A stretch of DNA of 64,000 nucleotides, taken from the NCBI RefSeq assembly GCF_000715075.1, contig NC_134100.1, forward strand, positions 29,990,042 through 30,054,041, read 5' to 3'. The translations under genes and the position numbers were made by a program. Below are positions 1 to 64,000 of the stretch, one piece after another (within the stretch, counting starts at the first letter, position 1; the number at the start of each line of letters is the position of its first letter). The notes below the pieces were generated by a model, which searched no databases, was not told where the DNA came from, and was given only the letters and a program-made list of their open reading frames with translations. Origin of the DNA: Nicotiana tabacum. Lineage: Eukaryota; Streptophyta; Magnoliopsida; Solanales; Solanaceae.

Positions 1-2
1 AG

Positions 3-329
3 GATCTATATTATGTTGAGGAGCCCGTGACAATATTGGACAGGCAGGTTAGAAAGCTGAGGTCAAAGAACATTGCATCAGTGAAGGTTCAGTGGCGGGG
101 TCAGCTGGTCGAGGAGGCGACCTGGGAGACCGAGCAGGATATGCGCAGCTGTTACCCTCATCTTTTTACTACTTCAGGTATGTCTCCATGCTCGTTCGAG
201 GACGAACGAATGTTAAGTGTGGGAGGATGTAATGACCCAGTCGATCGTTTTAAGGATTTATGCCCCGATCCCCTATTAACTACTTTCCCTGTGTCTGTTT
301 CTACTATTCTGATTCGCTGGGATGTTTAG
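3..329 (+). CDS. Ty3/gypsy pol polyprotein, C-terminal part with chromodomain (5' partial)
   Basis: The frame is open from the window edge. It encodes the end of the integrase region and a chromodomain-like module of chromoviruses, a domain thought to direct integration to chromatin. Visible landmarks are a YVEEPV lead-in, ILDRQVRKLRSK, the core VKVQWRG, and EEATWE followed by a CYPHLF segment. In this family the stretch from the basic RKLRSK to ATWE is the folded part. The same block occurs, broken by stops, at 18690-18860 in element B. The frame runs through FEDERM, encoded by the conserved hairpin, and past the LTR start at 228 to a stop at 327-329, so the last 34 codons lie inside the LTR. 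Nothing here is broken. The upstream domains are outside the window. Confidence 0.85.
   Translation, partial: DLYYVEEPVTILDRQVRKLRSKNIASVKVQWRGQLVEEATWETEQDMRSCYPHLFTTSGMSPCSFEDERMLSVGGCNDPVDRFKDLCPDPLLTTFPVSVSTILIRWDV
193..227 (+). other. Hairpin and polypurine tract before the 3' LTR of A1
   Basis: CGTTCGAGGACGAACG (193-208) can form a perfect 6-bp stem with an AGGA loop. After 'aatgttaagt' comes the purine-rich gtgggagga that ends at the LTR. The tract is the expected primer for plus-strand DNA synthesis. The hairpin recurs at the same place in the other elements here. Confidence 0.7.
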
Positions 330-834
330 TTTTGAGTTTCGGAGTGTTTTGGGACACTTAGTCCCTAAATGAGAGTTTAAGCTTTAAAATTTAGACCATA
401 GTCGGAGCAGAGTGAATACGGTCTCGGAATGGAATTTCGTCGGTTCCGTTAGCTCTGTTGGGTGATTTCGGGCTTAGGGGCATGTTCAGATCGTGTTTTG
501 GAGGTCCGTAGCTTATTTAGGCTTGAAATGCCGAAAGTTAAATTTTTGAAGTTTCTGGTTCAGTAGTGAGATTTCGATATCGGGGTCAGAATGGAATTTC
601 GGAAGTTGGAGTAGCTCCGTAGTGTTGAAACAAGTTTGAATGATATTCTAGGATTGGTTGGCATGTTTGGTTGAGGTCCCGGGGGCTTCGGGTGTGTTTC
701 GGATGCTCAACGGACCATTTTTGGACTTGGAGAAGGATCAGATTTTTGCTAGTTTTTGTTGCAGACTTTTCTTCATCGGGATCGCATGAGGAGGCTCCCG
801 ATCATGAAGGCTTGGATGAGGCAGAAGGGATTTT

Positions 835-1110
835 GTTCTACGCAATCGCGGGAAGCAGAGTGCGAACACGTAGTAAAAGTAGGAGTTGAATCGCAAGTGC
901 GTGGGCTACGCCGTGTTTGCGAATAGGAAGAAGTGAGGCAGCTGAAGAGTTGAAGATTTTCTCTTCGCGATTGCGTAGAGCTGAGCAGTGCAACATCGCG
1001 ATCGCGTAGGGTTTATCGCGACCGCGTAGGTTTATTTTGGGTGTAATCGATGTTGCTCTTCGTGATTGCGTGGGAGTTTCCGCAATCGCGATTAAGGACG
1101 CGTCTGGGTA
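835..1110 (+). repeat. CpG-rich CGC-N4-GCG dyad array in the A1 LTR
   Basis: Several copies of the dyad CGC-N4-GCG occur here (for example CGCAATCGCG, CGCGATCGCG, CGCGACCGCG) plus degenerate versions, in otherwise AT-rich DNA. The array sits in the U3 part of the LTR. The equivalent array is found in the LTRs of most other families in this window. Confidence 0.65.
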
Positions 1111-1969
1111 GATCATAAAGTTAAAAATCAAGGGTTTTGAGTTCATATCACAAAAATAGAATTGAGAGCTCGGTAGGAGATGAATTTTGGAGATATTTTC
1201 GGAGGGAGTTTGTGGGTAATGATTCTTAACTCCTTTTTGCTTATAACCCATTAATATAATCATGAATTCATCATCTAATTTTGGATTTGGGGCTGAGAAA
1301 TTGGCGAAAATTTTGGAAAAGTTCTTAGACAAAAAAATCGAGTTTTGATTGGGGATTTGACATTGGATTTGGATAATTTTGGTATGGATAGATTCGTGAG
1401 AGTATGAGGATTATGAAAATGTAAAATTTACCCGATTCCGAGACGTGGGACTGAGGGGCGTTTTGGTCATTTTACCTAATTTCGAGTATTAGCTTATAAT
1501 TGTTTTGTAGAATCAGTTACTTGAAGCGTTATATACATTATGAAACTGATTTGAATAGATTTGGGCCATTTGGAGTCGAGTACTCGTGGCAAGAACGTGG
1601 TTTCAGATTGATTTTGAGTCGGTTTGAGGTAAGTGGTTTGTCTAACCTTGTGTGGGGGATTTCTCCTTAGGTTTTGGTATTGTTGATATTTGAAATGCCT
1701 TGTATGTGAGGTGACAAGTGAGTACTTGTGCTAATTGTTGAAAATTCGATTTTTCACTAAGTAATTAAGATTGAGTTTCTTCTCCTGTTATTACTACTTG
1801 CAATTTAAGCATGTTGTTAGCTTAGAGGAGCATGTCTAAGTGACTTAATTGTTTTATTTTCTCAAACTGCTTTACCTGAATTCTGTGCAACATGCTAGCC
1901 TAGAATTTTCTGTTTGTCTTGATATGAAATTGACATTTGCTAAATATTCTTCATGTTGCTACTGTGTAT

Positions 1970-2310
1970 TTACATTTGGGACTACGGATGTGGGATTTCG
2001 GTAGATCCCCCTCCCTTGTCTCTTTATTTGGGACTACAGATGTGGAATTCCAGTAGATCCCCTACATAGTTATATGGAACTACGGGACTGCACCCGATAG
2101 ATATTTCCAGTACTGGATATTTATATTTGGGACTACGGATCGGGATTCTAGTAGATCCCCGCGCATTGATAGTTAGACTACGGGACGGGATCCTGGGAGA
2201 TCCTTCAGATATATATGATGGACTAAGGGACAGTATCTTGGGAGATCCACTGGATAGTTGTAATTGAGACTACAGGACGATATCTTGGAAAGTATCCCGG
2301 TTGTTATCTC
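1970..2310 (+). repeat. Degenerate tandem repeat 'gggactacgg...agatcc' in the A1 LTR
   Basis: Imperfect units contain gggactacgg, a variable stretch and gtagatccc or gggagatcc, with a period near 60 bp. Similar units occur in the LTR-like sequence at about 23600-23810. They correspond in position to the expanded 30-bp minisatellite in the inverted family member at 37617-37920. Confidence 0.65.
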
Positions 2311-2970
2311 TGTGTTGAGTTATATTTCCTTTCCGTGATTATTTTGTCTCTGTTCTAGTTGTTGTTGTTCTTTCTATTCTATGTTATTTCTTACTGTTGC
2401 ACTTAATTATACTGTCTTATTCTACACTGTTATACCTTGTATTTTATTTAACCTCAGTAGGACCCTGACCTACCCCGTCACTACCCGGCCGAGGTTAGGC
2501 TTGGCACTTACTGAGTACCGCTGTGGTGCACTCATGCCCTTTCTGCGCATGTTTTTCATGTGCAGATCCATGTACTTCCACTCAATCTTATCATCCTTGA
2601 GGCGGGTCACTTCTATAGAGACTTTGAGGTATATTTGCCGCGTCCGCAGACCGATGAGTCCCTTTTTATCTTCTGTAATATTATAGCCCTTCTATTTTTT
2701 CTTTTTGTTAGACATTTCTGGAGTTAGAACTTCTTATGTATCTCTTATCTTGTGATTCATGGGGTTCCAGATTTTGGGAAGTATTAGGTTGAGATTCTTG
2801 TACTGTTATATGCCAGTCGGCATCTTAAACGCTATTTCAGTTGTTATTTCGGTTTTATATTATTTTTCTTTCCGCAAATTATTCTTTTTTCCGCTTTTGT
2901 TAGGCTTACCTAGTCGTATAGACTAGGTACCATCATGATAGTTCACGGAGGGTGAACTGGCGTCGTGACA

Positions 2971-3011
2971 GTACCGGTGCCCGTCGCGGCCCCTTGGTTT
3001 GGGTTGTGATA
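2971..3011 (+). repeat. End of a G-type LTR (host of A1)
   Basis: The sequence gtacc-ggtgcccgtcgcggccc...gggttgtgata matches the last bases of the G LTRs at 30231-30271 and 52899-52942. A1 is therefore inserted close to the 3' end of a G-family LTR, most of which lies left of the window. The next bases, gataa, would be that element's own target duplication. Confidence 0.75.
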
Positions 3012-3599
3012 GATAAAAACAAAACTTTTTGCCTTAAAAGTTAAATTTAGTTGACTTCGGTCAATGTATTAAGTAAACAGACTCGGATCTATATTTTGAC
3101 AATTCCGATAGGTTCGTATCGAAATTTGGGACCTACGCGTATGCCCGGAATCAAATTCTGAGGTCCATAGCTCGAGATATGAATTTTTGTTGAAAATTGA
3201 AAGACTGAAAATTAAATGGTTTTAAGAATTTGGTTAATGTTTGGTCTCGTTGTTATTGGATCCGTATTTTGGTTTCGGGGCTTGGTACATGTCCATTATA
3301 AAACTTAAGACTTATCTGTGAAATTTGGTGAGAAACGAATTTGGTTTGACGTGATTCGGACATCAAGTTGTGAAAATATAAGTTTTAAAGCTTTCTTGAA
3401 AATTTATTCGATTTGTGTTCAATTCGTAGTTCTAAGAGTTATTTTGGTGATTTGATCACGCGACTAAGTTCGCATGATATTTTAGAACTTGTGTGCATGT
3501 TTGGTTCGGAGCCTCGAGGGCTCGGGCGAGTTTCAGATAAGCTACAGGATGTTTTGAACTTAGAAAATCTAGTATTTGCTGCAGTTGGTGTTCTGGTGT

Positions 3600-3915
3600 G
3601 TTCTTCTTCGCGTTCGCTAAGGTACTCTAGCAAACGTGAAGAGTCAACTGGTCGGGGTGGAGTTTTCTTCTTCGTGAACGCGAAGGCTGGGTCGCAAATG
3701 CGGAGCGATAGGGGCTTTGCCCTTCGCGAACGTGAACCGCTGAACGCAAACGTGAAGCATTAGGGACCTAGGGAGGGGTCAGTCTTTCCATCACCGCGAA
3801 CGCGAGCACGGGCTTGCGAACGAGCAGGCTAGGGGGCGTAGCCTTCGCAAACGTGATGAGGGATTCGCGATCGTGTAAGCCTAGCAGGCGTTGCTCTTCG
3901 TGAACGCGATGAACA
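3600..3915 (+). repeat. CGC-N4-GCG dyad array in the 3012-5725 LTR
   Basis: Contains cgcgttcgct, cgtgaacgcg, CGCAAATGCG, CGCGAACGCG and mutated relatives. It is the same type of CpG-rich dyad array as in A1 and B, with the spacer word GAAC predominating. Confidence 0.65.
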
Positions 3916-4799
3916 CTGTCGTCCAGCTATTAAACAATCCCATTACGGGATTTAAGCCCTTCTTTCAAATTTTCAAAAGCTAGAAAGCCTAGAGACGATT
4001 CTTCCAAGATATTTTCTTCCCAAAAGAATTGGTAAGTGATTCTAAACTACGTTTTTTCAATTATCCATTTCATTTCATGAATTTTCAACCTATAATCTAG
4101 AGTGTTCATTGTAGAATTAGGAATTCTTTTGGTAGAAACTAGGGATTTGAAAAATTGGGGATTTAGACCTCAAATTGAGGTCGGATTTCAAACCCAATTA
4201 TAAATTTGCGCTCGTGGGTGAATGTGTAAATGGATTTTGGTCTGAACCTTGGTTTTTGACCAAGCGGGTTTGGGGTCGATTTTTGACTTTATGGGGGAAA
4301 GTTTGGGAATTCTAAATTTATGCATTTGTAGTTGATTCCTTTAGCAATATTTGATGTTATCGAGTTAATTGTGGCTAGATACGAGTGGTTTGGAGGCGAA
4401 TTCTAAAGGAAAGGCCCCAGTAGAGCTTTAAATTGACCGCAGAACGAGGTAAGTGTCGTCGTTAACCTTGACTTGAGGGATTTGGTCTTAATTGCCTATT
4501 TGCTAAGTGTTTGAATGTTGGGTACAACGTATAGGTGAGGTGACGAGTACCCATGCGTTGTTGTCGGGTTATAGTATGCAGGTGGGTTTTATTCTCGTAA
4601 TTATTATTTTCCTTGATCATATTATCCATGGTTAGACTAGTTAATCGTTATGTTGATCATTCTTATCATGTTTACAGACTTTGGTATTGATTGACTATTG
4701 ACTCAAGGTTGAGGTTGGTATTATGGAATCAAATGTCAAAGTAAGACTTGTTCTTGTTATTTCTATCTCCTTATGGTTATTGTTCATTGTTTTGATAAG

Positions 4800-5030
4800 G
4801 GAGAGTGTTAATGCGCGAAGGGTGATGCCGGGTGTTGTGAGTGTTAATGCACGCAGGGTGATGTCGGGTGTTGTGAGTGTGGGTGATGCCATGCCACATT
4901 GTGAGTGTTAATGCACGAAGGGTGATGTTGTGCCATGTTATTAGAGTTAATGCACAAAGGGTGATGTCGTACCGTTTCTATTAATTATCTGGTGAGACTG
5001 AGAGTAAAAGTATGAAGGGTGATGTCGTGT
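4800..5030 (+). repeat. Tandem repeat 'gttaatgcgcgaagggtgatg'-like units
   Basis: Four to five imperfect copies of a unit of roughly 35-55 bases contain gttaatgc, gaagggtgatg and ccgggtgttgtgag. It occupies the mid-LTR position where the other families have their own tandem repeats. Confidence 0.7.
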
Positions 5031-6071
5031 GTTTTCCCTTACTATGTTTACTTGTTATTATTGGTTCAAGGTATATTGATTGATCAAGTTTTCTTTACTG
5101 CTGTGATTCTCTATCTTGTAATTCCCTCAGCATGTCCCCCTCCCGATTTTATCTGTCTATCTTTTACTTGCCATTACTTTGTACATATACTATTAAGTTG
5201 TACATGTTTATTATATAGGTGTCATATCTTAGCCTCGTCACTACTTCGTCAAGGTTAGACTTGGAACTTACCAGTATATGTGGTCGATTGTATTGATATT
5301 ACACTGCACTTCTGTGAAGATTTTTGTATTGGTCCAGTTGATCGAGAGGTATAGCAGCTCGGATCGGACCACTGAAAACTCAAGGTAGCTCTGTCGGTGT
5401 TTACAGACCTTGAAGTGCCCATCTATCTCTTCTGTTTACTATTTCTTTTGTTCAAACAGTCATACTTCGTTTAGACTTTTATTTGTAGTAAATCCTAAAA
5501 TGTTCGTGAATTTTGTGAATCCAGATCCGGGTGGTAGTAAATATTGAAGTTTTTTTATAATATTTCGCAAACTCTGTCTTAGCTTCTATTTAGTTTAATT
5601 ATGATTGTGCTCATTATTTAAAAATTGGCTGAAGTTGAGTTGTGAATTCTCTAACGTTGGCTTGCCTAGCAAGTGAAAAGTTAGGCGCCATCACTGCCCG
5701 ACGGTGGAAATTTCAGGTCGTGACATAAGGTTAAACCAGAATCAAATCGTGCTACTAATTTTAACTAAGAGAGAAAATTTATTCTGAACAAACTTGCTTT
5801 AATTTTGTTATTGATCAAAGAAGAAAAATAAAATTTTGATATAACAGGCTTAGAGCAAGTTCTAAAATATAATTGTGGGAGTAAATAAAAATTTGATATA
5901 AAAGAAAGAAAATAAAATGTTAATGTACATTTTAACATACACAAAAAAGAAAAGTAAACTTATGATATCTAGTTTGGTATACACATATCAATATATTATA
6001 TATTGCGATACACACACTATAATTATTTTTTGTTGTGATACACATTGATAGAGACATCAATAAATTTTAAA

Positions 6072-6075
<4 letters not shown>

Positions 6076-6111
<36 letters not shown>
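6076..6111. repeat. (TA)n microsatellite
   Basis: About 18 uninterrupted TA dinucleotides. Confidence 0.95.
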
Positions 6112-6115
<4 letters not shown>

Positions 6116-6529
6116 CATATTTTATATATACAAAAAAAGGAAATTTTAATATATATGTTGATATACACATTATTATTAATATACATTTATTGACTACTTG
6201 GAACCAATAAATATAACTAGGGATTTTTTCTCTTAATTATATAGGTACATTATCATACTATGCCAAAATCCCAAAAATAATGTTGGAAGTTGGAAGCTAA
6301 TAGGTACATCGTTGGCATCAACACTCATGGTTCTACCTATTTTGGTGTCCCAAATCTCTACATGCCCATATCTTAACTATCATTTTCTTTTGTAGTTTTT
6401 TAAAAAAAAATTAATTTGATGTTTGTACCCCGCTTTGAGTCGCTCCGATTAATTTTAATTCGTACTGCATAAAGTTCATTAAAATGTGAAATGCACCTAC
6501 TAGAATTTTTTTCCATTCTTCAAGCTCGA

Positions 6530-6770
6530 CCAAGACCGATTAAGGATAAAGAATTCTTATCCATACCACTATAACTGTCATTTCTAGATAATTACATAAA
6601 AGAAGTAGGATTCTTGAACCTAGAAAAGGATTCAATAAAATCAAAATAATTGAATGAAGAGCCGTGTAAAGCGAAAATCTCATATACAATACTATGGATT
6701 GATAGTAAAAATCACCTGTTAATACTATTACCCAAAAAGACCAAACTCGGTTACGAAGTAATCCTATTTG
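6530..6770 (+). other. Possible decayed plastid insertion (group II intron domain V plus rps12-like exon)
   Basis: 'gaatgaagagccgtgtaaag' followed by 'cgaaaatctcatatac' resembles the strongly conserved domain V stem of organellar group II introns. About 50 bases later 'ctattacccaaaaagaccaa' and 'actcggttacg' resemble the beginning of the second exon of plastid rps12 (TITPKKPNSALR in the family). That order, intron domain V then this exon, fits rps12 intron 1. The similarity is from memory and the copy is degraded, so this is a candidate nuclear plastid insertion and not a functional gene. Confidence 0.35.
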
Positions 6771-6817
6771 ATAGTATGATCGCACTTCATATATCTTTTC
6801 CTTTAATCTTTATGATA

Positions 6818-8355
6818 TGTTATGACCCGAAAGGTCATTTTGTGTTTTAGAGCTCAATTTTGTACTTTTAAACCTTAAAAATCTCCTTTGACCCTCCTCG
6901 CGTTACGTTCACAGTCCTAGCGTATTTCTGGAAAGATTTTATATTAAAAGCTGTTGAAAATAAGAAATTTTGCATTAAAACTTCATTTGAGTTGACTTCG
7001 GTCAACATTTTTGATAAACGAACCCGAATTCATATTTTGACAGTCCCGGTGAGTTCGTATCGAGATTTGGGACTCGGGCGTATGCCCGGAAATGAAATCG
7101 GAAATCCCTAGCCCGAGATATCGGACTTTGTTGAAATTTAAAAATTAAAGGCTTAATGAATTTGAAAGGTTTGACCCATAGTTGACTTTTTGGATATCGG
7201 GTCCGTATTTTAGTTCCGGAACCTGGTATAGGACCAATATCACATTTATGACTTGTTTGTGAAATTTGGTGAGAAACGGAGTTGGTTTGACGTGATTGGG
7301 ACGTCTGGTTGAGAAAATAGAAATTTTAAAGTGTTCTTGAGAATTTCATTTGATTTAGTGCTAAATTTGTAGTTCTAGGTGCTATTTTGGCGATTCGATC
7401 GTTCGAGCAAGTTCGTATGATATTTTTAGACTTTTGTGCATTTTTGGTTTGGAGCCCCGAGGACTCGGGTGAGTTTTGGATAGGCTACCGAGTGAAATTG
7501 GACTTGGAGGGATTGCTGGTGTGTCTAATATTGTTGCAGGCCCCTGATCTCGCATTTGTGAGATCAGGCATCGCAATTGCGAGCTTTTCATTGCAAATGC
7601 GAAGAGAAGCCGGGCCAATAGTTTTCGCATTTGCAAAGGGAGTCTGGGAAGGGCGGTGATCACAAATGTGATCATTGAGTCGCAAATGCGGAGACACAGG
7701 TTCGCATTTGAACAAATCTTCGCATTTGCGATGGTCCCTTCGCATTTACGGGCTTCACATTTGCGAAGCCCAAGTCGCAAATGCGGCATCTGCATCTGGG
7801 TAAAAGAGACTTAGACGGGATTTTTCTCCCATTTTTCAAATTTTCAAAACCTAAAAATACAAGAGGCGATTTTTCAAAGACCATTTCTTCCCCAAAATAT
7901 TGGTAAGTGATTCTAAACTAGTTTCTTTCAATCTTTCACTTTATTTTACAAGATTTCAATCTAAAATCTAATGTTTTTATGGTGGAATTGGGGATTTTTG
8001 GGTGGAACCTAGGGATTTCGAAATTTAGGGATTTAGACCTCAAATTGAGGTCGGATTCCAAAATCAATTACATATCTGGACTCGGAGTTAAATAGATAAT
8101 CGAATTTTGGTCTGAATTTCAGGTTTGGATCAAGCAGACCCGGGTATTGACTTTTGTTAACTTTTTCAAAAATTGCCTAAATTGAATTATTTGCAATCAT
8201 TGGTAGTTCCTATGGCTTAAATTGAATCGCTTGGTTGGTAATTTGCTAGATTCTATTGGTTCGGAGGCTTGTTTGAAGGGAAAGGCTGTGCTTGAGCTTT
8301 GAGTTGGTCGTTGAAGCAAGGTAAGTATCGTGGTTAACCTTGGCTTGAGAGATTA
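6818..8355 (+). repeat. Ty3/gypsy LTR truncated by insertion of D
   Basis: Begins TGTTATGACCCG, preceded by tgata, and is closely related to the 3012-5725 LTR. Donor-like tggtaagtgattct has its GT at 7903 and gcaaggtaagt has its GT at 8321, a 418-bp spacing. The acceptor-like TTAG expected between them reads cttaa, so it has been lost. It stops at gatta (8351-8355), where element D begins. The continuation is not found in the window. Confidence 0.8.
7545..7790 (+). repeat. CGC-N4-GCG dyad array (6818-8355 LTR)
   Basis: Contains repeated TCGCAAATGCG and TCGCAATTGCGA words with CpG-loss variants such as tcacaaatgtga. It is the same module as in the other LTRs. Confidence 0.7.
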
Positions 8356-8962
8356 TGTAACAACCTGACCTGTCGTTTTAAGAATTTACGCCCCATTCAG
8401 TGACAGATCTTGAGCAACTTCGTAAAACGTATTATGACTTGCGTGTGTGGTCGAGTTTGATTTTCGTAAGATTCAGAATTTAATTGAAAGAATAACTCTC
8501 ATTTTTGAAGCTTAAAGCAAACGACTTCGGAATAGAATTTTGATAACCCCAATAGCTTTATATGGTAATTTTGGACTTGGGCATATGCTCGGATTTGGAT
8601 TTGGAAGTCCGTAGGACATTTCAACACATTTTGGATAAAGTTAGAAAATAGAAGATTTTTGGAAAGTTTGACTGGGGAGTTGACTTTTTGATATCGAGAC
8701 CGAAATTCGATTCTGAAAATTGGAACAACTCCGTTATGTCATTTATGACTTGTGTGTAAAATTTTAGGTCAATCGGAATTGATTTGATAGGTTTCAGCAT
8801 CAAATGTAGAATTTGAAATTTGTTAGTTTTGAATAAGCTTGAATTGGCTTGCGATTCATATTTTAGTGTTGTTCAATGTAATTTGAGGCATTGAATAAGT
8901 TCGTATCATATTATGGGACTTGTTAGTATACTTGGTTGAGATCCCATGAGGCTCGGATGATA
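8356..8962 (+). repeat. 5' LTR of element D (3' end rearranged)
   Basis: Begins TGTAACAACCTGACC and matches 10147-10772 over about 600 bases, from 'tcattttaagaatttacgcc' to 'ttggttgggatcccatg'. After 'gaggctcggatga' it diverges from the 3' copy, so the rest of the LTR appears deleted or replaced. Confidence 0.75.
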
Positions 8963-9824
8963 GATATCAATTGTGAATTATATGTCCTAACAGTATGAGG
9001 GTTCATTATACGTTGTGATTTTGTTTAATGGAAATTATTTAAAAGAAGAAAGAAAGGAAATGGAAATTTCAGTTGGCACAATGTGCAAAATACTTGTGAT
9101 TCAGAGTTGAGGACGAGATCCTCGTATTTTTTTTATTATGTGAAATATTTAAAACGAGCTATGTGCCGCGATGGAAGTTATATAAGGACGAGATCCTTGC
9201 GATGAAATTTTATTTGTTTAAATTCTTCCTTTAGTGAAATTATAATTTGTTCTATAGTATTAATAGGGAGTCATACATGTTAGGCTTATTTGATAATTAT
9301 TTTATGTGTTATTGTGTATATGTTGCAAAATTCGTGTTGAAATTATTGAGTTTTAACCTACGAGGTGAGTGTCTAGGTGGCGTTAAATGTGACTCACTAA
9401 TTCGGATAAATAATAATAAGGTCTTCATGCCTCGTACCTCATTGTTAGAAAATGGAGGTTTGAAATGAAATTCTTGTTGACATGAGGTTAATTGACGATT
9501 TTGTAATCGATTATGAACAACTATTAAGACCAGAGAAGTGGACATGGTCATACATATGATGTGTTTCATGTCCCGATATCATTATGATAATGTCGTGCTT
9601 GTAATACGAAGATTAGCATTGTTGATATATACATTGTGGTAATTTGTTGAGTTGTGGATGTGGTGTTAGGAGTTATTTTGGTGTTACTCTGACAGGTGGA
9701 TAGTCCCAATTACAGGGGAGACCCTGCCGAAATTTCAAAAAAAAAAATTGGCACATTGAGATGTGCGAATAAAGAGATAAGTACATTGTGTATTTGAGGA
9801 TGAATGACCCTATGTGGGGGAGAA
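8963..9824 (+). other. Internal remnant of D, or of an element inside it; no coding potential seen
   Basis: AT-rich sequence with two copies of an 'ggacgagatcct' motif (about 9110 and 9183) and a block 'ggtggatagtcccaattaca'. Near the right end, 9791-9806 is a diverged copy of the conserved hairpin, followed by gtgggggagaa, a polypurine-like tract, directly before an LTR-like TGTAAC at 9825. No gag or pol motif was recognised. Confidence 0.45.
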
Positions 9825-10110
9825 TGTAACATTATGGAAAAAAATTCGAAGTATTTAAGCGTTATTAAAAGTTGATGTGTGTTAACATAAGACTAATACC
9901 ATGTAGTGATGTGGAAAAAATTGGACCATTTTTAAAATGTTTAGAGAGTAAGAAATTTGGTCTTAGAGTTTACAAATACGCATAAAGGAAATATTCTCAA
10001 CTGAAATGGTATTTTCGGACTTATGTCAAATGTAGTAACGTGAGATCAACCGTGAGTATATGTGCAAAAGTAAAATCATTAATTTGGCAACCTCAGAATG
10101 ATTCTTAGTA
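9825..10110 (+). repeat. Possible 3' LTR fragment of a further element
   Basis: Starts TGTAACATTATGG immediately after hairpin and polypurine-like sequence, which is the standard position of a 3' LTR. It then gives way to D's own hairpin (10111-10126) and polypurine tract. No second copy is present, so family and extent are uncertain. Confidence 0.35.
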
Positions 10111-10146
10111 CGTTCGAGGACGAATGTATGTTTAAGAGGTGGAGAA
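10111..10146 (+). other. Hairpin and polypurine tract before the 3' LTR of D
   Basis: CGTTCGAGGACGAATG (10111-10126), then 'tatgtttaagaggtggagaa', then the LTR at 10147. One base of the stem differs from the A1 and H version. Confidence 0.7.
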
Positions 10147-10772
10147 TGTAACGAACCGACCTGTCATTTTAAGAATTTACGCCCCATTCAGTGACTTAAG
10201 ATCCCAGGCAACTTTGTAATACGTATTATGACTTGCGTGTGTGGTGGAGTTTGATTTTCGGAAAGATTCGGAATTTAATTGAAAGATAAACTCTCATTTT
10301 TGAAGCTTAAATGAAAGAGTTGACCGGAGTTTGACTTTTGAGCAAACGACTCCGGAATAGAATTTTGATAACTCCAATAGCTTCATATGGTAATTTCGGA
10401 CTTGGGCATATGCTCGGATTTGGATTTGGAAGTCTGTAGGGCATTTCAACGCATTTTGGTGAAAGTTGGAAAATAGAAGATTTTTGGAAAGTTTGACTGG
10501 GGAGTTGACTTGTTGATATCGGGATCGAAATTCGATTCTGAAATCGAAACAGCTCCTTTATGTCATTTATGACTTGTATGTAAAATTTGCGGTCAATCAG
10601 AATTTATTTGATAGGTTTCAGCATCGAATGTAGAATTTGGAATTTGTTAGTTTTGAATAAGCTTGAATTGGGGTGCGATTCATATTTTAGTGTTGTTCAA
10701 TGTAATTGGAGGAATCAACTAAGTTCTTGTCATGTTATGAGACTTGTTAGTATACTTGGTTGGGATCCCATG
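10147..10772 (+). repeat. 3' LTR of D, left part (interrupted by B)
   Basis: Begins TGTAACGAACCGACC, matches 8356-8962, and ends at ccatg where element B is inserted. The remainder resumes at 21796. Confidence 0.85.
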
Positions 10773-11504
10773 TGTGATGACCCAAAAGATCATCACTTGT
10801 TTAAAAACAAAATTCTGTGTTTTGAGGCCTTAAAAAACCTCTTTTAGCTTCACCTCGATTTGCGCGCATAGTCCAGACATGTAGCCAGAATGCCTAAATA
10901 TGAAAATCTGTGAAAAATGATAAATTTTGACTATAAAATGAGCTAATTTGACTTTAGTCAATATTTTGGGTAAACGGACCCAGACCCGTGATTTGACAGT
11001 CCCTGAGGGTCCGTAGGAAAATATAGGACTTGGGCGTATGCCCAGAATCGAATTCCGAGGTCCCAAGCCCGAGAAATGAATTTTTAAATGAAATTATTTT
11101 CTGAAATTGTTTAAAGAAATTTGAAATGAAATTTGAATAAAACATGATGGTATCGGGCCCGTCTTTTGGTTCCAGCGCCCGGTACAAGTCTTATATATGA
11201 TTTAAGACATTCCTGTAAAATTTGGTGAAAAACGAACATCGTTTGACGTGATTCGGACCTAAATTGCTAAAGTTGATATTTTAAGAAGTTTGAGAAAGTT
11301 CTATGATTTTGAGGTTTAATTCGTTGTTATTGAGGTTATTTTGGTGATTTTATTACACGAATAAGTTTGTATGATGTTTTTGAGGTTGTGTGTATATTTG
11401 GTTTGGAGCTCCGAGGGCTCGGGTGAGTTTTGGATAGGCCATGGGTTTCATTTTGAACTTAGAAGTTGCAGAAAAAATTTTGCTAGTATGAACAGACCTG
11501 CAGG

Positions 11505-11720
11505 CTTCGCATTGGCTCGCAAATGCGAAGGATGGATCGCAAATGCGAAACCAGCCCAGGCCTGCCTTGACTCGCAAATGCGAGGTTTTCTTCGCAAATG
11601 AGAAGGTTTGCCTATTGGCCAGGGATCACAAATGCGATGTTTTATTCGCAAATGCGAAGGTCGCAAATGCGACAATAGTTTCGCAAATGCGAATGTTTGG
11701 GATTTCTGAAGGGTTCGCAA
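11505..11720 (+). repeat. CGC-N4-GCG dyad array in the B 5' LTR
   Basis: At least six copies of TCGCAAATGCGA or its one-base variants, irregularly spaced, ending about 10 bp before the TATA-like sequence. Matching arrays occur at 19622-19900 and 40590-40885 in the other B-family LTRs. Confidence 0.75.
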
Positions 11721-11828
11721 ACCTGCAACTTTTATACTTAACCGATTTTAAAACCCATTTTTCATATTCCCTCAAACATAAACACACTTAGGCGATTTTT
11801 CAAGGATTCCTTCTTCTCCAAATCAATT

Positions 11829-12256
11829 GTAAGTCGTTTTTAACTAGTTTTCTTCAATCATTAACATCTTTTAACATGATTTCAACTTAAATTCAAAGAT
11901 TTTCATGGGGGAAATTGGGTGTCTTGGGTAGAACCTAGGTTTTTAAAAAATTGGGGATTTGGACCTCGATTTGAGGTCCGATTTCAAAACAAATCATATA
12001 TTTGGGTTCGTAGGGGAATGTGTAATCGGGTTTTGGTCCGAACCTCGGGTTTTTGACCATGTGGGCCCGGGGGAGATTTTTGACTTTTTGGTTAAAACTT
12101 TGATAAAAAACTCACTTTCATGTATTGGGGTTGATTTATTTAGCGTTTATTGATGTAATTAAGTAATTTATGGCTAGATACGAGTGAATTGGAGGTGGAA
12201 TCAAGGAGTAAATCTATAATTGAACTTTGAGTTGTGTTCGAGGCATCGAGGTAAGT
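11829..12256 (+). promoter_or_regulatory. Putative intron, 107-nt exon and second splice donor inside the B 5' LTR
   Basis: Donor-like attgtaagt (GT at 11829), acceptor-like ttgatttatttag (ends 12143), then 12144-12250, then gaggtaagt (GT at 12251). The same order and nearly the same spacing occurs in B's 3' LTR (20008, 20320, 20428), in B' (41002, 41304, 41412), in H (43844, 44152, 44255) and in the 3012-5725 LTR. This is inferred from consensus and position only. Confidence 0.5.
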
Positions 12257-12544
12257 GTTTGGTCTAACCCTAGCTTGAAGGATTAGGAGTTGTGTCCTAT
12301 TTGTAATTGATTCTTGTTGAGTACGACATATAGGCATGGTGACGAGTATCTATATGTTGGTGTTGAGCATGACCGTGAGTCTTAAATTGATATTTGTTGT
12401 TTTCCTAAATGATTCTACGGATGCTTTAATTGATGATTTTCGATATTGGGCAATGATTTAGTTTATTTTCGTGGAAATTTATTTATGACTGAGTATCGAT
12501 ATTAATTGAGCTAAGTAGAAGTTGAGTTAAGATTGGTTATAGCT

Positions 12545-12980
12545 GATTCTCCCATGCCGGGATGTTTGTTTTGATATTGTTTTTCCCTTCCTGGGAAGTT
12601 ATTATACTATTTTGTTCCCTTGCCGGGAAATTATTATATTGCTTTGTTCCCTTGTCGGGATTTCCTTGTGCTTTTGTATTGGCTTGAAATGGGAGGGGGT
12701 GGTATGCCTACCACAAGTTGTAATAAAATGGGAGCGGGTGGTACGCCTACCACAAGATTTAATGAAATGGGAGCGGTTGGTACGCCTACTATAAGATGTA
12801 ATGAAATGGGAGCGGGTGGTACGTCTACCACGAGATTAAATGAAATGGGAGCGGGTGGTACGCCTACCACGAGATTTAATGAAATGGAAGCAGGTGATAC
12901 GCCTACCACAAGATTTACTTAAATGGGAGCGGGTGGTACGCCTACCACGAGATACGAGAAATGGGATCAGGTTGCATGCC
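12545..12980 (+). repeat. Two tandem-repeat blocks in the B 5' LTR
   Basis: First come three to four units with ttcccttgccggga (12545-12670). Then come about seven units of roughly 40 bp built on atgggagcgggtggtacgcc followed by taccac and gagatttaatga (12690-12980). The ggta-cgcc-tacc part of each unit is a short inverted repeat. Equivalent blocks with different copy numbers are at 20725-21070 and 41600-42140. Confidence 0.85.
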
Positions 12981-13730
12981 TGCAACAAGATGTGAACCGA
13001 AATGAAGTCTTCCATTGTTTTCTTTATTCTTGTTAGGAGTAACTTTGGCTTCTTTATAATTCTCTTGATATTTTGTTTTTTTATCTGTTATTTCCCCGAA
13101 GCATGTTCCCCCTTCCCAGCTTTTATTGCTTGTATCAGTTTATTTCCCGCCATGTATGTATGTATATATATATATAAATGCACAGGTTTATCTGGAGTCT
13201 GGTCCTAGCCTCATCACTACCTCGTTGGGGTTAGGCCAGGCACTTACCAGCACATGGGGTTGCTTGTGCTGATACTACATTCTGTACTCAGTGCAGATAC
13301 CGGAGCAGCACTTGGTCAGCAGCAGTAGGGGAGCCAGCCTTCAGTCCACCGAGACTCCGAGGTAGCCCTGCAGGCGTTCGTAGGCCCGACATCTATTCTA
13401 TCAATTTTTATGTTCTGTTATCATTTGTACTCGAGACAGACCATGTTCTTTTGTTTCAAACACTTATTTGTAGTAATCATAGATAGTCCGTGAATGTTGT
13501 GACACCAGTTTCTAGGTAAAGGCATATGTGGAGTTTCTTATTATTTTGGTTCATTTTATCTATGTCTTCCGGTTAATCTCATATTCCGCTGTTTAAATGT
13601 TATTATATCGAAATTGTTAATGAATATAAAATAGGTAAAAAGGTAAATTGTGTAATTAATTGGTTTGCCTAGCTCGTACTAGTAGGCGCCATCACGACTC
13701 CGGAGGGTGGGAATCCGGGTCGTGACAAGT

Positions 13731-13742
13731 TGGTATCAGAGC
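13731..13742 (+). other. Primer-binding site of B
   Basis: TGGTATCAGAGC, 3 nt after the 5' LTR end, is the standard plant sequence complementary to the 3' end of initiator methionine tRNA. It is intact. Confidence 0.93.
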
Positions 13743-13924
13743 TCTAGGTTACATAGGTCTCACAATTCACGGACAAGCTCAGTAGAGTCTGAGTGATCGG
13801 TACGGAGACGTCTGTATTTATCCCCCAGAGGCTACAGAGTTAGGAAAAACTTCACATTTGTTCTTTCTCGTCGTGCGGTTTTGTTTCTCAATGCTAATTG
13901 AACTTCTACTATGTTCGTTCGTAG
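13743..13924 (+). promoter_or_regulatory. Leader with acceptor-like site directly before the gag ATG
   Basis: Leader between PBS and gag. It ends in a T-rich stretch, a branch-point-like gctaattg about 13893-13900, and cgttcgtag (AG at 13923-13924) immediately before ATG 13925. Two ATGs earlier in this leader (for example in tcaatgcta) would be removed if this acceptor joined the LTR donor at 12251. Confidence 0.45.
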
Positions 13925-15397
13925 ATGGCTAGCTTCCTCATCCACCGCTCAGCAGCCTGAGCCCCTAGCAGCAGCTCCCACGAGGGGCAGAGGGTGAGGC
14001 CGAGGTAGGGGCAGAGCTCAGCCCCGAGCAGCAGCACCAGTAGCAGAGCCTCAGGTTGATTTTGATGAGGAGGTTTCGGCCCCAGCAGTTCCGGTGGGTC
14101 CAGCTCAGGTCCCAGAGGGGTTTATTGCTACCCCAGTTCTTCAGGATGCTCTGGTCCGATTAGTGGGCCTCATGGAGAGTGTCACCCAAGCAGGCTTGCT
14201 TCTTGTAGCACCAGCCATCTCTCAGGCTAGAGGAGGGGCTCAGACTCTTGCGACTCGCACTCCGGAGTAGGTAGCTCCTTAGATTCAAACTCCGGTGTTC
14301 ATCCAGTTGGAGTAGTACAGCCGGGTATGGTAGCTCAGATTGGTGATGGAGCAACTATGTCCGTTGATGCTTTGTGGAGGCTGGATAGGTTCACCAAGCT
14401 CTTCACTACCACGTTCAATGGTGCATCTACTGAGGATCCCCAGGATTATCTAGACAGCTGTTATGAGGTTCTCAAGAACATTGGTATTGTTGAGACCACT
14501 GGGGTTGATTTTGCTACATTTCTCTTGTCTAGATCCGCCAAGACTTGGTGGAGGGATTTTTGTTTGGCCAGACCAGCCGGATCGCCATCTTTGACTTGGG
14601 AGCAGTTTACAGTGTTGTTTGTGGAGAAGTTTCTCCCCATTACTCAGAGAGAGGCCTATCGGAGGTAGTTTGAGCGCCTCCAGTAGGGTTTCATGACGGT
14701 TACCCAGTATGATACCAGATTCATCGACTTGGCTCGCCATGCTCTTGTCATACTTCCTACCGAGATAGAAAGAGTGAGGAGGTTTATTGATGGTCTTATT
14801 CAGCCTATTTGTCTTCAGATGGCTAGGGAGATTGGGAGTGAGATATCTTTCCAGGAGGCGGCCAATGTGGCCAGGAGAATGGAGATGGTTTTGTCCTTGG
14901 GAGGTGGTAATGGGTCGGATAAGAGGCCCCGTCATTCAGGCAGATTCAGTGGTACCTCATCTGGAGGTAGAGATTCGTATGGTAGAGGCCATCCCCCTAG
15001 GCCTTTCCAGTCAGCACTTCAGGCTTCTCACGGTGCTTCAGGTAGCCGTGGTCCTCAGATGCAGAATTCTGATCAGCAGTCCTATAGTGCACCACCAACA
15101 CCTATCAGTGCACCACCACTTCAAAGTTTCCAGGGTCGTCAGCCCCAGCAGCCGAGGGCTTGTTTTACTTGTGGTGACACGAGGAATATTGCTAGGTATT
15201 TCCCTCGCGCGCCAGGTAGTTCTCAGCATCAAAGTTCCCGTGCTATGGTTCAGGAACCAGGTTCCCCACAAGCTGCCCAGCCAGCTAGAGGTGGGGGTAG
15301 AGGTGCTAGAGGTGGAGGTATAGGTGCTAGAGGTGGAGCTCATACCACTAGAGGTGGAGGCCAGCCAGCAGTAGGCCATCCCAGAGATGTGGTTTAG
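13925..15397 (+). pseudogene. gag of element B (broken)
   Basis: Encodes the capsid-type protein of a chromovirus. An alanine, proline and glutamine-rich N-terminal region is followed by a retrotransposon gag domain (about 14330-14900: ALWRLDRFTKLFTTTF, KTWWRDF, VEKFLPITQREAYRR) and a low-complexity RGGGRGARGGG tail (15290-15360). A zinc knuckle lies at 15161-15205, but it reads CFTCGDTRNIARYFP: the first two cysteines remain while the expected His and last Cys are Asn and Phe, so metal binding is lost. The ATG at 13925 is chosen because family proteins start M-A-S. A frameshift follows it at once (about 13933) and another lies near 14290. In-frame stops are at 13995, 14268, 14280, 14666, 14684 and 15395; all but the first are TAG. 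Confidence 0.85.
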
Positions 15398-15900
15398 GGT
15401 GGTGGGGCCCAGCCCCGATATTATGCTCTCCCAGCCAGGCCCGAGGCTGAGGCTTCAGATGTAGTTATTATAAGTATGGTTCTGGTTTGTGATAGAGATG
15501 CTTCAGTGTTATTTGATCTAGGGTCTACATATTCGTATGTGTCATCTTATTTTGCACCGTATCTGGTCATGCCTAGTGATTCACTGAGTATTCCTGTTTA
15601 TGTGTCTACACCGATGGGTGATTCTATTGTGGTTGATCGAGTCTATCATTCGTATATTGTGGTGATTGGGGGGTCTTGAGACTCATGTAGATTTGTTGCT
15701 TTTAGACATGGTTGATTTCGATATTATATTGGGGATGGATTGGTTATCACCTTACCATACTATCTTGGACTGTCACGCCAAGACTGTGACCATAGCCCTG
15801 CCAGGTATGCCCCGTTTAGAGTGGAGAGGGACTCCTGGTCATTCTACCTGTAGTGTTATCTCTTATGTGAAGGCTCGACGTATGATAGAAGGGGTGTTTG
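15398..15900 (+). pseudogene. Aspartic protease domain of B pol (broken)
   Basis: Retropepsin-like domain that would cleave Gag-Pol. The active-site region reads ASVLFDLGSTYSYVSS, with catalytic Asp followed by Leu-Gly where Pro-Gly or Ser-Gly is usual. After a frameshift near 15660 the C-terminal flap and helix follow: VDFDIILGMDWLSPYH, then ILDCHAKTVTIALPG and LEWRGTPGHS. This block is the family's most conserved link between protease and RT, and a degraded version is at 48187-48560 in H. Another frameshift near 15890 moves into the RT frame. Confidence 0.82.
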
Positions 15901-17352
15901 GCCTACATATCATATGTTCGTGATTCGAGCGTTGAGGTTCCTTCTATTGATTCTGTGCTCGTTGTTCGTGAGTTTCCTGATGTTTTCCCTTCAGACATGT
16001 CGGGTATGCCGCCCGACAGGGATATTGACTTTTGCATTGATTTGGCTCCGTGCACTCAGCCCATTTTTGTTCCGCCATATCGTATGGCCCTTCCTGAGTT
16101 GAAAGAGTTGAAGGAACAGTTGCAAGACTTGCTTGAGAAGGGTTTCATTAGACCTAGTGTTTCACCTTGAGGTACGCCGGTGTTGTTTCTTAAGAAAATG
16201 GATGGTTCGATGAGAATGTGTATTGATTACCGGCAGTTGAACAAGGTTACAATCAAGAATAAGTATCCATTGCCGAGGATTGATGATTTGTTTGACCAGC
16301 TTCAGGGTGCCAAGGTGTTTTCAAAGATTTATTTGAGATCTGGCTACCATCAGTTGAGGATTAGGGCATCCGATTTCCCTAAGACAGCTTTCCGCACTCG
16401 GTACGGGCATTATAAGTTCCTGGTTATGTCATTCGGGTTGACAAATGCCCCAACAGCTTTTATGGATTTGATGAACCGAGTGTTCAGGACTTATTTGGAC
16501 TCGTTCTTGATAGTCTTCATTGATGATATTTTGATATTTTCCCGCATCCGGGAGAAGCACGAGCAGCATTTCAGAGTGGTTCTTCAGACTCTGAGGGATA
16601 GCCAATTATATTCTAAGTTTTCGAAGTATGAGTTCTGGTTTAGTTCAGTTGCATTCCTGGGTCATGTTGTATCAGCAGAGGGTATTTAGGTTGATCCGAA
16701 GAAGATTGAGGCAGTCAAGAACTGTCCTAGACCAGCATCAGCTATAGAGATTCAGAGTTTCTTGGGATTGGCAGGCTACTATCGTCGATTCGTGGAGGGG
16801 TTCTCATCTATCACAGCCCCGATGACCAGCTTGACCCAGAAGGGTGCCTAGTTCCGATGGTCAGACGAGTGTGAGGTGAGCGTTCAGAAGTTCAAGACAG
16901 CTCTGACTACGGTACCGGTGCTAGTTTTGCCCACAAGTTCAGGGCCTTATACAGTTTATTATGATGCATCTCGTATTAGGCTTGGTGTAGTATTGACGCA
17001 TGATGGCAAGGTCATTGCCTATGCTTTGAGGGAGGTTAAGATTCATGAGAAGAACTATCCAGTTCATGATTTGGAGTTGGCAACCATTGTTCACACATTG
17101 AAGATTTGGAGGCATTATCTGTATGGCGTGGCATGTGAGGTGTTCACGGATCACAAGAGTCTTCAGTATTTGTTCAAGCAAAAGAAGTTGAATTTGAGGC
17201 AGAGGAGGTGGTTGGAGTTGTTGAAGGATTATGATATCACAATCTTATATCATTCGGGAAAGGCAAATGTGGTGGCCGATGCATTGAGTAGGAAGTCAGC
17301 CAGTATGGGTAGTCTTGCTTATATTCTGGTCGGTGAGAGACCGCTTGCCTAG
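15901..17352 (+). pseudogene. Reverse transcriptase and RNase H of B pol (broken)
   Basis: RT starts with the lead-in VVREFPDVFPSDMSG and PPYRMALPELKELKEQL, then [20 protein letters not shown], a fingers and palm region, and the catalytic FIDDILIFS (about 16516-16542) with both aspartates intact. [16 protein letters not shown] and the thumb ([23 protein letters not shown]) follow. RNase H begins near 16940 ([10 protein letters not shown]), with [28 protein letters not shown] and ADALSRKS. The reading frame is single, with stops at 16168 (TGA at a Trp position), 16687, 16849 and 17350 (TAG at Gln positions). No frameshift was seen within this stretch, so the fold is well preserved apart from point mutations. 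Confidence 0.92.
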
Positions 17353-18860
17353 GATGTTCAGGCTTTGGCCAATCGGTTTGTGAGGTTGGATATTTCTGAG
17401 CCTAGTCGTGTATTAGCTTGTGCGGTCGCTCGTTCTTCTTTATTGGAGCGTATCTGTGATCGGCAGTATGATGATCCCCATTTATGTGTCCTTAGAGACA
17501 CGGTGCAGCGCGGAGGTGCCAAGCAGGTTACCCTAGATGATGATGGAGTTTTGAGATTGCAGGGTCGAGTTTGTGTGCCTAATGTGGATAGGCTCCGAGA
17601 GTTGACCTTAGAGGAGGCCCATAGCTCCCAGTACTCTATTCATCTGGGTGCCGCGAAGATGTATTAGGATTTGCGGCAGCATTATTGGTGGCGTAGAATG
17701 AAGAAGGATATTGTTGCATATGTGGCTCGATGTTTAAATTGTCAGCAGGCGAAGTATGAGCATCAGAGGCCTGGTGGTTTATTTCAGAGGATTGAGCTTC
17801 CCAGTAGAAGTGGGAGTGGATCACTATGGATTTTGTTGTTGGAATCCCGCAGACTCGGAGGAAGTTCGATGCAGTATGGGTCATTGTTGATAGGCTGACC
17901 AAGTTAGCGCATTTCATTCCTGTGGTAGTCTCCTATTTATCCGAGAGGTTAGCTGAGATCTATATTCGGGAGATTGTTCGTCTTCATGGTGTGCCTGTGT
18001 CTATCATTTCGGACCGAGGTACGCAGTTTACCTCACGTTTCTGGAGAGCAGTTCAACGAGGGTTGGGCACTCAGGTTGAGTTGAGTACAACATTTTATCC
18101 TCAAACGGACTAGTAGTCCGAGCGGACTATTCAGATTCTTGAGGATATTCTCCGAGCTTGTATTATCGACTTTGGAGGCTCGTGGGATCAGTTTTTGCCT
18201 TTAGCAAAGTTTTCCTACAACAACAGCTACCAGTCGAGTATCCAGATGGCTCCTTATGAGGCTTTATATGGTAGGCGGTGTCGGTCTCCGATTGGATGGT
18301 TTGAGCTGGGAGAGGCTCGGTTGTTGGGTACGGATCTGGTTCAGGAGGCCTTGAACAAGGTCAGAATTATTCAGAATAGGCTTCGTACAACTCAGTCTAG
18401 GCAAAAGAGTTATGCAGACTGCAAGGTTTGAGATGTGGCTTTTATGGTCGGTGGGCGGGTATTGCTCCGAGTGTCGCCTATGAAGAGCGTGATGCGATTT
18501 GAGAAGAAAGGCAAGCTTAGCCCTAGGTTCATTGGCCCGTTTGAGATTCTTGATCGAGTGGGAGAGGTGGCTTATAGACTTGCATTGCCGCCGAGCTTAT
18601 CAATCGTGCATCCAGTGTTTCATGTGTCCATGCTTCAAAAATATCACGGCGATCCATCTCATGTGTTAGATTTCAGCACTGTCCAGTTGGGCAAGGATTT
18701 ATCTTATGAGGAGGAGCCGGTGGCTATTCTAGACCCACAGGTTCGTCAGTTGAGGTCAAAGAGTTTTCCTTTTGTTCGTGTTTAGTGGAGAGGTCAGCCT
18801 CCTGAGGCATCGACCTAGGAGTCCGAGTCCGATATGCAGAGCCGTTATCCTCATCATTTC
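17353..18860 (+). pseudogene. Integrase and chromodomain of B pol (broken)
   Basis: The zinc-binding N-terminus has the His pair in HSSQYSIH (about 17621) and the Cys pair CLNC. The catalytic core has Asp in MDFVVG (17829), Asp in SDRGTQF (18012) and Glu in SERT (18120). The last two are separated by 35 residues, the D,D35E spacing of retroviral-type integrases, and all three are intact. NSYQSSIQMAPYEALYGRRC, the [17 protein letters not shown] module and a chromodomain-like end ([28 protein letters not shown]) follow. Breaks are a frameshift near 17805 and stops at 17665, 18111, 18114, 18429 (TGA at a CpG Arg position), 18783 and 18816. Confidence 0.9.
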
Positions 18861-18883
18861 CCTGACTCAGGTACTTCCTTCTT

Positions 18884-18919
18884 TTTTCGAGGACGAACGG
18901 TTGTTTTAGAGGTGGAGAA
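18884..18919 (+). other. Hairpin and polypurine tract before the 3' LTR of B
   Basis: TTTTCGAGGACGAACG (18884-18899), a copy of the conserved hairpin with two changed stem bases, then the purine-rich agaggtggagaa ending at 18919. Confidence 0.75.
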
Positions 18920-21795
18920 TGTGATGACACTTGTTTAATAATGAAATTCTGTGTTCTAAGGCCTTAAAAAACCTCTTTTAGTGTCACCTCAATTTGTGTG
19001 CATAGTCGGGCGTGTAGCCGGAAAGCCTAAATATGAAAATCTATGAAAAACGATAAATTTTGACTGTAAAATGAGCTAATTTGACTTCGGTCAACATTTT
19101 AGGTAAACGTACCCGGACCCATGATTTGACGGTTCTGGAGGGTCCGTAGGAAAATATAGGCTTGGGCGTATGCCCGGAATCGAATTCCGAGGTCCCAAGC
19201 CCGAGAAATGAATTTTTAAAGGAAATTATTTTTTGGAATTGTTTAATGAAATTTGATTAAAACATGATGGTATCGGGACCGTATTTTAGTTCCGGCACCC
19301 GGTACAGGTCTTATATATGATTTAAGACATTCCTATAAAATTTAGAGAAAAACGGACGTCGTTTGACGTGATTCGGACCTAAATTGCTAAAGTTGATGTT
19401 TTAAGAAGTTTGAGAAAGTTCTATGATTTTAAGGTTTAATTCGTTGTTATTGAGGTTATTTTGGTGATTTTATTACACGAATAAGTTCGTATAATGTTTT
19501 TGAGGTTGTGTGTATATTTGGTTTGGAGCCCCGAGAGCTCAGGTGAGTTTTGGATAGGCCACGGGTTGCATTTTGAACATAGAAGTTGCAGAAAAATTTT
19601 TGCTGGTATGAACATGCCTGCAGGCTTCGCATTTACAAAGCCTGGCTCGCAAATGCGAAGGCTGGATCGCAAATGTGAAACTAGCCCAGGCCTGCCTTGA
19701 CTTACAAATGCGAGGTTTTCTTTGCAAATGCGAAGGTTTGCCTATTGGCCAGGGATCGCAAATGCGATGTTTCCTTCGCAAATGCGAATGTTTGGGATTT
19801 TTGAAGGGTTCGCAAATGTGAACCCTGTTTCGCATTTCCCAGCTTATCAGAGGTCGAGGTTCACAATTGCGAACCCCTGTTCGCAATTCCCATACCTGCA
19901 ACCTGCAACTTTTATTCTTAACCGATTTTAAAACCCATTTTTCATATTCCCTCAAACATAAAGACACTAGGCGATTTTTCAAGGATTCCTTCTTCTTCAA
20001 ATCAATTGTAAGTCGTTTTTATCTAGTTTTCTTCAATAATTAACATCTTTTAACATGATTTCAACTTAAAATCAAAGATTTTCATGGGGAAAATTGGGCG
20101 TCTTGGGTAGAACCTAGGTTTATCAAAAATTGGGGATTTGGACCCCGATTTGAGGTCCGATTTCAAAACAAATCATATATTTGAGTTCGTGGAGGAATGG
20201 ATAATCGGGTTTTGGTCCGAACCTCGAGTTTTGACCATGTGGGCCCGGGGCGATTTTTGACCTTTTGGGTAGAACTTTGGAAAAAAACTCACTTTCATGC
20301 ATTGAGGTTGATTCATTTAGCATTTACTGATGTAATTAAGTAATTTGTGGCTAGATACGAGTGACTTGGCGGTGGAATCAAGGGGTAAAGCTATAATTAA
20401 ACTTTGAGTTGTGTTCGAAGCATCGAGGTAAGTGTTTGGTCTCACCCTAGCTTGAGGAATTAGGAGTTTTGTCCTATTTGCTAATTGCTTCTTGTTGAGT
20501 ACGACGTATAGGCATGGTGACGAGTATCTATACATTGGTGTCGAGCATGACCGTTAGTCTTAAATTGATATTTGTTGTGTTCCTAAATGATTCTACGGAT
20601 GCTTTAATTGATGATTTTCGATATTGGGAAAGGATTTAGTTTATTTCGTGGAAATTTATTTATGACTGAGTATCCGTATTAATTGAGCTGAGTAGAAGTT
20701 GAGTTAAGATTGGTTATAGCTGATTCTCCCTTGCCGGGATGTTTGTTTCGATATTGTTGTTCCCTTGCCGGGAAGTTATTATACTATTTTGTTCCCTTGC
20801 AGAGAAGTTATTATATTGCTTTGTTCCCTTGCCGGGATTTCCTTGTGCTTTGGTATTGGCTTGAAATGGGAGCGGGTGGTACGCCTACCATAAGATTTAA
20901 TGAAATGGGAGCAGGTGATACGCCTACCACGAGATTTAATAAAATGGGTGCGGGTGATTTAATGAAATGGGAGCGGGTGGTACGCCTACCACAAGATTTA
21001 CTGAAATGGGAGAGGGTGGTATGCCTACCACGAGATATGAGAAATGGGATCGGGTTGCACGCCTGCAACAAGATGTGAACCGAAAATGATGTCTGCCATT
21101 GTTTCTTTATTCTTGTTAGGAGTAACTTTGGCTTCTTTATAGTTCTCTTGATATTTTGTTTTCTTATCTGTTATTTCCCCGAAGCATGTTCCCCCTTCCC
21201 AGCTTTCATTGCTTGTATCAATTTATTTCCCGTCATGTATATATATATACATGCATAGGTTTATTTGGAGTCTGGTCCTAGCCTCGTCACTACCTCGCCG
21301 GGGTTAGGCCAGGCACTTACTAGCACATGGGGTCGGTTGTGCTGATACTACACTCTGCACTTTGTGCAGATACCGGAGTAGCACTTGGTCAGCAGCAGTA
21401 GGGGAGCCAGCCTTCATTCCACCGAGACTCCGAGGTAGCCCTGCAGGCGTCCGCAGGCCCGATATCTCTTCTATCGGTTTTTATGTTCTGTTATCATTTG
21501 TGCTCGAGACAGACTATGTTCTTTTCTTTCAAACACTTATTTGTAGTAATCATAGATAGTCCATGAATGTTGTGACACCAGTTTCTAGGTAGAGGCATAT
21601 GTGGAGTTTCTTATTATTTTGGTTCATTTTATCTAAGTTTTCTGCTTAATCTCATATTCCGTTGTTTAAATGTTATTATATCGAAATTATTAATGAATAT
21701 AAAATGGGTAAAAATGTAAATTGATTGATTGGCTTGCCTAGCTCGACTAATAGGCTCTGTCACGACTCCTGAGGGTGGGAATCCGGGTCGTGACA
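18920..21795 (+). repeat. 3' LTR of B (2876 bp)
   Basis: TGTGATGACAC ... GGTCGTGACA. Compared with the 5' LTR it lacks about 15 bp near the start and has fewer of the 40-bp units (20860-21070), accounting for most of the length difference. The CGC-N4-GCG array is at 19622-19900 and the splice-like sites at 20008, 20320 and 20428. Confidence 0.92.
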
Positions 21796-21846
21796 CCATG
21801 GGGCTCGGATGAGTTTTGGAAGAGTTTGGTGTTTTGAGCATAAGCA
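21796..21846 (+). repeat. Remainder of D's 3' LTR after insertion of B
   Basis: ccatg (target duplication) then 'gggctcggatgag', continuing the D LTR sequence that stopped at 10772 (the 5' copy reads ccatgaggctcggatga). It ends at aagca (21842-21846), next to the LTR of E. Confidence 0.8.
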
Positions 21847-22194
21847 TGTAATGATCCAAAGATCTATTTTTAGTTCTAGAGATTAAAACTCGATTTTGAG
21901 ACTTCCGGAATTTTTATAATGAATTATAGGAGTGATCTGAAAAGTTTGATCTAATTTCATCAAGTCACGATTGAATTTTTAGCGCAAAACATGAATTAAT
22001 TGTTTAACGAGCAAAATTGGTATTGCATTGAGTAAATGAGCTCTAAATTGAGTTTCAATTGAAGTAATAGGTTCGTATTATTATTTTTGACTCATAGGAA
22101 CAAGAATCGTCGAATTCCGAGTTTGTATGATGGAGTTAGAACATTTTTAGTGAAATTAAAAGCTGCTGAAATTTTGGGCAGTTGCTGTGTTTTT

Positions 22195-22315
22195 CGCAGG
22201 TGCGTGAACAGTACTGCACCTGCGTGAACAGTAATCGCATGTGCGTGAACAGTAATCGAAGGTGCATAAATAGTAACCGCACCTGCGTGAACAGTACCAT
22301 AGGTGCGAAAATGCT
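22195..22315 (+). repeat. Tandem repeat of 'cgcacctgcgtgaacagtaa' in the E LTR
   Basis: Five to six units of about 20-22 bp, each containing CGCACCTGCG or a variant (a CGC-N4-GCG dyad) followed by tgaacagta. The regular period makes it the most ordered of the dyad arrays, and it ends within 10 bp of the TATA box. Confidence 0.8.
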
Positions 22316-22323
22316 GGGCAGTG

Positions 22324-22330
22324 TATAAAT
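22324..22330 (+). promoter_or_regulatory. TATA box of the E LTR
   Basis: TATAAAT in the context gcagtgtataaatcgagc, 95 nt before the donor-like site at 22419. Confidence 0.6.
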
Positions 22331-23812
22331 CGAGCAGTCCGAGATTTTTACTCATTTTTGGAGTTATGGAGCTCGGATTGAAGCGATATTTGAGGCGATT
22401 TTTACCATATAGATTGGGGTAAGTGTTCTATATCCAAAAGTTATTATATTTAATGATTCCATGGTTATTTTCATCAAGTATTAGTGAATCAAATGGAAGA
22501 AATTGGAGAAAATTTGTAAAACGTTTCAAAAACAAAAATTCTAGATTTGGAGGTTGATTCGTCATCGAAATTTGATAACATTAGCATGGTCGAACTCATA
22601 TTGGAATGAGTGTTTAGATTTCATACAAATTTTGTCGGATTCCGAGAGACGGGTCCCGCGTTGACTTTTGGTTGACTTTTTTATGTGAAATTGTAACTCG
22701 ATGTTTTATTATCCAGAATTGTTTCCGATGTATTTTAATAAAGTTATACAATTGATTTTGATAGATTTGAGCCTCCCGGAGGTCAATTCAAGCAAGACAA
22801 CTATTTTGGAATATCGGCTTAATTTCAAAAAGGTAAGTATCTTGCCTAACCTTGTGTGGGGGACTTCCCCTTAGGATTTGAGTCTTATATGTTGATTGTA
22901 GTTCGTGTACGCGAGGTGACGAGTGCGTACTCGGACTTATTTGTGGGATATTGGCCTTTTCGAGTTCTTAGGTATTTACATTCGTTGTGTATGAATGTGT
23001 TCTTGATATGGGTGAGTTCTTATTTACTAGTTTCACATCTACATGCTTAATTGGAATTAATTGCTTCATGATTCACGCTTATTGCCTAATTGACTCCTAT
23101 TTAACTTAGCTGAAGAGTTTTGCCTCTCCTATTGTCATGTTATATTTTTATAACTGCTTGTCTTATTTAAGAATCATTATTATCCCTCCTGAAAATTATT
23201 TAGTCTTAAGTGAAGCTAAGATCATTTTTCCCAAATTGAATTGTTGAATATCCTTGTAATTTTCCAACCTTAAAAAGGGGGTTTAGATAACCTATCTCCT
23301 GGTTGATTTGCCTTTATTTGGGCGACTTGACTCGTGTTGAGGTTCTTATTATTGATTTGTATATTGTGGGATCGTTGCTACATGTTAGTTTTTCCGTTGT
23401 TGAAATGTTCCCTTTATGCCAGCATTCTTTTCTGTGGTTATTCCTTGTGAGCTGGTTCTACCATTCCTTTGTGATTTACAGTCCTTGAGTTGATCTATTT
23501 GTCTTACCTTGTATTATTGTCATTGTTGTTGTTATATGTAATGTGGTGATGTTCGATCTTTCTGTTGCAATGTAATTGTTAATTTTGTTGGTTGCGCTGC
23601 GTATTTTCTTTGGGACTGCGGGACGATATCCCGGGAGATCCTCCAACATATTTACTTTGGGACTACGGATTTGGTATTCCAGGAGATCCCCCTGCACATT
23701 TATGATTGGAACTATGTGAATGCACCCGGTAGATTCCCTCAGTACTGGGTATTTATATTTGGGACTACGGATTGGTATTTCGAGAGATTGATCTGCACAT
23801 TTATGAAAGTCT

Positions 23813-24207
23813 ACTCCAATTTTCGGAATCGAAATCCAACCCCGATATCAGAAAGTCTACTCCCGGTCAAACTATCCAAAATTTCAACTTTCGCCATTTC
23901 AAGCCAAATTCTACTACGGACCTCCAAATCACAATCCGGATGCGCTCCTAAGTCCAAAATTACCTAACGGAGCTAAAGGAACCATCAGAAATTCAATCTG
24001 AGATCAAATACTAAAAAGTCAAACTTGGTCAATCCTTTCTAATTTAAAGCTTTTAGCGAAGAATCATTCTTCCAAATCAAATTCTGAATAACTTGAAAAC
24101 CAAAACGGACAATTCGCGTAAGTCATAATACATCATACAGATCTACTCATGCCCTCAAACAATCGAGCAAAGTGTAATTGCTCAAAATAACCGGTCGGGT
24201 CGTTACA
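23813..24207 (-). repeat. 3' LTR of F, truncated (first ~395 bp only)
   Basis: Matches 55700-56087 (for example 'cgaaatccgatcccgatatc'-like and 'actcccggtcaaac'). On the minus strand it begins TGTAACGACCCGACC at 24207. The remaining ~2.8 kb expected to its left is missing, replaced by E. Confidence 0.8.
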
Positions 24208-27200
24208 AACCTCCCTTACTTAAACATATGTTCGTCCTCAAATGTGCGCAGAGTTGTTCTTAAAGTCATCAAACCGCCGTGTAACCTTACCATGCACATA
24301 CCCGAGGATGATCCCACGTCACCCTATCCCATATAGGTCTGATAACACAATATAACTAAAATTTCTTAATCCAACCTAGCCCATAAGTCTTAGAACCCAA
24401 TTTTCAACATCCGAAATTTTCTATAAGATCAGAATCTTGCATCTACACACTTTATAGTTCTGAACAAGTTGTTTCAAGCCATATCCGTAACCCAAGATGT
24501 AATCACATGATATATCTCAAAACGCAGATACTCATAGCGATAATTTCTAATCACGGTAGCTGCTAAAAACTACCCAATGCCGGTTATAAACCTCTTATCA
24601 AACAAAGCTTCATTCTAACACCTTCATATGTTGCCAATGATGAAAGAAACACGCATAAACTCATAACCATTTGTCAGATCAGTAAATCATAGTGCTCTCT
24701 CTCCTTCAACAAGGACTATAGCAAATTTCTCAGCCGACTTTCGATATTATTCTTCCAACCACGCTGTATTCAATTCCGAAAGTATTTATTCTAGGTCCAA
24801 TGGCCCCATCTCATCCAACACGACCACTCTAGTGACATGACATATCTATACAATCTAAAGCCGTAACTCGTGCAATCTGTGCACCAATAAGCAACATTCC
24901 AAATGTACTCAATCATGGAAAATGACTCAGACGAGAGAAATGTCTCGCAAGCTCAACAAGTACCACCACAACTTAATGCTAAGAACCTATCACACAACGT
25001 ATAATCAAAACACACGAATCTAACACAAAGGATCATGTCTCAACATAACTCCGCTACAATGCGTGACCCATCCAAACGCTGGTCCATATTATATACCTCG
25101 AGCCACCCTGCTCAAAATCAATAACCACACAAAATTCGACATCAAGCACCCAAAGTAAATTACCATAACCACGGAGAAGCAAATGACACAACGCCACACA
25201 AAACCCAAAAGAGCATGACCAATACGCCATTAACCAAGCAATACCTAATACTCTTTTCGCTCAAATTCCGCTAAGACCCCAATAGAACCGCACCATATGT
25301 GCATATAACCAACAAATCACAACTCCTCATAGCATAGAAGAGTAACTCATAGATCATTTCAGAACACAAATAAGCTCAACAACAACCGAATGGCACATCC
25401 ATCAACAATAGCAGTATGGAGCCAACCAATGGACCCCCAAATCAACTCTAGTCATCCACAAATAGATAAATAATCCTCCTAAAGTCTACAATGACTGAAT
25501 CATAACACATACTATCATCTGGCTAGCTTCGGCCACGACTTCACAATCCATAACCATGAAATAATCTACTCATGAGAACTCCCAGTCTCTAAATCTATAG
25601 AGCAAACGAATCACCATATCCTATCCCAACTCCACCACCCGAATATCTAACACATCTCTCATACACAATCATCCCCCGAGGAATACTTCTAAAATTCTTT
25701 TGTTCCCACATAGCAAAATTTGAAAATCAGTAGTCAATCAACTAGGAGAGTGCCTCAATACCAATGAAGTATCCGTAAATCAAAATACATTGCCCCTTCT
25801 GAAATGTATGCTCTCATCAAGCCATACCAAATAGTAATGTCATTTACCTAGTCATCTGAAACCATCCATGCTGCCCGAGAATTTATGTCCTTCCCTTCAA
25901 AATCGAATCGTGACCTTGCACATGCAAATCTCGATCGCACACAACACACTGCATATACAATGCCATCATATGAAAAATATAAGAACTTCATAATCCACTC
26001 CGAGTCACAATCAAGTACATGCTCAATTAGACAAGAACTTCCCATTTGATTTCATCCAGAAAAAATCACTATACATCACATGCTCCTCACGCTTGTAGGA
26101 AATATACTCCTCGAACCGTGGTAGAAACTATTGAGATCTCTTTGAAACTCATTTACATCTTATTAAGCCATCAGAACTAAATCTCTATAACTCAACCAAG
26201 CCACGCCGGTCACCAAAAACTCAAAAGCATTGTCACAAAACACATGTAGAAATCCACCACATCATAAGCACCCAAAGAACCAATCATATCCATTACCATG
26301 CCGATCCAACTTACTACAAGCTGTCCTATTTACCCAACTTCCTTCTGAATTACCTTCAAATTGATACTTTTTCTCGCCATAATACCACAATCCTCAACCA
26401 AGACTCACCACACGAGACCTATCATAAAACCACACCGCCCTAAGGCTTATAAGCCACTGAATGCTCTCTTAAGCACCCCAAAAGTACCATAACTGAGATA
26501 CCCGCTCTGAAGAGACCTTCTATGAATTTAAAGATGTTCATCTTACCTTCCCGACTGAATGTAAAATCCATAATGATAAAGAAATACTGTGAGTCTCGAC
26601 ACCATCCAATGTAACTCTCAACTTCTAGCCATATACAAATTCACAACATTCTCAATTACCACGTATATATCTTGAATTCATTAGAACCATTATTGAGAGT
26701 CATCCACTCTACTTGAATCTCAATAGCACCACCTAAATGGACCGACGACCTGTGCCCCATTTGCACCCCAATACCCTAAGAAGTAATTCACACCTCTAAG
26801 CAACCAAGCACATCTCTACTCCATGAATACTACATCCATTATGAATAACCACTCAATCATTTCATGATTTCCATATACACATAAAGTGTAATACATCTCG
26901 TATCCTAAAATTCCCTTACTCGAGTCATCCTCGATCTCAACCTCTATAAACCATAACTGATTCACCAGTATAAATCAAACTGAAACAAATACAACACATT
27001 ACCGCGCAATCAACCTGTCAATAGCAGACTCCCCCACTTGGCTCAAATCCAAGGAATAAAGTATTTGATAACTTATAATACCTATACTCTGTTGCTGCCT
27101 AAAATCTCGCACTGAAATTCAACTAAATCCTTCATAAGCTTATGTAACACAAACCATCTAATATCTTAAATCATCTGCAAATCTCGTATTCACCCTTGTA

Positions 27201-28048
27201 ACAGTCAAGCCAACTCTCATAAATGATCCAAACTCAAATTGCAACACATATAATTCACTGGTAAAAGAGAACTCGCTACAAAACAACGTTGGAATCACAC
27301 AAACCTCAGGACACCCCGCAAGAGATAAGCCACATGTTTCGCCTCAAACTAACATCTTTTTATACCCTTCCACAGTCATAACTATTACACAATCACTTAC
27401 TTATCCTAAAGTCTTAACTCATATCATGATATGAAAATCTACTTCACTCCTTAGCTAAACAACATGAAAAGATCCTTCAACACACCCATAGTTTGAGACT
27501 ATACATCAAATCAAAATGGAAATCAGGCACCCAATAGTTCTTTCTACACCTCAATCAAATATTTCTCGTCACATTCAATCCATATGAACACATCTTGCAG
27601 TCATATCATACCCATCACGTATCCATCCAGCCACAAATTCTACTAATAGGGACACTACCGGACATATAAATCCAAAAGCACGTGCTCACACAATCAACAT
27701 CTATGTGCTCAAGCTACAATCAAAACTCGGCATCAAGTCCTCTAGACTTTCCCATCATCAGCATACTGAAATCACATCTCGTACCTCATCCCTAGAATCA
27801 TAAGCCGTCAATGCACAGCTGATACCGAGCACTCATATGCGCATACGAATGTGTGGAAGGAATTCAAGAGTTACGCTTCAAGCTGAATCAATGTCGCATG
27901 ATAAAGAAAGAAATATGGGAAGTTTATCCTAAATGCCTTGCAACCTCTCAAAAATAGGTATGGACGTCATCATACCGATCCGCAAGACTCTAGTAGACAC
28001 TTGTTTAGGACTTGTAGAACCAATGAACCTAGAGCTCTGATACCAATT
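24208..28048 (-). other. Internal region of F, no intact gene
   Basis: Starts at the LTR edge with a polypurine tract and hairpin (24229-24244 on the plus strand: tgttcgtcctcaaatg) and ends at the PBS. Several blocks match H's internal region in the same order: 'gatagggtgacgtgggatca' next to the 3' LTR, a 'ttggaaggataatatcgag'-like block, and a 'gtatatttcctacaagcgtg'-like block. All six frames are short and none carries a recognised gag or pol motif. It is either a long-decayed element or a non-autonomous derivative. Confidence 0.6.
28034..28045 (-). other. Primer-binding site of F
   Basis: gctctgatacca on the plus strand, that is TGGTATCAGAGC on the minus strand, 3 nt from the 5' LTR end at 28049. 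Intact. Confidence 0.9.
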
Positions 28049-28093
28049 TGTCACGAACCAAAATTCACTAGTCGTGATGGCACCTAACCCAAC
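28049..28093 (-). repeat. 5' LTR of F, inner end (interrupted by G)
   Basis: Plus-strand TGTCACGAACC is the complemented LTR terminus. It stops at ccaac (28089-28093), the left target duplication of G. The LTR resumes with ctaac at 52943. Confidence 0.85.
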
Positions 28094-28573
28094 TGTTACA
28101 CTCCAAATTTTGTACATGAAAATATGCCATAAATAAATTAATGAGAGCTCGAAAGTGAGATGTCACGTCCCGCAGTACTATATTACGATGATGTTGCACC
28201 CTGTAGTGTTGTACGTTGAATTTGTTGCAAGGTAATTGACATCAATACAAGGAAAAGATTATTTGGAGATTATAAGAATTATTCTATTTCAAACAAGTAA
28301 TAAGTAAATTCGTGAAGGTGAGATGGGAAGCAAGTCAAAGAAAATGAATTTTCGTCCAAGTTTGGTATGTTGGGATAAAATATGGCTTGAGCTAAAATAC
28401 TTGGTATTTATAGACTAGTACCAACATGGTACCACATGACCATAATAGTAAGGTGTATAAGGTATGTGAAAAGTGAGTGATATTTTAAGTAAGTGGGAAT
28501 AATTCTTAATTTTGCGGGTAACGGGATATTACCTAATTAATTGGGGGATATATTTAGATAAGATCAACCGCCC

Positions 28574-28579
28574 CACGTG
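28574..28579 (+). promoter_or_regulatory. G-box in the G LTR
   Basis: CACGTG in the context gccccacgtggcagc, conserved at 35230-35235 in the other LTR. In plants this core binds bZIP and bHLH factors (light, abscisic acid and stress responses). It may be native to the LTR or captured with the adjoining gene piece; the sequence does not decide which. Confidence 0.4.
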
Positions 28580-28805
28580 GCAGCACCCCCAAATCCCCAT
28601 GTATGAATATTTAAGTTAAATAGAAAGGTGGCAAATGAAGGGAAGGTCCCAACTCCCAACACATTCACATTCAAGAAATCCAGATATGAGATACCCATTT
28701 TCAATCCCTTTAGCGAAAAGCTGTTATTATTGGAATTAATCCCTCTTTATTACTATGTCATCTTTCCCCATTCCTAACTCCATTTCTCCAGTAGAATTAT
28801 AAAAA

Positions 28806-29146
28806 ATAGGCGCTTCTAAATCAGTTCCGCAGAAATCAATCCATGAATTCACTGTCAAGGTCATCCCTTTATAATGGTTTCTTCTATGGACATTAAAGGG
28901 AAAGATGTAGACCTTAGCATGTAAAAAGGCAAAGTGATTCTTGTCATTAATGTTACCTCCAAATGTGGGTTCACAAGCACCAATTATATCTAATTGACTC
29001 AACTCTATAACCACTACAAATATAAAGGTTTTGAGGTCTTTGCCTTCCCTTGCAACCAATTTTTGAAGCAAGAGCCTGGTACGAGTCAGAAAGCTCAAAA
29101 ATTTGCATGCACATGATTTAAGGCTGAATATCCCATTTTCCAAAAG
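28806..29146 (+). pseudogene. Captured glutathione peroxidase fragment, copy in the 5' LTR of G
   Basis: Plant glutathione peroxidase (thioredoxin-dependent lipid and hydroperoxide reductase) sequence on the LTR's sense strand. Segment 1 (28806-28859) gives [17 protein letters not shown] with its start codon mutated to ATA. A 29-bp non-coding stretch beginning GT (28860-28888) follows. Segment 2 (28889-29146, 86 codons) contains [26 protein letters not shown] (peroxidatic Cys retained), FAFPCNQF (the Gln-containing signature), [16 protein letters not shown] and FKAEYPIFQK. It stops at FQK, so the WNF region and the rest of the ~170-residue protein are absent. Stops are at codons 12 (TAA), 35 (TAA) and 76 (TGA) of segment 2. 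An antisense open frame covers the same DNA by chance. Confidence 0.88.
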
Positions 29147-30275
29147 CAGGATTTTGCGATTCTAAGGGAGTACGGTGCAATCTTTCTCAAGAATATCACA
29201 TGGATTCTCCTCTACTTTGATGTGCCGTTACATTTTTGTTGCAATTGACGTATGTTAGAGGGGTGGTTAAGAGAATCAGCTCAGGTATGTTAAGGCTATC
29301 CCTTCTTTCTTTTAGCATGATCCATACGATATAAACGGAACAAGCAAATGCAAAACTTCCATAAATTACTCTATTCGTAGAAATGCTAGAGATGTGTATA
29401 TTCTTATTCTCCCATGTGTCATATTATTCTATCATCTGTTCATGTGTCTCAAAAATACGTAAGTTTGTAAAGTTTATTTCATGATATTTATCAGAGGTAT
29501 AATGGTCTTATGACGTACCGAGAGAATTTATTAATGTATTTCATATGCATTTCATGCATTTATACATGCACATTGACCCATGACCAGATGGAGTTATACG
29601 CGTATTTATATGTATATATATGTATATGGGATATGGGAAAAGGTTAGGCGTTATATACGCACCACCACCTGATCAGCTGGTATACGTTGATGATTTGCCC
29701 ACAGTGGTCAAGATGATATAATGGGATGCCCTCAGAGACTTGATGATGTTATGAACACATATATCTATGCACGATATGACATTCATACGCATATGCATGG
29801 CACTATAAGTATTTCATGATTCATAAAGCTATCCAGACTTACAGGTTGAGTCATTTACTTTATATTTCTTTTATGTCTATTATGTACTTATTTATGTGCC
29901 TTACATACTCGGTACATTATTCGTACTGACGTCCCTTTTTGCCTAGGGATGCTGCATTTCATGCCCTAAGGTCCCGATAGACAGGTCGAGAGCCCTCCAA
30001 GTAGGCTAGCAGCTTAGCTGAAGATGCTGGTGTGCTCCATTTGCTTCGGAGTTGGTTGTTTGATTAGTATGATTTAGATGTGTATTGTTTGGTATGACGG
30101 GACTCTGTCCTGACCTTTATGAAAATTATGTATACTTAGAGGCTTGTAGACAGATGTCATTACTCTAGTTCATTTACCTATGATAGAATGATATGAAAGA
30201 TATGTTACGTTAGTACTCGGTTGACTAAGGTACCAGGTGCCCGTCGCGGCCCATCGGTTTGGGTCGTGATAAAAC

Positions 30276-30287
30276 TGGTATTAGAGC
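30276..30287 (+). other. Primer-binding site of G
   Basis: TGGTATTAGAGC, one change (C to T) from TGGTATCAGAGC, 4 nt after the LTR. Confidence 0.8.
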
Positions 30288-33200
30288 ACTTTTATCCTAT
30301 GGAGTCTTACAAGTCGTGTCTAGTAGATTTTGTTTATGGGTGTGTCGTGCACCACACTTATAAGCAGAAGGCTACAGGATATTTAGGATCGTCACTCTTT
30401 GTTCTTACTCTAGATCGTGTGATAGAGCTCACTTATAAGAATTCAAATTCTGAAATTCTATTTTATTCGTAATAAGACAATATCTACATCCAGAAAGAAG
30501 GTTGGAAAGAGAGATAGTTGTGTAAGAGCTGAGTCAGAGGAATTCGATTTTTGTATGATGCCTACGATAAGTAAATGTGAGGCCTTTATCAGATCATGGG
30601 TACACTAAAAGGTGTAAGCTTCCTGATAAGAAGCCTTAAGGAAAGAATGCATATCCACCTTTATGGTAAAAGCCAACGAGAGATTAAGAAGATAAATACA
30701 AGTTTCAACAAGCAAAGAAAGCAAGATGAAGAAGGGTACGAGGCGCCCAGTTAATGAAGGTTAACAGTGTTTATAATTCAGGCAGAGGAACATAATTTTT
30801 TTTTGTAATATTCAATAGTGATAGAGGTATGTACAATTGGTCACACCCGTCTCAGTCATGCCCTATGGGAGCTAACGGATATAGTTTAAGAGAAGGACAG
30901 GACAGTTGGATCCGGTTGGGGTTAAAGTAACCCAAAAATGAGGAATGGATGGTTTGCATTAGTTGATATTTCCGAAGGATATTACAAAGGTGCTAATAGA
31001 TCTCCTTATGAGACACCCAGGTGGTGCACTCTAGAATATTACGATTATATGAGAATACTAGCGTGATCAAAAAAATTCCGAAGATAGCCACTGAAAGCTT
31101 GGAAAGGATAAATATTACCTTAGTGTGACTCTCATCCCTAGTAGAGCGAGGGGTTTGAGCAACCCGAAGAGCTGCTAAATGAAGCAAGGAGAGCTAAAAG
31201 CGAAATAATATCTTGTTGACAGTTTTAGAATAAAGTGATAGACAGAAATCTTAGCAGAAAATAAGAAAAGAGATAATGAAGCATTAAGAGTAAGATATGA
31301 TACCTAGATGACAGCGGTAGGTCAAAAAGATGATAGTATTACAGAATCTATAGTCAAATGAAGAAAGAGGTGAGGGGTGATGGTCCTTAAGACAACAAAA
31401 GAATATAGGCCATACAGTCACGTCCTCATTTTTACAAATAAGTTCGCGACTCTAACGTGATTAACAGAAGGGAAAGTTAGACCAAAGGGTAATGGAAATC
31501 AATATGAACTGGTGAACAAGATATACTAAACATGAATTAGGAACTGAGTGATTTGATAATAGTCAGCATCATGAGAATTTCATATTGCCTTCCGGCAATA
31601 ATAAAATGGACAACAGAAGAAGATCCTCGACGAATTCAGAGGATGGTCATTCAGGAAAACGCTTCCCTAAAGCAAGCAATGTGAGCAAAGTTAAGCTTAA
31701 GGGACTATATGTGCCACTTACACTAAGTGCCACCATTGCGAGTAAGGAATTTTTTTATCCTTGGTACATAAAGATTACCGCAAGGCGAGTAACGGTCATT
31801 GATGATGCGAAAGGATGCCAAAGATGGAGAGGAAAAGCATCTATAGGCAGGTCATCATAGCTCTAAGTCTTAGTACTCCCCCTAAAGGGAGGAATATGGA
31901 ATGATAAAGGAAGAATGCGATAAAAATGATAAAGGGATGAGATTGCACTTAGCCGAATCCTACAGATATGTTATGATTCCAAAACATTATGTAAGCACGA
32001 CGTCAGAAAAAGGAAGTAAGGGTTCCTGCCCGGAAGGTTATTGATAAATAAGGATCTAGTGCAAGAGGTAAGTTAGACAAAGGAAATAACCCAAGAGAGA
32101 TTACGCGGAATATGGATATGAGAATGGGTCGACGAGTAGTTAGTAGTTGATTCAGGAAGAGCCTAGTCATGGCTAGACAAGAAGTTACAGACAAATCAGT
32201 AGATCATGCAAGATGAATATAGTAAACCCCAACATGGAGAATTCAACCTCGTAGTAACGTCATTAAAATACTTGAGATATATTCAAATAGGAGCCGGGGT
32301 AGTTAAAGGTACCGCATGAGTGTTACGGGGATAAAAGAAAGTACCACTAGGAAGGCAGTCAAAATATCAGTTCAGAAGTAATCTTACAAGCATAAGGGCA
32401 TGGAGGTAGGCAAATACGGATGATTATAGGCAAGGAAGGACATCAAAAGGTCCGTAATAAGCTCACAACTTTACGAGAGTCAAGGGTTCTCCCTAAGTAC
32501 TAAAAAGAAAGACTAGCTGAGGAAATAAGGAAAAAGGCTTCAACCTAAGTTGGGTGACCTAAGGAGGAAATGGTCTTATAATGATAGTCTCATAACAACA
32601 TTGTATGCACTCCAAAAGAAAATGACACTTACTGTGGCTAAGGAACGGGAAGTAAAATCAAAAGTGATATTCAAGATCATATGAGTTCTATGGAATTCCA
32701 ATATGTGTGGACACCAAGATAAGCTATGTATGCATGCAAAAAGGGGGCAGAAAGACCAAGAAAAGTAATTGCTTACGTTTGAAGAAAGTTGAGATGGAAC
32801 AAAAAGAATTATTCAATTCATGATCCAGAGTTAGTTACGTTATGAACTCACTTAAGAGTTTGGAGTTTTATACATGCAGCATATACAACCGTAGAAAATT
32901 CCGGTATAAGTTAAAAGAAAGAATTGAGCTCAGGTCATAGACAGACTGTATCATGGATATACCTCAGTGCCTATGAAAGGCTAAACATAATAACTAATCC
33001 CATGAACCGCATATCGGGAGGTAGCTTAAGCCTACATAAAGGCTGATCAGAAGAAAGAGGAAACTAAAGAGATACATCAACAAAATAAATCAGGAATCTG
33101 ATTATTGAACCCTAAAAATTATAGAAATCGTGATTGAGAACATTGCAGAATCACTCTTTCTATTAAAGGTACAAGAGTGATAATGCAATAGCCATATTCT

Positions 33201-34716
33201 ATAACGGCTCTACGATAAAGATAGTTAGAAGTGTCCTAACCGCATAAGAAGTTAGTATGAAGCTCTCACGAGATTGTGTAAAGAAGTGCATGTATTATAA
33301 TATAAGTTCAAGACGTGGATGTAAATTACACCTATGTGGAGGGAAGGTTATGAAAGAGATAGAAGATATGATGTGAGGCTTTAAGGAAAGTAAGTTAAAG
33401 GTGAAAAATGTACGAGATACTCAAAAGCAGAAGGTTGAGAACATTCCATACTTGGGATAGAAGGCTAGAAGTGCGGGGATTCAATATCCAGGAATGATAG
33501 CAGCGGTGTCAGTAACATATCTTCCATCCTATGGTCTAGGTATCGAAAAGCCTGATTATGAGAGTAAACAATAGTTAGAGACGATGTGATGTCTCGCTTG
33601 ATGTTCTAGAACAACATAAGGAAATCTATGGTGCAAGCAAGTTTAAGGAAGACCGCAAATAGTATAAATAGATATGTATAGGTCACAAGCTAAAGTATAG
33701 TAAAGTGACAAAGTTTTATGACAGGATGTAAGAATGAGAAAGGACGAGTGAGAAGGTTACGAGAAGGAATAAATCCTTGGGATTAAACCCATGAAAAAAA
33801 GAAAGCTAATGGTTTCTCTAAGTTATAGAAAGTTCAGTATAGCCTGAATGAACTCAAAGGAGTCTAAGACTAATAACATTCAAAAGAGATGGAATGTTGC
33901 CCTGTTAATAGAATGAGGGGTAATTATTATAGACAAAAAAATGACGTTCTGGCCTTCGATTAAGTAATGATATGACGAATAAAAGAAAGGGATCTCATGA
34001 TTGGACAGGATTAAAATACCTACGTAAGGTGAATCACATTAGGATGCCATGAGATACAGTTATGAAATTAGGGTATCGCCCAGGTGGATCAATCTAACCA
34101 TTTCAGATGTTCCCCGATAAAACGTGAATAAAATTGAGGTGAATCAATAATGGATGGATAAATGTTATAAAGTATGAGAGGAGATTAGGCCGTCATTCTT
34201 AAAGATGAACTGAAGGCATTAGAGGACATAGATTTATACGTATGAGATAAGCAATGAAAGTAACCTGAGATTTGGTAGCAGACCTCAGTAACGAGAAGTC
34301 GAGGTAAGAGTTATGGTACAGTATAACCTATGTAGATGTAGTAAAGTCATATGAATGGATAACTAGGTCTATAAAATAAAATATAGCAATATTCGTAAGT
34401 TCGACAAAATACCAAGCGAAGAACTTCAGGATTGGCTAAAAGCTAGAGGAAAAAGGAGAGGAGAGTCGCATAGCACACTTACAAGGTCAGTATTGTAGAA
34501 GCTGCATAATGGAAGGTAGAAACAGTTATGAGATTGGAAGGTATTCGAACACAAGTTATGGCGTGGGAAAGAGGCCTAAAGGGGGAATTCCCTGGCCTTT
34601 GGCCTTATTCACATAACAGTTGCCTAGATGGCAAAAGGACTACTAAAGTATTTGCAAGAGCTATGGGATTTGAGGACGATAAACGCATCAGTCAATATTC
34701 GAGGATGAATGTTCCA
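30288..34716 (+). other. Internal region of G, heavily decayed gag-pol
   Basis: A leader (tcttacaagtcgtgtctagt and similar) typical of gypsy elements follows the PBS. After that the sequence is purine-rich on this strand and no frame exceeds about 90 codons. One RNase H block is recognisable and listed separately. No gag knuckle, RT YxDD-type motif or integrase triad could be identified by eye. Confidence 0.6.
32762..32890 (+). pseudogene. RNase H remnant of G pol
   Basis: Translates to KVIAYV then a stop, RKLRWNKKNYSIHDPELV, a stop, and THLRVW. This corresponds to the RNase H segment that in element B reads [34 protein letters not shown] (in two adjacent parts). At least two stops are present. 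It shows that G is a Ty3/gypsy element of the same broad group and long dead. Confidence 0.75.
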
Positions 34717-34727
34717 AAGGGGGGGAA
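34696..34727 (+). other. Hairpin and polypurine tract before the 3' LTR of G
   Basis: TATTCGAGGATGAATG (34696-34711), a variant of the conserved hairpin with compensating A-T pairs in the stem, then aaagggggggaa ending at the LTR. Confidence 0.7.
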
Positions 34728-36940
34728 TGATTTTACATCCCATATTTCGTACATAAAAATACGCCATAAATAAATTAATGAGAGCCCGGAAGTGAGATGT
34801 CACATCCCGCAGTACTACATTACGACGATGTTGCACCCCATAGTGTTGTACGTTGAATTTGTCGTAAGGTAATTGACATCGGTCCAAGGAAAATATTATT
34901 TGGAGATTATAAGGATTATGCTATTTCAAACAAGTAATAAGTAAATTCGTGAAGGTGAGAGGGGAAGCAAGTCAAAGAAAATGAATTTTCGTCCAAGTTT
35001 GGTATGTTAGGATAAAATACGGTTCGAGCTAAAATACTCGGTATTTATGGACTAGTACCATACGAGATACCACATGATCATAATAGTAAGGTGTATAAGG
35101 AATGTGAAAAGTGAATAATATTTTAAGTAAGTGGGAATAATTCTCAATTTTGCAGGTAATTAATTAATTACCGGGTAACGGGACATTACCTAATTACTTG
35201 GGGATATATCTGGATAAGATCAACCTCCCCACGTGGAAGCACCCCCAAATCCCCATGTATGACTAGTTAAGATAAATAGAAAGGTGGCAAATGAAGTGAA
35301 GGTCCCAACTCCCAATGCATTCACATTCAAGAAATCCAGATATGAGATACCCATTTTCAATCCCTTTAGCCACTGTTATTATTGGAATTAATCCCTCTTT
35401 ACTATGATGCCATCTTTGCCCATTCCTAACTCCATTTCTCTAGTAGACTTATAAAAAATGGGAGCTTCTAAATCAGTTCCGCAGAAATCAATCCACGAAT
35501 TCACTGCCAAGGTCATCCCTTTATAATGGTTTCTTCTATGGACATTAAAGGGAAAGATGTAGACTTTAGCATGTACAAAGGCAAAGTGCTTCTTGTCGTT
35601 AATGTTGCCTCCAAATGTGGGTTCAGAAGCACCAATTATACCTAATTGACTCAACTCTATAACCAATACAAGGATAAAGGTTTTGAGGTCTTGGCCTTCC
35701 CTTACAACCAAATTTTAAAGCAAGAGCCTGGTATGAGTCAGGAAGCTCAAGAATTTGCATGCACAAGATTTCAGGCTGAATATCCAATATTATAACAGCG
35801 GAATTTTGCAATTCTAAGGGAGTACGGTGCAATATTTCTCAAGAATATCACTCGGATTCTCCTCTACTTCGATCCGCCGTTACATTTTTGTTGAAATTGA
35901 CATATGTTAGAGGGGTGGTTAAGTGAATTGGCTCAGATATACTAAGGCTATCCCTTCTTTCTTTTGGCATGATCCATACGATATAAACGAAACGAGCAAA
36001 TGCACAAATTCCATAAATTACTCTATTCGTAGAAATGCTAGATATGTGTATATTCTTATTCTCCCATGTGTTATATTATTCTATCATCTGTTCGTGGGTC
36101 TCAAAAATACGTAACTTGGTAAAATTTATTTCATGATATTAATCAGAGGTATAATGGTCTTATGATGTACCTAGAGATTTTATTAACGTATTTCATATAC
36201 ATTTCATGCATTTATACATGCACATTGACCCATGACCAGATGGCGTTATATATGCGTATTTATATGTATATGTATGTATGTAGGATATGGGAAAAGGTTA
36301 CGGCGTTATATACGCACCACCACCTGATCAGCTGGTATACGTTGATGATTTGCCCACAGTGGCCGAGATGATATGATGGGATGACCTCAGAGGCTTGATG
36401 ATGTTATGAACACATATACATATGTACGACATGACATTCATATGCATATGCATGACACTATAAGTATTTCATGATTCACAAAGTTATCCAGACATACAGG
36501 TTGAGTCATTTACTCTATATTTCATCCATGTTTGTTATGTACTTATTTATGTGCCTTACATACTCGGTACATTATTCATACTAACGTCCTTTTTTCCTGG
36601 GGACGCTGCATTTTATGCCCGTAGGCCCCGATAGACAGGTTGAGAGCACTCCAAGTAGGCTAGCAGCTTAGCGGAAGATGTTGGTGCACTCCATTTGCTT
36701 CAGAGTTGCTGGATTGGTTAGTATGATTTAGACATGTATTGTTTGGTATGGCGGGACTCTATCCCAAGCTTTATGAAAATTATATATTCTTAGAGGCTTG
36801 TAGACATATGTCATGTACCCAAAAGATTGTATGGCCTTGTTGGCCCATGTTCAGTACACGAGTGGCTATTTTTGTCTTATAAGCCCGTACTTCATATGTA
36901 TAAGTTTGTATTCCCTCATGTTTTACTCCGGTTCATTTAC
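34728..36940 (+). repeat. 3' LTR of G, left part
   Basis: Begins TGATTTTACATCCC, aligned with TGTTACACTCC of the 5' LTR. It is highly similar throughout, including the second glutathione peroxidase fragment, and stops at gttcatttac. The next bases belong to the chimeric insertion. The final 98 bp of this LTR are at 52845-52942. Confidence 0.9.
35458..35792 (+). pseudogene. Captured glutathione peroxidase fragment, copy in the 3' LTR of G
   Basis: The better-preserved copy. ATG (35458) opens segment 1, [18 protein letters not shown] (to 35511). The 29-bp stretch 35512-35540 begins with GT and breaks the frame. Segment 2 (from 35541) has [28 protein letters not shown] (peroxidatic Cys present), LAFPYNQI (Cys and Phe of the second signature changed), [18 protein letters not shown] and AEYPIL. 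A TAA at 35643-35645 is shared with the other copy, so it predates the copying of the LTR; a TAA also ends the match near 35792. The conserved Trp region of the enzyme is absent. Segment ends coincide with exon borders as I recall them in plant genes, and the border inside segment 2 (after SKC) is intronless, which favours an RNA-derived origin. That is inference. Confidence 0.9.
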
Positions 36941-37616
36941 TGTCATGACCTTGGTTCACCCTCCATGAACCATTGTGATGGCACCTAGTCTCTATGACTG
37001 GGTAAGCCTAATTTGCAGAAGAAAAACCAAAATCTTTGTAGAAGTAAACAATTTAAAACAGAAATAAAGCAGTAACAGTGTTTAAATGTGCCGCTCGGCA
37101 TACACCATATTTAACTCTCAATACCAAAACATAATTCCATGACCCTGAAACCCACGAATAACAAGCTAAGATCAATACTACATTGCTCTAACTCCGGAAT
37201 GTCTAATAAGAAAAGAAAAATACAGAAGGGCTAAATACTAAAAGCAAGAATAGAAAGGGATTTCTAGGTATGTGGACGCGGCAGATATACCTCAAAGTCT
37301 CTAGAGCAGTCGCCTCCTCAAGGATGATAGTCATGAGTAGCGGTACCTGGATATGCACATGAAAAACATGCGCAGAAGGGGCATGAGTACACCACAGCGG
37401 TACTCAGTAAGTGCCAAGCCTAACCTCGGTTGGGTAGTGACGAGGAAGGTCAGGGCCCTACTGAGGTTAAATAAAATATAAAGATGACAGGATAAGATAA
37501 GCAGTGCAATTGAGAATCTACAGTAAGAATCTATACAGGATAATAAGAGTACAATAACGGAAACAGAGATGAAGTCAAACCACAAGGAAGTACTTAAAAC
37601 AAAGATGATAACCGAG

Positions 37617-37920
37617 GATCTCTTGGTATCCCAAGGATCTCTTGGTATCCTCAATATATGCTAGAAATCTCTTGGTATCCTCAATATATGCTAGGGATCT
37701 CTTAGTATCCTCAATATATGCTAGGAATCTCTTGGTATACTCAATATATGTTAGGGATCTCTCGATATCCCGAGAATCTCTTGGTATCCTCAATATATGC
37801 TAGGGATCTCTCGATATCCCGAGGATCTCTTGGTATCCTCAATATATGCTAGGGATCTCTTGGTATCCCGAGGATCTCTTGGTATCCTCAATATACGTGC
37901 CAGGGATCTCTTGGTATCCC
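37617..37920 (-). repeat. 30-bp minisatellite in the A2 LTR
   Basis: About eight copies of a 30-bp unit containing ggatctcttggtatcctcaa and tatatgctag on the plus strand, with some half-units (ggtatcccga). Because 30 is divisible by 3, it produces a repetitive antisense frame (10-residue units such as AYIEDTKRSL) that is not a gene. A1 has only diverged ~60-bp units at this place. Confidence 0.85.
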
Positions 37921-38824
37921 TCTCCTCAGTTCAGATCATAAATACATACAGGGGATCTCCCAGGATGCCGTCTCATAGTCCCAAAGTAAAAACACACAGC
38001 AACAGCATAAGAATACCCAATTAAGCTAAATTTCGTACCAAGTAAACAGTTAATTCTAGCCTAACATGCTTCACATAATGCAACTAAGGCAGTTTAAGCA
38101 AATAGCCAATTAAGTCAACTAAGCATGCTTTTCTAAACTAGTAACAGGCTAGATTCACAAGTAGAATAAAACAGGAAAAAGAACTCAATTGAAATACTTA
38201 AGGAAAACCCGGGTTTTTCAACAATTAGCTCAACTACGCGCTCGTCACCTCACGTACAAGGCATTTCAATTATCAAATATATCATATCCTAAGGGGAAGG
38301 TCCCCACACAAGGTTAGACAAGCCACTTACCTCGAACCGGCTCAAAATCAATCTGAAACCACGCTCTTGCCACGATTACTTGACTCCAAATGGCCCAAAT
38401 CTATTCAATTCAATTTCATAATGTAAATAACACTTCAAGTAACTTATTCTACAATTAAAATCTAAGCTAATACACGAAATTATGTAAAATAACCAAAATG
38501 CCCCTCGGGCCCACATCTCGGAATCGGATAAAATTCACATTTCTAGAATCCTCTCACCCTCACGAGTTTGACCATATCAAAATTATCTCAATCTAATGTC
38601 AAATCCCCAATCGAAACTCAAATTCTTGACCTAAAAACTTTTCCCCAATTTTCATACAAATTCCCGAAATTAAAGGATGAATTCATGTTTAGATTAATAG
38701 GTTACAAGCAAAAAAGAGTTAGAAATTATTACCCAATCGATGGCTCTGAAAATCTCGCTCAAATCCGAGCTCCCAAGCTTAAGTTTTCTCAAAATGGCTA
38801 AACCCTCGTTTTAAAATTTTTATA

Positions 38825-39110
38825 TTCTGCCAGTTGCATCTGACCGCATCTGCGGTCCCGCTTTTGCGGACAAAAGGTTTCACCTGCGACTTTCACTTAG
38901 AGGCCTGACTCTGCACATGCGATTCCCTTTTCGCAGATGCGGCACCGCTTCTGCGGTATTACTTCTGCATCTACGGAACCTGTAGCCCCTTCCCAGCTCC
39001 GCTTCTGCGATGGCTCCACCGCATCAGCGGCTCCTACTGGACTTCCCCAATTTCGCTTCTGCAGCTCCGCACTTGTGGGACCCAAACCACAGGTGCGGTT
39101 ATGACAGATA
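38825..39110 (-). repeat. CGC-N4-GCG dyad array in the A2 LTR
   Basis: Contains CGCATCTGCG, cgcttttgcg, cgcagatgcgg, cgcttctgcg and relatives. The core word differs from that of A1 (AATC and GATC spacers), so the array was rebuilt from different words within one family. Confidence 0.65.
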
Positions 39111-39781
39111 CGAGCAATGCAAAAATCTTCCTAAGTCCAAATTCAACTTCCATTAAGCACCCGAAACTTACCCGAGGCCCTCGGGACCTCAACCAAACAT
39201 TCCAACCAATCCCAAAACATCATTCAATGTTCCAACCTTGGAACACTCAAAACAACACCAAAACACCAATTTAACCTCGGATTCAAGCCTAAGTACTCCA
39301 AAACTCTATAAATACGCATTCGATCAAAAAGTCTATCAAACCTCGTCCAAATGACCTGAAATTTTGCACACTCGTCAAATTTAACACTATGGAGCTACTC
39401 CATCTTCCTGAATTCTATTCCAACCCTCGGATCAAAATCTCACTATCGGATCGGAAACTCCAAAAATTCAACTTTCGGCATTTCAAGCCTAAATTAGCTA
39501 TGGACCTCCAAAACACAATCCGATCATGCTCCTAAGCCCGAAATCACCCAACAGAGCTAACGAAACCATCAGATTTCCATTCCGAGGCCGTCTTCACATT
39601 GCTCTGACTATGGTCAACTTTCCAACACTTAAGCTCTCATTTAGGGACTAAATGTCCCAAAACTCTCCAAAACTCAAAACTGAACATCCCAGCAAATTAA
39701 AATAGCAAAAATAAACTTGGGGAAATCAGTTAATAGGGGATCGGGGCATTAATTCTTAAGATGACCGGCCAGGTCATCACA

Positions 39782-39886
39782 TCCTCCTACACTTAAACAT
39801 TCATTCGTCCTCGAACGAGCATAGGGACTCAAGTACTTCCTTCTTCTGTCCGTTCGAGGATAAATAGTTGTTTTAGAGGTGGAGAA
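39782..39886. other. Junction between A-family and B-family internal ends
   Basis: 39782-39817 is the inverted polypurine tract and hairpin (cattcgtcctcgaacg) of A. Near 39825-39830 the sequence switches to plus-strand B-type internal DNA ('caagtacttccttcttc', hairpin variant 39851-39866, tract agaggtggagaa). The switch falls in 'gactca', which is present in B at this position (18863-18868) and compatible with the A end, so short homology may have guided the join. Confidence 0.65.
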
Positions 39887-42749
39887 TGTGATGAACCAAA
39901 AGGTCATCACTTGTTTTTAAAATGAATTCTGCATTTCGAGGCCTTAAAAACCTCCTTTAGCATTACCTCAATTTGTGTGCGCAGTCCGAGCGCATAGCCG
40001 GAAAGCCTATATTTGAAAATCTATGAAAAAATGATAAATTTTGACTATAAAATGAACTAATTTGACTTCGGTTAACGTTTTAGGTAAACAAACCCGGAGG
40101 GTCCGTAGGAAAATATGGGACTTGGACGTATGCCTGGAATCGAATTCCGAGGTCCTAAGCTCGAGAAATGAATTTTTAAAGAAAATTATTTTCTGAAATT
40201 GTTTAAAGGATTTGGAAATGAGTTTTGATTAGAACATGTTGGTATCAGGCCCGTATTTTGGTTCCGGCACCCGGTACATGTCTTATATGTAATTTAAGAT
40301 AATTTTGTGAAGATTGGTAAGAAACAGAATCCGTTTGACGTGATTTAGACCTTAAATGCAAAATTTGATGTTCAAAGAAGTTTTGAGAAATTTCATTGAT
40401 ATTGAGGTTTAATTCGATGTTTCTGATGTTATTTTAGTGATATGAGTACACGAATAAGTCCGTGGGATGTTTTTGAGGTTGTGTGTATATTTGGTTTGGA
40501 GCCCCGAGGGCTCGGGTGTGTTTTGGATAGGCCACGAGGTGCATTTTTTAACTTAGAAAGTTGCAGATTTTAGCTGGTGTGTCCAGGCCTGCAGGCTTCG
40601 CAAATGCGAAGCCTCGCTCTCAAATGCGAGCTCGCAAATGCGAAGGCTGGATCGCAAATGCAAAACCAGCCCAGGCCTGCCTTGTCTCGTAAATGCGAGT
40701 GTCCTTTTAGCAAATGCGATGCCTTCGCTGTAAATGCAACATATGTGTCGCAAATACGACATTGTTTTCGCAAATGCGAAAGTCCAGCATTTTCTGAAGG
40801 GTTCGCAAATGTAAGCCTTGTTTTGCATTTCCCAGCTTAGCAAAGGTCGGGGTACGCAATTGCGAACCCCTGTTCGCAATTCCCATACCTGAGACCTGCA
40901 ACTTTTATACTCAGACGGTTTTAAACCCATTTTTCATATCCTCTCAAAACATAAACACACTAGGGCGATTTTTCAAAGGCTTTTTCTTCTCCAAATCAAT
41001 TGTAAGTTGTTTTTAACTAGTTTTCTTCAATCATTAACATCTTTTAACATGATTTCAACTTAAAATCAATGATTTGGGGAATTAGGTGTTTTGGGCAGAA
41101 CCTAGGGTTTTCAAAAATTGGGGATTTGAACCTCGATTTGAGGTCTGATTTCAAAACAAATTATATATTTGGGTTCGTGGGGGAATGGGTAATCGAGTTT
41201 TGGTTTGAACCTGCGTTTTGATCATGTGGGCTCGGGGGCAATTTTTGACATTTTGGCAAAACTTTGGGAAATTTATTTTCATGCATTCAAATTGATTCAT
41301 TTAGCATTTATTGATATAATTAAGTAACTTGTGGCTAGATTCGAGCGAATTAGTGGTGGAATCAACGGGTAAATTTATAATCGAAACGTGAAGTGTGTTT
41401 GTGGCATCGAGGTAAGTGTTTGGTCTAACCTTAGCTTGAGGGATTAGGAGTTGTGTCTTATTTGCTACGTGTTAATTGTGGAGTATGACGTATAGGCATG
41501 GTAACGAGTATCTATACATCGGTGTCAAGCATGTCTGTGGATCTTGTATTATAATTGTTATGATTCCATTGTGGTTTATTGTGCCTCACATGTTATTACC
41601 ATCATTGTTCCCTTGTCGGGCTATTTGTTTGATACTATTGTTCCCTTGCCGAGATATTGTTGAAATATCATTGTTCCCTTGCCGGGATTTTGTTGAAATA
41701 TCATTGTTCCCTTGCCGGAATATTGTTGAAATATTAATGTTCCCTTGACGGGAAGTTGTTATACTGTCCTTGTTCCCTTGCCGGGATTCTTTGTGATTGT
41801 TGTTGATTTGTAACATGGGAGAGGGTGGTACGCCTACCATAAGATATATGAAATGGGAGTGGGTGGTATGCCTACCACGAGATATATGAAATAGAAGTGG
41901 GTTGTAAGCCTACCATAAGATATGATGAAATGGGAGCGGGTGGTATGCCTACCACAAGATATATGAAATGGGAGCGGGTGGCACGCCTACCACGAGATAT
42001 ATGAAATAGGAGCGGGTAGTACGCCTACCACGAGGTATATGAAATAGGAGTGGGTGACATGCCTACCAAGAGATAAATGAAATGGGAGCGGGTCGCACGC
42101 TTGCCACAAGATATGAGAAATGGGATCAGGTTGCACGCCTGCAATAAGATGTGAAATGAAAGTGAAATCTGCCTTCGTTTTCCTTATCCTTGTTAGTAGT
42201 TGGATTTTGGTTCCCCATAATTCTCTTGATATTCTGTTTTTACCTGTTATTCTTTGAAGCATGTTTCCCCTTCCCATCTTTATTTGTTTATTTTTCTTTA
42301 CTTTCTGATATATATTATATAACTGCACAGGTTTATTTGATAGTCTGGTCCTAGCCTCATCACTACTTTGCCGAGGTTAGGCTAGACACTTACCAGCACA
42401 TGGGATTGGTTGTGCTGATGCTACACTCTGCACTATGTGCAGATCTCGGAGCAGCTCTTGGACCGTAGATTGGAGGCTTCCTTCAGTCCACCCGAAGATC
42501 CAAGGTAGACCTGCAGGCGTCCGCAGGCCCTGGCGTCTCCCTCTATCTCTATTTTCTATTTCATTTTATTTATATTCCGAAACAGTGTATTGTTGTTTTC
42601 TTCAGATCCTGTATGTAGTTAATCCTAATCTGTGACACTGTGACGCCAGGTTTTGGGTAACTAAAGTTTAAACAGTAGTAAAAGATACAGAGTTCAGCTA
42701 TTCATTGTTTTCTTCTGCTTAAAATTAAATTTTCGCTGTTATTACGTTA
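39887..42749 (+). repeat. B-family LTR (B'), left part
   Basis: TGTGATGAACC, closely related to both LTRs of B, with dyad array 40590-40885, splice-like sites 41002, 41304 and 41412, and tandem blocks 41600-42140 (five ttcccttgccggga units and about nine gggagcgggtggtacgcc units). Interrupted by H at cgtta; the last 126 bp are at 52719-52844. Confidence 0.9.
41600..42140 (+). repeat. Expanded tandem repeats in the B' LTR
   Basis: Same two blocks as in B but with more copies. The second block has about nine units of ~38 bp, each holding the ggta-cgcc-tacc inverted repeat. Confidence 0.85.
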
Positions 42750-45615
42750 TATAACGACCCAACCGGTTGTTTTGAGCTTTTGCATCTTTGCTCACCAGTT
42801 TTCGGGTGTGACTTAGACCGTGTGATGTATTATGACTTATGTAAATCATTGGTTTTGGTTTTCAGGGTAATCAGAATGAATTTGGAAGAACAGTTCTCAG
42901 TTTAAAACTTAAAATTTGAAAGGTTTGACCAAGATTTGACTTATTTGTCTATGATCCCAGATCGGGATTTTTATGATTTGGTTAGCTCCGTTAGGTGATT
43001 TGTGACTTAGAAGCGTAATTGAAATGGGTTTTGGAGTTGTAGAGGAGATATAGGCTTGAATTGGCGAAGTTGATATTTTAGCGATTTACGGTTGATAGGC
43101 AAAATTTTGATATAGGGGTCGGAATGGAATTCCGAGAGTGACAGTAGCTTTGTTGTGTCATTTGAGATGTGTGTGCAATATTTCAGGTCATTCGGACGAG
43201 ATTTGATAGACTTTTTGATCGAAAGCATAATGTAAGAGTTCTTTGAGTTCTTAGGCTTGAATCCTATGTTAAATTGGTGATTGATGTTGTTGTGAGCGTT
43301 CCGAAGTTTTGAACAAGTTTGAACGATGTCATGGGATGTTTTGGTATAATTGGTTTGAAGTTCCGGGGGTTCCGGGTAGGTTCCGGGATGTTTTAGGCCG
43401 AAAATTATAGCTGTAGCAGGTCCAGAAGGGTTGCAGGCCTCGGCACCCACCAGCGCGGTCCGCACAAAATGAAGTTCGGCCACGGTAGGTGCTATGGGGA
43501 CTGTACAAAATTCAGTGCGGTCGCGGTGGGGAACATTTCACTATTCCTACTTCAGAAGCTCATATCTTTTGATTTATAAGGAATTTTGAGATGACGCAAA
43601 AGCGAAAGTTGTAGCCCTTCGTGTCTCGTTTCCAGAATGGTAAAGATATCGCAATTGGGACATTTGTAGCGAAAGGTATGGCCAAAGTGCTAAAGCCTGT
43701 TGCTGCAGATGAAAACCTGTGTGGCCGCAATCGTTTTTGTGCGGACCCGTGTCGTTTTTGTGCAGATAAAAACTTGTGTTGTTTTTGACCTAGAGAGCTC
43801 GGATTTTGGTGATATTTAGAAGGTTTTCAAGAAATTCATCGGGGTAAGTGATTCTAACTCAGATTTGGCTAGAATACATGAATCTATCATTGAATTCACC
43901 ATTTAATTCGTGATTTGGGATGGAATTTTGGAAGAAAAGTTGTGGAAACTTCCAAAAATATAAAATGATGATTTGAAGGACCAAATGGCACCGGAATTGG
44001 ATAATTTTGGTATGGTTAGTCTCGTGAGGGTATGAGGATTCTGAAAATGTAAATTTTACCCGACTCTGAGACGTGGTTTCGGGGCTCGGGTTTGGTAATT
44101 TCAGGAATCGTGCCCTTTGTTGAATGTTTTCTCTTGGGCTTTGTTCCCTTAGCATATTGTGATGTATTCATTCTGATTTTGGATAGATTTGACATGCGTG
44201 GAGGCCGATTCGAGGGGCAAAGGCGTCGCGAGTTAGAGATTTAGCCGATTCGAGGTGAGTAATGATTGTAAATGATGCTCTGAGGGTTTGAAACCCCGGA
44301 TTTGCACATCGTAGTGCTATATTGAGGTGAGCACATACTTGATGACGAGCGTGGGGTCATTCACTATTGGGGATTGTGACTTGGTCCGTCCCGATTGATG
44401 ATTTTACCGCGTAATTGACTGAAACTTATTTGATATCATCATGAATTGGGTTGATTGCCATATTTGGTCTTTGTGCCAACTATTTGAACCCTTCGGGGAT
44501 TTTTATTACTATTTCCTCATTGTTTTGACTTATTACTTGAACTCAGTCATGATATTTTCCACTGGTTTACTACTCAGCCATCTTTACTCAGTTTTGAGAC
44601 TTAAATGATATTTTTAAATGATGTTTTGGGCTGAGAAATATTGTTTTACTATTGTCGAGGGGTTGTGATGATTTTTGGACTGAGTAAAGCCGAGGGCCTA
44701 GTTGTGAGGATACATTGATACTAATATGAGGCCGAGGGCCTGCGATACATAAACATGCCACGAGGTGGCTTGATTGATATGAGGCTGAGGGCATGGATTT
44801 GATGCCACGAGATGGCTTGATATTTCACTTGGGCTGTAAGGGGCCCCTCCCGGAGTTTGTACATCCCTAGTGAGCGCGGGTACCCATTATGATGTGAGAT
44901 TGAGCCCGAGGGGCTGATATTGTTCTGAGATTGAGCCCGATGGGCTGGTACTATTCTAAGATGTTGCCTGAGGGGCGGATTCGTTGATACTGTGCCCGAG
45001 GGGCGAACTTCTATTTGTTTACTTACCCGTCAATTACTTGTTTTATTTGTTGAAAAGGGATTTTACTTGACTCTTCACTGTTTTACTGTTTTAAGTGATT
45101 TTTACTGCTTCGGTATAGAATGCTTTGTGTTTTACGTGTTTTCTTACTTTTAGTCATTATTTACATGTGTTACTCACTGAGTTGGAGTACTTACTTTACT
45201 CCCTACACCCTATGTGCAGATTCAGGCATAGCTGGTATCGTTCCTAAGAGTTGATTCCTCCAGTTCCAGGCGGTTTTTTACGGAGACTACGAGGTAGTTG
45301 TTGACATCCGCAGCCCCATGTCTCTACTTCTCTATCATTTCTGTTTCCTTTCAAACACTTGTAGTAATTTATGACTTTAGCAGACTAGTATTATGGTTTA
45401 GAGATGCTCGTAACTTGTGACACCCCGGTTAGGGTTGTGTCGGGTTGGACTTTCCGCATTGTTATCGATATTTCCGCTATTTAGTATTGTTTAAATCATG
45501 TTTAGACTATTTTTATGTTGATTAACTACTTTAAAAGTTGATTTGGGTTGAACTGGCTGGCCTTGTCTTCATGAGAGGCGCCATCGCGACCGAGTTCGGG
45601 GTTAGAGTCGTGACA
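42750..45615 (+). repeat. 5' LTR of H (2866 bp)
   Basis: TATAACGACCC ... GAGTCGTGACA. Splice-like sites are GT 43844 (cggggtaagt), AG 44152 (ttcccttag) and GT 44255 (gaggtgagt). Mid-LTR repeats at 44690-45000 are built from 'gaggccgagggcc', 'atgccacgaggtggcttg' and 'gattgagcccgaggggctga'. Compared with the 3' LTR it lacks about 100 bp around 43760, including the TATA box. Confidence 0.92.
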
Positions 45616-45618
45616 AGT

Positions 45619-45630
45619 TGGTATCAGATC
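45619..45630 (+). other. Primer-binding site of H (altered)
   Basis: TGGTATCAGATC, where TGGTATCAGAGC is standard; the GAGC end is damaged. It lies 3 nt after the LTR. Confidence 0.75.
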
Positions 45631-48600
45631 CTAGGTTACATAGGTCTCACGAGTCATGAGCAGGTTTAGTAGAGTCTCGCGGATCAGTACGAAGACGTCT
45701 GTATTTATCCTCGAGAGGCTGTAGAACCTTTAGTAAAACTTCACATTCTTGAATTCTTATCGTACGTCATTGATTTAGCTTGAAATATAACTCTTTGAAT
45801 TCTTTCCACGCGTTTGTATGCGTGTATGAGCACTCTATATTAGATGTGCATCGATGGCTGGTGATTCCCTGATCGAGGGACGAGATGTTATCTCTATGAG
45901 TTGATGTTGGGCTAGTCTGGAGGACTTGAGGCTGGATTGTTGCCTATAGTTTGAGTACCGAGGTGCTGATTGTGTGGGCACGTGTTTTTGAACTTATATA
46001 TTCGATAGTGCCCCTATTAGTAGAAGTGATGGCTGGATGGCTCTGTGATGAGTATGTTATGACTGCGAGATGTATCTGTACGAATTGGAAGTGATGAGAA
46101 GGGTCTGCTGGAGGATAGAAAAACTATTAGGTGCTTGGATTCCATCTTAATTGAAGGTATAGCCCCGAGTTATGGGCGTGTGAAGAATCTTTTCATGTTT
46201 CCCAATTCTGAGTGAAGTAAATTTCATGTTTCGGTACGAGTTCAAACTCAGGAAGACTCAGTGACTGCGTAATGTTTGTAATGGTGGAAGGTATACAGAA
46301 ATGTTAATTGAAGGCAAAGCAGGTGGGCTATCTCCTACGAAGTGTTTTGAGGTTGTGTGATCCTTATTTGTCTGTTAGAAGATCTTATGTACAAGTGAAA
46401 TATAAGTGTGGAAATTTGAATTTTGGGTCACTTAAGAGAGTGGGCTTAGCTGTTGCGAGAGTGAATGCGAGATTTGCAGAAGATTTAAAGTACTAGATGA
46501 TCTGTGTTTTCACAAGCTTACAAAGGATTTGAGTTTAATCTCACTATGGTATTATGGCATCAATAGAGTATATGCATTATGAGTTATTGAGTGTGTGTTG
46601 ATCTATGGCTTTGAGCCAAGTGGGGGAGTTTGCTAGCATTTGTTGACTAGTCGGTTATGTGCTATGTCGGTTCCAGTTTAAGGCGTTCAGGTGAATCAGT
46701 TATGGCCTATGGAGATTGAGATCGAGGATCGCTCGAGTAAAGGAAAATTCTTAACAAAGGTTATAGTATGCTTCGTAGGTGTGTGAGAATCTCGCCATGT
46801 CTTGAGTTATTATTGGTAAAGGATGCTCGGTGCATAGAGCAGGAAATTGCTTGGTTGTAATGGAATGATGTCACATTATGCGGTGTTAGAGTGCCAACGA
46901 GACACGGGTTGTTCGGTTCGTTCGATCAGGCTAATTGCAGTTTGAGTAGAGTGAATAACTCGTGGGAATGGTTCTAATGTGTTCAGGATTTTACAATGGG
47001 GTATTTTAAAGTTGTATATGTGGTTAGAGACTGAGTTTTCATTGGAAGATGTCAAGACTTGTGGTGTTTTCTATATTAATTATGGGATTCTAGGTATCAG
47101 TATCAGGAAGGTAAAGGTAACGGATTTAGATTCGCAGGAAGTTCTTCAGAGTAAAGTATTTTGAATGTAGTGCTTTTGGAATATTTAAGAGAGTATTCAG
47201 CGGCTTATGAGCCTTAGAAAGTGTGATTTTATGCTTGGGTCTCGCGTGGTAAGTCTGGGTTGAGGAGTTGTGGTGCTACAGCAAAAGGGAATACCAAGTT
47301 GAAGATAAATCAGAAGGAAACTCGGATAGATGGGATAGCTTGGTAGTAGGCCGGATCAGTTTGGTAAGGATATGATTAGTTCCTTGGGTGTGTACGGCGT
47401 AATGAGTTCCTATAGGTATTTCGCGGCAATGCTCTTAGGTATTGATGGCTTGCATAGCTTGGTCGAGTTAGAAGGATTCAGTCCGGGCAGGTTTGGTTTG
47501 TGCAAGGGGAACTCGGAGAGTTCTTGATGGTTTCTACCTCGGTTAGAGATGTATATTATCTGTGGGCATGAGGAGCATGGGATATATAGTGATTTTCTTC
47601 TGGATGGGACCTATGGAAAGTTCTTGACTAGTTGAGTACGTAGATATTTGTGGCTCGGAAGGAAGATGAAGTTCTCATGTTATCCTAGGGTGGTATGGTA
47701 TATGTAGTATGTTGTGGAGGATTGATATTTGCGTGTGGAAGGTCACGGTTCAGTTCTAAATGGAAAGTCATAAAATTCTTAGGCAGCATGGGCAGTTTCA
47801 GATGATTAGAGGAATGAGCTTCAGATGATTAGGGGGATGATCTTCATATGATTAAGGAAATGGCATTGCTAATTGGAGTGATTGACGAGGGTATATGTTT
47901 CAGAAAAGGCAATGTGATAAAGTTGATGGTACTTCGGCAGTATTGCACCGCTTTCTTGTTAGATCGACTGCTGATATTCAAGTTTGCTTGGTGGTATAGA
48001 AGAATTTTAGAGTATCTCTCATGGAATGATTGGGATCAGGTGTGGTGATTCGTGTGCTATATGGAGTTGGAGACTGGGAGTTCTTGTGTTCAGGCTATGT
48101 TGTGGTTGTGGGTCGCGTGTATTGGCATATTGTTTAGTGACTATCAGGGTTTGGAGACCCGAGCGGATCTTTTGTTGCGTTAGATTTTGGATGTGATATT
48201 GGGTTCAGATTGGCTATCTCCGTGTTGTGTTATTCTGAACTATTGCGCTAAGGCGGCGCTGTTGGCTATACCGAAAATTCCATGGATTGAGTGGCGATGT
48301 TCGACGGGTTATGTCCTATTGGAGTGGTTTTATATTTTGAAGACCCAGCAGACGGCTGGGAAGGGTTGTCCTTCTTATTTGGGCTCTCGTGATGGATGTC
48401 AGTGCAGAGGCTCCTCATATTGATTCAGTTCCGGTGGTGAGGGACTTTTCGGATATGTTTCTTGTGGCAGGGCATGTCGCCAGGCAAGGTTGTTGATTTC
48501 AGTATTGATTTGATGTTGGGCACTGTATCGTATGGCACCGGCAGAGTTAAGAAGTTGAAGGAGCATCTTCAGGTTTCCTTGATAAGGAGTTCGTTAGCAG

Positions 48601-49768
48601 GCCAATGTGGATGTGTGTTCTAACTGGAGTCGGCTTAGTTGACTCCGGTTGTATTGTTGAAAGATGTGTTGATTCGATTGTTATTGAGCTTACTAGTAAT
48701 CTGGGGAGATCTATGAGCTGCATTTCTGTGTTGCGAGGTGTTATGATTTGTTGGCTATAGGCATCTATGGTGCAGTTCTATCGGAGTTTCATAGTGGAAG
48801 CCGAGCGGGGAGAGTAATTGGGTATAGCTCGGTGAATAGTGTATCGGTTATGTCCTTTTGGTTGTGTGATGTATGTTATTGGCTTCATCGTGGGTATGCT
48901 GATTTGCTTTGGTTCCAGACATCAAATTGAGCGTGGTTGTTGATTTCGAGCATAGTAACCTTGCGGTTAGATTCGTGTATTCTGTTCCTATGATGTGAAA
49001 CGGGTTCTCAGCCTTGTGTTGTGGTGGTACTGGTGAGCTTGAGGTATAGCTCTTTTATTTGAGTCATTTTCATGATTTGAGTATGTTCAGACTGTTGCTT
49101 ATTGGTGTGCGTATTGTGCAAGTTGTGGCTTAGGTCTCTATTGATGTGTCTTGTCACCAGAGTAGTATGTTGGATTAGATGAGATCGTTGGGATCATTAA
49201 TGAATACGAACGGATTCGATTTTAGCATGTTGGAAGGATAATATCGAGCTTCGGCTCAGGAAAATTACTGTGGTATTTTCCAAAGGAGAAGTGGCTTCAT
49301 GAATGGTTGATCTGAGAAATAGTTATGGCTTACTGTGTGGTTTATTTATCATTGTCAGTATATGAAAGTGTGGGAATGAGACTTTAGTTGATAAGAGGTT
49401 TTCTACCGGTATTCGATTGTTGTGTGCAACTGTTGTGATTGGAAGTTATCGCTACAAGTGTCAGAGGTATGTGGTATATCATGTAATTGCCCTTGAGATT
49501 GCAGGTATGGGTTACTATAGCTAGTTCGGGCTTGTTCAGAATGTTGATGTGAGATTTTGATCTTGTGGATGATTGCAGAAGTGAAAATGTGGTTCCAAGG
49601 TTAATGGGCTGGGATGAATTATGAAATTTCAGTTAAGTTGTGTTATCGGACCTACAAGAGATAGGGTGACGTGGGATCACCCCCGAGTATATGCATGGTA
49701 AGGTCATTCAACGATTGGTTGGCTTCTGGAACAACTCTGGGCACGTTCGAGGACGAACGTATGTTTAA
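45631..49768 (+). other. Internal region of H, mostly non-coding
   Basis: Leader sequences like those of B (cataggtctcac, gaagacgtctgtatttatcc) are followed by about 2.4 kb without recognised coding sequence. Part of that stretch matches F's internal DNA (blocks near 47290-47640 and 49200-49720). A pol remnant sits at 48187-48560. No gag, RT catalytic motif or integrase was found. Confidence 0.65.
48187..48560 (+). pseudogene. Protease-RT linker remnant of H pol
   Basis: MDVILGSDWLSPCCVIL, NYCAKAALLAIPKIPWIEW and a KGCPSYL-like segment correspond to the protease C-terminus of element B (VDFDIILGMDWLSPYH, DCHAKTVTIALPG, LEWRGT). In a shifted frame from about 48423 come DSVPVVRDFSDMF and VVDFSIDL, the lead-in to RT, then KKLKEHLQVSL. 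At least two frame changes and stops occur. RT itself is not recognisable further on. Confidence 0.8.
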
Positions 49769-49781
49769 GTGGGGGGGGGGA
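49744..49781 (+). other. Hairpin and polypurine tract before the 3' LTR of H
   Basis: Perfect CGTTCGAGGACGAACG (49744-49759), then a run of ten or more G (49769-49780) directly before the LTR. Confidence 0.8.
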
Positions 49782-52713
49782 TATAACTACCCGACCGATC
49801 GTTTTGAGCTTTTGCCTTTTTGCTCACCAGTTTTCGGGTGTGACTTAGACCGTGTGATGTATTATGACTTATGTAAATCATTGGTTTTGGTTTTCAGGGT
49901 AATCAGAATGAATTTGGAAGAACAGTTCTCAGTTTAAAACTTAAAATTTGAAAGGTTTGACCAAGATTTGACTTATTTGTCTATGATCCCAGATCGGGAT
50001 TTTTATGATTTGGTTAGCTCCGTTAGGTGATTTGTGACTTAGAAGCGCGATCGGAATGGGTTTTGGAGTTGTAGAGGAGATTTAGGCTTGAATTGGCGAA
50101 GTTGATATTTTGGCAATTTTCGGTTGATAGGCAAAATTTTGATATAGGGGTCGGAATGGAATTCCGAGAGTGACAGTAGCTTCGTTGTGTCATTTGGGAT
50201 GTGTGTGAAAAATTCCAGGTCATTTAAACGAGATTTGATAGACTTTTTGATCGAAAGCATAATTTAAGAGTCCTTAGAGTTCTTAGGCTTGAATCCTATG
50301 TTAAATTGGTGATTTGATGTTATTGTGAGCGTTCCGAAGTTTTGAACAAGTTTGAACGATGTCATGGGATGTGTTGGTACAATTGGTTTGAAGTTGTAGG
50401 GGTTTCGGGTAGGTTCAGGGATGTTTTAGGCCAAAAATCATAGTTGTAGCAGGTCCAGAAGGGTTGCAGGCCTCGGAACCCACCAGCGCGGTCCGAACAA
50501 AATGAAGTGCGGCCGCGGTAGGTGTTGTGCGGACCGTACAAAATGCAGTGCGGTCGTGGTGGGGAACATTTCACTAGTCCTACTTCGGAAGCTCATATCT
50601 TTTGATCTATAAGGAATTTTGAGATGATTCAAAACGAAAGTTGTAGCCTTCGTGTCTAGTTTTTAGAAAGGTAAAGATATCGCAATTTGGACATATGTAG
50701 CGATAGTTATTGCCAAAATGCTAAATCCTGTCACTACAGATGAAAACCTGTGTGGCCGCAGTCATTTTTGTGCGGACCGCACTAGTTTTGTGCGTACCGC
50801 GGTCGTTTTTGTACGGTCCGAAGAGGTGAAAATATGTGGGGTACTCTATAAATACGAGGTTTGGATTTTATTTAATATTTTGACCTAGAGAGCTCGGATT
50901 TTGGCGATTTTTTAAGGTTTTTCAAGAAATTCATCGGGGTAAGTGATTCTAACTCAGATTTGCTAGAATACATGAATCTATCATTGAATTCATCATTTAA
51001 TTAGTGATTTGGGATGGAATTTGTGAAGAAAAGTTGTGGAATCTTCAAAAATATAAAATGATGATTTGAAGAACCAAATGGCACCGGAATTGGATAATTT
51101 TGGCATGGTTAAGCTCGTGAGGGTATGAGGATTTTGAAAATGTAAATTTTACCCGACTTCAAGTCGTGGGCCCGGGGCTCGGGTTTGGTAATTTCGGGAA
51201 TCGTGCCCTTTGTTGAATGTTTTCGCTTGGGCTTTGTTCCCTTAGCATATTGTGACGTATTCGTTCTGATTTTCGATAGATTCGACGCGCGTGGAGGCCG
51301 ATTCGAGGGGAAAAGGCGTCGCGAGTTAGAGATTTAGCCGGTTCGAGGTGAGTAATAATTGTAAATGATGCTCTGAGGGTTTGAAACCCCGGATTTGCAT
51401 ATTGTAGTGCTATATTAAGATGAGACACACGCTTGATGATGAGCATGTGATCGTGCACTATTGGGGATTATGACTTGGTCCGTCCTGATTGATGATTTTA
51501 CCGCGTATTTGACTGAAACTTATTTGATATCATCATGATTTGGGCTATTTGCCATATTTGGGCTTTGTGCCAACTATTTGAACCCTTCAGGGATTTTTAT
51601 TACTATTTCCTCACTGTTTTGACTTATTACTTGAACTCAATAATGATATTTTCCATTGGTTTACTACTCAGCCATCTTTACTCAGTTTTGAGACTTAAAT
51701 GATATTTTTAAATGATGTTTTGGGATGAGAAATACTGTTTTACTATTGCTCGAGGGGCTTGTGATGAATTTTGGACTGAGTAAGGCCGAGGGACTAGTTG
51801 TGAGGATACATTGATACTAATATGAGGCTGAGGGCCTGCGATACATAAATATGCCACGAGGTGGCTTGATTGATATGAGACCGAGGGTCCTAGATTTGAT
51901 GCCACGAGATGTCTTAATATTGCGCTTGGGCCGTCAGGGGCCCCTCCCGGAGTTTGTACACCCCCAGTGAGCGCGAGTACCCATTGTGATGTGAGATTGA
52001 GCCTGAGGGGCTGATATTGTTCTGAGATTGAGCCCGAGGGACTGGTACTGTTCTGAGATGTTGCCCAAGGGGCAGATTCATTGATACTGTGCCCGAGGGG
52101 CGAACTTCTATTTGTTTACTTACCTGTCAATTACTTGTTTTATTTGTTGAAAAGGGATTTTACTTGACTCTTCACTATTTTACTGTTTTAAGTGATTTTT
52201 ACTGCTTCAGTACAGAATGTTTTGTGTTTTACGTGTTTTCTTACTTTTAGTCGTTATTTACATTTGTTACCTACTGAGTTGGAGTATTCACTTTACTCCC
52301 TCCACCCTATGTGCAGATTCAGGCGTAGCTGGTATCGCTCCTGAGTGCTGATTCTTCCAGTTCCAGGCGGTTTTTTTTCGGAGACTACAAGGTAGTTGTT
52401 GACGTCCGCAGCCCTGTGTCTCTACTTCTCTATCATTTCTGTTTCCTTTCAAACACTTGTAGTAGTTTATGACTTTAGCAGACTAGTATTATGGTTTAGA
52501 GATGCTCGTGACTTGTGACACCCCGGTTAGGGCTGTGTCGGGTTGGACTTTCTGCATTGTTATCGATATTTTCGCTATTTAGTATTGTTTAAATCATATT
52601 TAGACTATTTTTATGTTGATTAACTACTTTAAAAGTTGAGTTGGGTTGAACTGGCTGTCCTTGTCTTCATGAGAGGCGCCATCACGATCGGGTTTGGGGT
52701 TAGGGTCGTCACA
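49782..52713 (+). repeat. 3' LTR of H (2932 bp)
   Basis: TATAACTACCC ... GGTCGTCACA. GC-rich words (gcggtccg, gcggccgcgg, gcgtaccgcgg) lie at 50485-50560 and 50755-50825, TATA box 50847, donor 50939, acceptor 51245, second donor 51349, mid repeats 51775-52110. More complete upstream of the start site than the 5' LTR. Confidence 0.92.
50847..50854 (+). promoter_or_regulatory. TATA box of the H 3' LTR
   Basis: TATAAATA in the context gtactctataaatacgagg, 92 nt before the donor-like site. Missing from the 5' LTR because of the ~100-bp deletion. Confidence 0.65.
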
Positions 52714-52718
52714 CGTTA

Positions 52719-52844
52719 TCGCTTTATGTTTGCTAAAAGGGAATAATTTGATAATGAGGTAAGTAGTTAAAAGATTGGCTTGCCTAGCTCTCATTAGTAG
52801 GCTCCATCACGACTCCCGAGGGTGAAAAATCCGGGTCGTGACAT
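52719..52844 (+). repeat. B' LTR, right end
   Basis: Continues B' after H and ends 'cgactcccgagggtg...ccgggtcgtgaca', as in B's 3' LTR. Confidence 0.85.
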
Positions 52845-52942
52845 TTAACTATTGTAGAATGATATAAAAGATATGTTACATTGGTACTTGATTGAGTAAG
52901 GTACCGGGTGCCCTTCGCGGCCCATCGGTTTGGTTCGTGACA
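52845..52942 (+). repeat. 3' LTR of G, right end
   Basis: tttaa-ctattgtagaatgatat..., matching 30182-30271 of the 5' LTR to the final 'cccatcggtttggttcgtgaca'. Followed by ctaac, the right target duplication of G. Confidence 0.88.
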
Positions 52943-55900
52943 CTAACCCGCTAGGTATGCCAACTAATAACTATTCAATTTCAATAATATTAAAAAGACG
53001 ATTAAACAAAGGAATTATTTGAATCTTATACCTTTCCCAAGGACTGGTAGTACAAATCATGAGCTTCTAAGAATAGAGTTTACAAAGCTGATATGAAGAA
53101 AATACATCTTCTATTTGAAAAGTACATAAACAGAGTTTTATAAATATAAAGCTACCATGAACAAGAGGCAGCTACCATAGGAACGCAGGTACATCTTCAA
53201 ATCCAACAACCACCGAACACAGCAACAACATCAGCCAACATCTGCGCGCAATGTGAGGAAGTGTAGTATCAGTATAACTGACCCCATGCACTGGTAAGTA
53301 ACAAACCTAACCTTATATTGAAAGTAGTGACGAGCTGGAACATAGGTCGGGTCCAACACCAATAACCAATACCAGTTTATAACAACGTAGATCATATAAG
53401 TAAAGAAGTAACTCAGAGACAAAATGCTCAGCTTTTTCACAGTTTTTCCAAAAATAGTTTCGCTTTTTCAAGAATATCAGTGAAAATCCAAATCTTTTAC
53501 CGAAATCATCGAAAAATATGAGAAGTTTGAAAACTATAATTTTTCCAAAAATACTTTCCACAATAAATAAGATATTTTTTTTCTTTTCAGACAGCAAGTG
53601 TGAAATACCTCTCTATGCCCACATATCAATGTATGTAAAAAGTCATGAATGATGTTATACCGTACAACATGAGGAAAAATGTATCTCTATGCATGTATGT
53701 CATGTGTGCATGCCAATGCCATCTATCTCAGAGATGAATCATGTTCCCACACTCTCTGAGTACTCATTCTCACTATCTCACACTTTTCACTCATCATGTT
53801 CAACCACTCAGCATTGTATATGGCCCATACGGCCCAGGAAAGATCCGTCCCAGAATATATACATCACTGACCATCAGTCACTCAGTACCGAGGAAGGCTA
53901 ATCCGGCCCCATGGAGAAGATCCATCTCCAGGTATATAAATGCTTCGGACAAGATTCATGTCTAGGTAAGATCCATACCTCAATATAATCAATCGTGCTT
54001 ATTGGGGGTGTATACAGACTCTGGAGGGGCTCCTACAGCCCAAGCGCTATCATAAGTCAGATCTAGGCATAAATCAATATAACATGCTGCGACGTGCAGC
54101 CCGATCCCATAACTGTCATTCATAATCAGGCTCTCAGCCTCACTCAGTCATCAATCTATACAGTCTCACTCATAGGCTCACAATGTCATAAAACTAGCCC
54201 GACAACAATGATATGATGTATCAATAAACTACAACTGAGACTGAGATATGATATGAATGCATGAATATGACTAAGTACGAAATATCAATAAAATCAGTGA
54301 GATGACAGTAAGAAACGACCACAATGGGTCCTAACAATATCAGCATAAAGCCTAAACATGATATATAGCATGATTGACAGCTTAGTTACTTAATCACATG
54401 GTGAAAATACAGATATCAACAAAATAGGGCCACTAAACAGTACCATAAAAACAACGGAGTCACAATTCACCGGGTGCATGCCCACACGTCAGTCACCTAG
54501 CATGTGCGTCACGTCATCATCAATCACATAGCACGTAATTCGGGGTTTCATACCCTCAGCACTAAGTTTAGAAGAGTTACTTACCTCGAACAAACCAATT
54601 CCAATACCAAGCAAGCCAAGCGATGCTCCAAAAATGCCATCTCGTGCGTACTTCCGAACGGCTCGAAACAAACCAAAAATAACTCAAATATATCAAACAA
54701 TGCTAAAGGAACCAATCCCAATCGAAAAAAGTTGAATCTTTAATGTAAAGCCCAAAATCGGCCAAAAAGCCCAACTCAGGCCCGCACCTCAAAACCCGAA
54801 AAACTCATAAAATCTGATAACCCATTCAATTATGAGTACAACTATACTAATTTTATCCAATTCCAACTCCGAATCAATATTCAAAACTCAAATACTCACT
54901 TTAGAAAAGTTTTTGATAAAAATCCCCAATTCTCCAATCAATATATGGATTAATTCAAAAATGAACTTCTGTAATCATATTAAAATGCAGAAATTGCAGT
55001 TAGATATTTACCCCCATGAAAAGACGAGAAGAACGCTGCAAAAAGCACCTCAATCGGAGCTCTAGAACTCAAGATACGCTCAAAATACCAAAAGAATGCA
55101 GTCTGATTTTTTTATACACAGGGATTTTCGCTTTTGTGATAAAAACTCCGCACCTATGCATTTCCAGTTGTCATTTCAACTTTTGCGGACCATTTTTCGC
55201 ACCTGCAAGGCCGCAGATGCGGACCCAACTTCGCATTTGCGGAAACACCAGCATCTTCTCCGACACTAAAATGAGCATAACTCCCTCATACGATGTCCAA
55301 ATTTGACGATTCTTTTTGCTATGGCTCTATAATTACGATACGAATCTAATGCTTCAATCAAAACAGAAATTGGAGCTTATTTTCTTAATGTGATACCATT
55401 TATGCTTGGAGAAACGACGCCGAAACATCAAAAACGAGCGCAACACAACCCAAACCTATCCGAAACTCACCCGAGCCCTTCGGGACCTCCTTCAAACATA
55501 CCAACAAGACCCATATCATAACACGGACCTACTCGAGGCCTCAAAAAACACATAGCAACATCGAAACGACAATTCACACTCAATTCGAAATCAATAAACT
55601 TGAAACTTTAAACTTCCACAACCGACGCCGAAACCTATCAAATCACGCCCGATTGACCTCAAATTTTGCACACAAGTCACATTTGACATTAGGGACCTGC
55701 TCCAACTTCCGAAATCGAAATCCGATCCCGATATCAAAAAGTCCACTCCCGGTCAAACTTTCCAAAATTCCAACTTTCGTCATTTCAAGCCAAATTCTAC
55801 TGCGGACCTCTAAATCACAATTCGGACACGCTCCTAAGTCTAAAATCACCCAACGGAGATAATGGAACCATCAGAAATCCAATCCAAGGTCAAATACTAA

Positions 55901-56087
55901 AAAGTCAAACTTGATCAAACCTTTCCAATTTAAAGCTTCTAGCTGAGAATCATTCTTCAAATTCCGAATAACCTGAAAACCAAAACCGACAATTCACATA
56001 AGTCATAATACATTATACGGAGCTACTCATGCCCTCAAACAACCGAACAAAGTGTAAATGCTCAAAACGATCGGTCGGGTCGGTACA
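52943..56087 (-). repeat. 5' LTR of F, main part (3.1 kb)
   Basis: Continues the F LTR from 28093. On the minus strand it starts TGTACCGACCC at 56087. A CpG array (ccgcagatgcgg and similar, 55125-55250) lies beside a TATA-like sequence, a donor-like ggggtaaat is near 55012, and gaggtaagt is near 54585, about 427 bp apart. The mid-LTR repeats (53815-54150) resemble those of H. Confidence 0.82.
55104..55118 (-). promoter_or_regulatory. TATA-like element of the F LTR
   Basis: Minus-strand tgtataaaaaaat, about 98 nt upstream of the donor-like site and next to the CpG dyad array. Confidence 0.45.
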
Positions 56088-57350
56088 TTAATTATGGTGT
56101 GACATTAAGACCAATATAGTTATACTTGTATCTTACTTTTTTGTCAGCGTATCTGTCAACAAAAGTCAATTGCATGCAATATAGATCCATCACTGGTCGT
56201 CTCTATCAAAATGCATAAAATACAGCATAGCAGACAGATGGAAGATGAAAGATTAGAGATAAACGTGACAACATGAGATGAAATCTGGGAAACTGAAAAG
56301 GATGTTTGATCCTCCAAGTATGTATACAGAGCCAGAGGACCACTGTAACAGGGACCCCAAGGAAATGTAGATAAGATTTTAGGATTCTCCATTACAACTT
56401 TGTAAACCATTTAAATGGTGGATAACCAACAGCCTATAAGATTTTACTAAGGACAAATGTGTTCCTTCATATATCTGAATCTGTGGTGTACCAAAATTTC
56501 CAAGCTGTTCTAATAAATTTCATTCCCCAGAAATAGATATTCCTAATGAATTTAGGTACTATGCATCGACAATATATATGAAAGGTACATGCAATAATTA
56601 GATAACTTTTAAGGTAATTACAAATAAATTTTTATGATTATAAATATTAATTAGTAATATGATAAATTTAATAACTAATATGCGATTACATGTTAAACTA
56701 AATAGATAACTTAAAAATCTTTATCACGGATCAGCACGGGTCAGTCATCCCATCACATCTAGAGCAGGTTCAAAATTTGTTTGGCGTAATATGATTTTTA
56801 TCAATGCATGATATTAGATTTTTCATGAAAATAGGAATGCTTCCCCGCCACTTTTTTTCCCTTTCAATTTTGATAATCGAAATTGCACACACATGTTCTC
56901 ATTGAATGTTACAAGACAGACCAACAGACTCAGGATTTTAAATTTATAGTTATTATACATAAGTCAAATTAATAGTATAATAATAACTAATTTTACATTC
57001 AAATATTTATAAATATTTAGTGGGCTTTTTAAATATATATACACCAAATCTAAGCAACGTGCAGCCGCAACCGATGACCCTGCAAGCCAATAGTCATGCG
57101 CCTAAATGATCGCGTGTATATTTATCATTCCATATCCAAGATCTTTGACTTATCTATATTTGATTGAGTTGCATGGAAAATTAGCGTATGCCATGACCAT
57201 CTGAAAGATTTCTGTTATCAAATTATCAATCACCATATCTAAAAGATGTCACCATATATAAAAAGATCTCCCATAACTATGCATGACTTCAGAGTTCAGA
57301 GCTGGGTTCCTCTAAGTCACATTTCAAAATGGTGATAGTAGTAAAGCATA
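56088..57350. other. Low-copy-like AT-rich flank, no gene recognised
   Basis: AT-rich DNA outside the nest. The longest frame (84 codons, minus strand, 56156-56410) resembles no family I know. A TATA-like accatatataaaaag (about 57250) precedes a very short frame from an ATG near 57329; this is not enough for a gene call. Confidence 0.5.
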
Positions 57351-57358
57351 TGTGTGGT

Positions 57359-57522
57359 TAGGGACGGAGTTAGAGTGCCGACCAAACCCAGTAACTTTAA
57401 AAAAAAACCTTGTATTTGTCTTAAAAATTTATTAGATATGTGTAAATTATTAATTTAGAACCCTTAACTTAAAACGATTAAAATTCCGAACCCATAAGCT
57501 TGAAATCCTAGCTCCACGTCTG
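57359..57522 (+). mobile_element. hAT-type MITE (164 bp)
   Basis: Ends TAGGGACGGAGTTAG and CTAGCTCCACGTCTG, imperfect inverted repeats close to the cagggGCGGAGC-type termini common in Solanaceae. Flanked by a perfect 8-bp duplication tgtgtggt (57351-57358 and 57523-57530), the size made by hAT transposases. Non-coding and non-autonomous. Confidence 0.8.
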
Positions 57523-57539
57523 TGTGTGGTTAGGTATTC

Positions 57540-58670
57540 ATTAAATCTTTACTGCTTCCTCACTCCAAACTTGAAATTTGATGATAAAACCAGTCTTCCT
57601 AGCTCGATACGCTGAGGTAATTCACGGGAGGCAAGAAATAGAACCTGGGCTGGATTATAAGGTATAGAAAACTAAACTTACAGTAATAGTACCAAAAAAA
57701 AATTACACTGTCAACATATATAAGTTAAATCGATCTATATATGTGACCGGATCGCAAAGATTATGTTGCTACCTCAACTGGTTTTACCAGCCAATGTAAT
57801 ATGACTTATAAAGAACTAGCTTTAAGGATTTTTTCAGTGTTGCGGCTTGCAAGTTGCAAGTAGACGTACATATTTAACTCAATTCCCCACCAATTGTTGC
57901 AATAACTCATTCTAATCTTGGTTCGAAACATTAGCACGCTTAGATTAACCAGGTGTTAGGTTTATCCGTCTTATTTTTCAGGCTACATCTTATTTATTAT
58001 AGATAATTTCCTGCAGGTTGTAGTTATCCTTCAGATGACTTAATGGTGTAAAATTCCGTTACATGATCAATGTATATAAATTAATTAAACTCAATGTTTA
58101 CTGCTCACTCGCTCCAACTTGAAATGTGACAATAAATAACCAATCTTCTCTAGCCAGATATGCTAGGTAATTCTCCACATGACAGAAAAATACTATAATA
58201 AAAAAAGTATTACCTTTCCTGGAAGGTGAATATGGTTCTATGTGCTCTTTAGGTGTATTAATTTGTTTTGTTCGATGTTAATATTTCACAGTTATTATAA
58301 AAAAAAATAATAAATGAAAGTAACGCAAATAATTTGCTAGAATAAGTTAAATTATACTTCATTAAATATAGTTTAAAAAATTCGTATATTGTCCGTGTAT
58401 ATAATAAGTTAAATACTTATAATATACTCATATAACTGGATCCAAAATGTAGTCTTGCTGCTGCCCGATTTCACCCAGTCAAATTATACGGGTTAAAAAG
58501 TAGTACAGGTTTTAAGGACATCTTTTATTCTGCGGCTTGCAAATTGCAAGTAGACATTCATATGACCTTCAATTGACCCCACAAATTGTTTCAATAATTC
58601 ATCCCATTCATTATGATTAGTTAATCTTGGTTCAGAACACTAATACAGTTAGAATAATAAGATTAGTAGC
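57540..58670 (+). repeat. Diverged tandem duplication
   Basis: 57546-57640 (tttactgcttcctcactcca..aacttgaaatttga..gctgaggtaattc) resembles 58096-58180. 57843-57960 (gcggcttgcaagttgcaagt..agac..aatcttggttcgaaaca) resembles 58534-58650. The order is kept, so a segment of about 0.4-0.6 kb was duplicated in tandem. The spacing differs (about 550 and 690 bp) because of later insertions or deletions. Confidence 0.65.
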
Positions 58671-59114
58671 ATGGTCCTAGTAATTAATTTCTGTCATGAC
58701 CCAGGTGTCCTTGTCCGGCGGAATCTAACTTTCTCTCAGTTTTGGCAACATGTATAACTTTGTTTTTTCCTTCCATAGATTTTTAAACTAGTATTATGCT
58801 CTTATCCATAACGTATTATCATGAATATTCTATACTCAACAAGATGGCGTACGCTGGTGGCATATCCTGCAAACAAAATGGCTGAAAAGTTTTGATAGGT
58901 GAAAGAGAAGACAGCAACCTCTTGTCCTTACTACCGAGGAAACGTCATAGAATGAATAGAATTTTTTTATCTTTAACTTAAATTTTCTATTTCGAGCTTT
59001 AAAAATGAATAAACTCTTCATTGAAAGCAGTTTAATGAGCCATATATTGCACGAAGTTGTATTAGTCAGACAAGTGTATACTAGATAACCGATGGTTATA
59101 CCAAATAAAAAATA
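58671..59114. other. AT-rich DNA, nothing recognised
   Basis: Short frames only. A 61-codon minus-strand frame (58836-59021) has no recognisable similarity. Confidence 0.5.
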
Positions 59115-59269
59115 AAAATAAATTAACGTTTCTTTTTTTGAACAGAAAGATATTTATTCTATTAAAACCAAAACATTAAGCATTACAACAGTAGTTATGA
59201 TCCTGAGGATCATTGATGGATGGTAATCCATGCATGGCATGAGAATTATCCGTGGGGGTTTTATGTATT

Positions 59270-60075
59270 CAAGTATATTAAATACTTAAAAGAGGGTGAA
59301 TAGGAAATGAAGGGAAATGAAATTTTTGAGTGAAATTTTAAGTTTCCTCCCTTGGCAAAGGGACATTGTCCCATATTGGAAGAGGAAGAGATTTTTTATG
59401 GGTATATAAGCAATTACTCTTCTTCTAGCTCTTAAAGAGTTGAGAAGAAGGCAAGCCTCGCGCCGTCGTCGCTTGATTGGCTCGGCTTCGGCTTCGGTCA
59501 ATTGATTGATTAATTTTTTGAACCAAATTTATTTTTAATAGCAAAATATTAACAGAAATGTTATTCAATATTTGTTTTAATAACATAATATTAATATTAA
59601 ATTAATATTAATCCAATCCCTTTTTCAGTTGTGTAACTGAAAATTAAACTACCCTCTTCAATTTTTCCTCTTTATTTTCTCTCTTTATTGTTGATTAAAT
59701 AGCCATTTATGTTATAGCATTTATGTTGTGGTCGTCTTGCATAAACAGCCATTTTGAAGAGTTGCACCTCTTCAGATTTCAGCCCAACTTTGGCTATAGA
59801 TACAACACTATTCTGCCCAGAATTTCCATACGAATTTTCTGAGTTCTTCTCCTTTCTTCGGCATACTTTTAACATCAAACAAAGCAACAGTAAGTGTGAT
59901 TTGCTACCGAACTTTGTATTTGCTGAAATACTAGGGTTTGAAGTACCACTACACGAGTGTATAATTCGTTCTATCATGGGAGGAAATAATCCACAACTTT
60001 GGGTACTAGGAGGGGATTAAATTCCTTAAGGAAATACTGTGAATTCAGTGGGCTCGGATTAAAATTCTGTTTCTG
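59270..60075 (+). repeat. LTR-like sequence with promoter (possible Copia-type solo LTR)
   Basis: Contains 'gggacattgtcccatattgg', like the tgtcccacattgg motif of many plant LTRs, TATATAAG (59403-59410), and a block 'ggtactaggaggggattaaa' with 'gaattcagtgggctcg' that I associate with Solanaceae Copia LTRs. Precise ends and target duplication were not found. It lies within the retroposed insertion described above. Confidence 0.35.
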
Positions 60076-60097
60076 TTTTTCATTTCTGTTTATGTTA

Positions 60098-60346
60098 CTC
60101 CCTCCGTTCCAATTTATGTGAAGTTGTTTGACTGGGCACGAAATTTAAGAAAAAATGACGACTTTTGGAATTTGTGGTCCTAAACAAGTCAAAAAGGGGT
60201 ACAGAGTGTTTGTGTGGTTATAAACGTTTCTCATTAAGGGTAGAATTGGAAGTTTAAACTAAATTGTTTCCAAGTTTAGAAAGGGGTCATTCTTTTTGGA
60301 ACGGACCAAAAAGAAAATAGGTTCACATAAACTGGAACGGAGGGAG
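60098..60346 (+). mobile_element. Stowaway-like MITE (249 bp)
   Basis: Termini CTCCCTCCGTTCCAATTTAT and ataaactGGAACGGAGGGAG are long inverted repeats, flanked by the TA target duplication of Tc1/mariner-type elements (60096-60097 and 60347-60348). Non-coding. Confidence 0.92.
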
Positions 60347-60590
60347 TAATTTATATTTTTCAGAATTATTTTACAAATACAGTTTACTAACAAGACCTAG
60401 AGTAGCAAGGATTCTGCAACAATTAAAGGAAATAGGTTTGACAACACCCTCACCTCCCTTGTCTGCCAGCATCCTGGCCAGAACAAAAGGTGGTAGAAAC
60501 AACAAAAATTCTAATTAAAATAAATTAACGTTTCAAACTAAACGTTTTGGTGTTTTCCATCTTTGAAAGAGTTGGCAGACTAAGTTTGAA

Positions 60591-60595
<5 letters not shown>

Positions 60596-60650
<55 letters not shown>
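60596..60650. repeat. (TA)n microsatellite
   Basis: About 27 uninterrupted TA units. Confidence 0.95.
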
Positions 60651-60652
<2 letters not shown>

Positions 60653-60820
60653 CATTTGTCTATTGTTGTTCTTAGTTCAAACTAACTAATTATGCAAAAA
60701 TTGAAAACTAAAATTTGCAGACTCAAATACTTCAAACAACATATAATAAGCCACAGTAACTGTTGACATTTGTAGCATTCATAAGTTTCTACTCCATTTA
60801 TGAAGCGCTAATAATTAATA

Positions 60821-61082
60821 CTCTCTCCGTCTATTTTTACTTGTCCATTTTTTACTTTGCATTCCCTTTGACAAAAAATAAATAAAGTATATATTTTATA
60901 ATTTTACTCATAACAATGATAGTATTTCAAAAAGTTTTGAAAAATGATTTGAAAAATATGTAATTAATGAGAAGGGTAAAATAAGAATTTGCTTTTGTCT
61001 TTATCTAAATTTGCTAAATTGGACAAGTTAAAGTAAAAATATATTTTTTGTCTAGTGCACAAGTAAAAGTGAACGGAGAAAG
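60821..61082 (+). mobile_element. Stowaway-like MITE (262 bp)
   Basis: Termini CTCTCTCCGTCTATTTTTAC and gcacaagtaaaaGTGAACGGAGAAAG form imperfect inverted repeats, flanked by TA (60819-60820 and 61083-61084). A different family from the MITE at 60098. Non-coding. Confidence 0.85.
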
Positions 61083-61370
61083 TATATATTACTATTATTC
61101 TTGTATTGTGGTTATAGTAGTTGATGGTATAATTAGTAAATGAAAATGTTAGGCGAATTACAATCATGATTGTACATTTGTAGCTTACCAAATTAATCCT
61201 TTGCGGGAAAATCATGATTAAACCCCTATAATGGTTAACTATCAGCAAAACAAAAATTCTAAAAAAGAAGCTGACCAATTTTGAATCAACCAAATAATTT
61301 GAGAGCAGCTCTTGAATCTCAACTTATTTACAAAACCTACTATTTACAAGATAAAATGAACACTACTCTA
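61083..61370. other. Short spacer, nothing recognised
   Basis: AT-rich. ctcta at 61366-61370 is the presumed left target duplication of the Tat element. Confidence 0.5.
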
Positions 61371-61920
61371 TGTATTGGGAAAAACTGAATTTATATATTG
61401 AAGATGACGTGTCATGATACGTGGACTTGTCAAATGGTCAAAACACGGTAATCAACCAAGAAGGCACAGGCGACAACAGATACGGAGAGAAGAAAGTTAA
61501 ATAGGCACGAGTCGCTATTCAAGAGGCACGAGTTTCGTACCTATATAAGTCATTTAAAACCCCGAAGATCGAAAAGGATTGAAGATATGAATCTGATGAC
61601 GCAAAAGAGTCCAAATTCAGCATTAAATATCAAATACGTTAGAGAATTTGTATTTAATAGGAATGATTGAGAAACGTTTCTTTTAATGTCATTTATTGCT
61701 CATTATTGCCTTATTAAGACAAAGGCATTACACTTTCTCCTAGAATCAACTATAAAATGAGAAGGACTCGACATCTGTAGAGAGGACTGAAATTCAAAGC
61801 TATTTACTGTTTTATCATCGTTCTCAAAAATCTTTTATTATTTTCGTCTCCTGATTATCATTAACCCGAATTTCTCTTCGTTTCTAGCTTTGACCAAAGA
61901 CTCAGATTTTTGGTTAAACA
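61371..61920 (+). repeat. 5' LTR of the Tat element (550 bp)
   Basis: TGTATTGGGAAAAACTG ... GGTTAAACA. Much shorter than the chromovirus LTRs here and without their CpG dyad array or tandem repeats. Holds a TATA box and two 'aggcacgagt' words (about 61504 and 61522). Confidence 0.8.
61751..61760 (+). promoter_or_regulatory. TATA box of the Tat LTR
   Basis: TATAAAATGA; transcription is expected to start around 61780, leaving a U5 and leader before the gag ATG at 61989. Confidence 0.65.
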
Positions 61921-61923
61921 AAT

Positions 61924-61938
61924 TGGTTCCGTTACCGG
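61924..61938 (+). other. Primer-binding site of the Tat element
   Basis: TGGTTCCGTTACCGG, 3 nt after the LTR. It resembles the TGGCGCCGTTGCCGG-type sites of Tat/Athila elements with three C to T or G to A type differences. It is not the initiator-Met site used by the other elements in this window. The tRNA was not determined. Confidence 0.65.
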
Positions 61939-61988
61939 AAAACTGATAATCTTTTCTTTTAAGCTACGCTCTATCCGTTGTTATCATC

Positions 61989-63587
61989 ATGTCAAACAAC
62001 AACAACCACAGTGAAAACACCTTGGGAAACCATGAAAATCAAACCCATCAAAATCAAGGAGACCTACCGAACATTGACGTGGTTCCCTCCCCTCTAGATT
62101 CACCACGTCAATCTCGTGAAGGTACTCCTGCCCCTGAATCCCGTGCTGATCAACAAGAACAATCTGAACATTTTGAAGGAGGTGCAAATGAAGCTTTACA
62201 AAAGCTAATTGATGCACAGGTCGGCAAAGCTCTTCAGGCTCCAGTTAGTCGATTGCCTGCTGCACTACCCACACCAACTCCTAATAATAATACATTGGAG
62301 AATCCTCGTTCTGGTCTTGTTAATTCTGGAAATGGAGGAACCACCAGTGAACCACAGGAAGGGGGACCAGGTAATTCAAATAATTCCTATTTTCAAAATT
62401 TAGTTCTAACCTTGCAGAAACAGATTAAGGAACAAAATGACCGTATTGAGCAAATCCCTGGAGTTCCGCCTGTAATAAAAGGAGTAGACATGGACAGATA
62501 CTCACAACAACCTTGGAAGCCAAGTGCTACTCCCCTTCTAATTCCGAAAAAGTTCAAAATGCCTGACATCCCAAAATATGATGGTACTACAGACCCACGT
62601 GACCACGTGACTGCATTTACAACAGGCGTGAAAGGCAACGACTTGACCAAACAAGAAATCAAATCAGTACTGGTCAAAAAATTTGGAGAAACACTCACCA
62701 AGGGTGCATTAACCTGGTATTCTCTTTTATCTATAAATTCTATAAATTCTTTTGCTGAGCTTGCAGATTCTTTTATTAAAGCACACTCGGGAGCTCAAAA
62801 GGTTGAGAAAAGAATGGAAGATATTTTCAAAATCAAACAAGGGGATTCAGAGTTGCTCGGAGACTTTGTTGATAGATTCCAGCGAGAAAGAATGACTCTA
62901 CCCCGTGTACCTGACAACTGGGTTGCAATAGCTTTTGCAAGTAATTTAAATGACAAAAGTTCTGAAGCCACGAGAAGACTCAAAGTAAGCCTTCGAGAAT
63001 TCCCTGCAACTACGTGGAATGATTTTTACAACGAGTAGAGTACGAAGCTGCGAATTGAAGAAGATATCGTACCTAAGTTTCATCATGAAGAAAGGGACGG
63101 TTCCAGAAGATCAGAAACCGAAAAAAGATCAGGTAAAAACATGTACGATTCATATATGGGACCTGCAGGAAAAGACTCACGGTCAAAACAAGATAGCCAG
63201 CAATATGATCAAAAATCGAGGAACAGGGAATCTGGTTCTTCATCAAGATTCAGAAATGATCGGAACAGACAAGAGTCACAAGATGATGACAGAAGTTTAA
63301 AGGCAAGGTTCGGCGGATATAACTTTAATGTCACTATCTCCGAGCTCGTGGCTGTTTTGAGAAGCATGGGAGATAAGGTACGATGGCCAAAAGAGATGCA
63401 GTCAAATCCAAATAGACGCAATCCAGATCATTGGTGCGAATTCCATAATGATCACGGGCACAAAACTTCAGAATGTAGATTCTTGCAGAGTGAAGTGGAT
63501 CATCTATTGAAGCAAGGGTACCTCATTGAGTTATTTAGTGAAAAAGGAAAACAAGCCTATATGAAAAATAGGCAAGAGCCACCATAG
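61989..63587 (+). pseudogene. gag of the Tat element (one frame, one internal TAG)
   Basis: ATG at 61989 opens a 349-codon frame ended by TAG at 63036. The same frame continues to a second TAG at 63585, and the protein clearly runs through both. The N-terminus is Asn, Gln and Pro-rich and low in complexity. The retrotransposon gag domain follows (about residues 185-350: PKKFKMPDIPKYDGTTDPRD, LTWYSLLSINSINSFAELAD, KIKQGDSELLGDFVDRFQRE, ATRRLKVSLREF). Then comes a charged Arg, Ser and Asp-rich stretch (63140-63300) and a zinc knuckle of the form C-x2-H-x4-H-x4-C (CEFHNDHGHKTSEC, 63435-63476), the Tat variant with His in place of the second Cys. Whether the TAGs are inactivating or read through cannot be told from sequence. 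Confidence 0.85.
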
Positions 63588-64000
63588 CCTCCTTCACCCA
63601 AGAGAACAGTGAATGTGATAAGTGGGGGAGAAGATATTCACGGCATAACCTACACAGCTTCCAACAAGGTTTCTAAAGTAACAATTACATACGGGAAATG
63701 GGTACGGCAGGTTTTAGAAAATGAAAGTATTTCATTCGATGATGCAGATACCGAAGGAGTGGTAACCCCATATAATGACGCACTGGTAATATCTTTACTT
63801 GTACATGATACTAATGTAAAACGAGTTTTGATTGATTCAGGGAGTTCCTTAAATATTATACTACTAAGGGTATTACGTGAAATGCAAGCTGAAGACAAAA
63901 TGATACCCAAGGCGCATACCTTGTCAGGCTTCGACAATTCAAGTGTGGTAATAAAAGGAGAGGTAATTTTAACAACTTTTGTTGCAGGTGTTGTTAAAGA
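63588..64000 (+). CDS. Aspartic protease region of the Tat element (3' partial)
   Basis: The gag frame continues after the TAG at 63585 without further stops to the window edge. RTVNVISGG and VTITYGKWVRQVL lead to the protease core RVLIDSGSSLNII, with the catalytic Asp-Ser-Gly at 63834-63842 intact. It then runs through SGFDNSSVVIKGEVILTTF, typical of the Tat protease. RT and later domains, and the gag-pro/RT intron known in Ogre elements, would lie beyond the window. Confidence 0.82.

Follow-up and report, generated by a model that had tools for sequence, protein, structure and literature searches.

How a piece of a host glutathione peroxidase (GPX) gene came to lie inside both LTRs of a tobacco retrotransposon is the question raised by this locus. 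The element (element G) lies on the plus strand of C21 of Nicotiana tabacum, within the window of 64,000 nucleotides that forms the whole stretch of DNA analyzed here (G000:C21:29990042-30054041). Each of its LTRs holds a GPX block of ~520 nt in sense orientation, made up of the 5'UTR, exon 1, 29 nt of intron 1 and exons 2-4. The remainder of intron 1 and the whole of introns 2 and 3 have been removed.

A spliced GPX block within an LTR element

The features of the locus, in window positions and all on the plus strand, are as follows.

28094-36937, +: LTR element, overall extent
28094..30271, +: 5' LTR (LTR5), begins TG and ends GTCGTGATA, GPX block inside; from LTR-pair identity and the ends of the C5 copy
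28608..28615, +: TATA-like TATTTAAG of the LTR, also in GPX-less relatives; putative promoter role
28626-29146, +: GPX block in LTR5, from the genome match to the C22 gene
28626..28634, +: 5' junction microhomology; GPX-less relatives AATGTGGCAA, GPX gene TTAGGTGGCAA, here AAGGTGGCAA
28626..28805, +: GPX 5'UTR, LTR5; part of an unbroken 28626-28888 match to the C22 gene locus L028, 93.6%
28806..28859, +: coding part of GPX exon 1, LTR5, from the gene alignment
28860..28888, +: 5' part of intron 1, 29 nt, LTR5; continues directly from exon 1 in the genes, alternative donor
28889..28965, +: GPX exon 2, 77 nt, LTR5; GT/AG exon bounds in the C22 and C19 genes
28966..29027, +: GPX exon 3, 62 nt, LTR5; holds a shared TAA stop (C>T at 28991)
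29028..29146, +: GPX exon 4, 119 nt, LTR5; stops exactly at the splice donor, then LTR sequence
29147..30271, +: LTR sequence 3' of the junction, common to a large GPX-less family
30272..34730, +: internal region, from ORF and Pfam searches
30276..30289, +: PBS-like TGGTATTAGAGCAC, from the sequence
~34731 to 36937, +: 3' LTR (LTR3), 3' end missing, cut near 36938
35282..35798, +: GPX block in LTR3, from the gene alignment; 5'UTR 35282-35457, exon 1 35458-35511, intron 1 piece 35512-35540, exon 2 35541-35617, exon 3 35618-35679, exon 4 35680-35798

The first-pass annotation had placed a GPX piece in both LTRs, and this was borne out by matches to Pfam GSHPx with E values of 3.7e-28 (LTR5) and 6.4e-28 (LTR3), obtained from queries in which stops were written as X and the 29-nt intron stretch was omitted. 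The protein-similarity search that it had proposed was run with a composite of both LTR copies and matched N. tabacum GPX4 (97% identity, 104 aa; 7997 candidates scored, of which the best 120 were shown). The best solved-structure match of the LTR3 reading was glutathione peroxidase 5 (2p5q), which we take to be of plant origin. The limits of the piece had to be redrawn: position 28806 was rejected as the 5' end of the block, as homology begins at 28626, 180 nt further upstream, and takes in the 5'UTR. Similarly, the 29-nt stretch was considered as a chance insert and rejected, being contiguous with exon 1 in GPX genes. The stop created by the C>T change at 28991 is common to both LTRs, and additional stops are private to single copies. 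Judged from its reading frames, the block encodes no GPX enzyme, because of the shared stop, the frame-shifting 29-nt piece, the private stops and its end before exon 5.

The surrounding element has the organization of an LTR retrotransposon, with direct terminal repeats (90.3% identity in the BLAST alignment and 91.5% over 2064 ungapped sites), a PPT-like tract just 5' of LTR3 and a PBS-like TGGTATTAGAGC just 3' of LTR5, both recognized from the sequence. The PBS-like TGGTATTAGAGCAC would match the initiator-Met tRNA. A TSD is invisible for the window copy because its 3' LTR is cut off; the copy on C5 is flanked on both sides by AACCC, with ends TGTTAC...GTGACA (by eye). When the internal region was split in 10 pieces, no Pfam match of any kind exceeded the cut-off, so that gag-pol coding was not recognized, and two matches fell below threshold (E 0.032 and 0.25). 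No long ORF is present in 30272-34730. The window element is thus a non-autonomous or decayed copy. A short reading, NYSIHDPELVTL, at window ~32800-32870 resembles the RNase H part of Ty3-type pol and may hint at the lineage.

Parent genes and GPX-less sister LTRs

Comparison of the LTR5 block with the 3.996-Gb assembly returned 23 match rows from 12 first-look candidates, all of which were scored; as very common words are skipped in this search, the counts given here are lower bounds. The matches comprised two LTR copies on C21, one on C6 and four LTR pieces on C5. Two near GPX genes, at 157.798 Mb of C22 and 60.119 Mb of C19, matched one exon at a time, and three more distant GPX loci (C22 at 2.81 Mb, C8 and C9) completed the set. 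From these alignments, the parents of the block are the C22 and C19 genes. Homology to the C22 gene runs from 180 nt upstream of the ATG position, unbroken, through the 29 nt of intron 1. GT/AG bounds are found in both genes at introns 2 and 3 and at the acceptor of intron 1. The parental introns are absent from the block, apart from the 29 nt retained, and its source was therefore a spliced message. The intron-1 donor used in the block is non-canonical today in C22 (TATG/TTAAG, the slash marking the boundary here and below) and deleted in C19; it has thus been disabled differently in L028 and L029, both tobacco genes. Plant GPX genes are described as having 5-7 exons, mostly six (PMC10342349, PMC11313330, PMC4802093); a search of papers for the sizes of these exons yielded none. 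In Datura stramonium, a GPX protein of 106 aa (P0025) is shortened just past the exon-4 border and has several private changes; it could be a pseudogene or another capture.

LTRs related to those of element G were collected with two queries, each fetched locus extending about 1.5 kb to each side. A query 3' of the block (29160-29560; 40 scored of 6678 first-look candidates) yielded 30 loci, namely the two window LTRs with GPX and 28 without a match to it. A second query across the 5' junction (28500-28640; 40 scored of 592 candidates) yielded 20 loci, among which GPX was present in 5 and absent from 15. Five pairs among these 15 GPX-less loci lie 6.2-8.7 kb apart (on C3, C21, C22 and two on C1), a spacing that would fit whole elements. 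The first-pass annotation had allowed that LTRs of the family might lack the fragment and that the present one had gained it by a later, separate insertion. The first part holds for the wider family (28/28 non-window loci with the first query and 15/20 loci with the second). The second does not, as the same junctions are found in other insertions.

Junctions and the route of capture

The GPX-less sisters typically read TTAAATAGAAATGTGGCAA, then 173-227 nt, then TATAGCAG/CGGGATTTTGCG, with CGGG right after the boundary. The GPX-bearing LTRs read TTAAATAGAAAGGTGGCAAATGAAG ... CCAAAAG/CGGGATTTTGCG, and the C22 gene reads GATTAGGTGGCAAATGAAG ... CCAAAAG/gtatgcc. The block has thus replaced 173-227 nt of LTR (10 relatives measured), and its 3' junction is exactly the exon-4 donor, CCAAAAG/gtatgcc in the gene having become CCAAAAG/CGGG in the LTR. 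That the host part ends at a splice donor is what 5' transduction by splicing predicts, as is an AG acceptor on the LTR side in GPX-less relatives. Such an AG is present in 7 of the 9 GPX-less close relatives printed (of 15) and absent in L077 and L085. Among 26 broader relatives printed of 28 and read by eye, about 22 have AA, 2 have AG (L056, L067), 1 has TA and 1 is unclear. Because AG occurs in 7/9 close relatives versus 2/26 broader ones, the acceptor looks like a trait of the subfamily that made the capture. AG makes up 5.7% of LTR dinucleotides, and a cut at one of the 5 exon joins would be expected by chance in about 0.7% of cases, with the message taken as 693 nt. Exon 4 and the LTR overlap at this junction by 2 nt, AG.

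The 5' junction is of a different kind. Here the LTR and the gene share a microhomology of 7 nt, or of 9 nt with one mismatch. The junction is located 18-19 nt past the start of the TATA-like TATTTAAG common to the sisters, which would put it near the expected U3/R border.

We consider it probable that the block arose via 5' transduction, with an LTR retrotransposon as the vehicle. A member of the LTR family would have lain downstream of GPX exon 4, presumably in intron 4, in the gene's orientation. A transcript from the GPX promoter, possibly starting at the 5' junction (AGGTGGCAA), would have had exons 1-4 spliced with use of the alternative donor 29 nt into intron 1, and the exon-4 donor spliced to the AG acceptor within the LTR, with read-through across U5, the PBS and the element. 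Reverse transcription primed at the PBS would then have copied U5, the remaining LTR and GPX to the RNA 5' end, and the end of the strong-stop cDNA would have annealed via GTGGCAA to the 3' LTR, presumably at the U3/R edge, and been extended into U3. Completion of the cycle, perhaps a single one, would have left a new U3-GPX-R-U5 in both LTRs, and the new element would have moved at least three times and later decayed. Such a history would explain why the block is spliced, lies in sense and occurs in both LTRs, why one junction falls on a splice site and why the other has microhomology.

Some observations count against 5' transduction. Intron 4 of the C22 and C19 genes is large (about 5.0 kb and 6.4 kb, respectively) and could have housed the source element, yet a search confined to that intron, with the window LTR, one GPX-less relative and the window internal region as queries, revealed no LTR or internal sequence of the G family there today; the source element is possibly lost or polymorphic. 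The alternative intron-1 donor is now non-canonical in both genes, two of the close relatives (L077 and L085) are without the acceptor AG, and the 2-nt overlap at the 3' junction leaves room for a template switch.

Two such switches constitute the main rival, which we regard as a serious though unlikely alternative. Reverse transcriptase at work on LTR RNA in the particle would have passed to a co-packaged spliced GPX mRNA and then back into U3 via the microhomology, and the U3, copied once, would serve both LTRs. The spliced source and the 7-nt microhomology speak for this route, and BARE-2 LTRs offer a described case of abnormal template switching (PMC13317346). It would account for everything except the coincidence with the exon end: the 3' junction falls exactly at an exon join and at an AG acceptor of the LTR with an overlap of just 2 nt, and the exon join alone has a chance of about 0.7%.

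Being intron-poor and truncated, the block could also recall a LINE-generated processed pseudogene of GPX, or an insertion at the DNA level, placed into one LTR and then spread. We find this very improbable. The block ends at exon 4 without poly(A), so the missing end of the message is the 3' and not the 5' end; about 200 nt of LTR were replaced rather than added to; and the 7 nt on the 5' side reflect homology of the LTR to the gene and are no target-site duplication.

Returning to 5' transduction, we lean only slightly towards its fullest form, in which the locus would be the fossil of a complete event: a host-promoter transcript spliced into an LTR would have served as the strong-stop template, strand transfer would have occurred at the U3/R edge, and the host 5'UTR and four exons would have become the new RNA start in both LTRs within one cycle. 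Every transcript of the family would then begin with sense GPX message.

Shared descent and relation to known captures

With all 12 first-look candidates scored, at least three GPX-bearing insertions exist, on C21 (the window), C5 and C6. All differ from both genes by LTR-only changes, namely a 1-nt deletion at 28659, A>C at 28778, the stop-forming C>T at 28991 and a 1-nt deletion in the A run at 28800, with the qualification that own deletions leave C5 uninformative at 28800 and the C5 3' LTR uninformative at 28778. Because C21, C5 and C6 share lesions within the block, a single capture was followed by transposition. The earlier suggestion that the capture predated the window insertion and moved with the element is thus upheld by a block, junctions and derived changes common to three loci. 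Its term "dispersed family" overstates the extent of the GPX-bearing form, for which only three insertions plus the genes were found, a lower bound. Conversion between LTRs is known in general, and the placing of GPX in each LTR after landing, through conversion or independent insertions, would be another way to fill both. Nothing found here speaks for it, and LTRs at three loci have identical junctions and derived changes in common, which leaves this hardly credible.

The C5 copies read as one element with the block in both LTRs, as on C21. A nested insert divides its 5' LTR, with ACATT duplicated inside GPX exon 2 (by eye), and a further interruption, in its internal region, falls near 30851-30857 (intervening stretch fetched in part). 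Both C5 LTRs (L034, L036; C5:57405000-57414900, 57441000-57449000) share a ~60 nt deletion removing GPX exon 1, and the 3' LTR has an extra deletion and three tandem copies of ~50 nt over the exon 3/4 join. The C6 copy retains a 3' LTR with the block and has lost its 5' LTR past position 28434 through deletion. A tandem duplication of ~51 nt lies in the captured GPX 5'UTR of this LTR (L033, C6:47820000-47825500).

At 15 sites where the two genes differ and the LTRs agree, the LTRs match C22 at 8, one of which (28634) falls in the ragged start of the C19 match, and C19 at 7. An unrooted tree groups the C22 and C19 genes with 87% support and leaves the branches of the LTR copies short and poorly supported, in an alignment disturbed by the duplications and deletions of the C5 copies. 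Given this site sharing and the tree, the capture probably took place near the split of the C22 and C19 gene lineages. K2P between LTR pairs is 0.091 for C21 (2064 sites), 0.080-0.083 for C5 and 0.062 for the C6 remnant (340 sites). Between the two genes, it is 0.088 over the first 2.2 kb of intron 4 and 0.28, 0.15 and 0.035 for introns 1, 2 and 3. Because the gene-pair values vary among introns, the dating of the capture is loose, and absolute ages hang on the assumed rate.

The closest parallels are the hominid 5' transductions by splicing of SVA_F1 (MAST2 exon 1) and pt_SVA_D6 (STK40 exon 1), for which the published account argues from exon ends, as done here (PMC6139936). As described there, splicing linked the donor of a host gene's first exon with an acceptor within the element, much of the element's 5' part was replaced and a new subfamily was founded, as is proposed for element G. 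Whereas SVAs are non-LTR elements, element G is an LTR element with four exons and no SVA backbone. It works alike without being a member, and its block lies within both LTRs, which calls for a strand-transfer step.

Gene capture by plant LTR elements is itself known. In maize, 425 intact elements with gene pieces and at least 189 captures are reported (PMC2774510), and Bs1 of maize and other plant LTR elements likewise captured host gene pieces and moved them along (PMC13317346, whose section 4 treats Bs1, Rider and BARE-2). The Bs1 pieces are described as being encoded inside the element, and a TRIM case is attributed to 3' transduction (PMC13317346), whereas in element G the piece lies in the LTRs with a 5' splice-type junction. 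BARE-2 is similar in that its LTR took up foreign sequence through abnormal template switching, which gave a new LTR type, but there the sequence came from another retrotransposon, Wis-2, and here from a host gene (PMC13317346). In section 4 of this 2026 review, 5' transduction is given as unreported in plants (PMC13317346). Our literature search of titles and abstract openings found no account of this GPX capture.

LTR-element gene capture is usually visible as an outcome only. With parent genes, GPX-less sister LTRs and GPX-bearing copies in one genome, both junctions are readable to the base and the route can be inferred. The case would show that an LTR can take a fresh transcript start region from a host gene, and it would make clear why a piece gained in this way turns up in both LTRs together. 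If transcribed from the LTR promoter, element RNA would start with a sense GPX message, from which small RNAs acting on the GPX genes might arise, as the first-pass annotation had suggested.

LTR-GPX chimeras were also sought among predicted proteins, where one search gave no candidate and another gave 4 weak matches (E 0.27-0.97), each of them an ordinary GPX protein. In viral contigs, exact-pattern scans gave no match, and 18 GPX relatives occur there, at 41-49%. A single Bartonella match in the exact-pattern scan of bacterial and archaeal genomes was taken as chance.

Other repeats are found elsewhere in the window. A 99-bp LTR-tail piece of the element G family at 52842-52940, with 88% identity to 30171-30269, adjoins another LTR-like end. 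A minisatellite with 30- and 49-nt units (ATCTCTTGGTATCCTCAATATATGCTAGGA) lies 3' of the element at 37637-37920. Further long direct repeats, 10794-13727 / 18928-21795 and 42749-45619 / 49781-52717, are 89-93% identical and possibly represent LTR pairs of other elements.
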